64,000 nt of DNA, taken from assembly GCF_031157375.1 (NCBI RefSeq), contig NZ_JAVIFV010000004.1, forward strand, positions 434,001 through 498,000, read 5' to 3'. This document shows positions 1 through 64,000 of the stretch, one piece after another. The position numbers and the translations under genes were made by a program. The notes under the pieces were generated by a model. The model was not told the origin of the DNA, did no database searches, and saw only the letters and a program-made list of their open reading frames with translations. This stretch comes from Sphingosinicella sp. LHD-64. Lineage in GTDB: Bacteria > Pseudomonadota > Alphaproteobacteria > Sphingomonadales > Sphingomonadaceae. The number at the start of each line of letters is the position of its first letter. The stretch's first letter is position 1.

Positions 1-699
1 GAGATCGGCCGCGACATGGACGGATTCGTCGGCGCAGATCGGAACCTCGGGCGTAAACCCCTCCAGCCATCCGTCCGCGTCGGCTGGGACCGGCTGCTCC
101 AGCAGGCCGACCCGGCATTCGACGAGCACCGGCTGCATCGCCTCGACCACCGCCCGGTCCCAGCTTTCATTGGGATCGACGATCAGATCGGCCTTCGGCG
201 CGGCCGCTCGGATCGCGCGGATCTGCGCCGCTGGATCGTTCGCATCCACCTTGATCTTCAGCACCGGTGCGCCCGCCAGCGCAGCCGCGTCCCGCGCCAT
301 CGCCTGGGGAGTATCGATCACCACGGTCATCGCGCTGGGAACGGCGTGTGGCTCCGGGCCGCCGATCATGGCGGCCACATCACGCTGCGACCGCCGCGCC
401 TCCAGATCCCACAGCGCGCAGTCGATGGCGTTGCGCGCCGCGCCGGCCGGCAGGGCAGCGAGGAGCTCCGTCCGTCCGCCACCACCTTCGATCAGAGAAC
501 GGACTCGCTCGATCGCGGCGAGCGTGCCCGCAATGGTTTCCCCGTAGCGCGGATAGGGAACCGCCTCGCCACGCCCGGTCGCATCGCCCTCGCGAACCGT
601 CACCGTCACCACATCGGCCGCGGTCTTTGTGCCGCGGGCGATACGGAAGGGGCGGATCAGCGGGAAGCAATCGTGCTCAGCGCGGAGGGTGCGGGACAT
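1..699 (-). CDS. dgcA: N-acetyl-D-glutamate racemase / dipeptide epimerase (enolase superfamily), C-terminus cut by window edge
   Basis: Cytoplasmic enolase-superfamily enzyme. 233 residues are visible before the left edge. The N-terminal capping domain is followed by the barrel, with the catalytic KIK pair (Lys148, Lys150), metal ligands in VDPNE (Asp175), LLEQP (Glu201) and CADES (Asp224). These fit the Ala-Glu dipeptide epimerase group. The start ATG at 699 lies inside the end of the upstream DUF1611 gene (43-bp overlap), so the two are translated from one message. DgcN-DgcA pairs are known to acetylate D-Glu and racemise N-acetyl-D-Glu. The specific substrate is therefore assigned from context; an L-Ala-D/L-Glu epimerase role in murein-peptide recycling is the alternative. 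Confidence 0.85.
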   Translation of the reverse strand, partial: MSRTLRAEHDCFPLIRPFRIARGTKTAADVVTVTVREGDATGRGEAVPYPRYGETIAGTLAAIERVRSLIEGGGGRTELLAALPAGAARNAIDCALWDLEARRSQRDVAAMIGGPEPHAVPSAMTVVIDTPQAMARDAAALAGAPVLKIKVDANDPAAQIRAIRAAAPKADLIVDPNESWDRAVVEAMQPVLVECRVGLLEQPVPADADGWLEGFTPEVPICADESVHVAADL

Positions 700-1688
700 A
701 GCTGATCGATGATGGCGTCGACGCCGAAGGCGACGGGATCGGTACAGGGAAGGCCCAGGCCGTCGGCGGTCGCATCGCACAGCCGGCGCGCGGCCTCGGC
801 GTCCATGCCGGAGGTGTTGAGGCAGATGCCGACCGCCTGCACGTCGGGGCTGGTCAGCCGCGCCGCGGCGAGATTGGCCTCGAGGCAGTCCCTCAGGTCC
901 GGCAGGGCGCGGCCGGGGATACCGCGCATATGCGGCCGCCCGGGCTCATGACACATGACGAGCGCCCTGGGCTGCGCGCCATGGAGAAGCCCCAGCGACA
1001 CCCCCGCGAACGAGGGATGGTACAGCGAGCCCTGCCCTTCGATCAGGTCCCAGCCATCGTCGTCGCGCGCCGGGGCGAGCTGCTCGATCGCGCCGGAGAT
1101 GAAGTCGGCGACGACGGCGTCGACCGCCACGCCGTCGCCGGCAATCAGCACACCCGTCTGGCCCGTCGCCCGGAAATCAGCAGCGACGCCGCGCGCCTGC
1201 AGACCGCGGGCCAGAGCGAGCGTGGTCACCATCTTGCCCACCGAGCAATCGGTGCCGACGGTCAGCAGCCGGTTACCGGCGCGGTGATTGCCCTTGCCGA
1301 CCGCGAGGCCCGGCGGCGGATCGCGGACGTCGAACAGCTGCAGGCCCCGCGCCGCGGCCAATGCCGCGAGGCGCGGCTCGTCGCGAAGGCGCTGATGAAG
1401 CCCCGACGCAACGTTGAGGCCGGCCTCCAACGCGGCCGCTGCGTCGTTGACGAGATCGGCACCGAGCTTCCCGCCGGCCCCGGCAATGCCGAGGATCAGC
1501 GTCCGCGCGCCCGCAGCAACCCCTTCCGCCATGCCCATGCGCGGCAGATTGAGTGTCAACGGGCAATCGTCGTGACGGAATTCGCCGACGCAATCCTCGC
1601 CCCGGAACATCGCCACGCCGCGCGAGGTCTTGATGGCGAGCGGATCGGCGCTGTGGCCGAGATAGAGGAGATAAGGCGCAGGGATCAT
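657..1688 (-). CDS. dgcN: D-glutamate N-acetyltransferase, DUF1611 family
   Basis: 343 residues, normal length for DUF1611. The N-terminal domain is followed by a P-loop-like motif GTDCSVGKM at residues 145-153, diagnostic of the family, then EGQGSLYHP and a C-terminal region rich in small residues. The family member DgcN acetylates D-Glu as the first step of D-glutamate use; DgcA then racemises the product. The ATG at 1688 has a purine-rich GAGGGA just upstream. The gene overlaps dgcA by 43 bp and follows the LysR gene by 70 bp on the same strand, so all three could be one transcription unit. Confidence 0.85.
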   Translation of the reverse strand: MIPAPYLLYLGHSADPLAIKTSRGVAMFRGEDCVGEFRHDDCPLTLNLPRMGMAEGVAAGARTLILGIAGAGGKLGADLVNDAAAALEAGLNVASGLHQRLRDEPRLAALAAARGLQLFDVRDPPPGLAVGKGNHRAGNRLLTVGTDCSVGKMVTTLALARGLQARGVAADFRATGQTGVLIAGDGVAVDAVVADFISGAIEQLAPARDDDGWDLIEGQGSLYHPSFAGVSLGLLHGAQPRALVMCHEPGRPHMRGIPGRALPDLRDCLEANLAAARLTSPDVQAVGICLNTSGMDAEAARRLCDATADGLGLPCTDPVAFGVDAIIDQLCPAPSALSTIASR

Positions 1689-1758
1689 CGTCCCTCGACG
1701 CTAGCCCGCACCTTGTCGCCCTCCGCATATCCATGCGGCGGCGCGCCATAGCCTGACG

Positions 1759-2640
1759 CTATGCGTCCAGGACCTGCTTCAGCGTCTTCAGGAATTCGCT
1801 CGCAAGGGCGCCAAGCGGCCGGTTCAGCAGGAACATCGCATGGATGTCGAACGTCACGCGCGGCTTCAGCGGCCGCATCGCGAGGCCGGGCGCGAGGCAG
1901 GCCTGGGCGGTGAAGCTGTCGACCACGGTCATGCCGACGCCCTGCCGGACCAGTGCGCCGGCGATGTAGAAGGTCCGGGCGGAGACGACCTCGTCCAGGT
2001 CGAGATTCAGCCGCTGCAGCTCCCCGGTGAACAGCCGCCCGGTCGGGCCGCTTGCCGCCAGGCTGATGAAGCGCTGCCCCTGGAGGCGGCTGAGTTCGAT
2101 GCAGGGCGGCGCATCCGGCATGTCCTGCTCGCGATAGAGCACCACCAGCTCGCCTTCGCCGATCCAGCGCTGGGCGATCGGCGCCGACGGTGGCACCTGA
2201 TAGGCGATCGCGATGTCCGTTTCGCGTTCGTGTAGCTTGCGCAGCAGGTCGTCGTGATGGACGGTCTGCAGGTCGAACTTCACATTCTCATGCGTGTTGA
2301 GGAAACGGGCGACCGCGGTCGGGATGGCATCGAGCGCGAGCGAAGGAAGCGCCGAGATGCGCAGCGTGCCGCGGGTGCCGCGGCGCAGGTTCCGCCCCGC
2401 CTCGCGCAGCGCATGCACCCGGTCCTGGATCTCCCGGACCTCCTCGAACAGGGTGTGCGCGTCCTCGGTCGGCACCAGCCCGCCGTTGGTGCGCTGGAAG
2501 AGCTGGAAGCCGAGCAGGCTTTCCGCATGGCGCAGCATCTTCGACACCGACGGCTGCGACACATTGAGCGCGCGTGCGGCCGCGCTCACGGAGCCGTTCA
2601 CGTAGACGGCGTGGAAAATCTCGATGTGGCGCAGATTCAT
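1759..2640 (-). CDS. LysR-family transcriptional regulator of the dgc genes
   Basis: 293 residues from the ATG at 2640 (NLRHIEIFHAVY start). An upstream GTG at 2679 in the same frame would add 13 residues that do not resemble the family. The winged HTH lies at about residues 5-60, with the recognition segment SVSAAARALNVSQPSVSKM. A periplasmic-binding-protein-like effector domain follows. It is upstream of and co-directional with dgcN, not divergent as is usual for LysR regulators. Regulation of dgcN/dgcA in response to a D-amino acid, as for DgcR-type regulators, is inferred from position. The attachment repeat of the neighbouring island begins only 53 bp upstream of the start, so its native promoter may have been altered by the insertion. 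Confidence 0.85.
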   Translation of the reverse strand: MNLRHIEIFHAVYVNGSVSAAARALNVSQPSVSKMLRHAESLLGFQLFQRTNGGLVPTEDAHTLFEEVREIQDRVHALREAGRNLRRGTRGTLRISALPSLALDAIPTAVARFLNTHENVKFDLQTVHHDDLLRKLHERETDIAIAYQVPPSAPIAQRWIGEGELVVLYREQDMPDAPPCIELSRLQGQRFISLAASGPTGRLFTGELQRLNLDLDEVVSARTFYIAGALVRQGVGMTVVDSFTAQACLAPGLAMRPLKPRVTFDIHAMFLLNRPLGALASEFLKTLKQVLDA

Positions 2641-2692
2641 GTCGGCACGCGCCCCAAAAACTTGTTGCGAATGCCGCACCCGATTGAAATCG

Positions 2693-2707
2693 CTGGTGAC
2701 CCCTACG
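2693..2707. repeat. attL-like 15-bp direct repeat (fragment of tRNA-Glu 3' end)
   Basis: CTGGTGACCCCTACG is identical to 28129-28143. The flanking bases differ on both sides. This copy is distal to the tRNA and nearest the integrase remnant. Confidence 0.85.
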
Positions 2708-2826
2708 AGCGTAGAACTTTTGTCTCAGGCAATGCCGGGACATCTCTAAGTACACTGTAAAATCAGAGATTTCTCTTGTAGCGTGTACGCGGTCGGTCGC
2801 CCCGATTTGCCTGAACCCGCATCTAT

Positions 2827-2846
2827 ATGTGGGAACGATTGTGGGA
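2827..2846 (+). repeat. Left arm-type integrase site candidate (paired repeat)
   Basis: ATGTGGGAAC at 2827-2836 is followed, with TGTGG motifs spaced 12 bp apart, by TTGTGGGA at 2839-2846. The same 10-mer with a TGTGG at the same 12-bp spacing recurs at 28054-28073 near the other end. Paired, identically spaced short repeats inside both ends of an integrated element are what arm-type integrase binding sites look like. Confidence 0.55.
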
Positions 2847-2871
2847 TCAATCCGGGCAGGGAACCGAACCC

Positions 2872-3441
2872 GTGGCACTGACTGCGCTCAAGGTGAACAA
2901 CGCCAGACCCGGCCGCCATTCCGACGGTCGCGGCCTCCAACTGCTGGTCAAGGAGAGCGGCGCGCGTTCTTGGGTCCTGCGGATGCAGCGCCATGGCCGG
3001 CGCCGCGACTATGGGCTGGGCTCGGCCTTGGACGTGTCGCTCGCCGAAGCGCGAGAGGCGGCGGTGGCGCTGCGCCGTCAGGTGCGCCTCGGCATCGACC
3101 CGGTGGCCGAGCGACGCAGATTGCACAAGGTCGTGCCGAGCTTCGAAACGGCCGCGCGCGACTGCTATGAGGCGTTGAAGGAAGGCTGGAAGAATCGGCG
3201 TCACGCCAACTGGATCTCCAGCCTCGAGAACCATGTCTTCCCACTCATCGGCACGACGCCGGTGGATCAGGTGGACAGCGCCAGCGTCGTCGAGGTGCTG
3301 TCGCCCATCTGGCTGGAGATACCGGAGACCGCGCGGTCCGCGCCCGCGCGGTTGGCGGCAGCGCTTCCTGTGACCGGAGCGGAGAGACGCACCATGTCCG
3401 TTCACGACCACACGGCAAGCTCGAATGCCGCCCATGACTAG
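2872..3441 (+). pseudogene. Truncated P4-type tyrosine integrase (N-terminal part only)
   Basis: The N-terminal arm-binding DUF4102 domain (LTALKVNNARPGRHSDGRGL, then LQLLV) and the start of the SAM-like core-binding domain (ENHVFPLIGTTPVDQV) are present. Family resemblance stops near 3333, just after EIPETAR. The whole catalytic domain with its Arg-His-Arg-Tyr residues is missing. Beyond that point the frame reads through foreign sequence and the first 15 codons of the next gene before an amber codon at 3439-3441. The start is taken as GTG 2872, preceded by AGGGA; an ATG at 2827 lies inside the putative arm repeat. A full P4 integrase has about 400 residues, so this is a remnant joined to its neighbour by deletion. 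Confidence 0.75.
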
Positions 3442-3675
3442 GCGGCCACGGCCGAACAGCTCGCCCGGTTGGAAGCGGCGCTGCTGACGCTGCCGCGCTT
3501 CACGCGCGCGGTATTCCTGGCCCATCGGATCGACAATCTCAACTATGCCGAGATCGCCGATCAGACCGGCGTCAGTGTACGCCGGATTGAACGCGAGATC
3601 GCCCGCGCGATCTATGGGCTTGATCGCGCGATGGAGTCGGAGCTGCCCCGCCGCAGATGGTGGAGGCGATGGTGA
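3394..3675 (+). pseudogene. Sigma-70 region-4-like HTH protein interrupted by an amber codon
   Basis: An ATG at 3394 with a good GGAG-type ribosome site starts a 93-codon frame with one internal TAG at codon 16 (3439-3441). After it the frame continues as QLARLEAALLTLPRF and a clear HTH, NYAEIADQTGVSVRRIEREI, typical of sigma-factor-like helix-turn-helix proteins. The C-terminus is basic and tryptophan-rich. The downstream part could be expressed alone from an internal start, but none with a strong ribosome site is obvious (TTG at 3469 lacks one). A single base change (GAG to TAG, inferred) would explain the defect. Its role on the island is unknown; a transfer or excision regulator is possible. 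Confidence 0.65.
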
Positions 3676-3801
3676 AGCGATCGTAGAGCGGATAGCAATT
3701 TGGGCGAACAGGCCGGGCAGCCGACTGGACTGCCCGCCGCGGCCGCCGCGGCCAAGACGGTGGCCGTTCTCGTCGTCGTTCCGATGCATTTTCAATGTCG
3801 C

Positions 3802-4095
3802 TCAGTCATCAGCAGTTCCGGCCTCGTTCTCGAACGCGCGCTTGCCGCGGCGGCGCCACTGCACGAGCGCTTCGTCGCGTTGCTCGCCGCGCAGCATGAT
3901 CGCGGTTGCGAGGAACGCACCGTACATTACCGCGCGATCGTCGTCGGTCAGCTCGACCAATCCGGCCTTCACGACCAGGCCGCCCAGCTCGATCAGGTGC
4001 CGCGTGCGTTCGCGGCGCTTAACCACCCATTCGCGCATGTCGTCTCGCGCCTGCCTTGCCTCAAGCCGATGCGCTGCCGCCCTCGCGCGTCGCAT
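3802..4095 (-). CDS. traD: Conjugal transfer protein TraD (small alphaproteobacterial type)
   Basis: 97 residues. A charged N-terminal helix rich in Arg and Ala (probable coiled coil) precedes the family-typical segment RTRHLIELGGLVVKAGL, then a hydrophobic stretch and a basic tail. This is the small TraD of Ti-plasmid-like mobilisation systems, not the F-type coupling protein. It overlaps traC by 35 bp and is read away from oriT. It presumably helps the relaxosome with TraA and TraC. There is no TraG coupling protein in the window, so transfer would need help from another element. Confidence 0.75.
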   Translation of the reverse strand: MRRARAAAHRLEARQARDDMREWVVKRRERTRHLIELGGLVVKAGLVELTDDDRAVMYGAFLATAIMLRGEQRDEALVQWRRRGKRAFENEAGTADD

Positions 4096-4363
4096 CGCCG
4101 ACCGGCTTTGCGCGAGCGCGGCGGCGAGGGCGGTGTGCGATACGAAAGAACCTCTCCCCGGCCTCGCGCCGCTCCTCCCTGGTCACAAGGTCGTTTGTTG
4201 CGACCGCCCCGAGCAGCGCGCCGGCCAGCGTCTCGGCATCGAGTGCGTCCGCGCCGGTTGCCGACACCAGCTCCCCAAACTGGCGCACGCGCAGCTCCTT
4301 GAGCGTCCTCGCCTTGTCGGCAAGCACCTTCAGTTCCGCATCGAAATCCCTTGGCTTGCGCAT
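4061..4363 (-). CDS. traC: Conjugal transfer protein TraC-like
   Basis: 100 residues from ATG 4363 (MRKPRDFDAELKVL), which has GGAGA five bases upstream; an ATG at 4375 is less well placed. The helical segment KARTLKELRVRQFGELV followed by TGADALDAETLAGALL is the family hallmark. Small relaxosome accessory proteins of this type bind next to oriT. The gene is divergent from traA across the oriT region, the same arrangement as traCDG/traA of Agrobacterium Ti plasmids. Confidence 0.75.
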   Translation of the reverse strand: MRKPRDFDAELKVLADKARTLKELRVRQFGELVSATGADALDAETLAGALLGAVATNDLVTREERREAGERFFRIAHRPRRRARAKPVGDATREGGSASA

Positions 4364-4454
4364 CACAGTCTCCATGCCGCGGTGATGTGCGCATGATAAT
4401 AAAGCTGCGATCGTAATGCTGTAGGGTCGCCGAGACAGTCTGGCACGGCCCAGT

Positions 4455-4496
4455 CCCTCACAGGAATTTTTCGTGTGAGGGCGCGCTTATACGTCG
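4455..4496 (-). other. Origin of transfer (oriT) with nic region
   Basis: A perfect 8-bp inverted repeat, CCCTCACA (4455-4462) and TGTGAGGG (4474-4481), directly abuts AGGGCGCGCTTATACGTCG (4478-4496). On the minus strand this reads TATAAG-CGCGCCCT, matching the nick core of MobQ-type origins (RSF1010 and Ti plasmids, TAAG/TGCGCCCT-like). It lies between divergent traC and traA, the expected place. Nicking by TraA just after TAAG on the minus strand is inferred. Confidence 0.8.
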
Positions 4497-4534
4497 TGCC
4501 GACGTGCGCTTTGCGGTGTAGATGGATTGCCGCG

Positions 4535-7093
4535 ATGGCGATCTACCATTTCAGCGTGAAGGTGATCTCGCGGGCCAGCGGGGCGAGCGCTTTGGCTTCG
4601 GCGACCTATCGCTCGGCAAGCCGGCTGCACGACCAGCGCCTCGATCGTCATCACGACTTCACCAACAAGGCCGGAGTCATCCACTCCGAGGTGATGCTGC
4701 CGGACAATGCGCCGGCCGAGTTTGCGGACCGCGCCACGGTATGGAACGCTGTCGAGGCAGCCGAGGTGCGCAAGGATGCGCAGCTCGCCCGCGAGGCCGA
4801 GTTCGCACTGCCACGGGAGCTGGACCGGACCGAAGGCATCCGGCTTGCACGGGAGTTCGTCCAACGCGAGTTCGTCGCGCGCGGCATGATTGCCGACCTC
4901 AATGTCCATTGGGACATCGGCGCCGACGGAAATCCCAAGCCGCATGCCCATGTCATGCTCACCATGCGCGAAGTCGGCGAGGACGGGTTCGGTGCGAAGG
5001 TCCGCGACTGGAACCGCACGGACCTCTTGCAGCGTTGGCGCGAAGCGTGGGGCGAACATGTCAACAGCCGCCTGACCGAACTCGATGTGGATGCACGCAT
5101 CGATCATCGGTCCCTACACGATCAGGGCATCGAGCTCGAACCACAGCACAAGATCGGCGCCGCGGCCGGACGGCGCATCGGCCATGGCCTCGAAGCTGAA
5201 CGGCTCGAAGAGCATCGCGACATCGCGCGTCGCAACGGCGAACGCATCCTCGCCAACCCCACTATCGCCCTGGACGCGATCACCCAAGGCCAAGCGACGT
5301 TCACGGTCCGCGATCTCGCCCGGTTCGTGCACCGGCACAGCGACGACAAAGAGCAGTTCGATAATGTGCTGGCGGCGGTGCGTGCTTCGCCCGAGCTGGT
5401 CGCATTGGGCAAAGACGGGAGAGGACAAGAACGATTTACGTCAGGTGAGATGCTGGCGACCGAGCAGCGGCTGGAGCGGCAGACCGAGGCGCTGGCCATG
5501 CGCCGGGGCCATGGCGCCGATGCGCTCGGCCAGGTCCGCGCGGTCGCAGCGTTCCAGCGGGTCGGGACGCATCTGTCGCCAGAACAGCGCGGCGCCCTCA
5601 ATCATGTTCTCAAACCCAACGACCTGGCGGTGGTCACCGGCTATGCCGGCACCGGCAAGTCGGCGATGCTGGGGGTGGCGCGCGAGATCTGGGAGAGCGT
5701 GGGCTACACTGCGCGCGGCGCCGCCTTGTCCGGCATCGCGGCGGAGAACCTGGAAGCCGGCTCCGGCATAAACTCCCGCACCATCGCCAGTCTCGAACAT
5801 CAATGGGCACAGGGACGTGAGCTGCTCACTGCGAACGACGTGCTGGTCATCGACGAGGCCGGGATGATCGGCACGCGGCAGATGGAACGGGTAATCGCCG
5901 AGGCCGAGAAGCGCGCGGCCAAGGTGGTGCTTGTCGGCGATCCCGAGCAGCTTCAGGCGATTGAGGCCGGCGCCGCGTTCCGCAGCATTGCGGAGCGTCG
6001 CGGCGCCATCGAGATCACCGGTATCCGCCGCCAGCGCGAAGACTGGCAGCGCGAGGCGACACGGCAGCTCGCCACCGGCCGGACCGGCGAAGCGCTGGAT
6101 GCCTATCGAGACCATAATATGGTGCATGAGGCCGCGAGCCGGGAGCACGCGCGCACCGCGTTGGTTGAGCGCTGGGACCGCGATCGAAAGACCGAGCCGG
6201 GCGCCAGCCGCATCATCCTGACGCACACCCGCGACGAGGTGCGCCAGCTCAATGAGCTGGCGCGCGAGCGCATGCGCAATCAGTTGGGCGACGAGGTGCA
6301 GATTACCACGTCACGCGGCGGGCGCGTGTTCGCCGCAGGCGACCGGATTATGTTCCTGCGCAACGAGCGCAGCCTTGGCGTGAAGAACGGATCGCTGGGC
6401 AGGGTGGAGAGCGTCACCGCAGCCCGTATGGCGGTGATGCTGGACGATGGCCGCAGCGTCGCGTTCGATGTGAAGGACTATGTCGATCTTGACCATGGCT
6501 ATGCCGCCACCATCCACAAGGCGCAGGGCGTGACCTCGGACCGGACACATGTGCTGGCGACCCCGGGGCTCGATCGCCATGCGGCCTACGTGGCGCTGTC
6601 ACGGCATCGCAGCGCGGTTGATCTGCACTATGGTCGGGACGACTTCGCCGATCGGGACAAGCTCGCCCAGACCCTCTCGAGCGAGCGGACCAAGGACATG
6701 GCCGGTGACTACAATCCCGCACCGCAGTCGATCGAGCAGGCGGTGGTGCGGGTCGCGCGGGCGACCGCGGACATCGTGGCGGTGCGCAGCAAGGGACGCG
6801 AGGACCTGCCCGATCAGCGCGCCAGGTTCGACGAGGCACGTCATGCGCTCGATGCCGTCCGCCCGGACGGAGCACGCGACCTGCGCGCGTCGTTCATGCG
6901 TGACATGAACATGATCGACCAGGTTGCTGCCGGCGACGCGAGAGCCGGCATCCGCGCGATGGACTGGGAGCGGCGCTATCGCACCGACCCCGCCTTACGC
7001 GCCGAGATATTCGTGAAGCAGTGGCACCGGCTCGACCGTCGGGCCAACGCGTTCGAGAAGGACTGGGAGCATGAAGGCCTCAAGCCTACGTAG
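4535..7093 (+). CDS. traA: TraA relaxase-helicase (MobQ family), frame broken near its C-terminus
   Basis: 852 residues from ATG 4535 (MAIYHFSVKVISR); a GTG at 4475 in frame lies inside oriT. The N-terminal MobA/MobL relaxase has the likely catalytic Tyr25 in ASATYRSA and the HxH metal motif in PHAHVMLTMR. A TrwC/RecD-like helicase follows: Walker A GYAGTGKS near residue 368, Walker B VIDEAGM, then GDPEQLQAI and a C-terminal AAT-IHKAQG motif. It would nick oriT and unwind the strand for transfer. The frame stops at 7093, but the usual TraA tail continues immediately in the +1 frame (7071-7265), so one base appears to be lost near 7070-7085. The catalytic domains remain intact. Confidence 0.9.
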   Translation: MAIYHFSVKVISRASGASALASATYRSASRLHDQRLDRHHDFTNKAGVIHSEVMLPDNAPAEFADRATVWNAVEAAEVRKDAQLAREAEFALPRELDRTEGIRLAREFVQREFVARGMIADLNVHWDIGADGNPKPHAHVMLTMREVGEDGFGAKVRDWNRTDLLQRWREAWGEHVNSRLTELDVDARIDHRSLHDQGIELEPQHKIGAAAGRRIGHGLEAERLEEHRDIARRNGERILANPTIALDAITQGQATFTVRDLARFVHRHSDDKEQFDNVLAAVRASPELVALGKDGRGQERFTSGEMLATEQRLERQTEALAMRRGHGADALGQVRAVAAFQRVGTHLSPEQRGALNHVLKPNDLAVVTGYAGTGKSAMLGVAREIWESVGYTARGAALSGIAAENLEAGSGINSRTIASLEHQWAQGRELLTANDVLVIDEAGMIGTRQMERVIAEAEKRAAKVVLVGDPEQLQAIEAGAAFRSIAERRGAIEITGIRRQREDWQREATRQLATGRTGEALDAYRDHNMVHEAASREHARTALVERWDRDRKTEPGASRIILTHTRDEVRQLNELARERMRNQLGDEVQITTSRGGRVFAAGDRIMFLRNERSLGVKNGSLGRVESVTAARMAVMLDDGRSVAFDVKDYVDLDHGYAATIHKAQGVTSDRTHVLATPGLDRHAAYVALSRHRSAVDLHYGRDDFADRDKLAQTLSSERTKDMAGDYNPAPQSIEQAVVRVARATADIVAVRSKGREDLPDQRARFDEARHALDAVRPDGARDLRASFMRDMNMIDQVAAGDARAGIRAMDWERRYRTDPALRAEIFVKQWHRLDRRANAFEKDWEHEGLKPT

Positions 7094-7265
7094 TCAGATG
7101 TCGGACATGGCAAAGTCGCTGCATCGCGACCCGCAACTCGAGTCTCTCCTGCGACAGCGTACGCGCGAGCTAGGGCTTGACGGAGAGCAGCGTGGTGGCG
7201 GGTCGATGGGCCAGCAGCTTCAGGATTGGGTGGAGTTTGGAAGAGGCCGAGGGCTTGGACGTTAA
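7071..7265 (+). pseudogene. C-terminal tail of TraA in a shifted frame
   Basis: This frame reads SDMAKSLHRDPQLESLLRQR, then RTRELGLD and a Gly-rich end with GRGRGLG, which is how many alphaproteobacterial TraA proteins end. It overlaps the in-frame end of traA by 23 bp. A start codon at 7071 without a convincing ribosome site argues against an independent gene. The alternative, a small overlapping gene, seems less likely. Confidence 0.6.
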
Positions 7266-7544
7266 TGGGCGGCGATCCTGGGGGTTACTACCGGCATGCG
7301 AGAGGGCCGGTGCCGGTATATTTTTGCTGACATCGCGCTCCCGAATCATAGGTGGAAGAACGCAATTCTGGCTCAGGGTACGGCAGTAAAAGCGCTGATG
7401 ACTTGGCTGGTTTGCCCTTCCTCTTCTTGCCGTTATTGTTACTGCGGGCAGCGTACGAATCGTACTGGGGGTTTCGGTTTGAAAGTGAGGTCGCGGTTCG
7501 CCGCGCACATCTGCGTCGTCCGGCTGGCAGCCGGAGCATAGGGC
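7266..7544 (+). other. Intergenic region between mobilisation and cargo modules
   Basis: 279 bp with lower GC than its neighbours and no convincing gene. One plus-strand frame from GTG 7352 encodes a Leu-rich stretch (LAGLPFLFLPLLLL) but runs on into the transporter gene in the wrong frame and has no clear ribosome site. The promoter of the secretion operon is probably here; no canonical -35/-10 was recognised. Confidence 0.35.
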
Positions 7545-9694
<2,150 letters not shown>

Positions 9695-9698
<4 letters not shown>

Positions 9699-11161
9699 GC
9701 CTGCTCGCCCGGCGCTTTCCCACGCTCGGCCGCCACCTTGCGGTGCTGCGTGAGTCCTGGCGGCGGCAGAATGAAACCGACCGGACTGCGAAGGCGCGCA
9801 TCGATCACGAGTTCCTTCCCGCCGCGCTCGAGATCATCGAGAAGCCGGCCAGCCCGGGCCTGCGCATCCTCATGCTGCTGCTCTGCGCGCTGTTCGCCAT
9901 CGCCCTCCTCTGGTCGGTGTTCGGGCGGGTGGACGTGGTGGCGGTCGCGACCGGGCGGACCATCCCGGTCGCCAATGTCAAGCTGATCCAGCCATCTGAG
10001 ATCGCGGTCGTTCGCGCGATCCATGTCCGCAACGGTCAGCGCGTCCGCCGCGGCGAACTGCTGATCGAGCTCGATCCCACCACCGCCGTCGCCGACGAGA
10101 CCCAGGCGGCACAGGGCCTGCTCGCCGCGCGCATCGCCGAGGCGCGCAACGACGCGCTGCTCGCGCATCTCGCGGGCCGGCCGCCGCTGTTCCGCCCGCC
10201 GCCGGGCATCTCGCCGGATGTGGTCGCGACGCAGACCGAGCTCATCCGCTCCAAGGTCGCCGAATATGAGGCGCAGCGCGCCGCGCTCATCCAGGGCCGG
10301 GCGCAGCGGGCGGCGGAGCTGCGCGGTGCGCTGGCCGAGATCGCCAGCCGCCGCCAGACCCTGCCGCTGATCGACGAGCAGCTCGCCGCCCGCCGCGGCC
10401 TGGTCGAGCGCGGGCATTTCCCGCGCCTCCGGATGCTCGAATATGAGCAGCTGCGCATCGAGCATATCCAGAGCATCGAGGTGCAGGAGAGCAACGCCCA
10501 GCGCGCCCGCGCCGCCATCGCCAATATCGATGCCGAGCTCGCCGCCCTGCGCGAGACCCTGGCGGAGGAAGCCTCGACCGAGCTTTCGACCGCCGAGACC
10601 GAATCCCGCCTGCGCCGCGAGGAACTCACCAAGTCGGCCCGCCGGCGCCAGCTCCAGCAATTGCGCGCCCCGGTCGACGGCACCGTCCAGCAGCTCGCCG
10701 TCCACACGATCGGCGGCGTCGTCCAGCCCGCCCAGCCGCTGATGGTGATCGTGCCCGACGGCGGCCAGATCGAGGTCGAGGCGCAGATCCTCAACAAGGA
10801 CATCGGCTTCGTGCGCGTCGGCCAGCCGGTACGGGTCAAGCTCGAGGCCTTTCCGTTCACCGACTATGGCTGGATCGAGGGCACGGTCGAGACGATCAGC
10901 CGCGACGCCATCCAGTCGAGCCCCGAACTTGGCCGCGAAGGTGCCGGCGCCGAACAGGGACGGCCGGGCACGCCGCCCAGCCTCGTCTATGCGGCGCGCA
11001 TCCGCTTGTCGCGCAACTATATCATGCTCGGCGCCCGCCGCCAGCCGATCGGCCCCGGCATGGCCGTCCAGGCCGAGGTCCGCACCGGCCGGCGGCGGAT
11101 CATCCAGTATCTGCTCTCGCCGATCTCGCGCACGCTGGACGAGGCAGGGCGGGAGCGATAG
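9695..11161 (+). CDS. Type I secretion periplasmic adaptor, HlyD family
   Basis: 488 residues. A short cytoplasmic segment and one transmembrane helix at about 55-76 precede a periplasmic domain: a lipoyl half-motif, a long alpha-helical hairpin rich in Ala, Glu, Arg and Leu (about 125-320), the second lipoyl half (LRAPVDGTVQQLAVHTIGG) and a beta-barrel domain ending near GPGMAVQAEVRTG. It bridges the ABC exporter to an outer-membrane TolC-type channel. Start overlaps the transporter stop (ATGA), implying coupled translation. No TolC homologue lies in the window, so a chromosomal channel elsewhere is presumably used. Its last 62 bp overlap a convergent lipoprotein gene. Confidence 0.93.
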
Positions 11162-12614
11162 CCGTCGGCGCCGGTTCGCGGCGGTTTCCGATCTGGAAGG
11201 GCGCCGCCGGTCGGCCCACGCGAATACCCACGCGAATATAGGCTCGCCCGGTGACCTCCGTCGTCGACTGACCATTCTTGAGGCGGTAGTCGAAATAGGT
11301 GACGCCCGTGAAACCCGGGAGCGCATCGATCCGGATCGTTCCATCCGCATTGAGCGTCACGGCGATCCGCGTCGCATTTTCCGCCGTCACCGACACCGAA
11401 TTGATCGTGGTGTTTTCCCCGCTCGGTCCGCCGCCCAGGAACGTGTAATCGTTGGTCCACAGCGGACGCAGGTTGGGATCACTATGGATACTGGTGGTGA
11501 GCGTGATCGAGCCTCCCGCTGGCACCTCCCGATAATCGGGGCTGGCGAAGGCGAAGGAAAAGGGTTCAATCAACTGGCGTGGGGCGTTGGCATAGACGGC
11601 GAAGTCGGCGGTCAGGCTTTCCGGCGTGCGCGCGCGCATCGCGGGGATGAGAGCCGTCTGGCCGCGGAAGAGCAGGCGCAGGACTTGCGGCATGACGTCG
11701 AAGGCCAGGCCGAGCTCGTATCGTGCAGCGACATCGGGACTCCGCACCTGAGCCGGGACCGAAGCGGCGAAGTCCGCGAGCAGCTCGGCGGCGGCATCGA
11801 TCGACGCTTCCGAGGTATCGGGAGTGACCACGGTGCGGATCAAGTTCATCATCTCTGTCTTCGACCGCAGGTCGCCGCGGCCAGTCGAACGAATATATGC
11901 TCCGAAGGCGTACAGGCCTTCACCAACCCGATCGAGGCTTTGACCGAGCGGGATGGTGTTGCCCCGCGCCAGAAGATAACCGACGCCGAGCAATTGGATA
12001 TTGATCGACGTCAGCCGCGCCGCGTCGTCGGCAATCTGTGGATCGGAAGAGAACAGGCCGTTGCCGGCATCGAAGCGTACCAGGTTCCGCTGGCTCGAAA
12101 GGGCGTTCGGGCCTTCGTAGAGCCGCAATGCGGCCGCGACGGCCGGGCTGGTCCATGATCCGTCGAGGACGGTTGTCAGCGGTGAGACGGTCGTCCCGTT
12201 CGGCGGGGTCGATACGTCGAACGTCATGCCCGACGCAGGATCGACACCGAAGACCACGATCATATCGCCCGGCGTTGTCGGCACGCGGCTTTGATCGCCC
12301 GGCCAGATAAGGTTGGTGACGCTCGCGCCGAATTCCCCGCGGCGATTTGTGTACGTGCTGATGGCATTCGGATTCGCTAGCCCGGTGATGAGCTGGTTGA
12401 AATAGACGCGGCCAATCAGCGATGTGCCGACCGAGGTGGTGAACACAGTCGCAGTGGGCGTGGGTGTCGGAGTCGGCGTAGGTGTCGGACTGGGCGTCGA
12501 GGTGGGCGGCGGGCTTTGCGAGCTGCCCCCGCCACCGCCCCCGCCGCACCCCGCGACGGCGCACATGATCGCGAGCGTCGCGAACCGCGCCGCGCGAGAA
12601 GAACGATGTATCAC
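11100..12614 (-). CDS. Predicted lipoprotein with Gly/Pro-Thr linker and cadherin-like C-terminal domain
   Basis: 504 residues from GTG 12614, which has GGGGG just upstream. Signal peptide with lipobox VAGC (Cys23), then a poly-Gly run and a (PT)n linker (residues 35-55), typical of surface-exposed lipoproteins. The central part is not recognised. Near the C-terminus, DALPGFTGVTYFDYRLKNG resembles the cadherin-like/VCBS repeats of RTX adhesins. The last residues overlap the hlyD-like gene on the other strand and look like read-through beyond the natural fold. Transcribed against the secretion genes, it separates exporter from RTX gene. It may be a surface partner or accessory factor of the RTX protein; no function is proven. 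Confidence 0.7.
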   Translation of the reverse strand: MIHRSSRAARFATLAIMCAVAGCGGGGGGGSSQSPPPTSTPSPTPTPTPTPTPTATVFTTSVGTSLIGRVYFNQLITGLANPNAISTYTNRRGEFGASVTNLIWPGDQSRVPTTPGDMIVVFGVDPASGMTFDVSTPPNGTTVSPLTTVLDGSWTSPAVAAALRLYEGPNALSSQRNLVRFDAGNGLFSSDPQIADDAARLTSINIQLLGVGYLLARGNTIPLGQSLDRVGEGLYAFGAYIRSTGRGDLRSKTEMMNLIRTVVTPDTSEASIDAAAELLADFAASVPAQVRSPDVAARYELGLAFDVMPQVLRLLFRGQTALIPAMRARTPESLTADFAVYANAPRQLIEPFSFAFASPDYREVPAGGSITLTTSIHSDPNLRPLWTNDYTFLGGGPSGENTTINSVSVTAENATRIAVTLNADGTIRIDALPGFTGVTYFDYRLKNGQSTTEVTGRAYIRVGIRVGRPAAPFQIGNRREPAPTAIAPALPRPACARSARADTG

Positions 12615-12858
12615 ACGAGCCCCCAATATTTTGAACCGAAAGTCGGATAGTCATATTCAAGTTCGGTAGTCGAGTTCAAGAGACCAGATCGAGCAATAAC
12701 CCGCATCCTGTCTCGCAACAAAGCAGTCCAAGCGGGCGAATGTTGCGCTTTTTATTTGCCTTGACACGTTCGGAACGGGCGCGGCACGATGAGGCGACAA
12801 CTTATCCGATTCCGGGCAAGTCCGCCCGGGTTCAAGCGAAAGACGGTGGGTGGGGATC

Positions 12859-13269
12859 ATGGGGCACCCGGGTCGGAGCTTTGGCGCCGCTTTCGCGGCG
12901 CTGACTTTGCTGTGCGCGGCGCCGCTGCTCGGTGCATGCGCGGCCAATTCCTATGCCGGCATCCCGTTCGCGGCCGGCGCCGCCGCTCCCGAGCTTCAGG
13001 GCCTCGCCATGCGCGCGCAGGCCGGGGACAAGCAGGCGCAGCTGGAGCTGGGCATTCGCTATGAGGAAGGGCGCGGGGTACCGGTCGACCTGCGGCGGGC
13101 GGAGCGGCTGTATCGAATGGCCGCGAGCGATAGTGGAGGGACGATGTACGTCTATTCGCCTCCGGTAGGACAGAACGGGCGGGGGCAGGTGGTCCCGATA
13201 AACTCGGGCCCGCGCCAAATAGGATTGGCCGAAGCTCGTCGACGGTTGGAGAACTTAGTTCATGACTGA
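12859..13269 (+). CDS. Small Sel1-repeat lipoprotein
   Basis: 136 residues from ATG 12859 (a GTG at 12850 in frame is an alternative). The signal peptide ends in lipobox LLGAC. A single Sel1-like repeat, KQAQLELGIRYEEGRGVPVD, follows, then RRAERLYRMAA. Sel1 repeats mediate protein contacts. It overlaps the next gene by 8 bp (ATG inside CATGACTGA), so it heads the operon with the small AT-rich gene and the giant RTX gene. GC is still high here, unlike the next 1.6 kb. Confidence 0.7.
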   Translation: MGHPGRSFGAAFAALTLLCAAPLLGACAANSYAGIPFAAGAAAPELQGLAMRAQAGDKQAQLELGIRYEEGRGVPVDLRRAERLYRMAASDSGGTMYVYSPPVGQNGRGQVVPINSGPRQIGLAEARRRLENLVHD

Positions 13270-13741
13270 TGGCCAACACAATGGAATTTTCCTCGCCTGC
13301 ATTGGCCTGATTTGCTCGTGCTCATCTAATTCGACAGTGGAGGATCATTTACTAAATCAAACTGTAAGTAACACCGCAGAAATAGAGGAATATTCAAATA
13401 CATTCGTTGAATATCCTGGGATTTGGAGCTCATGCCGAAATGGAGCCACCGAGGTTTCTGACGTCCGTGGAACAGCAGTAGTATCAATTGACGGCATCAG
13501 AGGATTTACGCCCCTTAATCAGAATAGCAGGCAATACTCTAACATAGATTTTGGTGATAGTCGACGTCGAGTCTACGAATTTCTACTTCAGAGAGATGCG
13601 AGCTCTTCGGTAGAATTGGATATAGTATTTGACGGATGGATCCTGACTCCAGATACATGTCAAGATGTTGGTCGCAGAAGCTACTTTGTTAGGCGCATTG
13701 ATCAATTGAGATTAAAGGCAGATGGAGGCCATAATGGTTAA
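13262..13741 (+). CDS. Small AT-rich protein of unknown function, possible lipoprotein or immunity partner
   Basis: 159 residues with no family I recognise. The N-terminus is hydrophobic with a Cys-containing segment GLICSCSS that could be a lipobox, though it lacks basic residues before the hydrophobic core, so export is uncertain. The rest is mostly polar beta-type sequence. Base composition is strikingly low (23 G+C in the 60 bases 13321-13380) compared with the surrounding island. It overlaps the Sel1 gene upstream and the RTX gene downstream. It shares its odd composition with the first 380 residues of the RTX protein, so the two probably arrived together; a cognate chaperone or immunity protein for that head domain is a guess from this linkage. 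Confidence 0.6.
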   Translation: MTDGQHNGIFLACIGLICSCSSNSTVEDHLLNQTVSNTAEIEEYSNTFVEYPGIWSSCRNGATEVSDVRGTAVVSIDGIRGFTPLNQNSRQYSNIDFGDSRRRVYEFLLQRDASSSVELDIVFDGWILTPDTCQDVGRRSYFVRRIDQLRLKADGGHNG

Positions 13742-16700
13742 CCTTTGGGCTACTCGGCAGATACAGCGGGTAGTTATCAATGGCCGTGAACAAATGGCTT
13801 TTGTTATTCCAAGGAACGACACGGCTCAGACGCCGCAGATGGTCTTTTCGTCTGGCATTCCTCAGGACGGAATCGAGCTATTTCTCAGTGGAATCCAGAA
13901 TCAGTCCGTAGACAATCACCTCATGACCTACGGAATGTGGCGAAGATATGATCTCGGGCCGAATGTTTCCCCCGTTGTGTTTGATTTCGCTAATTTTAGC
14001 GATATCGGTAAACTCGGACGATCAAGTCACTTTGAAGGTGTAAACCCGGAGGATACTGCCTTCACTAATAGACTTGGAATCGGAGGAGATCACCACACGA
14101 CATTCGTGGATATGACGAACCTCCCTGCTATCGAAATAGCATCGGACTATTGGACAGATGGGGTGCTGGGCGCTAGACGAGCCTACCGGGAGGGGTATAT
14201 TTCGGGCGCGGCCGGTGTCGCTTCCACTTTGGCACATGAGGTAGGACATCTCTTTATAAGAGAGTTCTTCGGCAGCGGCCTTGGAGGGCATGCTGAGGTG
14301 CTTTCAGCTTACGGGACAGGCACACCATTTAATGGTCTATCCAGACGCGAGATACTTTTAGATGACGTGCTAGCGTTACAGGTCGGATTTTCGAGATCTA
14401 ACGGCCTTTTTCGATCAGGTGGCGAGGAGGCATTTCTTGATAGCAGAATCGAAGCTTATGACAGGCTCGCCGAGCGATTGACTAATATAAGAGGAACCCT
14501 TCTTGAAGAACGAACTAATGTTTTAACCGGGCGCGTTCCTCTGGGAAGAAGTAATAACCTTGATTTAGTTGACTATATAAACGAAGATGAATCTCATTCC
14601 ATACTGATTACCGGCGGCATTCCCCCATCACTTTCGCAAATCGATCCATATACCGGAGCACCCCTGCCAAGAGGGCTACGGCGCGTTCGCACGCCTCTTG
14701 GAGAGGACGTTGTCGACGAGCAGTCTCGGCATGTGGAACTCACTGTCGTCGATGGTCAAGTTGTAAAGAGCGAAGCGTGGGATGGCTTGCGAAATGGCCA
14801 AGGTTTCGGTGTTACTGTTGAAACGCTGTACGCGAGTGGTCAGCCTGTTAGCACGAGCATCAAGCTCAATAACAATCCTATCGGCATCGAGTTTTCTCAG
14901 GCGGGCGGTATTATCGGCCAGCAACTCGGCTTCCTGCTCGCAGACGGCAACCGGCTCGTTGGCGCCGTCGCTTCAGCCACACTTCAGACCGTTGGCGACA
15001 ATCTTGGTGACATGCTGGACGGCGTGGTCGGCAACATGTCGATCGACAAGGCCAGCAAGGACGCATTCAGGACCTTCGACACGGAATTCCTCGCCAACTT
15101 GAAGTCGGCCGGAATCGGCGCGGTGTCGTCGTTCCTGACCGCCGAGCTGGTCGATGCGCTGGGCGTCGGCGGGTTTGCGGGCGAGTTGATCAATACGACC
15201 GCTGGTACGGTCATCAACACGATACTCTCGAATCTGGCGGGTATCGGTCCGGGGAGTCCGGTCAATCCGTTCGAAGGTTTGAACGCCGCCTCGATCGGGA
15301 CAGCGATCGGATCGTTCCTTGGCAACCGGCTCGCCAATGAGATCGTCTCGTTCGATACGGTTGGCGGCCAGCTCGGCGCAGCCATAGGCAGCTCGCTCGG
15401 TGTCATTGGCGTCACCGCTGCCATTGGCGCGAACGGCACGTTACTTGGCGTACAACTGGGCGCATTCGCCGGGCCGATTGGCGCGCTGGTTGGCGCCTTC
15501 CTCGGAACGCTGCTGGGCGGGCTGATCGGCTCGATCTTCGGCGGCACGCCGCGCTCAGGCGCTGACGTGGTGTGGGATGAAGCGAAGCAGGGCTTCGTCG
15601 TCGCCAACGTCTATTCGAAGAAGGGCGGCTCGAAGGACGCGGCGCGCAGCATGGCGACGGCCGCCGCCGACACCTTCAACAGCATCCTCGCCGCGACCGG
15701 CGGCGTGCTGGAAAATCCTTCCGCGGTGCAGGCCGGCAATTACGGCATGCGCAAGAAGGACTATGTCTACCGGCCCTATTCGACGCGCGACACCGATGCG
15801 ATTCAGGCGCGCTTCTCGGGCAAGGACGGCGCGGCCAGGCTGATCGGCTACGGCGTGCTGCAGGGGCTCACCGACCCCGACTTCCGGATCATGGGCGGCG
15901 ACATCTATGTGAAGCGCGCGCTCTACAACGGCCTCGCCGGCGCCAACGCGCAGAATTTCGATCCGGCGACCGTGCTCGGCAACATCGCGACGGCGCAGCG
16001 CTACGAGACCTATCTCGCCAATTCGACCAGCATCAACGCGCTGATCGCAGCCGAGCCCGACAGCGTGTTCACCGCCGAATGGGCGATCACCTTCGCCCGT
16101 GCGGTCGAACTGGGCCTTACCCGCCGGCACGAGAGCGACTGGTATGGCGGGTTCAACCTGCTGCTCGACGAAGCGCAGACCAATGCGGCGAACATGGCGT
16201 TCGGCTTCGACTATGATCCGTTCGCCGACCGGGTGAGCCGCACGATCGGGATCGGCGAGTTCGTCCTCGGCGATTCCATCGATATCGCCGGCCAGACCGT
16301 GATAGAAGGCACCGCCAACGCTGACACGATCAAGCTTTCGGCGACGCAGCTTCTCGTCAGCTCCGGCACGACCAATGCCGGCCTCACCGTCGACGGCGCG
16401 GCGCACAATGGTGCCGCGCGGGATATCGACGTGGCGGCGACGATCGATGCGGGCGACGGCGACGACACCGTCCATGCCTCGGACCGGGGCGACAATGTGT
16501 TCGGCGGCACGGGCAACGACACGCTCTACGGCGGCCGGCTGGACGACTGGCTCTTGGGCGGTGACGGCAATGACGTGATCCATGCCGGCACGCAGGCCGG
16601 CGGTCTCGGCGGTGACGGCAATTACCTGGACGGCGGCGCGGGCGATGATGCGCTTTACGGCCGCGAGGGCTCGGACTGGCTGGAGGGCGGCGAGGGCACC

Positions 16701-19700
16701 GATGTGCTGATCGGCGGCGCGGGCGGGGACATCCTGGCCGGCGGCGCGGGCGACGGCGACGTCCTGAAGGGCGGCGCGGGCGACGACCACTATCTCTACC
16801 GCAAGGGCGACGGCGCCGACACCGCCGAGGACGAGGCGGGGGCGCCGCCGGCGGCGCCGGGATCGGACCCGCTGCGCGTGCGCCTCGCGGGGCTCGCCGC
16901 GGGCACGATCGCGCGCGACTGGATCGGCGAGGGCGACTGGATGCCGCGTCAGTCCACGCCGCCGTCGGGATCGACCCCGATCAATGCCGGCGAGGACCGG
17001 CTGGTGCTGGGCGCCGGCATCGGCCTCGAGAATGTCCGGCTCTCGCGCGGCGGGACGCTGGCCGGCACCACCGCCGACGACCTGGTGCTGGAGCTGACCG
17101 ACGCGGCCGGCGTGCCGACCGGCGACCGGCTTTTGATGAAGGGCTGGTACGACAGCTACAAGCGCATCGAATGGCTTCAGTTCGCCGACGGCCAGGCGAT
17201 CCGGATCGGCGACTTCCAGACCTTCATCGCCGGCAGCGCCGGCAACGACACGATCATCGGCACCAACGGGCGCGACTTCGCCGTCGGCGGGCCCGGCAAC
17301 GACTGGATGTCGCTGCTCGGCGGGGACGATGTCGGCGTCGGCGGCTCGGGCAAGGACTGGGTGTCGGGCGACGGCGACAACGATCTGCTGGTCGGCGGCG
17401 ACGACGACGACCGGGTGCTCGGCGGCTCCGGCGACGACACGCTCTCGGGCGATGGCGGGGCGGACGAGCTGGACGGCGGCACCGGCCGCGACGTGATCGC
17501 CGGCGGCCGTGGCAACGATACCCTCACCGGTGGGACGGGCGACGACATCTTCCGGTTCGCTCGCGGCGACGGGCGCGACACGATCATCGATGCGCTGGCG
17601 GGCACGCTGGAAGTGATCATGGCCCGCAACCCCACGACCGGCTGGATCGACTATGTGAACGGCTTCACGCGCGACGCGAACAACCGCGTGGTGCGCGGGA
17701 GCGAGGTCGTGTTCGACGGCACCAATTGGGTCGAGGGTGTCCAGTTCGACGTGCAGCTTCAACAGCTCACGCGGTCCGTCGCGGACCCCACCGGCCGGAC
17801 GGGGCAGGACGCAACCCAGTCCTGGGAGACAGGCGATGCGCTCGAGTTCGGGCTCGGCATCAACATCCAGGACGTGATGCTGGCCGGGGCTGGGTGGGAT
17901 TTGTACGTCGGCATCTCAAATGAAAACGCGAACGTCGACAGCGTCTGGAGCCTTTCCGATCATATCCGTCTCGCCGATTGGTATCGCGACGGCGATCGGC
18001 CGATCGAGAAGTTCGTGTTCGCCGCAACGGGCGTGCTCAATGTTGAGGCAACCAGCCTCTTGGGCGGCACGAACGAAGCCGATACGCTCGAAGGAGCGAA
18101 CGGGGACGACTGGATCACCGGCAATGGCGGCGATGACACGTTGAGGGGACATGCCGGCAAGGACATCCTCAACGGCAATGCCGGCAGTGACACGATCGAA
18201 GGTGGCGGGGACGACGACGTCCTGTACGGCGGCGCGGGCAATGATGTGCTCGATGGCGGTGCGGGCGCGGATATCCTCGTCGGCGGCGACGGCGGGGATG
18301 TCGCATCCTATGCGTCGGCTTCGGCAAGCGTTGCCGCCTATCTCGGCGCATCCTTCGCCAATTCCGGCGATGCGCGGGGCGACACGTTCCACGGCATTGA
18401 GGATTTGACCGGGTCGGCCAACAACGACTTCGCGCTGGGCGGTGACGATGGCGACAATGTGATCGTTGGTGGTGCCGGCAACGACGCGCTGTTCGGCGGC
18501 AAGGGCGACGACACCTATGTCTGGAACGCCTGGGACTATGGCGACACGATCGATGACCGGTCCTATGTGATCGAGGAGATCGTCAACGCGGCCGGCGAGC
18601 TGGCGGCTGGCTATACGGCGAGCTGGACCCGGGGCATGGTCTACCCGACGCCCAGCGATCAGCCGCAGCGTTACCAGTGGCGTCTCAAGATCACCGCCGC
18701 GGACGGCGAAATCGTCTACGACAATGCGACGTACCTGCTGCCTGCGGACTCGCCGCAACCCGTGCCTTCGGCCTACATCCAGGCCGGCTGGAAGAACGGC
18801 TTCAGCCGAGTTCTCAACGGTGCCAGCAATGACCAGCAGGTGGTGCGGCAGAAATTCGATGATGGCGCCGATGGCGGCGAAGACACCCTCGAACTCGGCA
18901 TAGGTATCTCACTGAAGGATCTCACATTCGAGCACAGCGGAGCCGACCTCATCGTCCGCTACCAGAACAACGAATTCAATTTCGTTCGGATCAAAGGGCA
19001 AGCGAGTGCGAATTCCGCCATCGAGTGGCTGCAGCTGGCGGACGGCCTCGCCGTCTCACTCGCTTCACTCCAAATTATCGGCCCATCCAGTGAGCTTCAG
19101 GGGACGGCCGGAAACGACCTTTTGATTGGGAGCGACCTTGGCGACCCCTATGAGATGATCGCCGGCGGGGATGGCAACGACGTCATTGTCGGACTTGGCG
19201 GCATGAACGCGCTCGATGGTGGCGCGGGCGACGACACATTCGAAACCGGCGCCGGTATGGATTTCATAGATGGTGGCACCCATACCGAGATCGGCGCGAG
19301 CGATACCGCAGGCGACACGGTTCGCTACGTCGGTTCCGGCGCTGCGGTGACGGTAGACCTGCGCCTTGGAATGGCCGGTACGCAAAGCGGTGGTGATGCA
19401 CAGGGCGACTATCTCACCAACATTGAAAATGTCGTCGGCAGTCAAGCGAATGGCGACAACATTACGGGCGATGATGGCGGAAATCGTCTCATCGGACTTG
19501 GCGGTAATGACACGCTGACCGGCCTTGGCGGCAAAGACGTTCTTCTCGGAGACGAGGGTGATGACCTGCTCTACGGCGGCGTGGGCGACGACAACCTATC
19601 GGGTGGTGAAGGCGCCGACCAGCTCTGGGGCGACGATGACAACGACACGATCGACGGTGGTGCCGGCAACGACATCCTGAAGGGCGGCGGCGGCAACGAC

Positions 19701-22700
19701 GTGCTCGTCGGCGGCCACGGAAACGACAATCTGGATGGCGATTCGGGCGAAGACGAGCTGATCGGCGACGTCGGCAACGACGTTTTGAACGGCGGGGATG
19801 GCAACGACAAGCTGACGGGCGGCCTTGGAAACGACCAACTCGACGGCAGCATCGGTGATGATGTCTACGTATTCAGCGCGGCTTCGGGTGAGGACATCAT
19901 TGTCGATTGGGCGGGCCTCAATGATATCGCGTTCGATCAATCCGTCGATCACACTCGGATTTGGCTCTCTCGTATCACGAACAGCAATGACCTGCGGATC
20001 ACGGTGATCGGCGGCACATCGGTCATCACCGTCAAAGACTTCTTTTCCGGGTCAGGGTTGGTCCACCGGCTACGGACGACATCCCATACCCTGTATTTGA
20101 GCGCACCGGATGCGCTCCAACTCATTGCCGATATGGCGCAGGTTTCGGCGACGACTCCCTCGTCGATGCCGCAGGCGATTTCGGCAAAGCTCGCCACCTA
20201 TTGGCATGCCGGCGGAAAGGCGCCGCCGCGAGCGGCCCCTCTCGCGGTTGCGACAGATGAGGACGTCGAACTGTCGCTGACGGATTTGGGCGTTGTCGAC
20301 CATGATCACAACATCGTCAGTTACGCGATCAGTGCGCCGCCTAGTCTCGGCTATATCAGCGGGTTTGATCCTGGCACAGGCGCGCTCACCTATACGCCCA
20401 ATTGGAACGTCCATGGAACGGATCGACTGACCATCACCGTGCGCGATGCAGATGGGCATTCGACCGAGATCCCGATCGAGATCATTATTGCGCCGGTCAA
20501 CGATGCCCCCGAAGACCTTAGTGTCGATGGCAGCGGCACGCTTTCCGTGCTGGAGGCAGCGCCCGAAAGCTCTACCGGTGCCGGCACGATTGTCGGCCAG
20601 TTCACGGCAGTCGATCCAGAAGGCGATCTGATCTTCTGGACTCTGATCGACAGCGCTGGGGGGCGGTTTGGCCTCACCAACGAGGGGCTCCTGGTCGTGG
20701 TCTCGCCCGAGCTTCTCGACTACTCGCAGGCGACAAGCCACGATATCGTCGTCCGTGCCACGGACGCGCAGGGTGCGTATTTCGACGCGACGTTCACTGT
20801 CTCTGTCGAAAACGTCAACGAAGCACCAAATGCCCCGATCGTGGGCGATCTCCGCGGCACCGTCGATGAATCCTTTAGCGGCTCTGGTCCGGCGCTGGCC
20901 AATACATGGGTCGCGCGGTTCACCTTGTCCGATCCAGACGGTACAGTGCCGACGCTACGCCTCGTCAGCAATCCATCCAGCCGGTTCAAGATCGTCGGCA
21001 ACGAGGTCCGGTTCGCAGATGGCTACGAACCTGATTTCGAAACGCTGTATGCTGCCTGGCAGGCGGGCGACACGGGCATAACGATGACGGACTACGACGG
21101 CGATGGCCGGCTCGAGGCTATACTTGCCGGCTCCGTCGAAGCATTCGACGGAACCCTCGCATCGCCCGCGGTGACCTCATTCACGGCTCGTATCCAGGAT
21201 ATCAACGAGGCACCAATCAGTCTCGACTGGACGCCCGCCGCGACTTCGGTTCCAGAGCGTGACCGCGTCTCGGCCGGAACTCCGCTGCCAGCAATCACCC
21301 TTGGCACGCTGAGCGTCACCGATCCAGACATCTCCGGGTTCGCGCATGGAAGTTACGTCTTTTCCGTATCGGACAGTCGCTTCGAGATCGCAGGAAACGA
21401 ACTGCGACTGAAACTCGGCGCAGTGCTCGATTATGAGGCGCAAACCTCAGTCTTGGTGGCCGTTACAGCGACCGACCAATCGGGGGTGCCATTTACGATC
21501 ACAGGGACGATCTCCATCCCATTGGAGAACCGTGACGATGTGCTCGAAGGTGATGCAAATGCCAATCCGCTTGTCGGCCAACAGAATCGCGACCTCATCT
21601 ATGGTTATGGCGGCAATGACACACTCGATGGCGGTGACGGCAATGACCTTCTCGATGGGGGGTCAGGGAATGATCGCTTACTGGGTGGCAACGGAAACGA
21701 CGAACTCCTCGGCGGCGATGGCAACGACGTACTCGTCGGGGACGCCGGCGCTGACAGTCTGAACGGCGGAGCCAATGATGTTGGCGCACAAGATATGCTC
21801 TACGGCGGCGACGGCGACGACAGCCTGAACGGCGGGGATGGCGATGACGATCTGATCGGCGGCGCGGGCGCGGACCAGTTGACTGGCGGCAATGGTGTCG
21901 ATCGCGCGAACTATGCCTGGCTCACGGAAGGCGTTGCGGCGACCGCGGGTGTAACCGTCGATCTCGCGACGCCGTCGGCTAATACCGGCGCGGCCGCCGG
22001 AGACACCTATTCGGGTGTCGAGAATATCCTCGGAACTGGCTATGCCGACATTCTGCGCGGAGATGCCGCGAGCAACCGGATTGACGGCGGCGGCGGCAAT
22101 GATGAGATCCATGGCCGTGACGGAGATGACGCCCTTTACGGTAACGATGGCGCCGACCTTATTCATGGCGGCAACGGGGCCGATCTCCTGGAAGGCGGTG
22201 CGGGCCACGATATCATCTATGGTGGCGCCGGGGACGACGATCTCTTCGGCGGCGATGGTGACGATGAACTCTACGCCGAGAGCGGCGACGATTATCTCGA
22301 CGGCGGCGCCGGTAATGACATACTGAACGGCGGCATCGACAATGACACCTATATCGTGAATCGTCAGTCGGGCGCCGACACGATCTTCAACTACGATCCG
22401 TCCGGCGACGATATCGATGTGCTCGGCCTCCAGGACACCTACGGCACTATCAATGACGAGGATTTGTGGTTCGAGCGCCCAGTCGGGTCCGACGATCTGC
22501 TTATAAGCGTAATCGAGACGTCATCGAGCGTGCTGATTAAGAACTGGTATGTCCTTGCCGACGCGCAGGCGCGATCAAATTACAAGATCGACTTTATCAT
22601 CGCGGGTGAATCCTACACCAACACGATCAACGCTGAAGGCCTGGTGAACCTGATGGCGGGGAGGACCAAGCCCTCCACTGCTACAGAGCGTGACACGTTG

Positions 22701-25700
22701 ATGTCCGATCCGACGTTCCGATCACAATGGGAAAACTTCTGGGGCGTAAACGCGCCGCCGAGCCTTGCTGTCATTGCCGATCAGCCCATGAACGAGGGTG
22801 GCACGCTCGGCGTCACAGTTTCCGCCGCCGACGACCTGACTCCAGATGCCGGCCTTCAGGTGGTGGCCGAAGTGACATGGGGAAAATCGCTATTCTCCAC
22901 AGACCCAAATCAGATCGTGCTGCTGCCGGTCGGACAACCCGATGGCAACGGTGATCGAACGCTGACCATCACACCCCTTTCCAATGTGAGCGGTTCTGCG
23001 ACGATCAGGGTGACGGTGACCGATGCGGGCGGTATCTCGACGCCGCGTGAGTTCACGGTCACAATCAATCCGGTCGCGACCAAGCCAGACATCACACGGT
23101 TCGTCGGTGGCTCGGGCACATCGGGCCAAGCGGGCATCGCGCTCACCGTGGATGTCGATTTTCCCGACGACGATGGGTCCGAGGCCCATGAGATCTGGAT
23201 TGCCGGGGTGCCCGCCGGGGTGTCGTTGAGCGCTGGATCATATGACAGCACCAACTCGGTCTGGAAGCTCACGCGTGCGCAGCTCATCGACCTCAAGGTG
23301 AATGCCCCGGTCGGCTGGAGTCAGGACCTTTCGCTCACGGTGACTGCTCGCGCGACTGAAGGTGGCAGCACGGCGATCTCGGACGCCAAGACGACAACCG
23401 TGGTCATCAATGCGCCGCCCACCGGTGCGACGCTCTCAGGGTCGGTCAATGAGAATGCCGCCAATACCTCGCACGTTGGTTATGTCAGCGGCATCGATCC
23501 GGACGCTGGCGACACGTTGACCTACACCCTGATCAACAATGCCGGCGGGCGGTTCGCTCTCAATGCGACGAGTGGCCAACTCACCGTCGCCAACGGTTCG
23601 CTGCTCAACTTCGAGACAGCGACCTCGCACGGGATCACCGTCAGGATTACGGATGCTTTCGGCCAATATACGGACAAGGCCCTTTCGGTGACCGTGAACA
23701 ACGTCAACGAGGCGAACAGCCTGCCAACAGCATACAGCTTCAGCATCGACGAAAACGTCGCGGCCGGAACGCCTGTGGGGACCGTGACGGCGACCGATCT
23801 CGACAATTCAAGCACGACTTTTGGTCAGCAGACCTACGCCTTTCGAATCAATCCGACCACGCTCAACACGACCAGCGCCGACGGGCGCTATGTGATCGAC
23901 GCCACCACAGGAATCATCCGGACCAACGCTGTGCTCGATCGCGAGGCGCCCGACCCCAGCAAGACCTATACGGTGGTCGCCTTGGATAATCCGAGCGGAT
24001 CCATTCGCAACGAGGTCTCCACCGAGGTCACGATCGGCATCAACGATGTCAACGAGACCAATAGCCTACCAGGGACCTATAGTTTCAACGTCAATGAGAA
24101 GGTCGCAATCGGAACGACTGTGGGGACCGTCGCCGCGACCGATCTCGACAATTCAGGTACGTCCTTCGGACAGCAGCGCTACGCCTTTCGGATCAACCCC
24201 ACCACACTCAGTGCGACGAGTGCCGACGGACGCTATGTGATCGATCCGATCTCCGGCGCCATCCGAACCAACGCCGCGCTTGACCGTGAGGCGCCCGATC
24301 CGAGCAAGGCCTATACGGTGGTCGCCTTGGACAATCCGAGCGGATCCATTCGCAATGAGGCTTCCACCGAGGTCACGATCGGCATCAACGATGTCAACGA
24401 GGTCAATAGCTTGCCGTCCAGTCATTCTTTCTCGGTCCACGAGAACATGGCGTCAGGCACCCCTGTCGGCACGGTGGTCGCGAGTGATCTGGACAGTCCA
24501 AGCACCACTTTCGGCCAGCAAAACTACGCTTTTCGGATCAATTTGATCACGCTCAGCACGACCAGCGCCGACGGGCGCTATGTTATCGATGCGGTGACGG
24601 GCGTCATCAGAACCAACGTCGTTTTCAACTACGAAACTGATCCACACACGTCCTATACCGTGGTGGCGAGGGACAATCCTGAGGGCAGCAGCCAGCACGA
24701 GGCTTCGACTACCGTCTACCTAAATCTGGCTGACGTCAACGAATCGCCAACTATCGGCAACCAAACTTTCGCGATCGCCGAGCGACCGTCGGATACTTTA
24801 AATCCGATCCTTACGCTCGCCTGGGGTGATCAGGACATCATGCCGGCCAACCGCCGGCACGTTTTCAGAATTGATCCCCTCACTGATCCGGGAGGATTCT
24901 TTCTGATCGACAACGCAGGTCGCATCACCGCAAGACGGCATCTCAATTATGAGGATGTGAATTACCGCAACTTCACCTTGCGCGTAACCGTAACCGACCA
25001 GGACGGAACTGGGCTGTCGGCCGCGGCCGACATCACCGTCAATCTCACCAACGTCAACGAATCGCCCTATGCGACCTCGCAAGACAGCACGTTCTGGAAT
25101 CTTGCGCCGGCCAATTCGTTGGTCAGCATCATAACCCACAACGACCCCGATATCGGGGATGTCATCTCGTATCAGGTCACCTCGGTGTTCAACATGGACG
25201 TCGGCGGAGGGTCGCCCAGCGACTATCGAGTTCAGGCCAATGGATCGACGGCCTACGTCTATACGAACCACACCATGGGGCGGATCCAGTACCAGACGCG
25301 CGAGCAGGTCACCGTCCGAGTGTCGGATGCCGCCGGTGCATCTTCCTACACAACCTTCCTCGTAAGCTATAACGTCTCCAAGCCCTTGCCGCCGGTTGTG
25401 CTTGATCTCGACGGGGACGGTGTCGAGCTGGTGTCGAAGTCGGTGAGCAATGTCCATGTCGACATGGATGGCGACGGCGTACTCGACCGGACCGGGTGGG
25501 TTGCTGCGGATGACGGCTTCCTGGCTCTGGACCGCAATGGCGACGGCATCGTCACCGACATGAGCGAGACCAGCTTCATCTCCGATGTGCCGGGCTCGGT
25601 CTCCGACATGGAGGGCTTGCGTGCGTTCGACACGAACGAAAACGGCCTGCTCGATGCCGACGACGAGGCATTTGCCAGCTTCATGGTCTGGCAGGACCTG

Positions 25701-27410
25701 AATCAGGATGGCATCAGCCAGACGAGCGAGATCCGCTCGCTTTCTCAGGCCAGCATCGCCTTTATCAACCTGACCCTCAACCTGACCGGCGAGAACCCGG
25801 AGAACACTGCGGACAACATCATCTATGCAACTGGCGAATATGGCCGCACAGACGGTTCTCTCGGTCTAGTTGGCGATGTCATGTTGGCTTACGAGCCGTC
25901 CAACCCTCAGGTCGCCCCGCCCATCGTCTTCGATCTCGACGGGGACGGCGTGACGACGACCGAGTTGGTCGCAAACCCCGCTCTGTTCGACATGGACGGG
26001 GACGGTGTCCTGGATCGTACCGGTTGGGTTGGAGCCGCCGATGGATTGCTCGCGCTCGATCGCAATGGCGACGGTGTGATCAGGGGCATCTCGGAGATTT
26101 CGTTCGTCGGTGATCTTGAAGGGGCCCGCACCGACCTTGAAGGCCTTGCCGCGTTCGACAGCAACCGCGACGGCCAGCTGTCCGCCGCCGATACCAAGTT
26201 CGCCGACTTCCGGGTCTGGGTTGACGCGAACCAGGATGGAGTGAGCGATGCCGGTGAGCTCAAGCGGCTCGCCGAAGTCGGCATCGTCTCGATCGCGCTC
26301 AAGGGCGAAGCGACCGGCGCTCCGACCGTTCCCGGCCGGAACGTCATTTACAACGAAACCACTTTCCTGCGTGGCGACGGCACCAGCGGCCTTGTCGGCG
26401 ACGTCGGTCTCGCCTTCATCGGTTCGAAGACGGGTGTGAGCACGACCGGCGAGAACCAGGCGACGCCGGCAAGCTACAGCTTCGAGCGCAAGAGCAGCCG
26501 TTACCGGATCGAGACTAGCGGCGGCGGCATCTATGTGCGGGACCGCAAGGCGCGGGGCGTCGTCGATGCCGCGGCGGGGGGAATCTCGAACGCCTCGATG
26601 CTCGATTTTGACAATGGCGCCTATGGTCTCGCCGCCGCCGTGGTGATCGACTTCGATCTCGACGGCCTTGAGCTTGAGAAGCGCAAGAACTCGGACGCGA
26701 CGTTCGACATGAATGCCGATGGCACACGCGACGATACCGGGTGGATCAACCACAACGAGGCGCTGCTGGTCCTCGACCGCAACGGCAACGGCATCGTCGA
26801 TGGAACCGGAGAAATCTCGTTCGTCGGCGATCGGGAAGGGGCGAAGACCGGCCTGGAAGGCCTGCTGGCCTTCGACAGCAATCGCGACGGCGTGCTCAGC
26901 GACAAGGACGCCCGGTTCGCCGAGTTCCGCATCTGGCGGGATCGCAATGGCGATGGCCGTTCCGATGCAGGCGAACTCTACAGCCTCACCGATATCGGGA
27001 TCGCGTCCATCGAGCTCGACCGCCGGGCGATCGACGGGCGGTGGAAGCATGGTCGCAACGTCATCGCCAGCACTTCCACGTTCACCCGGACCGATGGCCG
27101 CACCGGGACGGTTGGTGATGTCGCGCTTGCCTATCGGCCGAGCGCCGTACCCTCGGTCGCGACGACAAGCAGCGATGCTCTGGCAGCGCTTCGTCGTGGG
27201 CTGGCCAATCCGTTTAACCGGGACACGGACTCCGATGCCGGCACATGGGAATCGGACAGCGGTGAGCTGTCCCTCCCTCAGGACGTCTACCAGCGCCGGC
27301 TTGCCTTCGCGGTCCAGGAGATGGCAAGCTTTGGTGGTTCTGCCGGTGAAGGCGAGTATGGCGACCGGCTCCATGATAGAACCGCCCGGTTCGACTATTT
27401 CGCGGCCTGA
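13734..27410 (+). CDS. Giant multidomain RTX protein with HEXXH head, predicted acylated toxin or adhesin
   Basis: 4558 residues from ATG 13734, preceded by GGAGG; ATG 13722 is the alternative. Order: a 380-residue AT-rich head with a zinc-protease-like HEVGH (168-172) and nearby His186/Glu188; a Gly/Ala/Leu-rich hydrophobic region (about 470-605), like RTX pore-forming domains; a Lys-containing segment; RTX nonapeptide blocks GGxGxDxL near 900-1020, 1165-1285, 1440-1520, 1800-2050 and 2600-2870; cadherin/VCBS-like domains at 2160-2600 and 3005-3880; three EF-hand-like DxDGDG modules at 3885-4470; and a C-terminal tail for type I secretion. Export by the upstream HlyB/HlyD pair and acylation by the downstream HlyC-type enzyme are inferred. 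The head makes a secreted peptidase activity possible, but I recognise no specific peptidase family. Whether it is a toxin, an adhesin or both is open. Confidence 0.88.
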   Translation: MVNLWATRQIQRVVINGREQMAFVIPRNDTAQTPQMVFSSGIPQDGIELFLSGIQNQSVDNHLMTYGMWRRYDLGPNVSPVVFDFANFSDIGKLGRSSHFEGVNPEDTAFTNRLGIGGDHHTTFVDMTNLPAIEIASDYWTDGVLGARRAYREGYISGAAGVASTLAHEVGHLFIREFFGSGLGGHAEVLSAYGTGTPFNGLSRREILLDDVLALQVGFSRSNGLFRSGGEEAFLDSRIEAYDRLAERLTNIRGTLLEERTNVLTGRVPLGRSNNLDLVDYINEDESHSILITGGIPPSLSQIDPYTGAPLPRGLRRVRTPLGEDVVDEQSRHVELTVVDGQVVKSEAWDGLRNGQGFGVTVETLYASGQPVSTSIKLNNNPIGIEFSQAGGIIGQQLGFLLADGNRLVGAVASATLQTVGDNLGDMLDGVVGNMSIDKASKDAFRTFDTEFLANLKSAGIGAVSSFLTAELVDALGVGGFAGELINTTAGTVINTILSNLAGIGPGSPVNPFEGLNAASIGTAIGSFLGNRLANEIVSFDTVGGQLGAAIGSSLGVIGVTAAIGANGTLLGVQLGAFAGPIGALVGAFLGTLLGGLIGSIFGGTPRSGADVVWDEAKQGFVVANVYSKKGGSKDAARSMATAAADTFNSILAATGGVLENPSAVQAGNYGMRKKDYVYRPYSTRDTDAIQARFSGKDGAARLIGYGVLQGLTDPDFRIMGGDIYVKRALYNGLAGANAQNFDPATVLGNIATAQRYETYLANSTSINALIAAEPDSVFTAEWAITFARAVELGLTRRHESDWYGGFNLLLDEAQTNAANMAFGFDYDPFADRVSRTIGIGEFVLGDSIDIAGQTVIEGTANADTIKLSATQLLVSSGTTNAGLTVDGAAHNGAARDIDVAATIDAGDGDDTVHASDRGDNVFGGTGNDTLYGGRLDDWLLGGDGNDVIHAGTQAGGLGGDGNYLDGGAGDDALYGREGSDWLEGGEGTDVLIGGAGGDILAGGAGDGDVLKGGAGDDHYLYRKGDGADTAEDEAGAPPAAPGSDPLRVRLAGLAAGTIARDWIGEGDWMPRQSTPPSGSTPINAGEDRLVLGAGIGLENVRLSRGGTLAGTTADDLVLELTDAAGVPTGDRLLMKGWYDSYKRIEWLQFADGQAIRIGDFQTFIAGSAGNDTIIGTNGRDFAVGGPGNDWMSLLGGDDVGVGGSGKDWVSGDGDNDLLVGGDDDDRVLGGSGDDTLSGDGGADELDGGTGRDVIAGGRGNDTLTGGTGDDIFRFARGDGRDTIIDALAGTLEVIMARNPTTGWIDYVNGFTRDANNRVVRGSEVVFDGTNWVEGVQFDVQLQQLTRSVADPTGRTGQDATQSWETGDALEFGLGINIQDVMLAGAGWDLYVGISNENANVDSVWSLSDHIRLADWYRDGDRPIEKFVFAATGVLNVEATSLLGGTNEADTLEGANGDDWITGNGGDDTLRGHAGKDILNGNAGSDTIEGGGDDDVLYGGAGNDVLDGGAGADILVGGDGGDVASYASASASVAAYLGASFANSGDARGDTFHGIEDLTGSANNDFALGGDDGDNVIVGGAGNDALFGGKGDDTYVWNAWDYGDTIDDRSYVIEEIVNAAGELAAGYTASWTRGMVYPTPSDQPQRYQWRLKITAADGEIVYDNATYLLPADSPQPVPSAYIQAGWKNGFSRVLNGASNDQQVVRQKFDDGADGGEDTLELGIGISLKDLTFEHSGADLIVRYQNNEFNFVRIKGQASANSAIEWLQLADGLAVSLASLQIIGPSSELQGTAGNDLLIGSDLGDPYEMIAGGDGNDVIVGLGGMNALDGGAGDDTFETGAGMDFIDGGTHTEIGASDTAGDTVRYVGSGAAVTVDLRLGMAGTQSGGDAQGDYLTNIENVVGSQANGDNITGDDGGNRLIGLGGNDTLTGLGGKDVLLGDEGDDLLYGGVGDDNLSGGEGADQLWGDDDNDTIDGGAGNDILKGGGGNDVLVGGHGNDNLDGDSGEDELIGDVGNDVLNGGDGNDKLTGGLGNDQLDGSIGDDVYVFSAASGEDIIVDWAGLNDIAFDQSVDHTRIWLSRITNSNDLRITVIGGTSVITVKDFFSGSGLVHRLRTTSHTLYLSAPDALQLIADMAQVSATTPSSMPQAISAKLATYWHAGGKAPPRAAPLAVATDEDVELSLTDLGVVDHDHNIVSYAISAPPSLGYISGFDPGTGALTYTPNWNVHGTDRLTITVRDADGHSTEIPIEIIIAPVNDAPEDLSVDGSGTLSVLEAAPESSTGAGTIVGQFTAVDPEGDLIFWTLIDSAGGRFGLTNEGLLVVVSPELLDYSQATSHDIVVRATDAQGAYFDATFTVSVENVNEAPNAPIVGDLRGTVDESFSGSGPALANTWVARFTLSDPDGTVPTLRLVSNPSSRFKIVGNEVRFADGYEPDFETLYAAWQAGDTGITMTDYDGDGRLEAILAGSVEAFDGTLASPAVTSFTARIQDINEAPISLDWTPAATSVPERDRVSAGTPLPAITLGTLSVTDPDISGFAHGSYVFSVSDSRFEIAGNELRLKLGAVLDYEAQTSVLVAVTATDQSGVPFTITGTISIPLENRDDVLEGDANANPLVGQQNRDLIYGYGGNDTLDGGDGNDLLDGGSGNDRLLGGNGNDELLGGDGNDVLVGDAGADSLNGGANDVGAQDMLYGGDGDDSLNGGDGDDDLIGGAGADQLTGGNGVDRANYAWLTEGVAATAGVTVDLATPSANTGAAAGDTYSGVENILGTGYADILRGDAASNRIDGGGGNDEIHGRDGDDALYGNDGADLIHGGNGADLLEGGAGHDIIYGGAGDDDLFGGDGDDELYAESGDDYLDGGAGNDILNGGIDNDTYIVNRQSGADTIFNYDPSGDDIDVLGLQDTYGTINDEDLWFERPVGSDDLLISVIETSSSVLIKNWYVLADAQARSNYKIDFIIAGESYTNTINAEGLVNLMAGRTKPSTATERDTLMSDPTFRSQWENFWGVNAPPSLAVIADQPMNEGGTLGVTVSAADDLTPDAGLQVVAEVTWGKSLFSTDPNQIVLLPVGQPDGNGDRTLTITPLSNVSGSATIRVTVTDAGGISTPREFTVTINPVATKPDITRFVGGSGTSGQAGIALTVDVDFPDDDGSEAHEIWIAGVPAGVSLSAGSYDSTNSVWKLTRAQLIDLKVNAPVGWSQDLSLTVTARATEGGSTAISDAKTTTVVINAPPTGATLSGSVNENAANTSHVGYVSGIDPDAGDTLTYTLINNAGGRFALNATSGQLTVANGSLLNFETATSHGITVRITDAFGQYTDKALSVTVNNVNEANSLPTAYSFSIDENVAAGTPVGTVTATDLDNSSTTFGQQTYAFRINPTTLNTTSADGRYVIDATTGIIRTNAVLDREAPDPSKTYTVVALDNPSGSIRNEVSTEVTIGINDVNETNSLPGTYSFNVNEKVAIGTTVGTVAATDLDNSGTSFGQQRYAFRINPTTLSATSADGRYVIDPISGAIRTNAALDREAPDPSKAYTVVALDNPSGSIRNEASTEVTIGINDVNEVNSLPSSHSFSVHENMASGTPVGTVVASDLDSPSTTFGQQNYAFRINLITLSTTSADGRYVIDAVTGVIRTNVVFNYETDPHTSYTVVARDNPEGSSQHEASTTVYLNLADVNESPTIGNQTFAIAERPSDTLNPILTLAWGDQDIMPANRRHVFRIDPLTDPGGFFLIDNAGRITARRHLNYEDVNYRNFTLRVTVTDQDGTGLSAAADITVNLTNVNESPYATSQDSTFWNLAPANSLVSIITHNDPDIGDVISYQVTSVFNMDVGGGSPSDYRVQANGSTAYVYTNHTMGRIQYQTREQVTVRVSDAAGASSYTTFLVSYNVSKPLPPVVLDLDGDGVELVSKSVSNVHVDMDGDGVLDRTGWVAADDGFLALDRNGDGIVTDMSETSFISDVPGSVSDMEGLRAFDTNENGLLDADDEAFASFMVWQDLNQDGISQTSEIRSLSQASIAFINLTLNLTGENPENTADNIIYATGEYGRTDGSLGLVGDVMLAYEPSNPQVAPPIVFDLDGDGVTTTELVANPALFDMDGDGVLDRTGWVGAADGLLALDRNGDGVIRGISEISFVGDLEGARTDLEGLAAFDSNRDGQLSAADTKFADFRVWVDANQDGVSDAGELKRLAEVGIVSIALKGEATGAPTVPGRNVIYNETTFLRGDGTSGLVGDVGLAFIGSKTGVSTTGENQATPASYSFERKSSRYRIETSGGGIYVRDRKARGVVDAAAGGISNASMLDFDNGAYGLAAAVVIDFDLDGLELEKRKNSDATFDMNADGTRDDTGWINHNEALLVLDRNGNGIVDGTGEISFVGDREGAKTGLEGLLAFDSNRDGVLSDKDARFAEFRIWRDRNGDGRSDAGELYSLTDIGIASIELDRRAIDGRWKHGRNVIASTSTFTRTDGRTGTVGDVALAYRPSAVPSVATTSSDALAALRRGLANPFNRDTDSDAGTWESDSGELSLPQDVYQRRLAFAVQEMASFGGSAGEGEYGDRLHDRTARFDYFAA
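23703..24734 (+). repeat. Three tandem 115-residue cadherin-like repeats inside the RTX gene
   Basis: The motif GTCAACGAG recurs at 23703, 24048 and 24393, and its variant GTCAACGAA at 24735: spacings 345, 345 and 342 bp. Each unit reads SLP..YSF.V.EN, then GTVxATDLDN, FGQQxYAFRIN, TSADGRYVIDxxTGxIRTN and a closing V-NDVNE. DNA identity between units is high, pointing to recent duplication. Confidence 0.85.
25386..27150 (+). repeat. Three EF-hand-like calcium-binding modules in the RTX C-terminus
   Basis: Modules begin near 25395, 25924 and 26645. Each runs LDGDGVE/T, DMDGDGxxDRTGW, LLALDRNGDGxI, EISFVGD, LxAFDSNRDGxLS and FxVWxDxNQDG, then a closing GLVGDVxLAY. Such DxDxDG-rich modules are common near the C-terminus of type I secreted proteins. 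Confidence 0.75.
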
Positions 27411-27421
27411 GAAAGACGGAC

Positions 27422-27958
27422 ATGAATGCGACCACCACACCGCTTGCGGCGGGAGACTCAGGCCGTAGCGGCGGCATCACCGTCAGCCATCTGCTCGGCG
27501 AGATCACCTGGCTGCTCACCCAGTCGCCCTTGCACAAGGCGCTGCAGATCGGCGACCTCGAATGGCTGGTCATGCCCGCGCTGATCCATCGGCAGTTCTA
27601 CATCTTCCGCGATGGCGACAGGCCGATCGGCCTGGCACTTTGGGCCAGATGTAACCGTGAGGCCGAGGCCAAGCTCGATCGCGGCATGATCGAGCCGGAG
27701 AACCGGCTCACGCCCGAGGAATGGGTGTCGGGCGAGACGGTATGGCTGGTCGATCTCGTCGCGCCGTTCGCCGATGCGGCCAATAAGCATCGCGAGATCA
27801 TGATGGCGGACCTCATCTCCGGGCCTCTCAAAAACCAGGCGTTCAAGTTTCACCAAACCGACCCGCAGACCAGCAAGCGCACGGTCAGGACCGTCGACGC
27901 CGATGCCGGCGAGAAGCTGCGCGAGGCGATCGAAACCGCTGCCAGCAAGCTGAACTGA
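27422..27958 (+). CDS. RTX toxin-activating lysine acyltransferase, HlyC family
   Basis: 178 residues, normal length. GEITWLLTQSPLHKALQI carries the catalytic His38 equivalent (SPLH motif), and WLVDLVAPF supplies the conserved Asp111. The family moves a fatty acyl group from acyl-ACP onto internal lysines of an RTX protoxin in the cytoplasm. The gene begins 11 bp after the giant RTX gene, unlike hlyCABD where it is first. Its presence argues that the RTX protein is membrane-active rather than only adhesive. Confidence 0.9.
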   Translation: MNATTTPLAAGDSGRSGGITVSHLLGEITWLLTQSPLHKALQIGDLEWLVMPALIHRQFYIFRDGDRPIGLALWARCNREAEAKLDRGMIEPENRLTPEEWVSGETVWLVDLVAPFADAANKHREIMMADLISGPLKNQAFKFHQTDPQTSKRTVRTVDADAGEKLREAIETAASKLN

Positions 27959-28053
27959 GCCCAGACGACCTGGAGCGACAACTCTCCCGATCAAGTTGCA
28001 ACGACAGAATCGTCTCTCATCGGTCCGAGGGAGCCCGCTGCGACCCGCGAAAA

Positions 28054-28073
28054 ATGTGGGAACATATGTGGTG
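28054..28073 (+). repeat. Right arm-type integrase site candidate
   Basis: ATGTGGGAAC at 28054-28063 followed by ATGTGGTG at 28066-28073; TGTGG-to-TGTGG spacing is 12 bp, the same as in the left pair at 2827-2846. It lies 56 bp inside the right attachment repeat. Confidence 0.55.
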
Positions 28074-28128
28074 TCGCTTCGCAGCGGTCACCAAGATCCC
28101 TTGTAGATCAACGCAATAAATCGCTTGA

Positions 28129-28143
28129 CTGGTGACCCCTACG
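28129..28143. repeat. attR-like 15-bp direct repeat overlapping tRNA-Glu 3' end
   Basis: CTGGTGACCCCTACG, identical to 2693-2707. Fourteen of its bases are the last bases of the tRNA gene (CCA, discriminator, acceptor strand and start of the T stem). Confidence 0.85.
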
Positions 28144-28205
28144 GGACTCGAACCCGTGTTTTCGCCGTGAGAGGGCGACGTCCTAGACCGCTAGACGAAG
28201 GGGCC
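28130..28205 (-). tRNA. tRNA-Glu (anticodon CTC)
   Basis: 76 nt with encoded CCA. Acceptor GGCCCCT pairs with AGGGGTC (one G-U). D arm GTCTAGCGGTCTAGGAC; anticodon stem-loop with loop CTCTCAC, anticodon CTC; T arm CGGGTTCGAGTCCCG. Closely resembles bacterial tRNA-Glu. Its 3' end serves as the island attachment site and remains intact. Confidence 0.95.
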
Positions 28206-28322
28206 AACGCATCGCGCGTTCGCGTGGAAGCGCGCATATGGGGGAGGGCGGCGCCCTGTCAAGCGAGCGCCGCATCGAATCGTCCGGGGCGGGCCCCGAC
28301 CGACTCCGGTGCCGAGCATTTC

Positions 28323-28595
28323 TTACTGGGTCGGCTTCTCCCCCCCGGCATTGTCGGCGGCAACGCCTTCGGCCGGCGCGGCATCGGCCGCCGGCTTGTC
28401 GCCGACCGGTGCGCCGGTGGCGGCGGCATCGGCGGAATTGTCGACCGGCTTGGCGGCATTCTCGGTCGCCTCGGCGACGTTCTGGGTCGCTTCCGCCAGA
28501 TTCTCGACGCTGTTGGTGCTGGCGGAGGGCTGGCTGTTGCAGGCGCCGAGCGCGAAGGCGGCCGAACCGGCCAGGACGATGGTCAGGAGCTTCAT
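28323..28595 (-). CDS. Small Ala-rich lipoprotein of unknown function
   Basis: 90 residues. Signal peptide MKLLTIVLAGSAAFALGAC with lipobox LGAC (Cys19), then a low-complexity helical region of Asn, Ala, Glu and Thr with recurring NVAEATENAA-like units and a Pro/Ala/Gly tail. The composition is typical of small envelope lipoproteins in sphingomonads. It lies just outside the island and is transcribed towards the tRNA. No enzymatic motif. Confidence 0.7.
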   Translation of the reverse strand: MKLLTIVLAGSAAFALGACNSQPSASTNSVENLAEATQNVAEATENAAKPVDNSADAAATGAPVGDKPAADAAPAEGVAADNAGGEKPTQ

Positions 28596-28808
28596 TGTCG
28601 TTTCCGTTCATTGAAAAGGGTGCGGCTACTTAACGCAGCGTCGCCGGTGATAAAAGAGTGCTATGAGGGGCGTCGCGCCGTTGCCGCTTTATCGCAGGCT
28701 GAAGCTGTGCTTAGATATTGCGGCTTCATCAGCCGGGGGACTTCGATGCCGACAGCGATCCATTGCCGCCCGCGCCCAACCTCGGCTGGTCGCTGAAGGG
28801 GGACCCGG

Positions 28809-29570
28809 GTGCAGCTCGCCCCGTTCCGGATCGAGAGCGACGCGCGGACCCATGAAGGCCGCGTGCGCGATCACAATGAGGACAGCTTCTACGCGCAGGA
28901 GCCCAAGGGCCTGTGGGCAGTCGCCGACGGCATGGGCGGTCACGAGGGCGGCGAATGGGCCTCGGCCAAGATCGTCGAAAAGCTCGGCGACGTCGATCTG
29001 CCGCACGGATTCGATCCCGCCTGCGAGGCGATCGAGGCGGCGCTCCAGAAGGCCAATCGCGCCATCCTGGTCGAGGCGCGCCAGCGCCGGCGGCAGATGG
29101 GATCGACCGTCGTCTCGCTGCTCGTGCAGGACGGCCGCTATGCCGTGCTCTGGGTGGGCGACAGCCGCGCCTATGTGCTGCGCGACGGCGAGCTGAAGCA
29201 ATTGAGCCGCGACCATACCCAGGTCCAGGAGATGGTGGATCGGGGCATCATGCGTCCCGAAGAGGCAGTCGGCCACCCGATGGGGCATATCCTGTCGCGT
29301 GCCGTCGGCGTGCGCGACGAGATGGACGTCGACAAGGTGACCGGCGACGTCGTCCCCGGCGACGTCTTCCTGCTGTGCAGCGACGGTCTGCACGGCTATG
29401 TCGACGAAGCGGACATCACGCGGCTGCTCGCCCGCGGTTCGCCCGACCGGGCAACCGAAGAGCTGGTGGCGCTTACGCTCGCCAACGGCGCGCCGGACAA
29501 TGTCACGGTCGTCGCGATCTGGGCCAGCGAGCCCACCCTCCTCTCCATTCCAGGTTCGGTGAACTCATGA
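28809..29570 (+). CDS. PP2C-family Ser/Thr phosphatase (PppA/Stp1-like)
   Basis: 253 residues, a complete soluble PPM domain. Metal-binding motifs are in order: RVRDHNEDS, LWAVADGMGGHEGG, STVVSLLV, WVGDSRAYVLRDG, the segment SRDHTQVQEMVDRG, LLCSDGLHGYV and GAPDNVTVV. It should remove phosphate from Thr/Ser on kinase targets. GTG 28809 is preceded by AAGGGGGA. It overlaps the kinase start by ATGA, so phosphatase and kinase are co-translated, as in PppA-PpkA modules of type VI secretion. Here it presumably opposes the neighbouring kinase. Confidence 0.93.
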   Translation: MQLAPFRIESDARTHEGRVRDHNEDSFYAQEPKGLWAVADGMGGHEGGEWASAKIVEKLGDVDLPHGFDPACEAIEAALQKANRAILVEARQRRRQMGSTVVSLLVQDGRYAVLWVGDSRAYVLRDGELKQLSRDHTQVQEMVDRGIMRPEEAVGHPMGHILSRAVGVRDEMDVDKVTGDVVPGDVFLLCSDGLHGYVDEADITRLLARGSPDRATEELVALTLANGAPDNVTVVAIWASEPTLLSIPGSVNS

Positions 29571-31663
29571 GCGACGACAAGGACAAGCAGCCGCCCGAAA
29601 ATGGCGAGGAGCGGACGGTGTTCATGCCGTCGGGCGGCACCACCCCGCCCGCCCAGCCGGCGGCGCCGGTCGAGCCCGCGGCCGAACCTGCCGCCGCGCC
29701 GGCATCGGAGGCGCCGGCCGAGCCGGTCGCCGCACCGCCCGCTCCGGCACCGGCGCCGAGCACCAGCGCCGGGGTCAGCCCGACCAATTTCGCGCCGCGC
29801 GAGGACACCAAGGCGATCCAAGTCGGCGACGTCCTCAACCACATCTTCGAGGTCAAGCGCTTTCTCGCCCGCGGCGGCATGGGCGAGGTGTTCGAAGGCG
29901 TCAACGTCAACACCGACGAGCGCGTCGCGATCAAGGTGATGCTGCCGCAGATGGCGGCGGACGAGAAGGTCGTCGCGATGTTCCGGAAGGAAGCGCGGAC
30001 TCTCACCAAGCTGCAGCACGAGGCGCTGGTCTCCTATCGCGTGCTGGCGCAGGAGCCGCAATTGGGTGTGCTCTACATCGTCACCGAGTTCATCGAGGGC
30101 ACCGAGCTGGCCGACGTGCTCGGCAAGGTCGAACGCTCCCCGGACGAGCTGGCGGGGCTGCTCCGGCGGCTCGCCTCGGGCCTCGGTGCCGCCCATAAGC
30201 TGGGCGCGATCCACCGTGACATGTCGCCGGACAACGTGCTGCTGCCGGGCGGGGACGTGCACCAGGCGAAGATCATCGATTTCGGCATCGCCAAGGATCT
30301 CGACGCCAGTTCGGCGACGATCGTCGGCGACGGCTTTGCCGGCAAATTGAACTATGTCGCGCCGGAGCAGCTCGGCGACTATGGCCGCGAGATCGGACCG
30401 TGGACCGACGTCTACAGCCTCGCACTCGTCATCCTTGCGGTCGCGCAGGGTAAGAACGTCAACATGTCGGGGTCGCTGGTCGACGCGATCGACAAGCGTC
30501 GCAAGGGGCCGGACCTCGCTGCAGTGCCGGCGAGCCTCAAGCCGGTGATCGAGGCGATGCTGCGGCCCGATCCCAACGAGCGGCTGCGCTCGATGGAGGA
30601 CGTGGTCGCGATGCTGAGCGGGGGCGCGGGCGCGACGCCCGCTCCGCCACCGCCTCCGCCGACGGGCCCGACGACCGCGGCCGGCACGTCGACGCCGAGT
30701 GGCGGCGGCGCGTCCAAGGGTCTCCTCGTCGGCGGTCTCCTGGCCGCGGCGCTCGCTGCCGGAGCAGCCGCCTGGTATCTGATGCCGCCCCCCGGGCCCG
30801 GGCCGGTTCCGGAACCGCCGAAGAACGAGGTCGTCGTCGACCCGGGCGATCCGGTTGCCACCGCCCGCAGCGCAGTCAATTCGGTGTTGCCGTCGGTTTC
30901 CTGCACCTGGCTCGACATCGCCAACGTCGATCGCCAGGGGGAAGGCGTACGCGTGGCGATGCGCGGCGTTGCCGGCGATGGAGGTGCCGCCCAGCGGGAG
31001 ATCAACCAGGCGCTCACGGCCGCCGGCGTTCAGAACGCCACGGTCGACTTCGGCGATGTCGCGCCGATCACCCAAGCCGGCTGCGCCGCGCTCGACACCT
31101 ATCGCCAGGTGCGCGCGTCGGACAATTACAAGCTCTCGGCGACCCAGCCGCGCTACGAAATGGTCATGCAGCCGCCCGGCACGGCCTATGCGGGTGAGGA
31201 AGCCGCGACCGCGGTTCTCAACTTCAACTTCGGCGATCCGACGCTCGATTTCGCGATCCTGGGCATCGAGCCCTCGGGGATCATCCAGACGATCGTTCCC
31301 AACCGCGGCAATTTCGAGGCCGCCTTGGCCTCGTCGCAGGGCGGCCGGCCGATCGCCAACGAGGGCAATGACCGCTATCGGCTCAGCATCGATCTCGATC
31401 ATCTGGGCTGGTCGGGCATCATCCTGGTGACCGGCCGGGCGCCGTTCGATGTGCCGATCGTGGCACCGCCCGTGGGGTCGCGCGGTCCGTCCTGGCAGCA
31501 GCAATTTCTCTCCGCCGCGGCCGAGCGCGGCTGGCGAGTGGAGATGGTCTGGTTCGAATCGGTCAACCGCAATTCCGGCGACGGGCCGCCGCCCGGGTCG
31601 CCCGCTCCGCCAACGGGCGGCGATACCCCGCCTGCGGACGGCGGCAAGCCGCCGGTCGGCTAA
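29567..31663 (+). CDS. Transmembrane Ser/Thr protein kinase (PpkA-like) with periplasmic domain
   Basis: 698 residues. An N-terminal Pro/Ala-rich tail with EERTVFMPSGG carries a Thr that could be the phospho-site read by an FHA domain (inference). The Hanks-type kinase domain (about 93-354) has the Gly loop ARGGMGEVF, Lys in VAIKVML, catalytic HRDMSPDN and DFGIAK. The usual Lys of HRDxKPxN is Ser, as in some other bacterial kinases. A Pro-rich linker, one transmembrane helix (about 381-406) and an unrecognised periplasmic domain of about 290 residues follow. Start overlaps the phosphatase stop. Topology suggests an external cue controls cytoplasmic phosphorylation. Confidence 0.92.
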   Translation: MSDDKDKQPPENGEERTVFMPSGGTTPPAQPAAPVEPAAEPAAAPASEAPAEPVAAPPAPAPAPSTSAGVSPTNFAPREDTKAIQVGDVLNHIFEVKRFLARGGMGEVFEGVNVNTDERVAIKVMLPQMAADEKVVAMFRKEARTLTKLQHEALVSYRVLAQEPQLGVLYIVTEFIEGTELADVLGKVERSPDELAGLLRRLASGLGAAHKLGAIHRDMSPDNVLLPGGDVHQAKIIDFGIAKDLDASSATIVGDGFAGKLNYVAPEQLGDYGREIGPWTDVYSLALVILAVAQGKNVNMSGSLVDAIDKRRKGPDLAAVPASLKPVIEAMLRPDPNERLRSMEDVVAMLSGGAGATPAPPPPPPTGPTTAAGTSTPSGGGASKGLLVGGLLAAALAAGAAAWYLMPPPGPGPVPEPPKNEVVVDPGDPVATARSAVNSVLPSVSCTWLDIANVDRQGEGVRVAMRGVAGDGGAAQREINQALTAAGVQNATVDFGDVAPITQAGCAALDTYRQVRASDNYKLSATQPRYEMVMQPPGTAYAGEEAATAVLNFNFGDPTLDFAILGIEPSGIIQTIVPNRGNFEAALASSQGGRPIANEGNDRYRLSIDLDHLGWSGIILVTGRAPFDVPIVAPPVGSRGPSWQQQFLSAAAERGWRVEMVWFESVNRNSGDGPPPGSPAPPTGGDTPPADGGKPPVG

Positions 31664-31735
31664 GACGTCGCATCGTCGTCGTCCCGAGGGTGAGTAGGTT
31701 GCCGGCCCCGAAAGGCTTGCAATGACGAACCGACG

Positions 31736-32962
31736 TCAGCGCTCGCGGTCGCCGAATCCTTCGCGGAGCTGGCGCTCGTAGGCCTTGCGGAACTCCTTCG
31801 AGAACACCTCCATGAAGGCCTCGTCGGACTCGTTCTTCACCTTCACATATTCGCGCTCATAGTTACGCCACAGTGCCGCGTCCTGCAGCGACGGCATGAT
31901 CCGCGCCAGCACCCCGGCCTTGGTCGCTCGCCTCCGGATCGAGCCCGGCGAGAAACGGTCGAGCGTGGCACGCAGCGCCCCGGGGATCGCCGAAAGCGTC
32001 GCGATCTGGTGCGACTGGAGATCCAGAAACGCATCCTCGACCGCCTTGTCGGCCTCGAGGAAGCCTTTCTGTGCGGGATTGAGCAGCTGGGCCAGCGCCT
32101 GCTCGGGCGAACGGGCGAACTTGATCGGGTTGTTGCCGTCGAGCTGGAGCTGGGTCGCTTCGGCGCCCATCTGCGCCTTGGCGCGGGCGCGCGCCTCGAC
32201 CATGACGATGAGGCCGGACACCAGCCGCCTCAGCAGCGAACCGGCCTTGCGGACGAGCTCGGGCGAGCGCTCGATCTCGCGCTCGCTGAGCGATGCGGCA
32301 GCGACGAAGGTCTCGATCAGCCCGTCTGCGGTGCGGGTGTCCGTGGCCGCGGCCGGCGCGGCATCCTCGACGCCGAAGCCGCCGCGTGCCCAGTCGACCT
32401 TGTTGATGTCGGTCAGCGAATCCCACATCACCGTAACGTTTTCGGGCACCCGGTCCTCGCCCTGCTCGGCCGGTGATGCGTCGACCGCGGCCGCCTCGGG
32501 CGGCGCAGGCTCTACCGGCGGGGCAGGGGGGGGCGCTGCCGGCTCGGGAATCGGCGCAGGCTCGGGAGCGGGAGCCGGCGGGGCGGGCGGCGCGGTCACC
32601 TCGGCGGCCGGCTCCGCGACAGGTTCCGCGGGTGCCGCGGTCGTCGACGCTTCGAATGAGGCCAGGACTTCGTAATGGCCGATCTTGAAGAGGTCTCCTG
32701 CCGCGATCTCGTGCTCCTTCGACATCCGCTCGGACGCGCCGTTCAGGAAGGTGCCATTGGTGCTGATATCCTTGAAGATATAGAGGGGGCCTTCGCGCTG
32801 GATCTCGGCGTGGCGCGACGAAATGACGTTGTTCGCGTCGGGCAGGTTCCAGTCGCAATTCTTGGACCGGCCGATGACGACGCTGTCGCGCTCGACCGCG
32901 AATCGCGGGCTCGCCACATCGCCGGCCGCCTCGGCATTGCGGATGGTCAGGATCAGGATCAT
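31736..32962 (-). CDS. FHA-domain protein, TagH-like (type VI secretion-associated)
   Basis: 408 residues from ATG 32962. The N-terminal FHA domain is intact: VVIGRSKNCDW, ISSRHAEI and DISTNGTFLN keep the Arg, Ser, His and Asn used to bind phosphothreonine. A long Ala/Pro-rich linker follows (about 110-190), then an alpha-helical C-terminal domain with SPEQALAQLLNP, EDAFLDLQSHQIATLSAI and FRKAYERQL, matching the C-terminal domain of T6SS TagH/Fha proteins. It is convergent with the kinase gene and divergent from the OmpA gene. It is the likely reader of the kinase phosphorylation state. No T6SS structural gene is in the window. Confidence 0.85.
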   Translation of the reverse strand: MILILTIRNAEAAGDVASPRFAVERDSVVIGRSKNCDWNLPDANNVISSRHAEIQREGPLYIFKDISTNGTFLNGASERMSKEHEIAAGDLFKIGHYEVLASFEASTTAAPAEPVAEPAAEVTAPPAPPAPAPEPAPIPEPAAPPPAPPVEPAPPEAAAVDASPAEQGEDRVPENVTVMWDSLTDINKVDWARGGFGVEDAAPAAATDTRTADGLIETFVAAASLSEREIERSPELVRKAGSLLRRLVSGLIVMVEARARAKAQMGAEATQLQLDGNNPIKFARSPEQALAQLLNPAQKGFLEADKAVEDAFLDLQSHQIATLSAIPGALRATLDRFSPGSIRRRATKAGVLARIMPSLQDAALWRNYEREYVKVKNESDEAFMEVFSKEFRKAYERQLREGFGDRER

Positions 32963-33236
32963 GCGCCCGTCGAAGCCCCTCGCAGATTTTGCATGCGCCC
33001 TTATGCGGGCCAATGCGGCGGCAAGGGAAGGCCGGAAATCGCCTCCGACCGCAGCCGCGGACCGAAACTAGCAAGGTCGTTCTGGTCAAACAATGTTCAG
33101 GTACGGGGGACTATTGGCCGCGGCACGGGGAGCAAGGTCCGGTTGCCTTGCTGGCCGGGGGGACTTGGAGTAGTCTCCTTATTCAACAATCCGAAGTGCA
33201 CCCATGGGGGGGTGTTGGCTTCTTCCAGGAGGCAAT

Positions 33237-33896
33237 ATGCGCAAGATCGGTTTGACCCTTTTGCTCTGCGGCATCGCGGCGGTTCCCGTCGCGGCGCAGG
33301 ACACCGCAACGCCGGACGATTTCGTCTGCGCGTTCACCAACGAATGCACCGAAGCCCAGGCGGACGACAATTCGCAGGACGGCCCGGCGATGAACGCGCA
33401 GGGCGGACGGATCGGCGAGGCCGACCGGAGCTTCTCGCTCTCGACCTCGGGCAATGCCAACACGACCCGCCGGCAGCAGCCGCGCGCGACCCCGCGCAAC
33501 ACGGCACGCAATACCGCCCGCAACACGGCCCGGACGCCGCGCGTGGTCGCGACCCAGCCCGGCCGGGTCAATCTGAGCCTCAGCTTCAATGTCGGCTCGG
33601 CGACCCTGACCTCGGCCGCCCAGGCGCAGCTGCGGTCCTTCGCCCAGGCGCTGCAGCGTCCGCAGCTTTCGGCGATGCGCGTCGCGATCGAGGGCCACAC
33701 CGACAGCTCGGGCAGCCGCGCCAGCAACGTCTCGCTGTCGCAGCGCCGCGCCCAGGCGGCGGCCGACTATCTCGTCGCCCAGGGCGTTGCCCGCAACCGG
33801 CTGCAGGTGCAGGGCTACGGCTTCGATCGCCCGCTGCAGGGCCGTCGTGCCTCCGACCCGGCCAATCGCCGCGTCGAGGCGGTGAGGATTTCATAA
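33237..33896 (+). CDS. OmpA-family outer-membrane/peptidoglycan-binding protein
   Basis: 219 residues. ATG 33237 has a perfect AGGAGG upstream. A signal peptide ends near VPVAAQD; a short Cys-containing segment and a low-complexity linker with three TARN repeats follow. The C-terminal OmpA domain has LSFNVGSATL, GHTDSSGS and LSQRRAQAAADYL, keeping the Asp and Arg that bind diaminopimelate. There is no beta-barrel domain, so it is a periplasmic or secreted peptidoglycan anchor. Placed next to the kinase/FHA genes, it could recall the OmpA-type anchors of T6SS clusters, but it lacks their transmembrane IcmH part. Confidence 0.88.
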   Translation: MRKIGLTLLLCGIAAVPVAAQDTATPDDFVCAFTNECTEAQADDNSQDGPAMNAQGGRIGEADRSFSLSTSGNANTTRRQQPRATPRNTARNTARNTARTPRVVATQPGRVNLSLSFNVGSATLTSAAQAQLRSFAQALQRPQLSAMRVAIEGHTDSSGSRASNVSLSQRRAQAAADYLVAQGVARNRLQVQGYGFDRPLQGRRASDPANRRVEAVRIS

Positions 33897-33989
33897 GGCG
33901 AGCGATTTTGCTTCGTTGCAGAAGACGGACGGCCGCGCATCACCGCATGCGTGGTCGTTTCGTCGTCGCGATGCTCTCGGGTGGTCGCT

Positions 33990-34940
33990 CTAGGACGGAT
34001 TTGGAACGCCGAGCTCCTCGGCAGCCTGGCGCAGCCGGCCTTGCGTCCTCGCGTCACCCTGGAAGGCGGCGAGGCTGCGGCGCAGTGCGTCAGTCGCGCC
34101 CGGGCGGTCGTTGAGCACCATTCTCGAGCGCATCAGGCGGACCCAGCCCTGCTCGTCGCGGGGATTCTGCTGCAGGCGCGCGGCGAGCCGGTCCACCATC
34201 CCCTTCACCATCTCGTCCTGCTGGCCCGGGGGAATGGCGCGCGCGGCGTCCATCTGCTCCCGGGTCGGTCCGGGGATCGCGGCCGTTGCGGTCGAAGCCG
34301 GCGGAGTGCGCGCTGGCGGCAACCGGCCCTCGATGTCGATGTTGTTGGTCTGGGCGATGGTCGTCACCGCCTGGCGCACCTGGGCTTCCCAGGGCGCGTC
34401 GGCCGGCGCCTCGCGCAGCAAGGCGACGAGGTCGTTGACCGCGCCCTGATGGTCGCCGCGCACGTCCTTCATCGTCGCGAGATAGTAGCGCGCCTGGGCG
34501 TTGTCGGCCTGCAGCTCGAGCGTCCGGCGGAACAGGCGCTCCGCCTCCGGCGGGGGATTGCGGCCGCCCTGCAGGAGCAGGGTCTCGGCGAGATAGGCGG
34601 TATAGTCGGCATTCTGCGGCGCCAGCTCCATCGCCCGGCGGAAGGCCTGCTCGGCGCCCGGGAAGTTGCCGGTATCGCGATAGGAGAGGCCGAGCAGGAA
34701 CCAGCCCTCGTGATTGTCCGGATCCTGGCGCAGCCGCTCGCGCAGGCCCGCAATCATGTCCTCGACGCTGCCGGGCGCCTGGGCGGCGGCTGCCATGTTG
34801 TTGCTCGTGGCCACCGCCTCATTCGTCCCGCCGGAGCGGAAGAGGGCGATGGCGATGGCCGCAACCGCGAGGATCGCGGCGGCGGCGAGGGCGATGGTGG
34901 CGGGCGAAATCCGCCGCCCGGAAGGAGTGTTGCTGGCCAT
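33990..34940 (-). CDS. TPR protein resembling the periplasmic part of CcmI/CycH (cytochrome c maturation)
   Basis: 316 residues. One N-terminal transmembrane helix (about 13-34), then tetratricopeptide repeats: WFLLGLSYRDTGNFPGAEQA, FRRAMELAPQNADYTAYLAE, and further copies to about 190. A C-terminal segment GMVDRLAARLQQNPRDEQGW begins another TPR pair. The pattern matches the C-terminal, TPR-bearing part of CcmI, which presents apocytochrome c for haem attachment. The decaheme cytochrome gene 3.5 kb away makes such a role attractive, but generic TPR function cannot be excluded. Confidence 0.75.
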   Translation of the reverse strand: MASNTPSGRRISPATIALAAAAILAVAAIAIALFRSGGTNEAVATSNNMAAAAQAPGSVEDMIAGLRERLRQDPDNHEGWFLLGLSYRDTGNFPGAEQAFRRAMELAPQNADYTAYLAETLLLQGGRNPPPEAERLFRRTLELQADNAQARYYLATMKDVRGDHQGAVNDLVALLREAPADAPWEAQVRQAVTTIAQTNNIDIEGRLPPARTPPASTATAAIPGPTREQMDAARAIPPGQQDEMVKGMVDRLAARLQQNPRDEQGWVRLMRSRMVLNDRPGATDALRRSLAAFQGDARTQGRLRQAAEELGVPNPS

Positions 34941-35086
34941 TGGCGCGGATCATTACGGCAAAAAAGCCAACGTCAAGTCTGGCGTCGCTCACAGAAGCTG
35001 CTAGACTGAAACAGGCTGTCTGTATTGCGTCTCGGGGTTCAGTTTCCGCATTGCGGCTGGCCGAGCTTGGGGGAGTGGACATCTAA

Positions 35087-37525
35087 GTGGCGTCGGCTTT
35101 CAAGATCGCCATCGTGGGATCGGGACCCGCAGGCATGAGTGCTGCGGGCCGTGCGGCGCAGCTTGGCCTGTCCCATATCCTCCTCGAAAAGACCGATCAC
35201 CTTTCAGATACGATCTACAAGTATCAGAAAGGCAAGCATGTTATGGCGACGCCGAGCCAGCTGGTGCTGCGCTCGGACATGAATTTCGATGCCGGCAAGC
35301 GCGAGAAGATCCTCGGCGTTTGGGACGAGGAGGTCGCCGCCCAGAAGGTCAACGTGAAATACAATGCCGAGGTGAAGAAGATCACTGGGCAGAAGGGCGA
35401 CTTCACCCTTGCGCTGACCAATGGCGAGGAGATCAAGGCCGAGCATGTCATCCTCGGCGTCGGTACCCAGGGCAACCCCAACAAGATGCGCTGCGAGGGC
35501 GGCGATCTGCCGCACATCCAGTACACGCTCGACGACCCCGGCGAATATGTCGACGAGCATATCACCGTCATCGGTTCCGGCGACGCCGGCATCGAGAATG
35601 CCGTCGGCCTCGCCGCGGACCCCGAGCAGAACAACACCGTCACCATCCTCAACCGCTCGGCCGAGTTCGCCCGCGCCAAGCAGGGCAATATCGACCTGAT
35701 CCTCGAGGCCGGGCGGACGGGGCGCGTCAACGTGATGTGCGAGACGACGCCGCTCCGGATCACGCCGGGCTGGCTCCATCTCGAGACCCGCGACGGCGAG
35801 CAGAAGATCAAGTGCGACCGCATTATCGCGCGCATGGGCACCTCGCCGCCGCGCAAGTTCGTCGAAGATTGCGGCATTTCCTTCACCAGCGACGACAAGG
35901 ACGCCTATCCGGCACTGTCGCCACAGTTCGAGACGAGCGTCGCCGGCATCTACGTGATCGGGGCGCTGGCGGGTTATCCGCTGATCAAGCACTGCATGAA
36001 CCAGGGCTATGACGTCATCGAGTTCATCAACGGCAACACCGACCTGAAGCCCGCCGACGAACCCATTCTCGAGGAGAAGTTCGCGGCGCTGCCCGGCGCG
36101 CGGAGCGTCACCGAGTGGCTCGCCTTCCTGCGCCGCCGGGTCAGCATCCTCAACGATCTGTCGATGCTGCAGATGCGCGAATTCCTGCTCGATTCGGAAC
36201 CGCGCGCCTATCGCGCCGGCGACATCGTGTTCCAGCGGAACGAGCCGGGCGCCTCGCTGTTCGCGATCGCCGATGGCTCGCTGCTGGTCGAGATCGACCC
36301 GAATGATCCTTCCAGGACCGTGCCGATCGCGCGCGGTTCGATCGTCGGCGAGGTCGGCCTGATTTCAGGCCGCAAGCGCAGCGCCACGGTGCGTACCGCC
36401 GAGGGCGCGATCGTCGTCGAGATTCCGCGCACCGCCTCCCTCAAGCTGATCGCGACCAATACCGCCGCCAAGAAGGAGATCACCCGCATCTCGACCGAGC
36501 GGCAGCTTCTCCAGCTCTTTCCCGGCACCACGCCCGACGACCTCAAGGAGGTGCTGGAAACCGCCGAGATCAAGGAAATCCGCGCCGGCCAGACGATCAT
36601 CAACGAAGGCGACGAGGGCTACGACATCTTCGTCATCCGCCAGGGCTCGATGGTCGTCGAGAAGGCGATCGGCGGCAAGCCGGTCTTCCTCTCCTATCTC
36701 CCTGCCGGCTCCTATGTCGGCGAGATGGCACTGATCGACGGCGGCCGGCGCACCGCCACGGTGCGCGCGGCGATCAAGTCTGAGGTGATCAAGCTCGACG
36801 GCGATGCCTTCAAGCGGCTCCTGCAGGGTCGCCCGGCCCTGCTCGCCAAGTTCAAGGACGACATGGCGGCGCGCCAGCAGACGACCGGCTTCATCGAGGC
36901 GAAGAAGCAGAGCTTCAGCGGCGCGGTCGACATGTATTCGCAGGTCGCCGGCTTCTTGGTCGAGAACGGCATCGGCGAGGCGACCGACGTGCTGCTGATC
37001 GACGAGAAGCTCTGCATCGGCTGCGACAATTGCGAGCGCGCCTGCGCGGACAGTCACGAGGGCCTCTCCCGCCTCGACCGCGAGGCGGGGCGGACCTACG
37101 CCCATCTCCATGTGCCGACCTCGTGCCGCCACTGCGAGCACCCGCACTGCATGGCCGATTGCCCGCCCAATGCGCTCAATCGCGGGCCGGACGGCGAGGT
37201 CTATATCAACGACACCTGCATCGGCTGCGGCAATTGCCAACGCAACTGCCCCTATGGCGTGATCCGGATGGCGAAGCCGCCGCCCAAGAAGCCGAGCCTG
37301 CTCTCCTGGCTGTTCTTCGGCAAGGGGCCGGGCCCGGGCGAGCCGGACAAGAAATGGACCGAAGGCAAGGTCAGTTCGGAAACGCCAAAAAAAGCGATCA
37401 AATGTGATATGTGCTCAGGTATAGAGGGCGGGCCGGCATGCGTGCGCGCCTGCCCGACGGGTGCGGCGATCCGCGTGTCGCCGGAAGAGTTCCTGACCGT
37501 GGCAAGGATGGGACAGGGGGGCTGA
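35087..37525 (+). CDS. FAD/NAD(P) oxidoreductase fused to two cyclic-nucleotide-binding domains and a polyferredoxin
   Basis: 812 residues from GTG 35087 after GGGGGAG. Part 1 (1-325): Rossmann FAD site VGSGPAGMSAAGRAA and a second nucleotide site IGSGDAGIEN, thioredoxin-reductase-like but with no CxxC redox pair between them. Parts 2 and 3: cNMP domains at about 365-452 and 488-578, each with the phosphate-binding cassette (GEVGLISGRKRSATV; GEMALIDGGRRTATV). Part 4 (641-795): ferredoxin with CIGCDNCERAC, CRHCEHPHCMADCP, CIGCGNCQRNCP and CDMC...CVRACP, enough Cys for about four [4Fe-4S] clusters as in DmsB/HycB subunits. Likely carries electrons from NAD(P)H via FAD to FeS under cyclic-nucleotide control. 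The membrane cytochrome-like gene follows after 4 bp. Confidence 0.88.
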   Translation: MASAFKIAIVGSGPAGMSAAGRAAQLGLSHILLEKTDHLSDTIYKYQKGKHVMATPSQLVLRSDMNFDAGKREKILGVWDEEVAAQKVNVKYNAEVKKITGQKGDFTLALTNGEEIKAEHVILGVGTQGNPNKMRCEGGDLPHIQYTLDDPGEYVDEHITVIGSGDAGIENAVGLAADPEQNNTVTILNRSAEFARAKQGNIDLILEAGRTGRVNVMCETTPLRITPGWLHLETRDGEQKIKCDRIIARMGTSPPRKFVEDCGISFTSDDKDAYPALSPQFETSVAGIYVIGALAGYPLIKHCMNQGYDVIEFINGNTDLKPADEPILEEKFAALPGARSVTEWLAFLRRRVSILNDLSMLQMREFLLDSEPRAYRAGDIVFQRNEPGASLFAIADGSLLVEIDPNDPSRTVPIARGSIVGEVGLISGRKRSATVRTAEGAIVVEIPRTASLKLIATNTAAKKEITRISTERQLLQLFPGTTPDDLKEVLETAEIKEIRAGQTIINEGDEGYDIFVIRQGSMVVEKAIGGKPVFLSYLPAGSYVGEMALIDGGRRTATVRAAIKSEVIKLDGDAFKRLLQGRPALLAKFKDDMAARQQTTGFIEAKKQSFSGAVDMYSQVAGFLVENGIGEATDVLLIDEKLCIGCDNCERACADSHEGLSRLDREAGRTYAHLHVPTSCRHCEHPHCMADCPPNALNRGPDGEVYINDTCIGCGNCQRNCPYGVIRMAKPPPKKPSLLSWLFFGKGPGPGEPDKKWTEGKVSSETPKKAIKCDMCSGIEGGPACVRACPTGAAIRVSPEEFLTVARMGQGG

Positions 37526-37529
37526 CAGG

Positions 37530-38405
37530 GTGGCAAGCAGGGGGCTGGACAGGGCGGAATATGGGGACGCGGCGGCTCACGAGAGCTTCCTGAGATACCG
37601 GCGCTTTCGCTGGTTCAAGATCGGCGCGGTCCTCTCGCTCCTCACCGTCGTCATCTACATGCTGGTCGACGTGCAGCCGCGCCACAATGGCGGCAGCTGG
37701 CTCGGCTATACGCTGGGGACGCTCGGCGCCCTGCTGATCTTCTGGCTGTCGCTGCTCGGCATCCGCAAGCGCGCGATGACCCGCGGCCGCTGGTCGCTGA
37801 AGGCCTGGACCTCGGCCCACGTCTATCTCGGCCTCGCGCTCGTCATCATTGGCACGCTTCACACCGGCTTTCAGCTCGGATGGAATGTCCACACACTGGC
37901 CTATGTGCTTATGATGATGGTGATTCTGTCCGGCATCTACGGCATCACTGTTTATGCCGTCCTGCCCCAAGGCCTGTCCGACAGCCGCTCCGAGATGACC
38001 GGGCCGCAGATGATCGAGGCCGTCAACAGCCTCGACAAGCAGATCCAGATTTCGGCCCAGCCCCTGTCCGACGAGGACAGCGCCGTCGTGCTCGGCTCGT
38101 TGGGCGAGGATCCGTTCGGCGGGGGCGCCTGGCGGCGCCTGTCGGGCAGCTATCCCAAATGCGGCAACCGCGCGGCGCTCGCCTACATGCGCCAGCGGCT
38201 CGACGAGACGTCGGGCAAGCAGCAGATCGCGGTCGAGCAGATCGTCCAGCTCCTGGAGAAGAAGGCGGCCGCGCTGACGCGCCTTCGGGGCTATATCCAG
38301 CGGCGGGCATTGCTCGAGGTGTGGCTCTTCTTCCACATCCCGCTCACCTTCGTGCTGATCGCCGCGCTCGTCGCGCACATCATCAGCGTCTTCTTCTACT
38401 GGTAG
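37530..38405 (+). CDS. Membrane protein resembling a b-type cytochrome / electron-transfer membrane subunit
   Basis: 291 residues with about five transmembrane helices: KIGAVLSLLTVVIYMLV, LGTLGALLIFWLSLLGI, the His-bearing HVYLGLALVIIGTLHTGF, the His-bearing helix TLAYVLMMMVILSGIYGITV, and a C-terminal FFHIPLTFVLIAALVAHIIS. His pairs in helices 3 and 5 could ligate haem b, though no named family is certain. A soluble loop of about 110 residues separates helices 4 and 5. GTG 37530 sits 4 bp after the FeS fusion gene and the stop is 13 bp before the decaheme gene. It could pass electrons from the cytoplasmic FeS protein to the periplasmic haems. Confidence 0.7.
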   Translation: MASRGLDRAEYGDAAAHESFLRYRRFRWFKIGAVLSLLTVVIYMLVDVQPRHNGGSWLGYTLGTLGALLIFWLSLLGIRKRAMTRGRWSLKAWTSAHVYLGLALVIIGTLHTGFQLGWNVHTLAYVLMMMVILSGIYGITVYAVLPQGLSDSRSEMTGPQMIEAVNSLDKQIQISAQPLSDEDSAVVLGSLGEDPFGGGAWRRLSGSYPKCGNRAALAYMRQRLDETSGKQQIAVEQIVQLLEKKAAALTRLRGYIQRRALLEVWLFFHIPLTFVLIAALVAHIISVFFYW

Positions 38406-38418
38406 GGGGTAGTAGAGA

Positions 38419-40287
38419 ATGGCGTTCCTCCTGCGGAATATCAGCCTCAGCGCTGACGGGCGCGAGATCGTCCGCACCTCGCGGATCCGCGACGACCTCT
38501 TGAAGGTCGGCCGCGATCCCGATTGCGACATCCGGCTCAACGACCTTGCCGTCGCGCTTCACCACGCGACGCTGGAGCAGATCTCGTCGAGCACGATCGG
38601 CGTGTCCGCCGAAGCCGGCCTGACCGTCGAGATCGACGGCTCCACCACCCAGTTCGGCCAGATCGATCTCACCACCGGGGGCACGATCAAGGTCGGCCCC
38701 TTCCTACTGCGCATCCTTGCGGTGGAGATGGGATCGGACGACGTCGCCATCGACGTCGCCCGTGCCGACACCGAGGAGGCGGAGGAGAAGTTCGATACCC
38801 GCCGCTTCGCGCTCTCGACCGTGCTGCCGGGCAAGCGCGCGATCGCCTGGACCCTGACCTTGGCCGTGGTCGGCCTGTTCCTCGTCTGGCCGATCGCCTT
38901 CTTCTATTCGAGCGCGCGCGAGCCGACCACGCTCGCTCAGGGCTTCCACGCCGACGAGACGTGGAGCAGCGGGCCGCTGTCGCGCGCCCACCATGCGCTC
39001 GAGCAGAATTGCAACGCCTGTCACGTCCGGCCTTTCGAGCCGGTGCGCGACGAATCGTGCAAAGCCTGCCACACCCAGGTCCACGACCATGCCGACCTCG
39101 CCCGGCTCGCCCAGGCGACGCCGAATCCGGGCGGCTGGGCGCGTTTCCAGCTCGCCGTCGCCGGCGCCTTCGGCCAGGATCCGGGCCGCTGCGTCGATTG
39201 CCACACCGAGCATGAGGGCGCGCAGGAGATGGTGCCGACGCCGCAGCAATTCTGCTCGGATTGCCACGCGGACCTGCGCACGCGTCTGCCCGATACGCCG
39301 CTCGGCGACGCCGCGAACTTCGAGACCGCGCACCCCGAATTCCAGCCGACCGTGCTGATCCGCTGGGACGACCAGACACCGCGGATGCAGCGTGTGACGC
39401 TCGGCATCCAGAACGCGCGCGAGCAGAGCAACCTCAAGTTCCCGCACGAACTCCATCTCCAGCCCAATGGCGGTGTGGCGCAGATGGGCCGCCGGCTTGG
39501 TCAGCAATACGGCTTCGGCCAGAATCTGGAATGCTCCGACTGCCACGTGCCGACGCCGGACGGGACGCGCTTCCAGCCGGTCGACATGGAAGGCGATTGC
39601 GGCATGTGCCACAGCCTTGCCTTCGAGCAGATCGGCGGCACGGTGCGCACGCTCCGCCATGGCGATCCGCGCCAGGTGGTGGCGGACATCCTCTCCTTCT
39701 ACCGCACGGCGCCGCGCGAGAGGGTCGGCCTCGGCGCCGATCGGGCGCGGCCGGGCGACGTCAACCAGATCCGCGCCGCCGTCCAGCAGGCGCGGGCGCG
39801 GGCGGCGACCGGGGCGCGGGCCGATCAGGCGGTGCGACAGGTCTTCTCACCGGGCGGCGCCTGCTTCGAATGCCACGAGGTGACGGCGCCGCCGGCCGGC
39901 TCGCTAGCGTTCGGCGTGCAGCCGGTGGCCTTCCCGACCCGCTACATGCTGCACGGCTGGTTCGATCACCGGCCGCACCAGTTCACCCAGCGGCCGGGCC
40001 AGGCTCGCCAGGAGGGCACGCAGGCCTGCCTCAGCTGCCACACGGCGAACGCGTCGGAGAATGCGAACGACCTGCTGCTGCCGGATCTGGCCAGCTGCCG
40101 GACCTGCCACGGCGGCGAGACGACCCGGCTGCCGGTGGCGTCGAACTGCGCCATGTGCCACGATTATCATATGGACGAAGGCGTTCCGGCGATGCTGCTC
40201 CGCCAGCAGGTGCGGGGGCGCCGCTGGGAGACGACGGTGATCCGGGTCAACGATCCGCAGCGGGCCCCATTGCCGCGCAGCCGGTAA
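38419..40287 (+). CDS. FHA-transmembrane-decaheme cytochrome c fusion
   Basis: 622 residues. Residues 1-110 form an FHA fold (KVGRDPDCDIRL near 30-40), but the phospho-binding face is degenerate: VALHHA replaces VSRHHA and the NG motif is missing. A transmembrane helix at about 142-165 places the rest in the periplasm. Ten CXXCH haem sites follow (CNACH at 198 to CAMCH at 577), with extra His residues as distal ligands, in two groups of six and four split by an Ala/Arg-rich spacer. Third gene of a tight operon with the FeS-fusion and b-cytochrome-like genes. Probably an electron store or conduit tied to cytoplasmic signalling. No OmcA/MtrC-type partner is visible. Confidence 0.9.
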   Translation: MAFLLRNISLSADGREIVRTSRIRDDLLKVGRDPDCDIRLNDLAVALHHATLEQISSSTIGVSAEAGLTVEIDGSTTQFGQIDLTTGGTIKVGPFLLRILAVEMGSDDVAIDVARADTEEAEEKFDTRRFALSTVLPGKRAIAWTLTLAVVGLFLVWPIAFFYSSAREPTTLAQGFHADETWSSGPLSRAHHALEQNCNACHVRPFEPVRDESCKACHTQVHDHADLARLAQATPNPGGWARFQLAVAGAFGQDPGRCVDCHTEHEGAQEMVPTPQQFCSDCHADLRTRLPDTPLGDAANFETAHPEFQPTVLIRWDDQTPRMQRVTLGIQNAREQSNLKFPHELHLQPNGGVAQMGRRLGQQYGFGQNLECSDCHVPTPDGTRFQPVDMEGDCGMCHSLAFEQIGGTVRTLRHGDPRQVVADILSFYRTAPRERVGLGADRARPGDVNQIRAAVQQARARAATGARADQAVRQVFSPGGACFECHEVTAPPAGSLAFGVQPVAFPTRYMLHGWFDHRPHQFTQRPGQARQEGTQACLSCHTANASENANDLLLPDLASCRTCHGGETTRLPVASNCAMCHDYHMDEGVPAMLLRQQVRGRRWETTVIRVNDPQRAPLPRSR

Positions 40288-40443
40288 CGGCCCGGAAAGG
40301 TGGGCGCGTGCATCAGCGGGCCCGAAGGGGAGGGGAGTGCGGGGCCATGACCGTCATCCGGACGGGATCGGTGATCCGCCGTGCGTGCGGACCGGTGCGG
40401 CCGTCGCATTGCCCCCGTCCCGCGGCTGGGGCACGATGACCGG

Positions 40444-41301
40444 ATGCTGATCGCGCAGATCACCGACCTGCACCTCGGATTCGATCCGGACAATCTGGAC
40501 GAGTTCAATCGCCAGCGCTTCGATTCCGCGCTACGGGTGCTGACCGGTCTGCGGCCGCGGCCGGATCTGCTGCTCGTCACCGGCGACATTGCCGACGACG
40601 GCAATGACGCCCAGTCCTATCTCCGCTACAGGGAGGGCATCGCGCAATTGCCCTTCCCGGTCTTCTCGGCGATGGGCAATCATGACGAGCGCGAGACCTT
40701 CCTCGCCGCCTTTCCCGACCATCCCCATGCCGGCGACGGCTTCATCCAGTATGCGATCGAGGATTACGACCTGCGCATCCTCGTCCTCGACACGCTGCAG
40801 ATCGGGCGGCACGGCGGCGCCTATTGCGAGACGCGAGCGGCCTGGCTGGAGGCGCGGCTCGACGAAGACCCCGAGCGGCCGACATTGATCGCGCTCCACC
40901 ATCCTCCATTCGACACCGGCATTCCCTGGCTGACCGAGGATCCGGAGGCGGGCTGGGCGGTGCGGCTGCGCAACGCGATCGGACCGCGGACCAACATCGT
41001 CGGCCTGATCGGCGGGCATGTCCATCGCGCGATCACCACCACCTGGGCGGGCAAGCCTCTGACGGTGTGCCCCTCGACTGCGCCGCAGGTCGCGCTCGAT
41101 CTGATGCCGATCGACCCCGAGCAGCCCGACGAGCGGCCGATGATCATCGCCGACCATCCCTATTACGCGCTCCACTGGTGGAACGGCCGGAACCTCGTCA
41201 GCCATATCGACACGGCCGAGGACCATGAGGTGCTGGCCCGCTACACCCCGGCGCTCCAGCCGCTGGTTCGGCTCGTCACCGATGAGCAGAAGCGGGGATA
41301 G
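40444..41301 (+). CDS. Calcineurin-like phosphoesterase, CpdA-type (3',5'-cAMP phosphodiesterase family)
   Basis: 285 residues from ATG 40444. All class III phosphodiesterase motifs are present: ITDLHLGF (DxH), VTGDIADDG, GNHDE, LHHPP and GGHVHR (GHxH). The family hydrolyses cyclic nucleotides or related phosphoesters with two metal ions. It lies 156 bp after the FHA-cytochrome gene on the same strand. Since the operon upstream encodes two cNMP-binding domains, tuning their ligand is a reasonable inference, not a demonstrated one. Confidence 0.85.
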   Translation: MLIAQITDLHLGFDPDNLDEFNRQRFDSALRVLTGLRPRPDLLLVTGDIADDGNDAQSYLRYREGIAQLPFPVFSAMGNHDERETFLAAFPDHPHAGDGFIQYAIEDYDLRILVLDTLQIGRHGGAYCETRAAWLEARLDEDPERPTLIALHHPPFDTGIPWLTEDPEAGWAVRLRNAIGPRTNIVGLIGGHVHRAITTTWAGKPLTVCPSTAPQVALDLMPIDPEQPDERPMIIADHPYYALHWWNGRNLVSHIDTAEDHEVLARYTPALQPLVRLVTDEQKRG

Positions 41302-41325
41302 GGACCACCCGGAGAGACGGGCGGC

Positions 41326-41754
41326 ATGACCGAGGCTCAGGCCCTGATCCGCGAGCTCGATCTTCAGCCGCACCCCGAGGGCGGCTGGTATCGCGAGACC
41401 TGGCGGGCGGAGGCGACGGAGGGCGCGCGAGGCAGCGCGACCGCGATCCTGTTCCTGCTCGAGGCCGGGCAACGCTCGCACTGGCACAAGGTGGACGCGA
41501 CCGAGCTCTGGCTGTTCCACGCCGGCAGCCCGCTCCGGGTCAGCACCGCGCCGGGCGATGCCGGGCCGGTCAGCCATGTCCGGCTCGGCGCGGCGGTGCT
41601 GGCCGGAGAGGTGCCGCAGCTCAGGATTCCGCCGCACCACTGGCAGGCGGCGGATGCGGACCGCGGCTGGGCGCTGGTCTCCTGCATTGTCTCGCCGGCA
41701 TTCGAATTCGACGGATTCACGCTCGCGCCATCGGGCTGGGCGCCGCGGACGTGA
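41326..41754 (+). CDS. Cupin protein, DUF985 family
   Basis: 142 residues, a single small cupin. Family motifs: HPEGGWYRETWR, SAILFLLE-like TAILFLLEAGQRSHWHKVDA with the metal-binding His pair, ELWLFHAGSPL, and WALVSCIVSPAFEFDGF near the end. ATG 41326 follows the phosphodiesterase stop by 24 bp with GGAGAGAC upstream. DUF985 enzymes have no settled function; a small-molecule or sugar-binding role is usual for the fold. Confidence 0.88.
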   Translation: MTEAQALIRELDLQPHPEGGWYRETWRAEATEGARGSATAILFLLEAGQRSHWHKVDATELWLFHAGSPLRVSTAPGDAGPVSHVRLGAAVLAGEVPQLRIPPHHWQAADADRGWALVSCIVSPAFEFDGFTLAPSGWAPRT

Positions 41755-41792
41755 GCTGAGGACGCTGACGATTCGGAAAGGTGGATGACGCC

Positions 41793-42137
41793 ATGCTGAT
41801 TGGATCGCGATATTTCGTGTTGATCGCCTGCCTGGGCATCGCGATCACGGTCGGCGGGTCATGGATTGTGCATCTGGTCTTCCCCACCGCCAAGGATGCG
41901 ACGCTGGCGATGATTCTGGGCGGATTTCTCATCCTCGCTTTCGCGATCGCACCACTGTTCACCCGCGCCTTTCTGGCCATGGCGGGGCATGCCGGCATAT
42001 TGTCGTTGTCGCCCGAGAGGCTCGGGAAGCTCGCCGATATCCTCGCGATCATGCTGTGGGTCGTTTGGGCGACTGGGGCTGCGGTTGCGCTGCCTCTCGT
42101 GTGGGATGACATGATCGCCAGCCTGCAGGAGACTTGA
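41793..42137 (+). CDS. Small integral membrane protein of unknown function
   Basis: 114 residues from ATG 41793, which has AAAGGTGG well placed; GTG 41781 in frame is an alternative. Three hydrophobic segments: FVLIACLGIAITVGGSWIVHL, AMILGGFLILAFAIAPLF and ILAIMLWVVWATGAAVALPL. No motif recognised. It is the last gene before the glycine riboswitch. Confidence 0.6.
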   Translation: MLIGSRYFVLIACLGIAITVGGSWIVHLVFPTAKDATLAMILGGFLILAFAIAPLFTRAFLAMAGHAGILSLSPERLGKLADILAIMLWVVWATGAAVALPLVWDDMIASLQET

Positions 42138-42204
42138 GCGGCTCCGCCGCGTCAACCGATTGACACCCGCTCGGCCCTGCGTCATGGCCTGCCGGTCCGT
42201 AAGG

Positions 42205-42403
42205 ACGCGCGGGAGAGAGTGGCGGGGAACCGCTGCCGCCGAAGGAGCAACCGCCCCGGAATCTCTCAGGCAGAAGGACCGCGCGCTCGAGGACGCTCTG
42301 GAAAGCGGATGGTGGCGAAAGTGCCGCGCATCCCACCGAAGGGGTAAGTCGGCTCGCCGCAGGGGGCCGGTGAAAGCTCTCAGGTCCCGGTGACAGAGGG
42401 GGC
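42205..42403 (+). promoter_or_regulatory. Tandem glycine riboswitch (gcvT element)
   Basis: The first aptamer has GGGAGAGAG, CCGCCGAAGGAGCAA, CTCTCAGGCAGAAGGACCG. The second has GGACGCTCTGGAAAG, CCACCGAAGGGGTAA, GCTCTCAGGTCCCGGTGACAGAGGGG. Two glycine aptamers in series upstream of gcvT are the established arrangement; glycine binding usually switches the cleavage genes on. The gcvT start is 57 bp downstream. This accounts for the 320-bp gap before gcvT. Confidence 0.95.
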
Positions 42404-42459
42404 ATTGGATGTTGGCGCCGGTGGGGCGCAAACGCGACCGATGCGTTCTGGAGCCGAGC

Positions 42460-43572
42460 ATGAGCGAGCCCGAAAAGACCCTCCCCCTGGACCAGTGGCA
42501 CCGCGCCCGCGGCGCGCGCATGGTCGAATTCGCCGGCTATGCCATGCCGATCCAATATGAAGGGATCATGGCCGAGCACAAATGGACGCGCGAGCAAGCC
42601 GGCCTGTTCGACGTCAGCCATATGGGCCAGGTGATCGTCGCCGGCGCCGAGGCGGAGAAGGGGCTGGAGGCGCTGCTTCCCGCCGACCTCGCCATCCTGA
42701 AAGATTCGAAGCCCAAATATTCGCTGCTGCTGACCGAGGATGGCGGCATCATCGACGACCTGATGGTGACGCGGCGCGGCGACCATTTCTACCTGGTGGT
42801 CAACGGCGCGACCAAGAACGGCGACATCGCCCACATGGAATCGCGGCTGCCGCGTGGCGCGGTGCTCGACCATATGAAGGAGCAGGCGCTGCTCGCGCTG
42901 CAGGGGCCGAAGGCGGTGGATGTGCTGGCGCGGCTCGTGCCCGGGGTCGAGGACCTGACGTTCATGACTGCCGGGGCGTTCACGATCGCCGGGGTTCCGG
43001 CGTGGATCAGCCGCTCCGGCTATACCGGCGAGGACGGCTATGAGATTTCGGTGCCGGCGCGCGCAGTTGAGGACATCGCGACCCTGATCGCCGACCAGCC
43101 CGAGGTGAAGCCGATCGGTCTCGGCGCGCGCGATTCGCTGCGGCTGGAGGCGGGACTGCCGCTCTACGGCCATGACCTCGATTTCTCGACGACGCCGGTC
43201 GAGGCCGACCTTGTCTTCGCACTGTCGAAGCGGCGGCGCGAGGAAGGCGGCTTTCCGGGCTGGCACCGGATCGCGCGCGAGCTCGCTGACGGCCCGATCC
43301 GCAAGCGAGTCGGCCTCGCGGTCGAGGGGCGCCAGCCGGTGCGCGAGGGCGCCATGGTTGTCGACGGCGAGGGCAACGAGGTCGGCAAGGTGACGAGCGG
43401 CGGCTTCTCGCCCTCGACCGAGGCGCCGATCGCCATGGCCTATGTGCCCGCCGCGGCGGCGGCCCCGGGCGCAAGCGTCCTCCTGTCGCAGCGCGGCAAA
43501 TTGTTTAACGCGAAGGTCGTGCCGATGCCCTTCGTCCCCCATCGCTATCATCGGAAGGGAGCGCCGAAATGA
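42460..43572 (+). CDS. gcvT: Glycine cleavage system T protein (aminomethyltransferase)
   Basis: 370 residues from ATG 42460 with GGAG upstream; an earlier in-frame start at 42409 lies next to the riboswitch and is unlikely. It transfers the methylene group of aminomethyl-lipoyl GcvH to tetrahydrofolate, releasing ammonia. Folate-binding hallmarks: [20 protein letters not shown]-like [46 protein letters not shown]. Overlaps gcvH by ATGA. Confidence 0.95.
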
Positions 43573-43940
43573 CCGTCTATTACACCAAGGAACATGAATG
43601 GGTGCGCGTCGAGGGCGACGAGGCGACGGTCGGCATCACCGATTTCGCGCAGGGGCAATTGGGCGACGTCGTATTCGTCGAGGTGCCCGACGCAGGCCGT
43701 GCAGTGAGCAAGGGCGGCGAGGCGGCAGTGGTCGAATCGGTGAAGGCGGCGAGCGACGTCTATGCCCCGGTCAGCGGCACGATCGTCACCGGCAACCAGG
43801 CGCTCGTCGACCAGCCCGACCTGGTCAACACCGATCCGGAGGGCGAGGGCTGGTTCTTCAAGCTCACGCTCAGCGACAATCACGAGCTCGGCGACCTGAT
43901 GGACGCCGCGCAGTACAAGGCGTTCTGCGACAGCCAGTAG
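43569..43940 (+). CDS. gcvH: Glycine cleavage system H protein (lipoyl carrier)
   Basis: 123 residues, typical. The lipoylated lysine is Lys59 in [14 protein letters not shown]. The N-terminus [20 protein letters not shown] and the [15 protein letters not shown] segment are family-typical. Shuttles the aminomethyl intermediate between P and T proteins. Start overlaps the gcvT stop. Confidence 0.97.
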
Positions 43941-43952
43941 GATCGAACGCCT

Positions 43953-44735
43953 GTGATCAACACCTCCTCCCAATGGTCGCCGGCCGATTATGCCCGCAAC
44001 GGCGCGTTCGTGCCGGCGCTGGGCGAGGCGGTGGTCGCGCTGCTCGATCCGAAGCCGGGCGAGCTGATCCTCGATCTCGGCTGCGGCGACGGCGCGCTGA
44101 CCGAGAAGATCATTGCGGCCGGCGCGCAGGTGATCGGCATCGATTCCTCGCCCGAGATGGTCGAGGCGGCGCGCGCGGGCGGGATCGAGGCCTTCGTCGG
44201 CGATGCGGAAGCGCTCTACCTGGAAGGGCAGGCGGCGCAGTTCGGCGAATTCGACGCCGTCTTCTCCAATGCGGCGCTGCACTGGATGCTCGATCCCGAT
44301 GCGGTGGCGAGCGGCGTCTTCGCGTCGCTCAAGGCCGGCGGGCGCTTCGTCGGGGAGATGGGTGGGGCGGGCAATATCGCCACGCTGCGCGCCGGCATCC
44401 GCGCCGAGCTGACGGAGCGCGGCCATCCGGTGCCGGACGAGGATCCGCAATGGTATCCGACCGTCGAGGAATTCACCCGCCTCTACCGCACCGCCGGGTT
44501 CGGGGAGGTCCGGGCCGAGCTGTTCGAGCGGCCGACACCATTGCCGACGGGCGTCGCTGGCTGGGTGACGACCTTCCGCGCCGGCTGGCTCGAGGTTGCG
44601 ATGGTCCCCGAATGGGAACGTGAGGATGTGGCGGCAGGCGTGGAGAAGCGGCTCGCCGATATCCTGCAGAAGTCTGACGGAAGCTGGTTTGCCGATTATG
44701 TCCGGCTGCGCTTTTCGATGCGCAAGCCGCTCTGA
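43953..44735 (+). CDS. Class I SAM-dependent methyltransferase inside the gcv operon
   Basis: 260 residues, GTG start. SAM motif I LILDLGCGDGALTEKI, the acidic ribose-binding end VIGIDSSPEMVEAAR, and FDAVFSNAALHWM. The C-terminal part resembles trans-aconitate-methyltransferase-like proteins. It lies 12 bp after gcvH and 15 bp before gcvPA, so it is under the glycine riboswitch. The substrate is unknown; use of the one-carbon pool is only suggested by position. Confidence 0.85.
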   Translation: MINTSSQWSPADYARNGAFVPALGEAVVALLDPKPGELILDLGCGDGALTEKIIAAGAQVIGIDSSPEMVEAARAGGIEAFVGDAEALYLEGQAAQFGEFDAVFSNAALHWMLDPDAVASGVFASLKAGGRFVGEMGGAGNIATLRAGIRAELTERGHPVPDEDPQWYPTVEEFTRLYRTAGFGEVRAELFERPTPLPTGVAGWVTTFRAGWLEVAMVPEWEREDVAAGVEKRLADILQKSDGSWFADYVRLRFSMRKPL

Positions 44736-44750
44736 AGATTGGAGTTGATG

Positions 44751-46109
44751 ATGCGTTATCTCCCCCTCTCCGACCATGATCGGCGCGACATGCTGGCGGC
44801 GGTCGGGGTCAAGTCGATCGACGATCTGTTCGTCGACGTGCCCGAGGCGGCGCGGCTCGCCGGGACGATCGAAGGGCTGGCCGATCACGCCAGCGAGCTG
44901 GCGGTCGAGCGGCACATGCGTGGGCTCGCCAGGCAGAACATGGTCGCGGGCGACGTGCCGTTCTTCCTCGGGGCGGGCGCCTATCGCCACCACATTCCCG
45001 CGAGCGTCGACCACCTGATCCAGCGCGGCGAGTTCCTCACCAGCTACACGCCCTACCAGCCGGAGATCGCGCAGGGGACGCTGCAGGCGCTGTTCGAGTT
45101 CCAGACGCAGGTCGCGCGGCTCTATGGCTGCGAGGTCGCCAACGCCTCGATGTATGACGGCTCGACCGCCTGCTGGGAGGCGATCGCGATGGCCGGGCGG
45201 GTGACTCGCCGGAAGAAGACGATCCTCTCGGGCGGGCTCCACCCGCATTATGTCTCGACTGCGAAGACAATGGCGAAGTTCACCGGGGACGTGCTGGAGA
45301 CGGCGGTGCCGTCGCTCGACGCGGCGCCGGACACGGGCAGCCTGATCGACCGGATCGATGGCGAGACCAGCGCGGTCGTGGTGCAATATCCCGACATTCT
45401 CGGCCGGATCGGCAATTTGTCCGAGCTGGCCGCCCGCTGCCATGCCGAGGGCGCGTTGCTGATCGTGGTGGTGACCGAGCCGGTGGCGCTGGGGGCGATC
45501 AAGGGGCCGGGCGAGATGGGGGCGGACATCGTCGTCGGGGAGGGCCAGTCGATCGGCGTCGGCCTCAATTTCGGCGGGCCCTATGTGGGTTTGTTCGCGA
45601 CCCGCGAGAAATATGTGCGGCAGATGCCGGGGCGGCTGTGCGGCGAGACGGTCGACGCCGCGGGCAAGCGCGGCTTCGTGCTGACACTGTCGACCCGCGA
45701 GCAGCATATCCGGCGCGAGAAGGCGACCAGCAACATCTGCACCAATGCGGGCCTCTGCGCGCTCGCCTTCACCATCCACATGACCCTGCTCGGCGAGAAG
45801 GGGCTGCGGCAGTTGGCTGCGGCCAATCACGCCCGCGCCGTCGCCGCGGCGGAGCGGCTGACGCAGCTGCCGGGGGTCGAACTGGTCAACGACAGCTTCT
45901 TCAACGAATTCACGCTGAAGCTGTCGAAGGAGGCGCGGCCGGCGGTGCGTGCGCTCGCCGAGGCGGGCGTGCTCGGCGGCGTCTCGCTCGGGCGGCTCTA
46001 TCCAGGCGAGGCGGACCTCGCCAACGGGCTGATCGTGGCGGTCACCGAGACCGTCACCGACGAGGATATCGGCGCCTTCGCCAAGGCGCTGGAAGGCGTG
46101 CTGGCATGA
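44751..46109 (+). CDS. gcvPA: Glycine dehydrogenase (decarboxylating) subunit 1
   Basis: 452 residues from ATG 44751 ([11 protein letters not shown]), six bases after GGAG; ATG 44748 and TTG 44739 are less likely. This is the N-terminal half of the P protein in the two-subunit form. Motifs include [43 protein letters not shown] and [12 protein letters not shown]. It forms the glycine-decarboxylating PLP enzyme with GcvPB. Confidence 0.95.
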
Positions 46110-46126
46110 CGAGCGCCAGCCTTTTT

Positions 46127-46232
46127 CCCCTCTCCCCGGCGGGGAGAGGGCAGGGTGAGGGGGTGCAGCGTTTGTCGCTACTCTCTGACTCAGAACCCCC
46201 TCACCCCAACCCTCTCCCCACCGGGGAGAGGG
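46127..46232. repeat. Inverted-repeat intergenic element between gcvPA and gcvPB
   Basis: CCCCTCTCCCCGGCGGGGAG and a following GGGTGAGGGGG (46127-46163) are mirrored by CCCCCTCACCCCAACCCTCT and CCCCACCGGGGAGAGGG (46196-46232). A GC-rich palindromic element of a type scattered through proteobacterial genomes; it could form a strong mRNA hairpin between two operon genes. Confidence 0.8.
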
Positions 46233-46251
46233 AGCTTGCGGAGCTTTCCCG

Positions 46252-47820
46252 ATGACGATCAACCAGGGCGGCTGGCGGCCCGAAATGGGCGCGGCCTCGA
46301 ACGACGATGCCGGTGCGACCTATACCGGCAACAAGGCGCTGATGCTGGAAGAGGCGCTGCTGTTCGAGATCGGCGACACGCAGACGACCGGCGTCGATTT
46401 CGACGACGTCGCGGGCGGCGTGTCGCGGCTCGGCGGGCTGGAGCGCAACAAGGAGATCGGCCTCGCCGGCCTCACCGAGCCGCAGGCGGTGCGCCATTAC
46501 ACGCGGCTTTCGCGCCAGAATTACGCGATCGATCTCGGCCTGTTCCCGCTCGGCTCGTGCACGATGAAGCACAATCCGCGGCTCAACGAGAAGGTCGCGC
46601 GGTTGCCGGGCTTCGCCGACATCCACCCGCTCCAGCCGGTCGACACGGTGCAGGGCGCACTGGGCGTGATCGCCGAACTGGGCGAATGGCTGATCAGGCT
46701 GACCGGCATGCATAGTGTCGCGATGAGCCCGAAGGCGGGCGCGCACGGCGAATTGTGCGGCCTGCTCGCGATCCGCTCGGCGCTGGAGGCGCGCGGCGAT
46801 GCGCGCGAAGTCATCCTCGTGCCGGAAAGCGCGCACGGGACCAATCCGGCGACGGCGGCCTTCGCCGGCTACCGGGTTGAGAACATCCCGGCCAATGCCG
46901 CCGGCCGCGTCGATCTCGACGCGCTGAAGGCGCGGCTGGGGCCGGACGTCGCGGGGGTGATGATCACCAACCCGAACACCTGCGGCCTGTTCGAGCCGGA
47001 CATGAAGGCGATTTCCGAGGCGGTCCATGCCGCCGGCGGCCTCGTCTATTGCGACGGCGCCAACTTCAACGCGATCGTCGGCCGGGTGCGGCCGGGCGAC
47101 CTCGGCATCGACGCGATGCACATCAACCTGCACAAGACCTTCTCGACCCCGCACGGCGGCGGCGGGCCGGGCGCGGGGCCGGTGGTGTTCTCGGAAGCGC
47201 TGACGCCATTCGCGCCGCTGCCGTTCGTCGAGCTTCAGGGCAAGCAATATGTGCTGGTCGAGGAAGAGACTGCAGGCGAGCATCATGCATCCAGCTTCGG
47301 CCGGATGGCGGCGTTCAGCGGTCAGATGGGCATGTTCACCCGGGCGCTCACCTACATCCTGAGCCACGGCGCCGACGGCCTGCGGCAGGTTGCCGAGGAT
47401 GCGGTGCTCAATGCCAATTACGTGCTGCGCCGGCTCGACGGCGTGCTCGACGCGCCGTTCGGGGCATCGGGGCCGTGCATGCATGAGGCCCTGTTCAGCG
47501 ACAAGGGCTTCGCGGGCGGCCTCTCGACCCTCGATCTCGCCAAGGCGCTGATCGACGAGGGCTTCCACCCGATGACCATGTACTTCCCGCTGGTCGTCCA
47601 CGGTGCGATGCTGATCGAGCCGACCGAGACCGAGAGCAAGGCGACCTTGGACCAGTTCATCGGCGCGCTGAGGAGCGTCGCCGAGCGCGCCAAGGCGGGC
47701 GATGAGAGCCTGAAGGCGGCGCCGGTCCATGCGCCCCGGCGACGGCTCGACGAGACGGCGGCGGCGCGCAAGCCGGTGCTCGCATGGCGCGCGCCGGGCC
47801 AGGCCGAGGCGGCGGAATAA
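46252..47820 (+). CDS. gcvPB: Glycine dehydrogenase (decarboxylating) subunit 2
   Basis: 522 residues. PLP-binding Lys295 in HINLHKTFSTPHGGGGPG; the LGSCTMKHNPR and SPKAGAHGEL segments are typical of the C-terminal P-protein half. Works with GcvPA. The gap to gcvPA (142 bp) is filled by the palindromic element. No gcvL (lipoamide dehydrogenase) follows, which is common because the enzyme is shared. Confidence 0.96.
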   Translation: MTINQGGWRPEMGAASNDDAGATYTGNKALMLEEALLFEIGDTQTTGVDFDDVAGGVSRLGGLERNKEIGLAGLTEPQAVRHYTRLSRQNYAIDLGLFPLGSCTMKHNPRLNEKVARLPGFADIHPLQPVDTVQGALGVIAELGEWLIRLTGMHSVAMSPKAGAHGELCGLLAIRSALEARGDAREVILVPESAHGTNPATAAFAGYRVENIPANAAGRVDLDALKARLGPDVAGVMITNPNTCGLFEPDMKAISEAVHAAGGLVYCDGANFNAIVGRVRPGDLGIDAMHINLHKTFSTPHGGGGPGAGPVVFSEALTPFAPLPFVELQGKQYVLVEEETAGEHHASSFGRMAAFSGQMGMFTRALTYILSHGADGLRQVAEDAVLNANYVLRRLDGVLDAPFGASGPCMHEALFSDKGFAGGLSTLDLAKALIDEGFHPMTMYFPLVVHGAMLIEPTETESKATLDQFIGALRSVAERAKAGDESLKAAPVHAPRRRLDETAAARKPVLAWRAPGQAEAAE

Positions 47821-47960
47821 CGTCATGCCAGCGCAGGCTGGCATCTCGGGAAAGAAGGGCTCTGCACTGGAGCTTGCGTTTTCTCGTCCCGAGTTCCCGG
47901 CCGGAGTTTATCCTGAGCGACGCCGCAGGCGGCGTCGAAGGGCCGGGATGACCTGTCTGG
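47821..47960. repeat. Intergenic repeat element (CGTCATGCCAGC type)
   Basis: Begins CGTCATGCCAGCGCAGGCTG, itself a small hairpin, and later contains GACGCCGCAGGCGGCGTC, an 18-bp palindrome. Ends near GGATGACC. Belongs to the same CGTCAT-bounded class as the elements near 48582, 58987, 60383 and 61507. Confidence 0.65.
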
Positions 47961-47961
47961 C

Positions 47962-48564
47962 ATGAGCGAGGACCGCCGCTCGGTGCCCCATGTCGCGCGC
48001 AATGCCGCGCCGATCGCCGAGGTGCTGCGCACTGTGCTGCCCGAACGCGGGCTGGTGCTGGAGGTGGCGAGCGGGACAGGGGAGCATGCGCTGCATTTCG
48101 CGCGCGAGTTTCCGAACTTGCTCTGGCAGCCGAGCGATCCGGAACCGGCCGCGGTGCGTTCGACCGAGGCGTGGCGGGCGGATGTGGGCCTGTCCAACCT
48201 GCTGCCGGCGCTGTCGCTCGACGCGCGGGCGCACGACTGGCCGGTCGAGGCGGCGGACGCCCTCGTCTGCATCAACATGGTCCATATCAGCCCCTGGGCG
48301 GCGACGGTGGGCCTGTTGCGCGGCGCGGAGCGGCTGCTGGCGCCCGGCGCGCCGCTCTACCTCTACGGCGCCTATCGGCAGGCCGGGGTGGCGACGGCGC
48401 CGAGCAACGAAGCGTTCGACGAGAGTCTGAGGGCGCGCAACCCGGACTGGGGGCTGCGCGAGCTGGAGGCGGTCGTCGCGGCGGCGGAAGCGCACGGCTT
48501 CGCGCTCGAGGCGGTGGTGCCGATGCCGGCGAACAACCTTTCGGTGGTGCTGCGGAAAGGGTGA
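47962..48564 (+). CDS. DUF938 family SAM-dependent methyltransferase-like protein
   Basis: 200 residues. The N-terminus PHVARNAAPIAEVLRTVLP and LVLEVASGTGEHALHFAREF, the SAM-binding loop, then LWQPSDPEPAAVRS and ALVCINMVHISPW are DUF938 hallmarks. Substrate unknown. ATG 47962 follows the repeat element directly. Confidence 0.9.
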   Translation: MSEDRRSVPHVARNAAPIAEVLRTVLPERGLVLEVASGTGEHALHFAREFPNLLWQPSDPEPAAVRSTEAWRADVGLSNLLPALSLDARAHDWPVEAADALVCINMVHISPWAATVGLLRGAERLLAPGAPLYLYGAYRQAGVATAPSNEAFDESLRARNPDWGLRELEAVVAAAEAHGFALEAVVPMPANNLSVVLRKG

Positions 48565-48581
48565 AGCTCTTCCCGTATCGT

Positions 48582-48663
48582 CGTCATTGCGAGGAGCGTA
48601 GTGACGAAGCAATCCATCGGCGCCCGCTCCGTGCTGGATTGCTTCGCTCTGCTCGCAATGACG
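48582..48663. repeat. Inverted repeat element between DUF938 and aldehyde dehydrogenase genes
   Basis: Left arm starts CGTCATTGCGAGGAGCG and ends GAAGCAATCC (48582-48615); right arm GGATTGCTTCGC...GCTCGCAATGACG (48636-48663). A long imperfect hairpin between convergent genes; may act as a bidirectional terminator. Confidence 0.8.
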
Positions 48664-48684
48664 GTTCAGGTCATCAAGCCTCCG

Positions 48685-50130
48685 CTACTCCGCCGCCTGT
48701 GCGTCCGCGGGAAGATCGCCGATGATCGCCTTCACCTCCATGAACTCGGCAATTCCGAACCGACCGAACTCGCGGCCGTTGCCGGACTGCTTGTAGCCAC
48801 CGAACGGGGCGTTGAAATCGATGCCGCCGGCGTTCACCCAGACGCTGCCGGCGCGCAGCTGCGGCACGATCTCGCGCGCCACCGCCGGATCGCCGGCGAC
48901 ATAGGCGCTGAGGCCGTAGGGGGTGTCGTTGGCGATCTCGACCGCCTCCTCCAGCGTGTCGTAGGGGATGACGACGGTGACGGGGCCGAAAATCTCCTCG
49001 CGGGCGATGGTCATGTCGTTGGTGACGTCGGCGAAGACGGTTGGGCGGACATAATAGCCCTTGTCCCTGCCCTCGGGCCGGCCGGGGCCGCCGGCGGCGA
49101 CGCGCGCGCCTTCGCCGATGCCCTTGGCGATCAGGCCCTGGATCTTGTCGAACTGGGCCTTGTTGACGACCGGGCCGATATGGTCGCCTTCCTGCGCGGG
49201 ATCGCCGATGCCCTTGCCCTCGAAGATCGCCGCGAGCTTTCCGACCGCCTCGTCATACTGGTCGCGGTGGACGAGGACGCGGGTGGGGGCGATGCAGCTC
49301 TGGCCGGAGTTCATGAGCACGCCGCCGGCGGCGCCGCGCAGCGCCTTGTCGAGCGGGGCGCCGGGGAGGACGAGGTTGGGCGACTTGCCGCCGAGCTCCT
49401 GGTGGACGCGCTTCACCGTATCGGCGGCGTTGCGGGCGACGAGGATGCCGGCGCGGGTCGAACCGGTGAAGCTCACCATGTCGATCCGGGGGTGGCGGGC
49501 GAGCGCCTCGCCGACGCCGGGGCCGTCGCCTTGGACGAGGTTGAACACGCCGGGCGGGACACGGGCGGCGTCGAGCACCTCGGCGAAGATCGCGCCCGAT
49601 CCGGGGGTCTGCTCGGACGGCTTCAGGATCGCGCAATTGCCGGCGGCGAGACAGGGGGCGACCTTGGCGGCGATCTGGTTCATCGGCCAGTTCCACGGCG
49701 TGATCAGGGCGACGATGCCGATCGGCTCGTGGACCGCGCGACCATTGCCCGCGGAGGTTTCGAATTCGAAGGTCTGCAGCGCATCGAGCGTGGCGACGAG
49801 ATGGCCAAGGCCGGCGCCGGCCTGGGCCGTGGCGGCGAGCGTGATCGGTGCGCCCATCTCCTCCGAGATCGCCTGGGCGATGTCGGGAATGCGCTTTTTG
49901 TACTCGGCGATGATCCTCTCGAGGAGCACGACGCGCTCCTCGCGGCTGGTGCGGGAGAAGGCGGGGAAGGCGCGGCGGGCGGCGACGACGGCGGCGTCGA
50001 CGTCCCCGGCATTGCCGAGGGTGACGATCGACGCGACCTCCTCGGTGGCCGGGTTCACCACATCATGGCGCTGCGTGCCGCGGCTGTCGGTCCAGCGGCC
50101 GTCGATATAGTGCTGGCTGTAGGTATTCAT
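48685..50130 (-). CDS. Aldehyde dehydrogenase family protein (NAD(P)-dependent)
   Basis: 481 residues, full length. Catalytic Cys279 in NSGQSCIAPTR, general base Glu245 in HQELGGKSPN, cofactor Lys170 in AILKPSEQTPGS, oxyanion region TPWNWPMNQ and closing GGYKQSGNGRE. Oxidises an aldehyde to an acid; the substrate cannot be read from the sequence. Transcribed opposite to the gcv side; its promoter lies in the 49 bp before the PAP2 gene end or further upstream with that gene. Confidence 0.93.
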   Translation of the reverse strand: MNTYSQHYIDGRWTDSRGTQRHDVVNPATEEVASIVTLGNAGDVDAAVVAARRAFPAFSRTSREERVVLLERIIAEYKKRIPDIAQAISEEMGAPITLAATAQAGAGLGHLVATLDALQTFEFETSAGNGRAVHEPIGIVALITPWNWPMNQIAAKVAPCLAAGNCAILKPSEQTPGSGAIFAEVLDAARVPPGVFNLVQGDGPGVGEALARHPRIDMVSFTGSTRAGILVARNAADTVKRVHQELGGKSPNLVLPGAPLDKALRGAAGGVLMNSGQSCIAPTRVLVHRDQYDEAVGKLAAIFEGKGIGDPAQEGDHIGPVVNKAQFDKIQGLIAKGIGEGARVAAGGPGRPEGRDKGYYVRPTVFADVTNDMTIAREEIFGPVTVVIPYDTLEEAVEIANDTPYGLSAYVAGDPAVAREIVPQLRAGSVWVNAGGIDFNAPFGGYKQSGNGREFGRFGIAEFMEVKAIIGDLPADAQAAE

Positions 50131-50179
50131 GTGAGACGGTTTCGCCCGATTGCGGGGCGATGTCCAGCGCCGGAGCGGC

Positions 50180-50797
50180 TCAGCGCGGCGCGAATCCGGG
50201 CGGCGGCGACGTCCCGTCGTCGATCGTGTGACCAGTCAGGCGGAGCAGGAGCAATGTCCAGAACAGACCGAAGCTCCAGCCGCCGATCACGTCGCTCGGC
50301 CAGTGGACGCCGAGCATCACCCGGCTCACCCCGACGAGCAGCGCCAGCAGGACGGCGAGCCAGATGGCGAAGAAGCGGCCGCGCTCGCCGACGGGCAGGA
50401 GCACGGCGAGGGTCAGCAGCACGATCGTCGTGTTGGCGGCATGGCCGCTCGGGAAGGAGAGGTTGCTGACCTGGACGAGATGCTCGTTGGCGTCGGGGCG
50501 CAGACGCGCCGTCCAGGCCTTCTGGAGTTCGACGAGCAGGCGGCCGGAGAGGGTGATCGCGACGAGCACGACGGCGTCCCGCCAGTCGCGGCGCCAGGCC
50601 AGCCAGATGGCGATGGCCAAAGTGAATCCGATCAGCACCGGGCCGTCGCCGAGGCGGGTGACGATCCGCGCGGCCCCGCTCAGCCATGGCGCGCCGCCGG
50701 CATAGCCCAGGACGAGCAGGCCGCGATCGAACTCCATCCCGCCGAAGACGAGCATCACGCCCCAGGCGAGCGCGAGTCCGGCCAGCGCGGCAGGCAT
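50180..50797 (-). CDS. PAP2-family membrane phosphatase
   Basis: 205 residues from ATG 50797, overlapping the upstream methyltransferase stop (ATGA). Several transmembrane helices and the three lipid-phosphatase motifs: KAWTARLRP, PSGHA and SRVMLGVHWPSDV. It likely dephosphorylates a lipid phosphate such as undecaprenyl pyrophosphate or phosphatidic acid on the outer face of the inner membrane. Confidence 0.88.
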   Translation of the reverse strand: MPAALAGLALAWGVMLVFGGMEFDRGLLVLGYAGGAPWLSGAARIVTRLGDGPVLIGFTLAIAIWLAWRRDWRDAVVLVAITLSGRLLVELQKAWTARLRPDANEHLVQVSNLSFPSGHAANTTIVLLTLAVLLPVGERGRFFAIWLAVLLALLVGVSRVMLGVHWPSDVIGGWSFGLFWTLLLLRLTGHTIDDGTSPPPGFAPR

Positions 50798-51669
50798 CAG
50801 GAGGCGCGCACCGCCTGCCACGGGCGATCGGGATCGGTCGAGACGATCCGGTTGCCATCGAGGCGGCCTTCGAAAATGCGGCGGCCATTTCCGAAATTGG
50901 CGGTGAAGCGGACGAGATCGCCGGTGATCTCGCCGCGTTCGATCGCCGTGCTCCGCCCGCCCGCCGCGATCGTCCCGCTGAAGTCCTGGAAGCGCTGGTC
51001 GAGAGTGAGCGTCACCGAGCGGTCGCCACGGCTCAGCGTCCAGCGACCTTCGATATTGGCGGGGACGATCCACATGTAGATGCTGGCGGTGCCCACCATC
51101 TGGCGCTCGTTCGGGCGCCAGTCGCCCATGTCGAAATCATGGCTAACGACGCGGGTGCCGGGGCGCATTTCGGCGAGGATGCGCGGGCGCAGGCGCAGGT
51201 TGATCTCCGGAGCGAGGTAGAGTGTGAGGACGTTCGCCTCGGCGAGCGGTGTTTCGAACAGGTCCTGGCGGCGGAACGCGACCCTGCTGGTGACGCCGGC
51301 GGCGCGGGCGTTGGCGTTCGATTCGGTAATGCGCGCCGGATCGATGTCGACGCCGAGACCTCGCGCACCATGGCTGCGGGCGGCGGCGATCAGGATTCGG
51401 CCGTCGCCGGAGCCCAGATCGATGACCACATCCTCGGGGCGGACGGCGGCCATGGCGAGCATCGCATCGACCACCTCATAGTCGGTGACGACATAGGGCG
51501 CGTCGAGCGGCGGTCCCTCAGCGACGAAGCGGGCGGGGTTGAAGTCGTTGACGGCTTCGGGCGGGGGAGCAGGATTGGTGAACTGGCGAACCAGATAGAT
51601 GGCGGCCAGCGCCAGCACTGCGACGCCCGCGCCCACCAGCACGGCGCGCACGAAACCCTTCGAACCCAT
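50797..51669 (-). CDS. Membrane-anchored SAM-dependent methyltransferase-like protein
   Basis: 290 residues from ATG 51669 with GGGGAG upstream. N-terminal transmembrane helix (about 8-28), then a class I methyltransferase core: VVIDLGSGDGRILIAAARS, LGVDIDPARI, NVLTLYLAPEINL. This pattern is seen in Dot1/KMT-like bacterial proteins. A C-terminal beta-rich extension of about 90 residues is unrecognised. It is coupled to the PAP2 gene. Substrate unknown; an envelope lipid is possible given the anchor and neighbour. Confidence 0.8.
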   Translation of the reverse strand: MGSKGFVRAVLVGAGVAVLALAAIYLVRQFTNPAPPPEAVNDFNPARFVAEGPPLDAPYVVTDYEVVDAMLAMAAVRPEDVVIDLGSGDGRILIAAARSHGARGLGVDIDPARITESNANARAAGVTSRVAFRRQDLFETPLAEANVLTLYLAPEINLRLRPRILAEMRPGTRVVSHDFDMGDWRPNERQMVGTASIYMWIVPANIEGRWTLSRGDRSVTLTLDQRFQDFSGTIAAGGRSTAIERGEITGDLVRFTANFGNGRRIFEGRLDGNRIVSTDPDRPWQAVRAS

Positions 51670-51769
51670 CAACGACTCCCCAATGAACCCCCAAAAGAAC
51701 CTGCCGCCCCTCTTTCCCTGTGCGACGAGGAATGTCACGACAAGTGCGCCCACCAGTGAAAGGCGACGC

Positions 51770-52285
51770 GTGCAGACGGACGAAACATCGGACGAAGCGG
51801 GCGGGTTCCATGACGGAGCCGCATTGACTGCCCTAGATCCCCGCCAGCGAACGGTGCTGCGCGTGCGCTTCGCGGTCGCGCTGCTGATTCCGGTGATCGC
51901 GGTGGCGGCGCTGGACATCGGGCCGATCCGCGAGACGCCAGTGCCGCAGGGGCTGGCGCCGGCGGTCATGGCGCTGCTTGCCCTGATCGGCGTGATCGTC
52001 CTCCCCGGCAGGCGCTACCGGGCCTGGGGCTATCGCGAAAGCGCTGACGAGCTGTTCATCCGTCATGGCCTCTTCCAACGCGTGACGACCGTGATTCCCT
52101 TCGGCCGGGTGCAGCATATCGATATCTCGCAGGGGCCGGTGGAGCGGAGCTGCGGGGTGGCGACGCTCAGCCTCCACACCGCCGGCACGCGCAGCGCCGA
52201 GGTCTCGTTGCCCGGCCTCACCCGCACCGACGCGGAGCGGATGCGCGACCGGATCCGGGCGCAGATTCGACAGGACTTGTTGTGA
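51770..52285 (+). CDS. Bacterial PH-domain membrane protein (YdbS-like)
   Basis: 171 residues from GTG 51770 with AAAGG upstream; earlier in-frame starts would overlap the divergent gene. Two transmembrane helices (VRFAVALLIPVIAVAAL; VMALLALIGVIVLPG), then a bPH2 domain with ESADELFIRHGLFQRVTTVI, PFGRVQHIDISQGPVER and LSLHTAG. Usually paired with a longer YdbT-like protein, as here; the function of the pair is poorly defined. Confidence 0.88.
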   Translation: MQTDETSDEAGGFHDGAALTALDPRQRTVLRVRFAVALLIPVIAVAALDIGPIRETPVPQGLAPAVMALLALIGVIVLPGRRYRAWGYRESADELFIRHGLFQRVTTVIPFGRVQHIDISQGPVERSCGVATLSLHTAGTRSAEVSLPGLTRTDAERMRDRIRAQIRQDLL

Positions 52286-53763
52286 GCGATTCCCTGGCCG
52301 TGTCGAGCCGCCTGCATCCCGCCACCCTGATCGCCCGCTGGCTCCGGATCGTGCCGCAGATGCTGATCGGCGGAATCGGCATCGCCGCGTCGGGTGCCGA
52401 GCGGGGGCTGGATCGCTTCGCGATGTTCGCGGGCGTGGCGATGGGGATCGGCGCGCTGTTCGTCGTCCTGGCCTGGTGGCGGTTCACCTTCACCGTCGGG
52501 GACGGCGAGGTGGTGATCGAGAAGGGAATCGTCCAGCGCCAGCGCCGTGTCATCCCGTTCGACCGCATCCAGGACATAGCGATCGAGCAACGGCTGCTGG
52601 CGCGACTGTTCGGAACGGCGAAGGTCAAGCTCGAGACCGGCGGATCGGCGTCGGACGAAGGCAGCCTTGACATGGTCGGGCTCGACGAGGCCGAGGCGCT
52701 GCGCGATCGCATCCGGCGCGGCAAGGCGCTCGCGCCACACGCCGTGGAGGACGCGGTGTCGGCCGAGCCGATCACAGAGCCGGTGCTGTTCGCCATGGAA
52801 CTGCCTCGGGTGCTGGTCGCCGGCCTCTTCAATTTCTCGCTGGTCTTCCTCGCGGCGATCGGCGCGGTCATCCAGTATCTCGACCAGTTCAACCTGATCG
52901 AATGGAGCGACTGGGTCACGCCCGAGCGCGCCGATCAGGCCGCCCATCTGGTGACGATCCGCATCGTGATCGGCTTCGTGTTCATCGTGCTGCTGCTCGG
53001 GCTGGTCGCCGGGGTGGTGCGGATGGTGATGACCAATTTCGGCTTTCGCCTGACCCGGGCGGAAGCCGGGCTTCGTCGCAAGCGCGGGCTCTTCACGCTG
53101 ACCGAAGTGGTGATCCCGTTGCGGCGCACGCAGGTGGCACTGATCGAGAGCGGGCCGGTCGGGCGCCTGTTCGGCTGGTATGCGCTGTCCTTCCAGACGC
53201 TCGGCGCTGACCGCAAGGAGGGCGGCGTGCAGGCGGCGGCGCCGTTCGCGCGGATGGCCGAGCTGCTGCCGATCCTCGCCGAGGCCGGCTTTCCCGCGCC
53301 GCCGCCACGAGGGGAGTTTCACGGGCCGCCGCGCCGAGCGCTGCTGCGGCAGGCGGCGCCCTGGCTGCTGCTCGTCATGCTGGCCGGCGGGGTCGCGATC
53401 TGGATCGAGCCGTGGGCGGGGGTCGGCGCGGTGGCGCTGCTCGTCGCCTTCGTGTTCGCAGTGCTGCGCTGGCGGCGGCATGCCCATGCGCTGGATGGAC
53501 GGGCATTGTTCGTCAGCCACGGCTTCTTCAAGCGGCGGCTGTGGATCCTGCCGTTCGAAAAGACGCAGGCGATCCGCCTGTCGCGCGGACCGGTGCAGCG
53601 CGGGTTGAGGCTCGCCAGCCTGCTGATCGATACGCCCGGCGCTTCGGCGATGCACAATCAGGCGATCGTCGATCTCGATGCGCGGGAGGCGGAGACGCTG
53701 GCAGGGCGGCTGCTCGCCCTCTTCTATCGCGCCCGCGCTGCAACGCGGTTGCAACCAAGCTGA
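52282..53763 (+). CDS. Bacterial PH-domain membrane protein with repeated bPH2 units (YdbT-like)
   Basis: 493 residues. GTG 52282 overlaps the previous stop. Three bPH2 units interleaved with transmembrane helix pairs: VIEKGIVQRQRRVIPFDRIQ, then FGFRLTRAEAGLRRKRGLFT with RRTQVALIESGPVGRLFG, and LFVSHGFFKRRLWILPFEKT. Full-length YdbT-like protein. Acts with its short partner at the inner membrane. Confidence 0.9.
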   Translation: MSDSLAVSSRLHPATLIARWLRIVPQMLIGGIGIAASGAERGLDRFAMFAGVAMGIGALFVVLAWWRFTFTVGDGEVVIEKGIVQRQRRVIPFDRIQDIAIEQRLLARLFGTAKVKLETGGSASDEGSLDMVGLDEAEALRDRIRRGKALAPHAVEDAVSAEPITEPVLFAMELPRVLVAGLFNFSLVFLAAIGAVIQYLDQFNLIEWSDWVTPERADQAAHLVTIRIVIGFVFIVLLLGLVAGVVRMVMTNFGFRLTRAEAGLRRKRGLFTLTEVVIPLRRTQVALIESGPVGRLFGWYALSFQTLGADRKEGGVQAAAPFARMAELLPILAEAGFPAPPPRGEFHGPPRRALLRQAAPWLLLVMLAGGVAIWIEPWAGVGAVALLVAFVFAVLRWRRHAHALDGRALFVSHGFFKRRLWILPFEKTQAIRLSRGPVQRGLRLASLLIDTPGASAMHNQAIVDLDAREAETLAGRLLALFYRARAATRLQPS

Positions 53764-53783
53764 AACGGGACTGGAATAGGGCC

Positions 53784-54215
53784 ATGCAGCTGATGGCGAC
53801 GCACCCCGAACAGGAACGCGGCTTTACGCTTGTCGAGATGATGGTGGTGATCGTCATCTTCGCGCTGGCGGCGACCGCGGTGGTGCTGGCGATGCCGGAG
53901 ACGGGGGGCAGCCTGCAATCCGAGGCCGAGCGGTTCGCGGCCCGGGCCAAGGCGGCACGCGACGGCGCAATCATCGAGTCGCGGGCGGCAGCGCTGGACG
54001 TGACCGCGGCGGGTTATGACGTCTCGCGGCGGGTGGACGGGGAATGGCAGCCGGCCGGGGCCTACGAATGGGTCCAGGGGACGGCGGTCGAGGGCGGGCG
54101 GACGCGGTTCGATTCGACCGGGCTCGCCGAGCCGCTCTACGTGACGCTGCGGCGGGGCGAGCGGCGGGTGGCGGTGGAAATCCGCAGCGACGGGACGATC
54201 CATGTCCGGCGGTAG
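53784..54215 (+). CDS. gspH: Type II secretion minor pseudopilin GspH
   Basis: 143 residues. Prepilin signal ERGFTLVEMMVVIVIFALAA: cleavage after Gly, Glu at mature position 5, then the hydrophobic helix. The C-terminal beta domain ends EIRSDGTIHVRR, typical of GspH. Overlaps gspI by 14 bp. Confidence 0.88.
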   Translation: MQLMATHPEQERGFTLVEMMVVIVIFALAATAVVLAMPETGGSLQSEAERFAARAKAARDGAIIESRAAALDVTAAGYDVSRRVDGEWQPAGAYEWVQGTAVEGGRTRFDSTGLAEPLYVTLRRGERRVAVEIRSDGTIHVRR

Positions 54216-54576
54216 GCGCAACGAGGCGGGATTTACCCTCATCGAAATGCTGGTGGCGCTCGCCATTTTCAGCCTGGCGGCACTGGCGCTGCTGCGGTTG
54301 GGCGGGGCGACGGCGGCGAACAGCGCGCGGATCAACGATCAGGCCATGGCGCAGATCGTCGCCAACAATCTCGCTGTCGAGGTGCTGACCGATCCGGCCG
54401 CGCCGCCCTTCGGGTCGCTGACCGGCGAAGCGGTGAACGGCAACCGGCGCTGGGCCTGGACGCGCAATGTCGCCCGCTCGCCCGAGGCGCGCATCCAGCA
54501 GATCGAGATCTCGGTGGTCGACATGGCCGGTGGCCCGGGGCGGGCGCGGCTCACCATATTCCGGCGGGCGCAATGA
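54202..54576 (+). CDS. gspI: Type II secretion minor pseudopilin GspI
   Basis: 124 residues. Prepilin motif EAGFTLIEMLVALAIFSLAA, then the conserved NNLAVEVLTDP and WAWTRNV segments of GspI. It initiates the pseudopilus tip with GspJ and GspK. Overlaps gspJ by ATGA. Confidence 0.92.
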   Translation: MSGGRRNEAGFTLIEMLVALAIFSLAALALLRLGGATAANSARINDQAMAQIVANNLAVEVLTDPAAPPFGSLTGEAVNGNRRWAWTRNVARSPEARIQQIEISVVDMAGGPGRARLTIFRRAQ

Positions 54577-55175
54577 GGCGCAACGGCTTCGAGCCTGCGG
54601 AACAGGGCTTCACGCTGGTCGAGATGCTGATCGCGCTCGCGATCTTCGGGATGCTGACCGCGGCGGGAGTGGCGCTGCTGTCGGTGAGCGCGCGGACGCA
54701 GGAGACCTCGGATCGGCTGCTCGCCGAACTGGGCGAGATAAGGCGGGTGAGCGCGCTGCTGACCGCCGACATGGCGCAGGCGGCGCCGCGGCCTTGGCGC
54801 GACCGTGACGGGCGGCCGCAGCGGGCCTTCACCGGGGCGGGAAGTGGCGGGGCGCTGATGGCCTTCGTCCGGCGCGGTTGGAGCGCGGGCGACGAGGACG
54901 GGCCGGCGCTTCAGCGGGTCGGCTACCGGCTCGAGGGCGGGCAGCTCCGGCGGATCGCCTATGCCCGGGTCGACGGCGGCGGCGAGGCGGCGGTGGTGCC
55001 GCTGCTCGAGGGGGTACGCGCGCTGCGGCTACGCTATCGCGACCGGACCGGCGAATGGACCGACACCTGGGAACCTGGCGACGGCACGCGGCTGCCGGCC
55101 GCGGTCGAGCTGGTGACGGACACCGAGCGGCACGGGCTGGTCCGGCTAGTGTTCGTCGTGGGAATCGGGCGGTGA
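54573..55175 (+). CDS. gspJ: Type II secretion minor pseudopilin GspJ
   Basis: 200 residues. Prepilin motif EQGFTLVEMLIALAIFGMLT, then LGEIRRVSALLTADMAQ and a globular beta domain ending LPAAVELVTDTERHG, typical of GspJ. Overlaps gspK by GTGA. Confidence 0.92.
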   Translation: MRRNGFEPAEQGFTLVEMLIALAIFGMLTAAGVALLSVSARTQETSDRLLAELGEIRRVSALLTADMAQAAPRPWRDRDGRPQRAFTGAGSGGALMAFVRRGWSAGDEDGPALQRVGYRLEGGQLRRIAYARVDGGGEAAVVPLLEGVRALRLRYRDRTGEWTDTWEPGDGTRLPAAVELVTDTERHGLVRLVFVVGIGR

Positions 55176-56152
55176 AGGTGCCGCGCCATGAGCGAGGTGC
55201 GGCGCTGCTCGCGGTGCTGCTGCTGGTCGCCGTCACCGGGGCGATCGCGGCGGCGGCGATGGAAAAATTGCGGCTGTCACGGGCGCTGGCCGCCAATGTC
55301 GTCGCGCTCGATCAGGCGCGGGCCTATGCGAGCGGAGTCGAGCAGCTGGGGCTGCTCACCATCGACGACCTGATCTCGCGCGGCGGCGACAAGACCACGC
55401 TGGCGGGCAACTGGAATGGCAGCGTCCGTCGCATCCCCTTCCCGGACGGCAGCGTCGCGGCGGTGCAGGTGCGCGACGGCGGCAATTGCTTCAACCTCAA
55501 TAGCGTCGTCGAGGGCGACCCGCGCACCCGGCTGGCGCGCCGACCGACGGGGGTCAACCAGTTCATCGGGCTGATGACGGTGCTGCAGGTGCCGGACTCG
55601 GACGCGCGGCGGATCGCCGAGGCGGCGGCGGACTGGGCGGACAGCGATGGCGATCCCGGCCCGATCGGCGCCGAGGACGCCGCCTACGGCACCGGCGACA
55701 TGCCGGGGCGGACCGGCAACACCCTGTTCGCCGACGTCGCCGAGGCGCGGGGCCTCATCGGCATGTCGCCGGAAATCTTCGCACGGGTGCAGCCCTGGCT
55801 CTGCGCGCTGCCGACCACCGATCTGTCGCCGATCAACGTCAACACCCTGCTGCCGCGCCAGGCGCCGCTGCTGGCGATGCTGGCGCCGGGGCAATTGGGG
55901 CTGGCGAAGGCGCAGGGGATCATCGCGTCGCGGCCGGCGGCAGGCTGGGACAATGCGGTCGATTTCTGGCGCGCCGCTGCGGTCAGCGACCTCGCCATCC
56001 CGCTCGACGCCCAGCTGCAGGTGAAGATGAAGACGAGCTGGTTCGCGCTCGACGTGCGGGTCGCGGTGCTGGATTCAGACTTCCGCGAAGAGGCGCTGGT
56101 CGACGCCCGCCTGCCCCCGTCGCGGCTCGCGGCACGGGCGTGGCGGGAGTAG
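55172..56152 (+). CDS. gspK: Type II secretion minor pseudopilin GspK
   Basis: 326 residues from GTG 55172. The leader ERGAALLAVLLLVAVTGAI lacks Glu at position 5, the expected GspK exception. Globular domain with DGGNCFNLNSVV, ADWADSDGDPGPIGAED and INVNTLLP, the calcium-binding and tip motifs of GspK. It caps the pseudopilus. The rest of the gsp set is not in the window. Confidence 0.92.
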   Translation: MKVPRHERGAALLAVLLLVAVTGAIAAAAMEKLRLSRALAANVVALDQARAYASGVEQLGLLTIDDLISRGGDKTTLAGNWNGSVRRIPFPDGSVAAVQVRDGGNCFNLNSVVEGDPRTRLARRPTGVNQFIGLMTVLQVPDSDARRIAEAAADWADSDGDPGPIGAEDAAYGTGDMPGRTGNTLFADVAEARGLIGMSPEIFARVQPWLCALPTTDLSPINVNTLLPRQAPLLAMLAPGQLGLAKAQGIIASRPAAGWDNAVDFWRAAAVSDLAIPLDAQLQVKMKTSWFALDVRVAVLDSDFREEALVDARLPPSRLAARAWRE

Positions 56153-56241
56153 GTTGACGCCAAGCTGTATCTGCTTTCGGCCTATCGCCAACGTTCAGCA
56201 AACGAGCCATTATCCCGTCGGCAAGGGAGGCGCTTGAGACC

Positions 56242-56643
56242 ATGCGGTTGAAATCATTAGTGTTCGCAACTGCGCTAGTTACGACGATTCTTGGGCCAGC
56301 TGTAGCCCACAGTCCTCGCGACCCCACGTTTCCCGCGCCGCCTGCGCGACATCAAACTCTCCCGCCGCCCGGAATGGATCTGCGAACTATCATCTCAATC
56401 GACGACTATCCGCCGGAGGCTCGAGCGCGAGGCGAACAGGGGACGGTCATTCTAAGATTGTTGGTGTCCGAAGTGGGCCGGGTCACGAGCTGTACCGTTG
56501 TACAGAGTGCGACACCCGCGCTCGACAGCGCCACATGCGAGCTTTTCAAACTGAGGGCTCGCTTCGCTCCGGCAAGGAACGAGGCTGGTAACGCGATCGC
56601 TAGTGAGGTGGATGTTTCGCCGATCAGATGGCAAATCGACTAG
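56242..56643 (+). CDS. Small secreted TonB C-terminal-domain protein
   Basis: 133 residues. ATG 56242 has AAGGGAGG upstream at slightly long spacing. A signal peptide ends near GPAVAHS, followed by a Pro-rich stretch and a TonB C-terminal fold: DDYPPEARARGEQGTVILRL, VSEVGRVTSCTVVQSATPAL. It has no transmembrane anchor of the TonB type, so it is a free periplasmic TonB-like domain. GC is lower than its neighbours. Convergent with the VUT transporter gene. Confidence 0.8.
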   Translation: MRLKSLVFATALVTTILGPAVAHSPRDPTFPAPPARHQTLPPPGMDLRTIISIDDYPPEARARGEQGTVILRLLVSEVGRVTSCTVVQSATPALDSATCELFKLRARFAPARNEAGNAIASEVDVSPIRWQID

Positions 56644-56690
56644 CGCGCAGCTGCCTGCTTTCCACCATGGCGGATGCAGCCGCAGTCGGG

Positions 56691-57332
56691 TCATCCCGTC
56701 CCGTCGAGCTTCTTCCCAATCGCCACGAACAGGTAGATGAGCGGCGGCACCAGCACGGCGGAGAGGACCACCTTGGCCAGCATCTGGCCGAGCAGCAGCT
56801 CGCCGATCGGGAAGATGCCATAGAAGGCGATGGTGATGAAGAGCAGGGTGTCGACGATCTGCGAGAGGATCGAGGCCACGCCGGCGCGCAGCCAGAGCAA
56901 TTTGCCGCCCTCGCGCTTCAGGCGGCTGAAGATGAGGACGTTCAGGATCTGCGACGTGCCGTAGGCGATGATGCCGCCGAGCCAGATGCGCGGCGTCGAG
57001 CCCATGATCGTCTCGAACGCTGAAAGCCGCTCGGGTGGCATTTCATGCGCGGCCGGGAGGCCGAGCACGAGGTATGTGAGCAGCATCGAGGCGATCAATG
57101 GCACGAAACCGATCAGGACGAGCCGGTTGGCGGTCTCGCGGTCGAACAGCTCGGCGACCGCGCTCGACGTCACCACCAGCATCAGGAAGGCGAAGATGCC
57201 CGCCTCGACCGCCAGCGGGCCCAGCGCGACCTGCTTGTTGCCGAGCACGCCGGCGATGCAGACCATGCCGCCATAGAAGATCGCGAAGCTGAAGAGCGAG
57301 CGGGAAATGGCGGGCGCGGCGGGTGTCGTCAT
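56691..57332 (-). CDS. VUT/YhhQ-family transporter (queuosine precursor uptake)
   Basis: 213 residues from ATG 57332. About six transmembrane helices; family signatures FYGGMVCIAGVLGNKQVALG, VTSSAVAELFDRETAN, WLGGIIAYGTSQILNVLIFS and LRAGVASILSQIVDTLLFI. YhhQ relatives import queuine-type precursors. The start overlaps the region just before the divergent kinase gene, so promoters are shared or overlapping. Confidence 0.82.
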   Translation of the reverse strand: MTTPAAPAISRSLFSFAIFYGGMVCIAGVLGNKQVALGPLAVEAGIFAFLMLVVTSSAVAELFDRETANRLVLIGFVPLIASMLLTYLVLGLPAAHEMPPERLSAFETIMGSTPRIWLGGIIAYGTSQILNVLIFSRLKREGGKLLWLRAGVASILSQIVDTLLFITIAFYGIFPIGELLLGQMLAKVVLSAVLVPPLIYLFVAIGKKLDGTG

Positions 57333-57406
57333 TGCAATGGCGTAACCGCTTTGCCGCCGCGCAAAAAGGGCTTTCCGTCCCCGGGCTTTCCCGCCATCAC
57401 CATCGA

Positions 57407-58402
57407 GTGACGGAGACACGCTTGGACGTATTGGCGATCGGCGACGCGCTGGTCGATGTGAAGGCCACCGCCGAGGATGCGTTCCTGGTCGAAGAGGGGC
57501 TCGTCAAGGGATCGATGCAGGTGCTCGACACCGACGGCGCCACCCGTCTCTACGCGCGGATGGGCCAGGCGCGCGAAACCAGCGGCGGATCGGCGGCGAA
57601 CACGGTGGCGGGGGTGGCGGCGCTCGGTGGGCGGGCCGGCTTCGTCGGGCAGGTCGCCGACGACCAGTTGGGCGAGATCTTCGCGCATGACATCCGCGCG
57701 CTCGGGGTGGAGTTCCTGACCCCGGCGCGCGCCGACGGCCTGCCGACCGGACGCTGCCTGATCCTGATCACCCCCGACGCGCAGCGCACGATGAGCACCT
57801 ATCGCGGCGCCTCGCACGAGCTTGACGCCGATGCGCTCGACCCTGAGCAGATCCGGGGCGCGGCGATCCTCTATCTCGAGGCCTATCTGTGGCGCTCAGC
57901 CGGGCCGCGCGCGGCGATGGAGCGGGCGATGGGGATCGCCCATGAGGCCGGGCGGAAGGTCGCCTTCACCCTGTCCGACATCGTCTGCATCGACGCGCAC
58001 CGCGCCGAAATGATGGCGATGGTCGAGAGCGGTGCGATCGACATGCTGTTCGGCAACGAGAACGAGATCCGGGCGCTGGCCGATGTTGCGGACCGCGACG
58101 CGGCGATCGACGCGATCGCGGCGAAGGTGCCGCTGGTCGTGGTGACGATGGGTGAGGCCGGGGCGATCGCGATCGAGCGCGGCCGGCGGGCCAGCATCCC
58201 GATCGCGCGGATCGGCCGGGGCGTGGTCGACACGACCGGCGCGGGCGACCTATTCGCCGCCGGCTTCCTGTTCGGGCAGGCGCAGGGCCGCAGCGTCGAG
58301 GACTCGCTGCGCATTGGCGCGATCGCGGCGGCCGAGGTGATCTCGCATTTCGGCTCGCGTCCCGAGGGCGACCTCCGCGCGTTGGTGGCCGCCGAAGCAT
58401 GA
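57407..58402 (+). CDS. PfkB-family carbohydrate/nucleoside kinase (adenosine kinase-like)
   Basis: 331 residues from GTG 57407; a TTG at 57422 with GGAG six bases upstream is a real alternative. PfkB signatures: IGDALVDV, GGSAANTVAGVAALGG, LFGNENEIRAL, and catalytic DTTGAGDLFAAGFLFG with its Asp. Phosphorylates a nucleoside or sugar with ATP. It overlaps the LOG-family gene by ATGA and lies near NupC and cytidine deaminase genes, favouring a nucleoside substrate. Confidence 0.88.
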   Translation: MTETRLDVLAIGDALVDVKATAEDAFLVEEGLVKGSMQVLDTDGATRLYARMGQARETSGGSAANTVAGVAALGGRAGFVGQVADDQLGEIFAHDIRALGVEFLTPARADGLPTGRCLILITPDAQRTMSTYRGASHELDADALDPEQIRGAAILYLEAYLWRSAGPRAAMERAMGIAHEAGRKVAFTLSDIVCIDAHRAEMMAMVESGAIDMLFGNENEIRALADVADRDAAIDAIAAKVPLVVVTMGEAGAIAIERGRRASIPIARIGRGVVDTTGAGDLFAAGFLFGQAQGRSVEDSLRIGAIAAAEVISHFGSRPEGDLRALVAAEA

Positions 58403-58968
58403 AGCGGCTCGCTGTCTATTGCGGCTCCTCCATGGGCATCGACCCGGCCTTCGCCGGGACGGCGGCAGCGCTGGGTCGAGAGATGGCGGCGCGCGGCATC
58501 GGGCTCGTCTATGGCGGCGGGCGGCTCGGCCTGATGGGCGTGGTCGCCGATGCGGTGCTGGAGGCGGGCGGCGAGGTGCATGGCGTGATCCCGCAGGCCC
58601 TGGTCAACCTGGAGGTCGCGCATCGCGGGCTCACCGAGCTGCACCTCGTCAACACGATGCACGAGCGCAAGGCGCTGATGACCGAGCTCACTGACGCCTT
58701 CGTCGCGATTCCGGGCGGGATCGGCACGCTCGACGAATTGTTCGAGGCGTGGAGCTGGAACGCGCTCGGCTATCACGCCAAGCCGTTCGCGCTGCTCAAC
58801 GTCCACGGCTTCTGGGACGGCATGATCGCCTTTCTCGATCATGTGCGCGACAGCGGATTCATGTCGCCGGCGCGGCGCGGGCAATTGCTGGTCGCGGACG
58901 AGATCGGCGAGGTCATCGACAAGCTTGGCGCCGCGATCGGCGCCGCGGAGGCGAAGATGGTCTGGTGA
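58399..58968 (+). CDS. LOG-family nucleoside 5'-monophosphate phosphoribohydrolase (TIGR00730)
   Basis: 189 residues. Family motifs VYCGSSMG, VYGGGRLGLMG and PGGIGTLDELFEAWSW (PGGxGTxxE). The family splits N6-substituted AMP (cytokinin ribotides) or AMP-like nucleotides into base and ribose phosphate; older annotation as lysine decarboxylase is wrong. Co-translated with the PfkB kinase (ATGA), forming a phosphorylate-then-cleave pair. Confidence 0.9.
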   Translation: MKRLAVYCGSSMGIDPAFAGTAAALGREMAARGIGLVYGGGRLGLMGVVADAVLEAGGEVHGVIPQALVNLEVAHRGLTELHLVNTMHERKALMTELTDAFVAIPGGIGTLDELFEAWSWNALGYHAKPFALLNVHGFWDGMIAFLDHVRDSGFMSPARRGQLLVADEIGEVIDKLGAAIGAAEAKMVW

Positions 58969-58986
58969 GTGGCTGCGCACTTGTTT

Positions 58987-59089
58987 CGTCATCCCAGCGA
59001 AAGCTGGAATCTCTTTGCCTCCTCCCCGCTGCACGCAGAAGTGCGGAATCACGAAGAAAAGGAAGATTCCAGCTTTCGCTGGAATGACG
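58987..59089. repeat. Inverted repeat element upstream of the nucleoside transporter gene
   Basis: CGTCATCCCAGCGAAAGCTG and GAATCT (58987-59012) are mirrored by AGATTCCAGCTTTCGCTGGA and ATGACG (59064-59089). Confidence 0.85.
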
Positions 59090-59135
59090 GGTGAAATCCG
59101 ATCAAAGTGCCCAAGCAATTGGGGTGGGGGCATAA

Positions 59136-60374
59136 ATGAGGTACCTGATCGGCATCGGCGGCATCCTGCTGATCCTCGCCATCGCCTTCGCCTTTTCGTC
59201 GAACCGGCGCTGGATAAGGCCGCGCGTGGTCGGCGCCGCCTTCGCGCTGCAGGCGGGGGTCGCGGTGCTGGTGCTCTACACGCCCTGGGGGCGCCGCGCG
59301 ATTGAGGGCATGTCGGTCGGCGTCTCCAACCTCTTGGGCTACGCCAAGGCGGGGACGGATTTCATCTTCGGACCGCTCGCCGGCCCGGAGATGGGCGCGA
59401 ACAGCTTCGCGATCGCGGCGCTGCCGGTGATCATCTTCTTCGCCAGCCTGATCTCGATCCTCTACTATCTCGGCATCATGCAGCTGATCATCAAATGGGT
59501 CGGCGGCGCGATCCAGCTCGTGACCGGCATCACCAAGGTGGAATCGCTGGGATCGGCCGCGAACATCTTCGTGGGCCAGTCGGAAAGTCCGCTCACCATC
59601 CGGCCCTTCCTGCCCAACCTCACGCCCGCGCAGCTCTTCTGCATCATGACGGTCGGCATGGCAGGCGTCGCCGGGACGATCCTCGGCGCCTATGCGAGCA
59701 TGATCGGCCAGCACCTTCTGCCCTATCTCCTCGCCGCGAGCTTCATGTCGGCGCCGGGCGGCATATTGATGGCGAAGATCATCATGCCGGACGACCCGGC
59801 GGCTCTCGGGATCGAGCCCGAGCCGGTCGACGAGACCGAACATGGCGAGGAGCGGCCGGCCAACATCATCATGGCCGCCGCGATGGGCGCGCAGACCGGC
59901 GTCAAGCTGGCCGTGGCGGTGGGTGCGATGGTGCTGGCATTCGTGGCGCTGGTGGCGCTGGCGAACGGCATCCTGGGCGGGATCGGGGGCTGGTTCGGCT
60001 ATCCGCAACTTTCGTTCCAGGCGGTTCTCGGCTGGCTGTTCCAGCCGGTCATGTTCATGCTGAACGTGCCCTGGGCGGAGGCGGACAATGCCGGCGCCTT
60101 GTTCGGTACCAAGGTGGTGCTGAACGAGTTCGTCGCCTTCATCGACCTTGGCGCGCAGCAGGGGACGCTGTCGCCGGCGACGGTGGCGGTCGTGACGTTC
60201 GCCCTGTGCGGCTTCGCCAATTTCAGCTCGATCGCGATCCAGATGGCGGTGACCGGCAGCCTCGCGCCCAACCAGCGGCCGATGATCGCGAAGCTGGGCC
60301 TCAAGGCGCTGCTCGCCGGCTCGCTCTCCAACCTGATGAGCGCGGCGCTGGCGGGGCTGCTGCTTTCCGCCTGA
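59136..60374 (+). CDS. Concentrative nucleoside transporter, NupC family
   Basis: 412 residues with about ten transmembrane helices. Family motifs: SLISILYYLGIMQ, IKWVGGAIQLVTGITKVES, ANIFVGQSESPLTIRPFL, ASFMSAPGGILMAK, GTKVVLNEFVAF and CGFANFSSIAIQ. Imports nucleosides with H+ or Na+. It fits with the downstream cytidine deaminase and upstream kinase/phosphoribohydrolase. Confidence 0.93.
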   Translation: MRYLIGIGGILLILAIAFAFSSNRRWIRPRVVGAAFALQAGVAVLVLYTPWGRRAIEGMSVGVSNLLGYAKAGTDFIFGPLAGPEMGANSFAIAALPVIIFFASLISILYYLGIMQLIIKWVGGAIQLVTGITKVESLGSAANIFVGQSESPLTIRPFLPNLTPAQLFCIMTVGMAGVAGTILGAYASMIGQHLLPYLLAASFMSAPGGILMAKIIMPDDPAALGIEPEPVDETEHGEERPANIIMAAAMGAQTGVKLAVAVGAMVLAFVALVALANGILGGIGGWFGYPQLSFQAVLGWLFQPVMFMLNVPWAEADNAGALFGTKVVLNEFVAFIDLGAQQGTLSPATVAVVTFALCGFANFSSIAIQMAVTGSLAPNQRPMIAKLGLKALLAGSLSNLMSAALAGLLLSA

Positions 60375-60382
60375 TCCTCTGT

Positions 60383-60526
60383 CGTCATTCCCGCGAAATT
60401 GGGAGGCCGCCCTGTCCCCCGGACAGGGCTGCGAACGTCCGGGGGACATTCGCACCTCCTCAATGGAATCCAGCTTTCTACAAAGTAGAAGAAACAAGCT
60501 GGGCCCCCGCTTTCGCGGGGGTGACG
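60383..60526. repeat. Composite inverted repeat element
   Basis: Outer arms CGTCATTCCCGCGAAA (60383-60398) and TTTCGCGGGGGTGACG (60511-60526) enclose a second palindromic part around CCTGTCCCCCGGACAGG and GTCCGGGGGAC. Lies between NupC and the oxygenase gene. Confidence 0.8.
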
Positions 60527-60545
60527 AACAGATTAAACAGGTCCC

Positions 60546-61496
60546 ATGACCGATCTTGCTCCCGCACCCGCCGTCGCGTCCGTCTCCCTGCTCGATGCGG
60601 GCCGCGACCCCGAAGGCTTCTCGCAGCGCCTCGGCGGCTCGTTCGAGCGCTACGGCTTCGCGATCGTGTCCGACCACGGCATTCCGGCCGACCTGATCGC
60701 CCGCGCCGAGGAGAAGGCGAAGGCGTTCTTCGCGCTCCCGGAAGAGGCCAAGGGCGAATATCACATCCCCGGCGGCGGCGGGGCGCGCGGTTACACGCCG
60801 TTCGGAATCGAGACCGCCAAGGGCGCGACCGCCTTCGACCTCAAGGAATTCTGGCATGTCGGGCGCGAGCTGCCCGAAGGCCATAAATATGCCGACGTCA
60901 TGGCGGCGAACATCTGGCCGAGCGAGGTGCCGGGGTTCAAGGAGACCTTCCTCGAGCTGTTCGCGGCATTCGACATTGCGGGGTTGCGTATCCTGGAGGC
61001 GATCGCCCGCTATCTCGGCCTCGCGCCGGATTATTTCGAGGATACGGTCAGCGACGGCAATTCGGTGCTGCGCCTGCTCCATTATCCGCCGACGCCCGGC
61101 GACGGGCCGAACGTGCGCGCCGGGGCGCACGAGGACATCAACACGATCACCCTGCTATTGGGCGCGGAGGAGGCGGGGCTGCAGCTGCTCGACCGCGACG
61201 GCAACTGGCTGCAGGTGACGCCGAAGCCCGGCGAGCTCGCCGTCAATATCGGCGACATGCTGCAGCGCCTGACCAACATGCGGATGCGATCGACCACCCA
61301 CCGCGTCGTCAATCCGCCGCCCGAGCGGCGCGGCCATTCACGCTATTCGATGCCCTTCTTCCTGCACTTCCGGCCGGATTTCCTGATCGAGACCCTGCCG
61401 AACTGCGTGGATGCGGATCACCCCGACCGGTTTCCGGAGCCGATCACCGCCCACGACTATCTCATGGAGCGCCTGCGGGAGATCAAGCTGGCCTGA
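60546..61496 (+). CDS. 2-oxoglutarate/Fe(II) oxygenase, isopenicillin N synthase-like
   Basis: 316 residues. N-terminal DIOX_N part (FERYGFAIVSDHGIP), then the Fe(II)/2OG core with His195 and Asp197 in AHEDINTITLLL, His252 in STTHRVV and the Arg-Ser pair in HSRYSMPFF. The substrate is not predictable; plant gibberellin/flavonol oxygenase-like bacterial members are diverse. Its place in the nucleoside-salvage set may be accidental or may indicate action on a modified base. Confidence 0.9.
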   Translation: MTDLAPAPAVASVSLLDAGRDPEGFSQRLGGSFERYGFAIVSDHGIPADLIARAEEKAKAFFALPEEAKGEYHIPGGGGARGYTPFGIETAKGATAFDLKEFWHVGRELPEGHKYADVMAANIWPSEVPGFKETFLELFAAFDIAGLRILEAIARYLGLAPDYFEDTVSDGNSVLRLLHYPPTPGDGPNVRAGAHEDINTITLLLGAEEAGLQLLDRDGNWLQVTPKPGELAVNIGDMLQRLTNMRMRSTTHRVVNPPPERRGHSRYSMPFFLHFRPDFLIETLPNCVDADHPDRFPEPITAHDYLMERLREIKLA

Positions 61497-61506
61497 TATC
61501 CCGGGT

Positions 61507-61590
61507 CGTCACCCTGAACTTGTTTCAGGGTCCAGTTTTCCGCCGGTCGTGCGGCTCGTCGCTGGATGCTGAAACAAGTTCAGCATGACG
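61507..61590. repeat. Inverted repeat element between convergent oxygenase and deaminase genes
   Basis: CGTCACCCTGAACTTGTTTC plus AGGG (61507-61530) pairs with TGCTGAAACAAGTTCAGCAT plus GACG (61567-61590). Likely ends both transcripts. Confidence 0.85.
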
Positions 61591-61597
61591 GGTAGGT

Positions 61598-62044
61598 TCA
61601 GGTGCCGGCATCCTTCAGATTGGCCGGGCCGAAGCCGAAAGGGATCAGCTCCGAAATCGGGTGAACTGCAGCCTCGCTGCCGTCGCCATTGGCGGAGATC
61701 ACCTCGATGTCACGCCCGGCGACCTGGGCCGCCTCCAGGATCGACTGGCGGCAGCCCCCGCAGGATGTGACGAGCGACGTGCCGGCGAGCTCGCTGTCCG
61801 CGCCGACATGGCCGCCGGCGACGGCGAGACGGGCGATCTTGTCCAGACCGAAGGCCTGCTTGGCGGCGGTGAGCGCCGCGATCTCGGCGCAGACGCCGAG
61901 CCGGTAGCAGGCATTCTCCATGTTCGATCCGACTGCGATCTCGCCGTCGACCGACTCGACCGCGCAGCCGACGCTGAACCGCGAATAAGGGGCGTAGGCG
62001 GCAAGCGCGGCCTCGCGTGCGCGCTGGATCAGCGGGTCGGTCAT
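61598..62044 (-). CDS. cdd: Cytidine deaminase
   Basis: 148 residues, the short homotetrameric type. Substrate segment YAPYSRFSVGCAV, then VGSNMENACYRLGVCAEIAA with zinc ligand Cys52 and catalytic Glu54, and TSCGGCRQ supplying Cys95 and Cys98. Deaminates cytidine/deoxycytidine to (deoxy)uridine. Convergent with the oxygenase gene and downstream of the receptor gene on its strand, separated by a terminator. Confidence 0.93.
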   Translation of the reverse strand: MTDPLIQRAREAALAAYAPYSRFSVGCAVESVDGEIAVGSNMENACYRLGVCAEIAALTAAKQAFGLDKIARLAVAGGHVGADSELAGTSLVTSCGGCRQSILEAAQVAGRDIEVISANGDGSEAAVHPISELIPFGFGPANLKDAGT

Positions 62045-62070
62045 GCCCCGACCATAGCCGTTGCCGGTGC

Positions 62071-62108
62071 AAAAAGAAGGGCCGCCGCGGCCTGTGCCGC
62101 GGCGGCCC
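62071..62108 (-). terminator. Rho-independent terminator of the TonB-dependent receptor gene
   Basis: A perfect 12-bp stem, GGGCCGCCGCGG (62079-62090) and CCGCGGCGGCCC (62097-62108), with a 6-nt loop. Read on the minus strand it is followed by TTCTTTTT (62071-62078). It lies 25 bp after the receptor stop. Confidence 0.9.
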
Positions 62109-62132
62109 GATCTCTCACGCCGAACGTTCAGC

Positions 62133-64000
62133 CTAGAAGCCGACCACCAGGGTGGCGCTCACCGCCCGCGGCGCGCCGATCTGCGCGAACGGCACCTGTG
62201 TCGGCAGCAGATTGGCGGTGAAGCCGCCGACATAGCGCTCGTCGAACAGGTTGGTGACGTTGAGCTGGAGGAAGGTGTCGTCGTTGAGACCGATGAAGCC
62301 GAGCGGCAGACGCGCGTCCAGGTCGACGATGTTGTAGGCCGGGGTGCGCGCCGGGTAGACGGCGACGAGCTGGGAACCGGTCGGGCAATCGATCGTGTTC
62401 ACGAACGGCACGCTTGCGCCCAAATTCGCCGGCAGGGTGCTGAAGCACTGGCCGATCGGCTGGTTAGAGTCGTTCACGTAGCGGCCACCAGTCCGCTTGA
62501 ACTGGACGCCGATCTCCAGCGGCCCGACATTGCCCTGGACCCGGGCGCCGAACGTGTAGACCGGGGCACCGCCCTCCCGGCTGCCTTCGGTCGGCGCGAA
62601 GATCTCCGTACCGACGCTGCCGGCCGGACAGCTCTCGCTGACTGTGGCCGAGCAGAGTCCGACCAATACGTCGTCCCGGATGTTCGACCAGAGATAGGAG
62701 CCGAAGACGGAGAATTGCAGCTCGGGGATCACCTGCCACGACAGCAGGCCGTCGATGCCATATTTATCGACCGCACCGAGGTTGCGGTACACGCTGCGCT
62801 CGAGCTCGGGGTCGAAGGACGACGCCAGACGATCCTGGAAGCGCGTATACCAGACGGAGGCCTGCGCCTGGATGGCGCCGGACCGGTACCGGAGGCCCAG
62901 GTCGAAATTGTCCGTGGTTTCCGGGCGCGGATTGGCTTCCGGCGTATCCGACGAGAAATAGAAGCTATTGTAGAGGTTGTCGGTGCCCGGAACCTGCAGG
63001 CCGCGCGAGTAATTCGCGAAGAGGCTGAGGCGCGGCGTGAGATCGTAGGTGAAGCCCAGCGTCGGCAGGATGTCGTCATACTTGAAGACGCGGTTCTGCG
63101 GCCCCTGGACTGGCTGCACGCCGCCCGCCACCGGAACGGTGGGGTTGTTGATGAGCCAGGCCTGGAGGCCGGCGTCATTGGTGCTGAAGCATTCGACGAA
63201 GCCGGTCACGCTGGAGGTGGCGCAGAAGTTGGTCAGATCGCGCTTGAAGAAGGGAACGCGCACGCCGGCATTCACGACGAGGCGGCCGTCCAGGAATTCG
63301 CCGCGATATTCGCCCGAAATCTGGTTGAGGAGTGCGATCGACCGGCGGTCGCGCTTCTGCAGGATGTTTCCGTTCACGTCCACGAGCGGATCGTTGACGG
63401 GAAACACGTCGAACGGTTCGCCGTTGAGCTGAAGGAAGCCGGTCTCCCCCGTCTGACGGTGAATGCCGCGATCGAAGCTGTAGCTCAAGCGAACGCTGTG
63501 CTCGTCGGTAATGTCGTAGCGCAGCGAAGCCAGCAGCAGGTAACGATCGGTCTGCGTCTGGCTGGGAGCCAGCACGCGGATCGAGTCGAGGATGTCGCCG
63601 TCGCCGTTCAGGTCACGGCCGTAATAGGGAATGCCCGAAATATAGCCGGTCTGGCAGCTTTGCGTCGGCGAAGGCGCCGTCTGGCACCGTGTCGATACGG
63701 TCGAGCTGGGACCGCCGTTCGGATTGACGTCCCTGCGGCCTTCGAAGCCGACGACGGTGCCGCCGCCATTGGCCTTGGTATACTGGAACGCGCCGTCCAT
63801 GGTGAAGACCAGCCGATCGGTCAGCGTGAAGCGGGAACCGAAGCGGACGTTACCGGTGTTCGACGGATTGTAGCGTTCGTCGAAGGTGGAGCCGCAGGTG
63901 TTGGCTAACTGCGATCCTGGACCCGACGCCGTGTTAATCTGGCAGCGCGCGACCGTATAGAAGCGTTCGTCGTCCGTGAGCGGGAAACGATCGGGAACGT
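62133..64000 (-). CDS. TonB-dependent outer-membrane receptor, N-terminus beyond window edge
   Basis: 622 residues of the beta-barrel are visible, open to the right edge; the signal peptide, TonB box and plug are outside. Alternating aromatic strands, for example SLRYDITDEHSVRLSYSFDR, LSLFANYSRGLQVPGTDN, NFDLGLRYRSGAIQAQASVW, and the end QLNVTNLFDERYVGGF plus a terminal Phe (SATLVVGF), the beta-signal for BAM insertion. Several Cys pairs in extracellular loops. The cargo cannot be told from the barrel alone; a siderophore or other TonB substrate is expected. The transcript ends at the strong hairpin at 62079-62108. Confidence 0.93.
   Translation of the reverse strand, partial: VPDRFPLTDDERFYTVARCQINTASGPGSQLANTCGSTFDERYNPSNTGNVRFGSRFTLTDRLVFTMDGAFQYTKANGGGTVVGFEGRRDVNPNGGPSSTVSTRCQTAPSPTQSCQTGYISGIPYYGRDLNGDGDILDSIRVLAPSQTQTDRYLLLASLRYDITDEHSVRLSYSFDRGIHRQTGETGFLQLNGEPFDVFPVNDPLVDVNGNILQKRDRRSIALLNQISGEYRGEFLDGRLVVNAGVRVPFFKRDLTNFCATSSVTGFVECFSTNDAGLQAWLINNPTVPVAGGVQPVQGPQNRVFKYDDILPTLGFTYDLTPRLSLFANYSRGLQVPGTDNLYNSFYFSSDTPEANPRPETTDNFDLGLRYRSGAIQAQASVWYTRFQDRLASSFDPELERSVYRNLGAVDKYGIDGLLSWQVIPELQFSVFGSYLWSNIRDDVLVGLCSATVSESCPAGSVGTEIFAPTEGSREGGAPVYTFGARVQGNVGPLEIGVQFKRTGGRYVNDSNQPIGQCFSTLPANLGASVPFVNTIDCPTGSQLVAVYPARTPAYNIVDLDARLPLGFIGLNDDTFLQLNVTNLFDERYVGGFTANLLPTQVPFAQIGAPRAVSATLVVGF

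Follow-up and report, generated by a model that had tools for sequence, protein, structure and literature searches.

Porin–cytochrome conduits such as Mtr and the Geobacter Omc/Ext systems are described, in the part of the source drawn on here, as co-encoding a periplasmic multihaem cytochrome, an integral outer-membrane protein and a large secreted multihaem protein (PMC6148476). The PpkA–PppA–Fha/TagH proteins are described, again in a portion of the source, as the threonine-phosphorylation module of type VI secretion systems (T6SS) (PMC10482370). An earlier note on the window, i.e. the whole 64,000-nt stretch of DNA analysed here, had combined kinase/FHA signalling genes and a redox operon into one joint system. 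Every gene that it named is present at the locus; the redox-chain half of its reading is supported, and the half concerning kinase/FHA control is not. The operon at 35087–40287 is probably the inner-membrane half of a trans-envelope conduit fed by NAD(P)H, and the kinase block beside it a T6SS remnant.

The redox operon and its conservation

Conservation was scored on alignments from which cut or odd members were omitted, leaving 50 of 61 gene calls for the flavoprotein, 58 of 62 for the b-type protein, 61 of 63 for the cytochrome, 36 of 39 for the barrel and 18 of 38 for the LVIVD protein. The three redox genes (35087–40287) are separated by gaps of 4 and 13 bases, which fits an operon. The first (35087–37525, + strand) encodes an 812-aa FAD/NAD(P)–CNB–CNB–ferredoxin protein (Pyr_redox_3, 2e-30; cNMP_binding, 5.5e-32 over two stretches; Fer4), which would be the cytosolic electron entry of the chain. 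Its YpdA-like flavodomain has its fold family in common with the YpdA/Bdr flavin reductases (YpdA model, 126 bits; solved Bdr chain 7a7b); unlike these, it scores under the YpdA cut-off (340 bits) and is fused to CNB and FeS domains. CxxC was present in none of the 50 aligned flavin domains. The ferredoxin fusion claimed previously is present, with the correction that its 16 Cys in four motifs, all invariant in the 50 aligned flavoproteins, are enough for four [4Fe-4S] clusters. Formate hydrogenlyase subunit 2 was the best solved relative of this part when its profile was compared with solved structures, and the four-cluster FeS subunits of CISM-type enzymes (FdhB/HycB/DmsB-like) likewise have sixteen Cys in four motifs; unlike them, the ferredoxin part shares one polypeptide with a flavodomain and two CNB domains, and its operon includes no molybdoenzyme partner.

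The second gene (37530–38405, + strand) encodes a membrane protein of 291 aa with about five TM segments by hydropathy. Five His (H97, H111, H121, H269, H283) are invariant in all 58 aligned sequences and include two HX13H pairs, H97/H111 and H269/H283, so that the protein is a predicted di-haem b-type cytochrome with two bis-His haems between TM helices. It had no Pfam/NCBIfam match over cut-off (PF01292, 17.6 bits, cut-off 30.1), and its profile gave no meaningful match among solved structures and no relative among viral contigs. The third gene (38419–40287, + strand) encodes a 622-aa FHA-like–TM–decahaem cytochrome with one TM segment at about 146–158. All ten CxxCH columns are kept in 61/61 aligned cytochromes, and ten further His, present in 60–61 of the 61, are candidate sixth haem ligands; against the DmsE/MtrA-type decahaem model (TIGR03508) the protein reached 17.9 bits (cut-off 192). 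Divergently oriented next to the operon is a CcmI/CycH-type TPR gene (33990–34940, − strand; TPR_CcmH_CycH, 1.9e-28), which possibly serves cytochrome c maturation; such a match was found near the operon in 24/64 loci, at a weak 26 bits in two.

Strong operon matches were found in 37 of 385 alphaproteobacterial genomes and in 15 of 398 genomes of a phylum sample, five of the latter outside Alphaproteobacteria. At E ≤ 0.001 the class sample gave 52 genomes, of which 15 with weaker matches (E 9e-18 to 9e-4) were excluded from the operon-positive group; one of these that was fetched (G297, locus L109) showed no FHA-decahaem gene. The redox genes are adjacent, in unchanged order and strand, in 55 of the 64 loci examined, and the trio is thus not a chance arrangement. 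A tetrahaem gene occupies the place of the flavoprotein gene in L092 and L098, and the flavoprotein gene is located beyond the LVIVD gene in L097 and L103. No matching paper was found for the chain in the open-licence literature; the operon is apparently the inner half of a widespread chain that is so far undescribed.

Output genes and the proposed electron route

The steady partner of the operon is not the kinase but an output set comprising a tetrahaem protein, an HbpS-like protein, a barrel predicted to lie in the outer membrane and a putatively secreted decahaem protein with LVIVD repeats. This genome (G000) encodes the set on another contig (G000:C1, about 822.8–832.4 kb), which is why the earlier note could not see the real partners. 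By Fisher tests that ignore relatedness, the LVIVD-decahaem gene co-occurs with the operon among 60 relatives (15/15 operon-positive vs 1/45 operon-negative) and in the class sample (29/37 vs 0/348, over 14 families), where the operon is present in all 29 LVIVD-positive genomes. Among the eight operon-positive class genomes lacking an LVIVD-decahaem match, four have a different tetra/pentahaem set, two have only a tetrahaem gene nearby and two are cut by contig ends; no whole-profile link was found between the alternative pentahaem set and the LVIVD set. In 49/64 loci the fetched stretch contains output genes, and in 30/64 the HbpS-like, barrel and LVIVD genes are all present. L113 and Sphingobium herbicidovorans pMSHV each carry the operon next to the complete output set.

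The LVIVD protein has a signal-like N-terminus and ten CxxCH in 18/18 aligned sequences, and its profile gave a single weak cytochrome match (E 0.35) among solved structures. The predicted barrel ends in Tyr or Phe in 36/36 aligned sequences; it had no family match (weak DESULF_POR1 porin match of 16 bits, cut-off 250) and none among solved structures up to E 10. A simple amphipathicity test gave it weak median z values of 1.1 and 1.0, compared with 0.7–2.2 for three known barrels, −0.4 for HbpS, −1.1 for LVIVD and 0.4–0.8 for the remaining families.

In the proposed route, NAD(P)H would reduce FAD in the cytosolic flavodomain, and electrons would pass through four [4Fe-4S] clusters to the two b haems of the membrane protein, from there to the periplasmic cytochrome with its membrane anchor and ten bis-His c haems, and on to the output set encoded elsewhere, which would take them as far as the outer membrane or across it. 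The order NAD(P)H–FAD–FeS–haem b–haem c had been put forward before and is borne out in so far as conserved residues imply it; in two genomes (L120, L121) the flavo-FeS and b-type proteins are fused into one polypeptide. Against the conduit reading, the hosts are not known to respire extracellularly.

Such a chain could also serve assimilation or protection instead of respiration: by reducing Fe(III), haem or oxidants outside the cell, it would supply iron or keep the redox state balanced. This is a real possibility, compatible with the conduit reading and different from it in purpose. The HbpS-like protein falls in PF03928, a family described as haem-degrading/binding, and the hosts seen are mostly aerobes. 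Against it, an unsystematic look revealed no siderophore, TonB or Fur context, and upstream FNR-/CRP-type sites were not enriched beyond shuffles.

Possible gating, direction of flow and the kinase block

The tandem CNB domains, placed between the flavin and FeS domains, would likely gate the chain by cyclic nucleotide. The Gly-Glu and Arg of the phosphate-binding cassette are invariant in both domains (50/50), three nucleotidyl-cyclase matches in this genome exceed their cut-off, and a metallophosphoesterase gene (40444–41301, + strand; alternative GTG start at 40381; Metallophos, 1e-17) follows the cytochrome gene. The enzyme had been called a CpdA-like phosphodiesterase; the metallophosphoesterase gene is there, but CpdA (PRK11148) scores 93 bits (cut-off 225) and SpdA, of the 2',3'-cyclic type, scores higher at 131 bits (cut-off 400), so that neither NCBIfam cut-off is reached. 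In 20/64 loci, nearly all of sphingomonads, a phosphoesterase gene immediately follows the cytochrome gene and has its strand; the enzyme is a sphingomonad accessory of the operon and possibly a cyclic-nucleotide phosphodiesterase. This adjacency and the conserved cassettes make a link to cyclic nucleotides, and gating of the chain, plausible. Alternatively, the CNB domains could be structural relics and the chain ungated, which is conceivable but rather doubtful: the cassette Ser/Thr position, which corresponds to CRP S83, has Gly in 21/50 first domains and S or T in 28/50, against S or T in 38/50 second domains, and 2',3'-cyclic substrates may suit the phosphoesterase better, whereas the invariant cassette residues and the cyclase matches speak against it. 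Only tentatively do we extend the gating to a strict form, in which NAD(P)H electrons would reach or cross the outer membrane of mostly aerobic Alphaproteobacteria, through interchangeable outer sets, solely when cyclic nucleotide binds.

Electrons might instead run inward from low-potential donors outside the cell or in the periplasm (e.g. Fe(II), sulfur compounds) and make NAD(P)H. We regard this as unlikely. Sequence does not fix the direction, flavin–NAD(P) and bis-His haem chains should be reversible in principle, and genes for NADP-glutamate dehydrogenase, an acetolactate-synthase-like protein and aldehyde dehydrogenase recur near the sets (L074, L113, L115, L132, L134); the hosts seen by name, however, are Sphingobium, Sphingopyxis, Sphingosinicella and Sphingomonas, which are ordinary heterotrophs.

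Upstream of the operon are genes for a PppA-like PP2C phosphatase (28809–29570, + strand; PP2C_2, 3.4e-15), a PpkA-like Ser/Thr kinase with a TM segment and C-terminal domain (29567–31663, + strand; Pkinase, 1.8e-35) that overlaps it by 4 bases, a TagH-type FHA protein (31736–32962, − strand, start re-called; TIGR03354, 266 bits, cut-off 120.25; T6SS_FHA_C, 165 bits, 2.2e-48) and an OmpA-domain protein (33237–33896, + strand; OmpA, 2.6e-23). The block is homologous to blocks inside complete T6SS clusters of the same genus (G010, G014), with PP2C homologues in clusters L169 and L170, kinase homologues in L169, L170 and L174, and the OmpA homologue of L170 between TagH/VgrG and TssA; a related block lies inside a T6SS cluster of G003, and in G010 about 2 kb separate the end of the cluster from CcmI and the redox operon. 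The VipB sheath gene (PF05943, the one T6SS family sought genome-wide) is present in G010, G014 and G003 and absent from G000, G001, G005, G009, G013 and G025, which form one clade in the operon tree (support 0.998); other T6SS genes were looked for in the window and flanks, and the window contains no T6SS structural gene. Like the T6SS threonine-phosphorylation module, the block combines a kinase, a PP2C and an FHA protein with T6SS_FHA_C, here plus an OmpA protein; unlike it, it stands in a genome without the sheath gene. It looks like a leftover T6SS-type control block outside the conduit, left beside the operon when the structural genes would have been lost in one clade. Against this reading, the genome also contains a second, weak TagH-like match.

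A joint system, in which the conduit took over the orphan block once the T6SS was lost and is now switched through Thr phosphorylation by the kinase, phosphatase and FHA proteins, is quite improbable. In its favour, the block adjoins the operon in each of the six genomes that have a strong TagH match but no T6SS, is under purifying selection (dN/dS between G000 and G025: PP2C 0.17, kinase 0.23, TagH 0.17, OmpA 0.29) and retains an ordinary FHA motif in TagH; moreover, strong TagH matches are commoner in operon-positive than in operon-negative relatives (7/15 vs 1/45). However, the six genomes being one clade, the adjacency is one inherited event; eight of the 15 operon-positive relatives lack a strong TagH match, G005 keeps only TagH and OmpA of the block in the stretches read, and the same block is part of T6SS clusters in G010 and G014. 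The FHA domain of the cytochrome is degenerate, judged by the phosphothreonine-reader motif of Gly-Arg, Ser-Arg/Ser and His: Gly-Arg is kept in 61/61 and His49 in 44/61, but Ser46 in 4/61 and Arg47 in 0/61, so that the usual phosphothreonine contacts are missing. The predicted linkage of operon and kinase module is not conserved, as a kinase, PP2C or TagH lies near the operon in just 7/64 loci; six of these come from a single clade within one genus, and in the seventh (L006) the match is partial. Since the operon mostly lacks the block nearby, the kinase part comes down to what the earlier note itself had termed accidental neighbours. The T6SS homology, the single clade and the 7/64 loci led us to reject a joint kinase–redox system as the main reading. 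A defence system was also rejected; PADLOC matched only general kinase, CNB and OmpA-like domains, and no defence context was seen.

Comparison with described conduits

If the conduit reading is true, an NAD(P)H-fed electron exit from the cytosol, comprising at least twenty c haems and responding to cyclic nucleotide, would exist in many sphingomonads and further Alphaproteobacteria in which extracellular respiration is not known, and the so far unnamed b-type, barrel and LVIVD decahaem families would gain a testable meaning. The locus is also a warning against taking the kinase block as the regulator of the conduit. As in Mtr and Omc/Ext, in the part of the source drawn on, genes for multihaem, predicted outer-membrane and putatively secreted multihaem proteins occur together, and several interchangeable outer sets are combined with one inner part (PMC6148476). 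The MtrB/PioB barrel (PF11854) was found in 0/22 operon-positive genomes (14 control genomes gave only one sub-cut-off match, hence no positive control). No match to the ExtM/N/O families passed its cut-off: the LVIVD protein reached 64 bits for ExtM (cut-off 800), and the score for ExtN was 20 bits (cut-off 200). The conduits of metal reducers are fed by quinol oxidases such as CymA, ImcH and CbcL, and in Geobacter the electron source of CbcL is probably menaquinol. CbcL joins a di-haem b membrane part to a periplasmic multihaem c part, as here; unlike in CbcL, the b and c parts of the present operon are separate proteins preceded by a cytosolic flavo-CNB-FeS protein. It is this NAD(P)H-dependent protein, and not a quinol oxidase, that would provide the input and set the chain apart from Mtr and Omc/Ext.

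The redox operon and its predicted carriers

The gene list of an earlier note on this stretch was borne out by gene calling and family matches in the near-complete assembly of Sphingosinicella sp. LHD-64 (G000; 3.89 Mb, 8 contigs). The redox operon (35087–40287, plus strand) comprises three co-directional genes, separated by gaps of 4 and 13 bases, for a flavoprotein (FAD/NAD(P) domain, two CNB domains and four predicted [4Fe-4S] clusters), a b-type membrane protein and a decahaem cytochrome with an N-terminal FHA-like domain and a transmembrane (TM) segment. The closest named matches of this cytochrome are two Sphingosinicella records with 70% and 69% identity. Since no Pfam or NCBIfam family matches the b-type protein above its cut-off, this protein is a clean marker for the operon. 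A profile of it matched 52 of 385 genomes in a class sample at E ≤ 0.001, 37 of them strongly (E ≤ 1.6e-65; next-best match 9e-18), and 20 of 398 genomes in a phylum sample (15 strong, five of these outside the class).

The three genes form a conserved unit and adjoin, with order and strand kept, in 55 of the 64 annotated loci (60 fetched stretches, L073–L132, three named loci and the window). Among the nine exceptions, a contig end cuts the operon in L004 and probably the locus in L102, and the flavoprotein gene sits past the gene for a secreted LVIVD-repeat decahaem protein in L097 and L103. A tetrahaem gene replaces the flavoprotein gene in L092 and L098, the flavo-CNB-FeS and b-type proteins form a single fused chain of about 1,120 residues in L120 (3052–6423) and L121 (6950–10306), which come from two genomes belonging to another class, and L109 (genome G297) encodes a weak b-type relative and lacks the cytochrome gene. 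Open frames with 13 and 21 haem motifs adjoin this weak relative.

Conserved Cys, CNB, His and CxxCH residues point to a predicted carrier order of NAD(P)H, FAD, FeS, haem b and haem c. Sixteen ferredoxin Cys are invariant in all 50 aligned flavoproteins, as are the Gly-Glu and Arg of both CNB cassettes (50/50). H97, H111, H121, H269 and H283 are invariant among 58 b-type proteins, in which the invariant His form two HX13H pairs within predicted TM segments. Over 61 aligned cytochromes, ten CxxCH columns are invariant (an ungapped count gives nine CxxCH for two sequences). Besides these, exactly ten other His positions are retained, each in 60 or 61 of the cytochromes, the number that ten bis-His haems would require. 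A thioredoxin-reductase-like disulfide enzyme was ruled out as the identity of the flavodomain, since CxxC is absent from the first 330 residues of every flavodomain checked.

The output set as partner of the operon

De novo clustering of operon neighbourhoods with gene calling recovered a recurrent set of genes 3' of the operon, encoding an HbpS-like protein with three PF03928 stretches, a predicted outer-membrane barrel of about 600–690 residues without family (aromatic C-terminal residue in 36/36 aligned) and the secreted LVIVD protein (about 1,100–1,500 residues, LVIVD repeats and ten CxxCH), often accompanied by a tetrahaem c554-like protein. Of the 64 loci, 49 have one or more output genes within the annotated stretch, and HbpS, barrel and LVIVD genes occur all together in 30. 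Operon and output set form one uninterrupted run in L113 and adjoin on plasmid pMSHV of Sphingobium herbicidovorans, where they are annotated as separate ordinary genes. Plasmid pMC4 of Sphingopyxis indica bears the output set, and the flavoprotein search gave no match to it. In G000 the set is located on contig C1 (LVIVD gene 828165–832421), with acetolactate-synthase-like and aldehyde dehydrogenase genes divergent from it. Genes for these two enzymes and NADP-glutamate dehydrogenase recur near the operon or output set in L074, L113, L115, L132 and L134, the acetolactate-synthase-like gene of L134 matching PRK08322 over cut-off.

Among 60 relatives, the operon occurs in 15, the LVIVD decahaem in 16 and both in 15; the sole LVIVD-positive relative without operon, G024, is an assembly of about 420 contigs with 86% completeness. 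All 29 of the 385 class genomes with the LVIVD decahaem, from 14 families, are among the 37 strong operon genomes. The eight remaining operon genomes carry another tetra/pentahaem set (G119, G164, G438, G179) or a tetrahaem gene only (G111, G317), or have stretches that end at contig edges (G084, G283). Fisher tests, which ignore relatedness, gave 3e-13 for the relatives and 1e-36 for the class. The output set, not the kinase block, is the real partner of the operon. An alternative set replaces the LVIVD set in L081, L094, L098 and L099: a tetrahaem protein, a pentahaem protein (about 590–640 residues) and a third protein, about 500 residues long with KF at its C-terminus.

Origin of the kinase block

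The PP2C-kinase-TagH-OmpA block (28809–33896) has TagH matches of any strength in 14 of 60 relatives and strong ones in eight, seven operon-positive and one operon-negative (G014). In G010 and G014, homologues of all four genes lie among TssM, TssL/DotU, VgrG, TssA, TssB, TssC, Hcp and TssE, and a related block lies within the type VI secretion (T6SS) region of G003. A passage of PMC10482370 describes a T6SS kinase-FHA pathway. On contig C60 of G010 the T6SS cluster extends to TssG and a ClpB-type ATPase (end 25121), beyond which come four small genes, the CcmI gene (27295) and the redox operon (28166); in the window the OmpA gene is directly followed by the CcmI-like gene (33990–34940, minus strand) and the operon. 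The sheath protein VipB is present in G010, G014 and G003 and was not found in G000, G001, G005, G009, G013 and G025, six genomes that the flavoprotein tree unites in a single clade (support 0.998); the T6SS kinases group apart from those of these six genomes. The simplest interpretation is loss, in this clade, of the secretion machine from a T6SS locus that adjoined the operon; alternatively, the clade may have gained the kinase block once. In the one genome pair compared, purifying selection acts on the block, which therefore still does something.

Upstream of the block lies an island-like stretch (2872–28205) ending at tRNA-Glu (28130–28205, minus strand), with an integrase fragment, a MobA/MobL relaxase-helicase, a C39-type ABC transporter, HlyD, a 4,562-residue open frame (13722–27410; G+C down to 0.57–0.62 over most of it) and a HlyC-type acyltransferase (27422–27958). 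Small phage- or island-like genes also lie upstream of PP2C in G009 (L183, 1–13926), on the side matching this island.

Candidate switches and known conduits

Cyclic nucleotides may gate the chain. G000 has three nucleotidyl-cyclase matches over cut-off, and the phosphoesterase gene (40444–41301, plus strand) lies directly 3' of the operon in 20 of 64 loci, an adjacency that supports a link in sphingomonads but not beyond them; its closest model, a 2',3'-cyclic phosphodiesterase, scores below cut-off. Further downstream, a glycine riboswitch aptamer (42200–42291) precedes gcvT (42460–43572). FNR or CRP sites were not enriched upstream of the operon. A conserved stretch like GTCAAGTCTGGC lies at about 34960–35030, in the gap separating the flavoprotein gene from the divergent CcmI-like gene, and in the same place in L122 and L124–L128 (seen by eye in 7/9 upstream sequences compared).

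The N-terminal domain of the cytochrome is a weak candidate for a phosphothreonine switch. Its profile matches GarA and OdhI and it scores just above the Pfam FHA cut-off, so that it is FHA-like, with invariant Gly-Arg, but at the motif positions Ser occurs in 4/61 and the following Arg in 0/61, in contrast to the ordinary FHA motif of the window's TagH. Such a switch within the cytochrome is unlikely because these residues are mostly or wholly missing.

In the open-licence literature we found no paper joining the operon, output-set and gating parts. Operon and output set would work like a porin-cytochrome conduit, with the barrel part predicted; in family tests, they fell outside the Mtr and Ext conduits. 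The predicted conduit would therefore be a variant of the porin-cytochrome kind rather than a member of the Mtr or Ext families.
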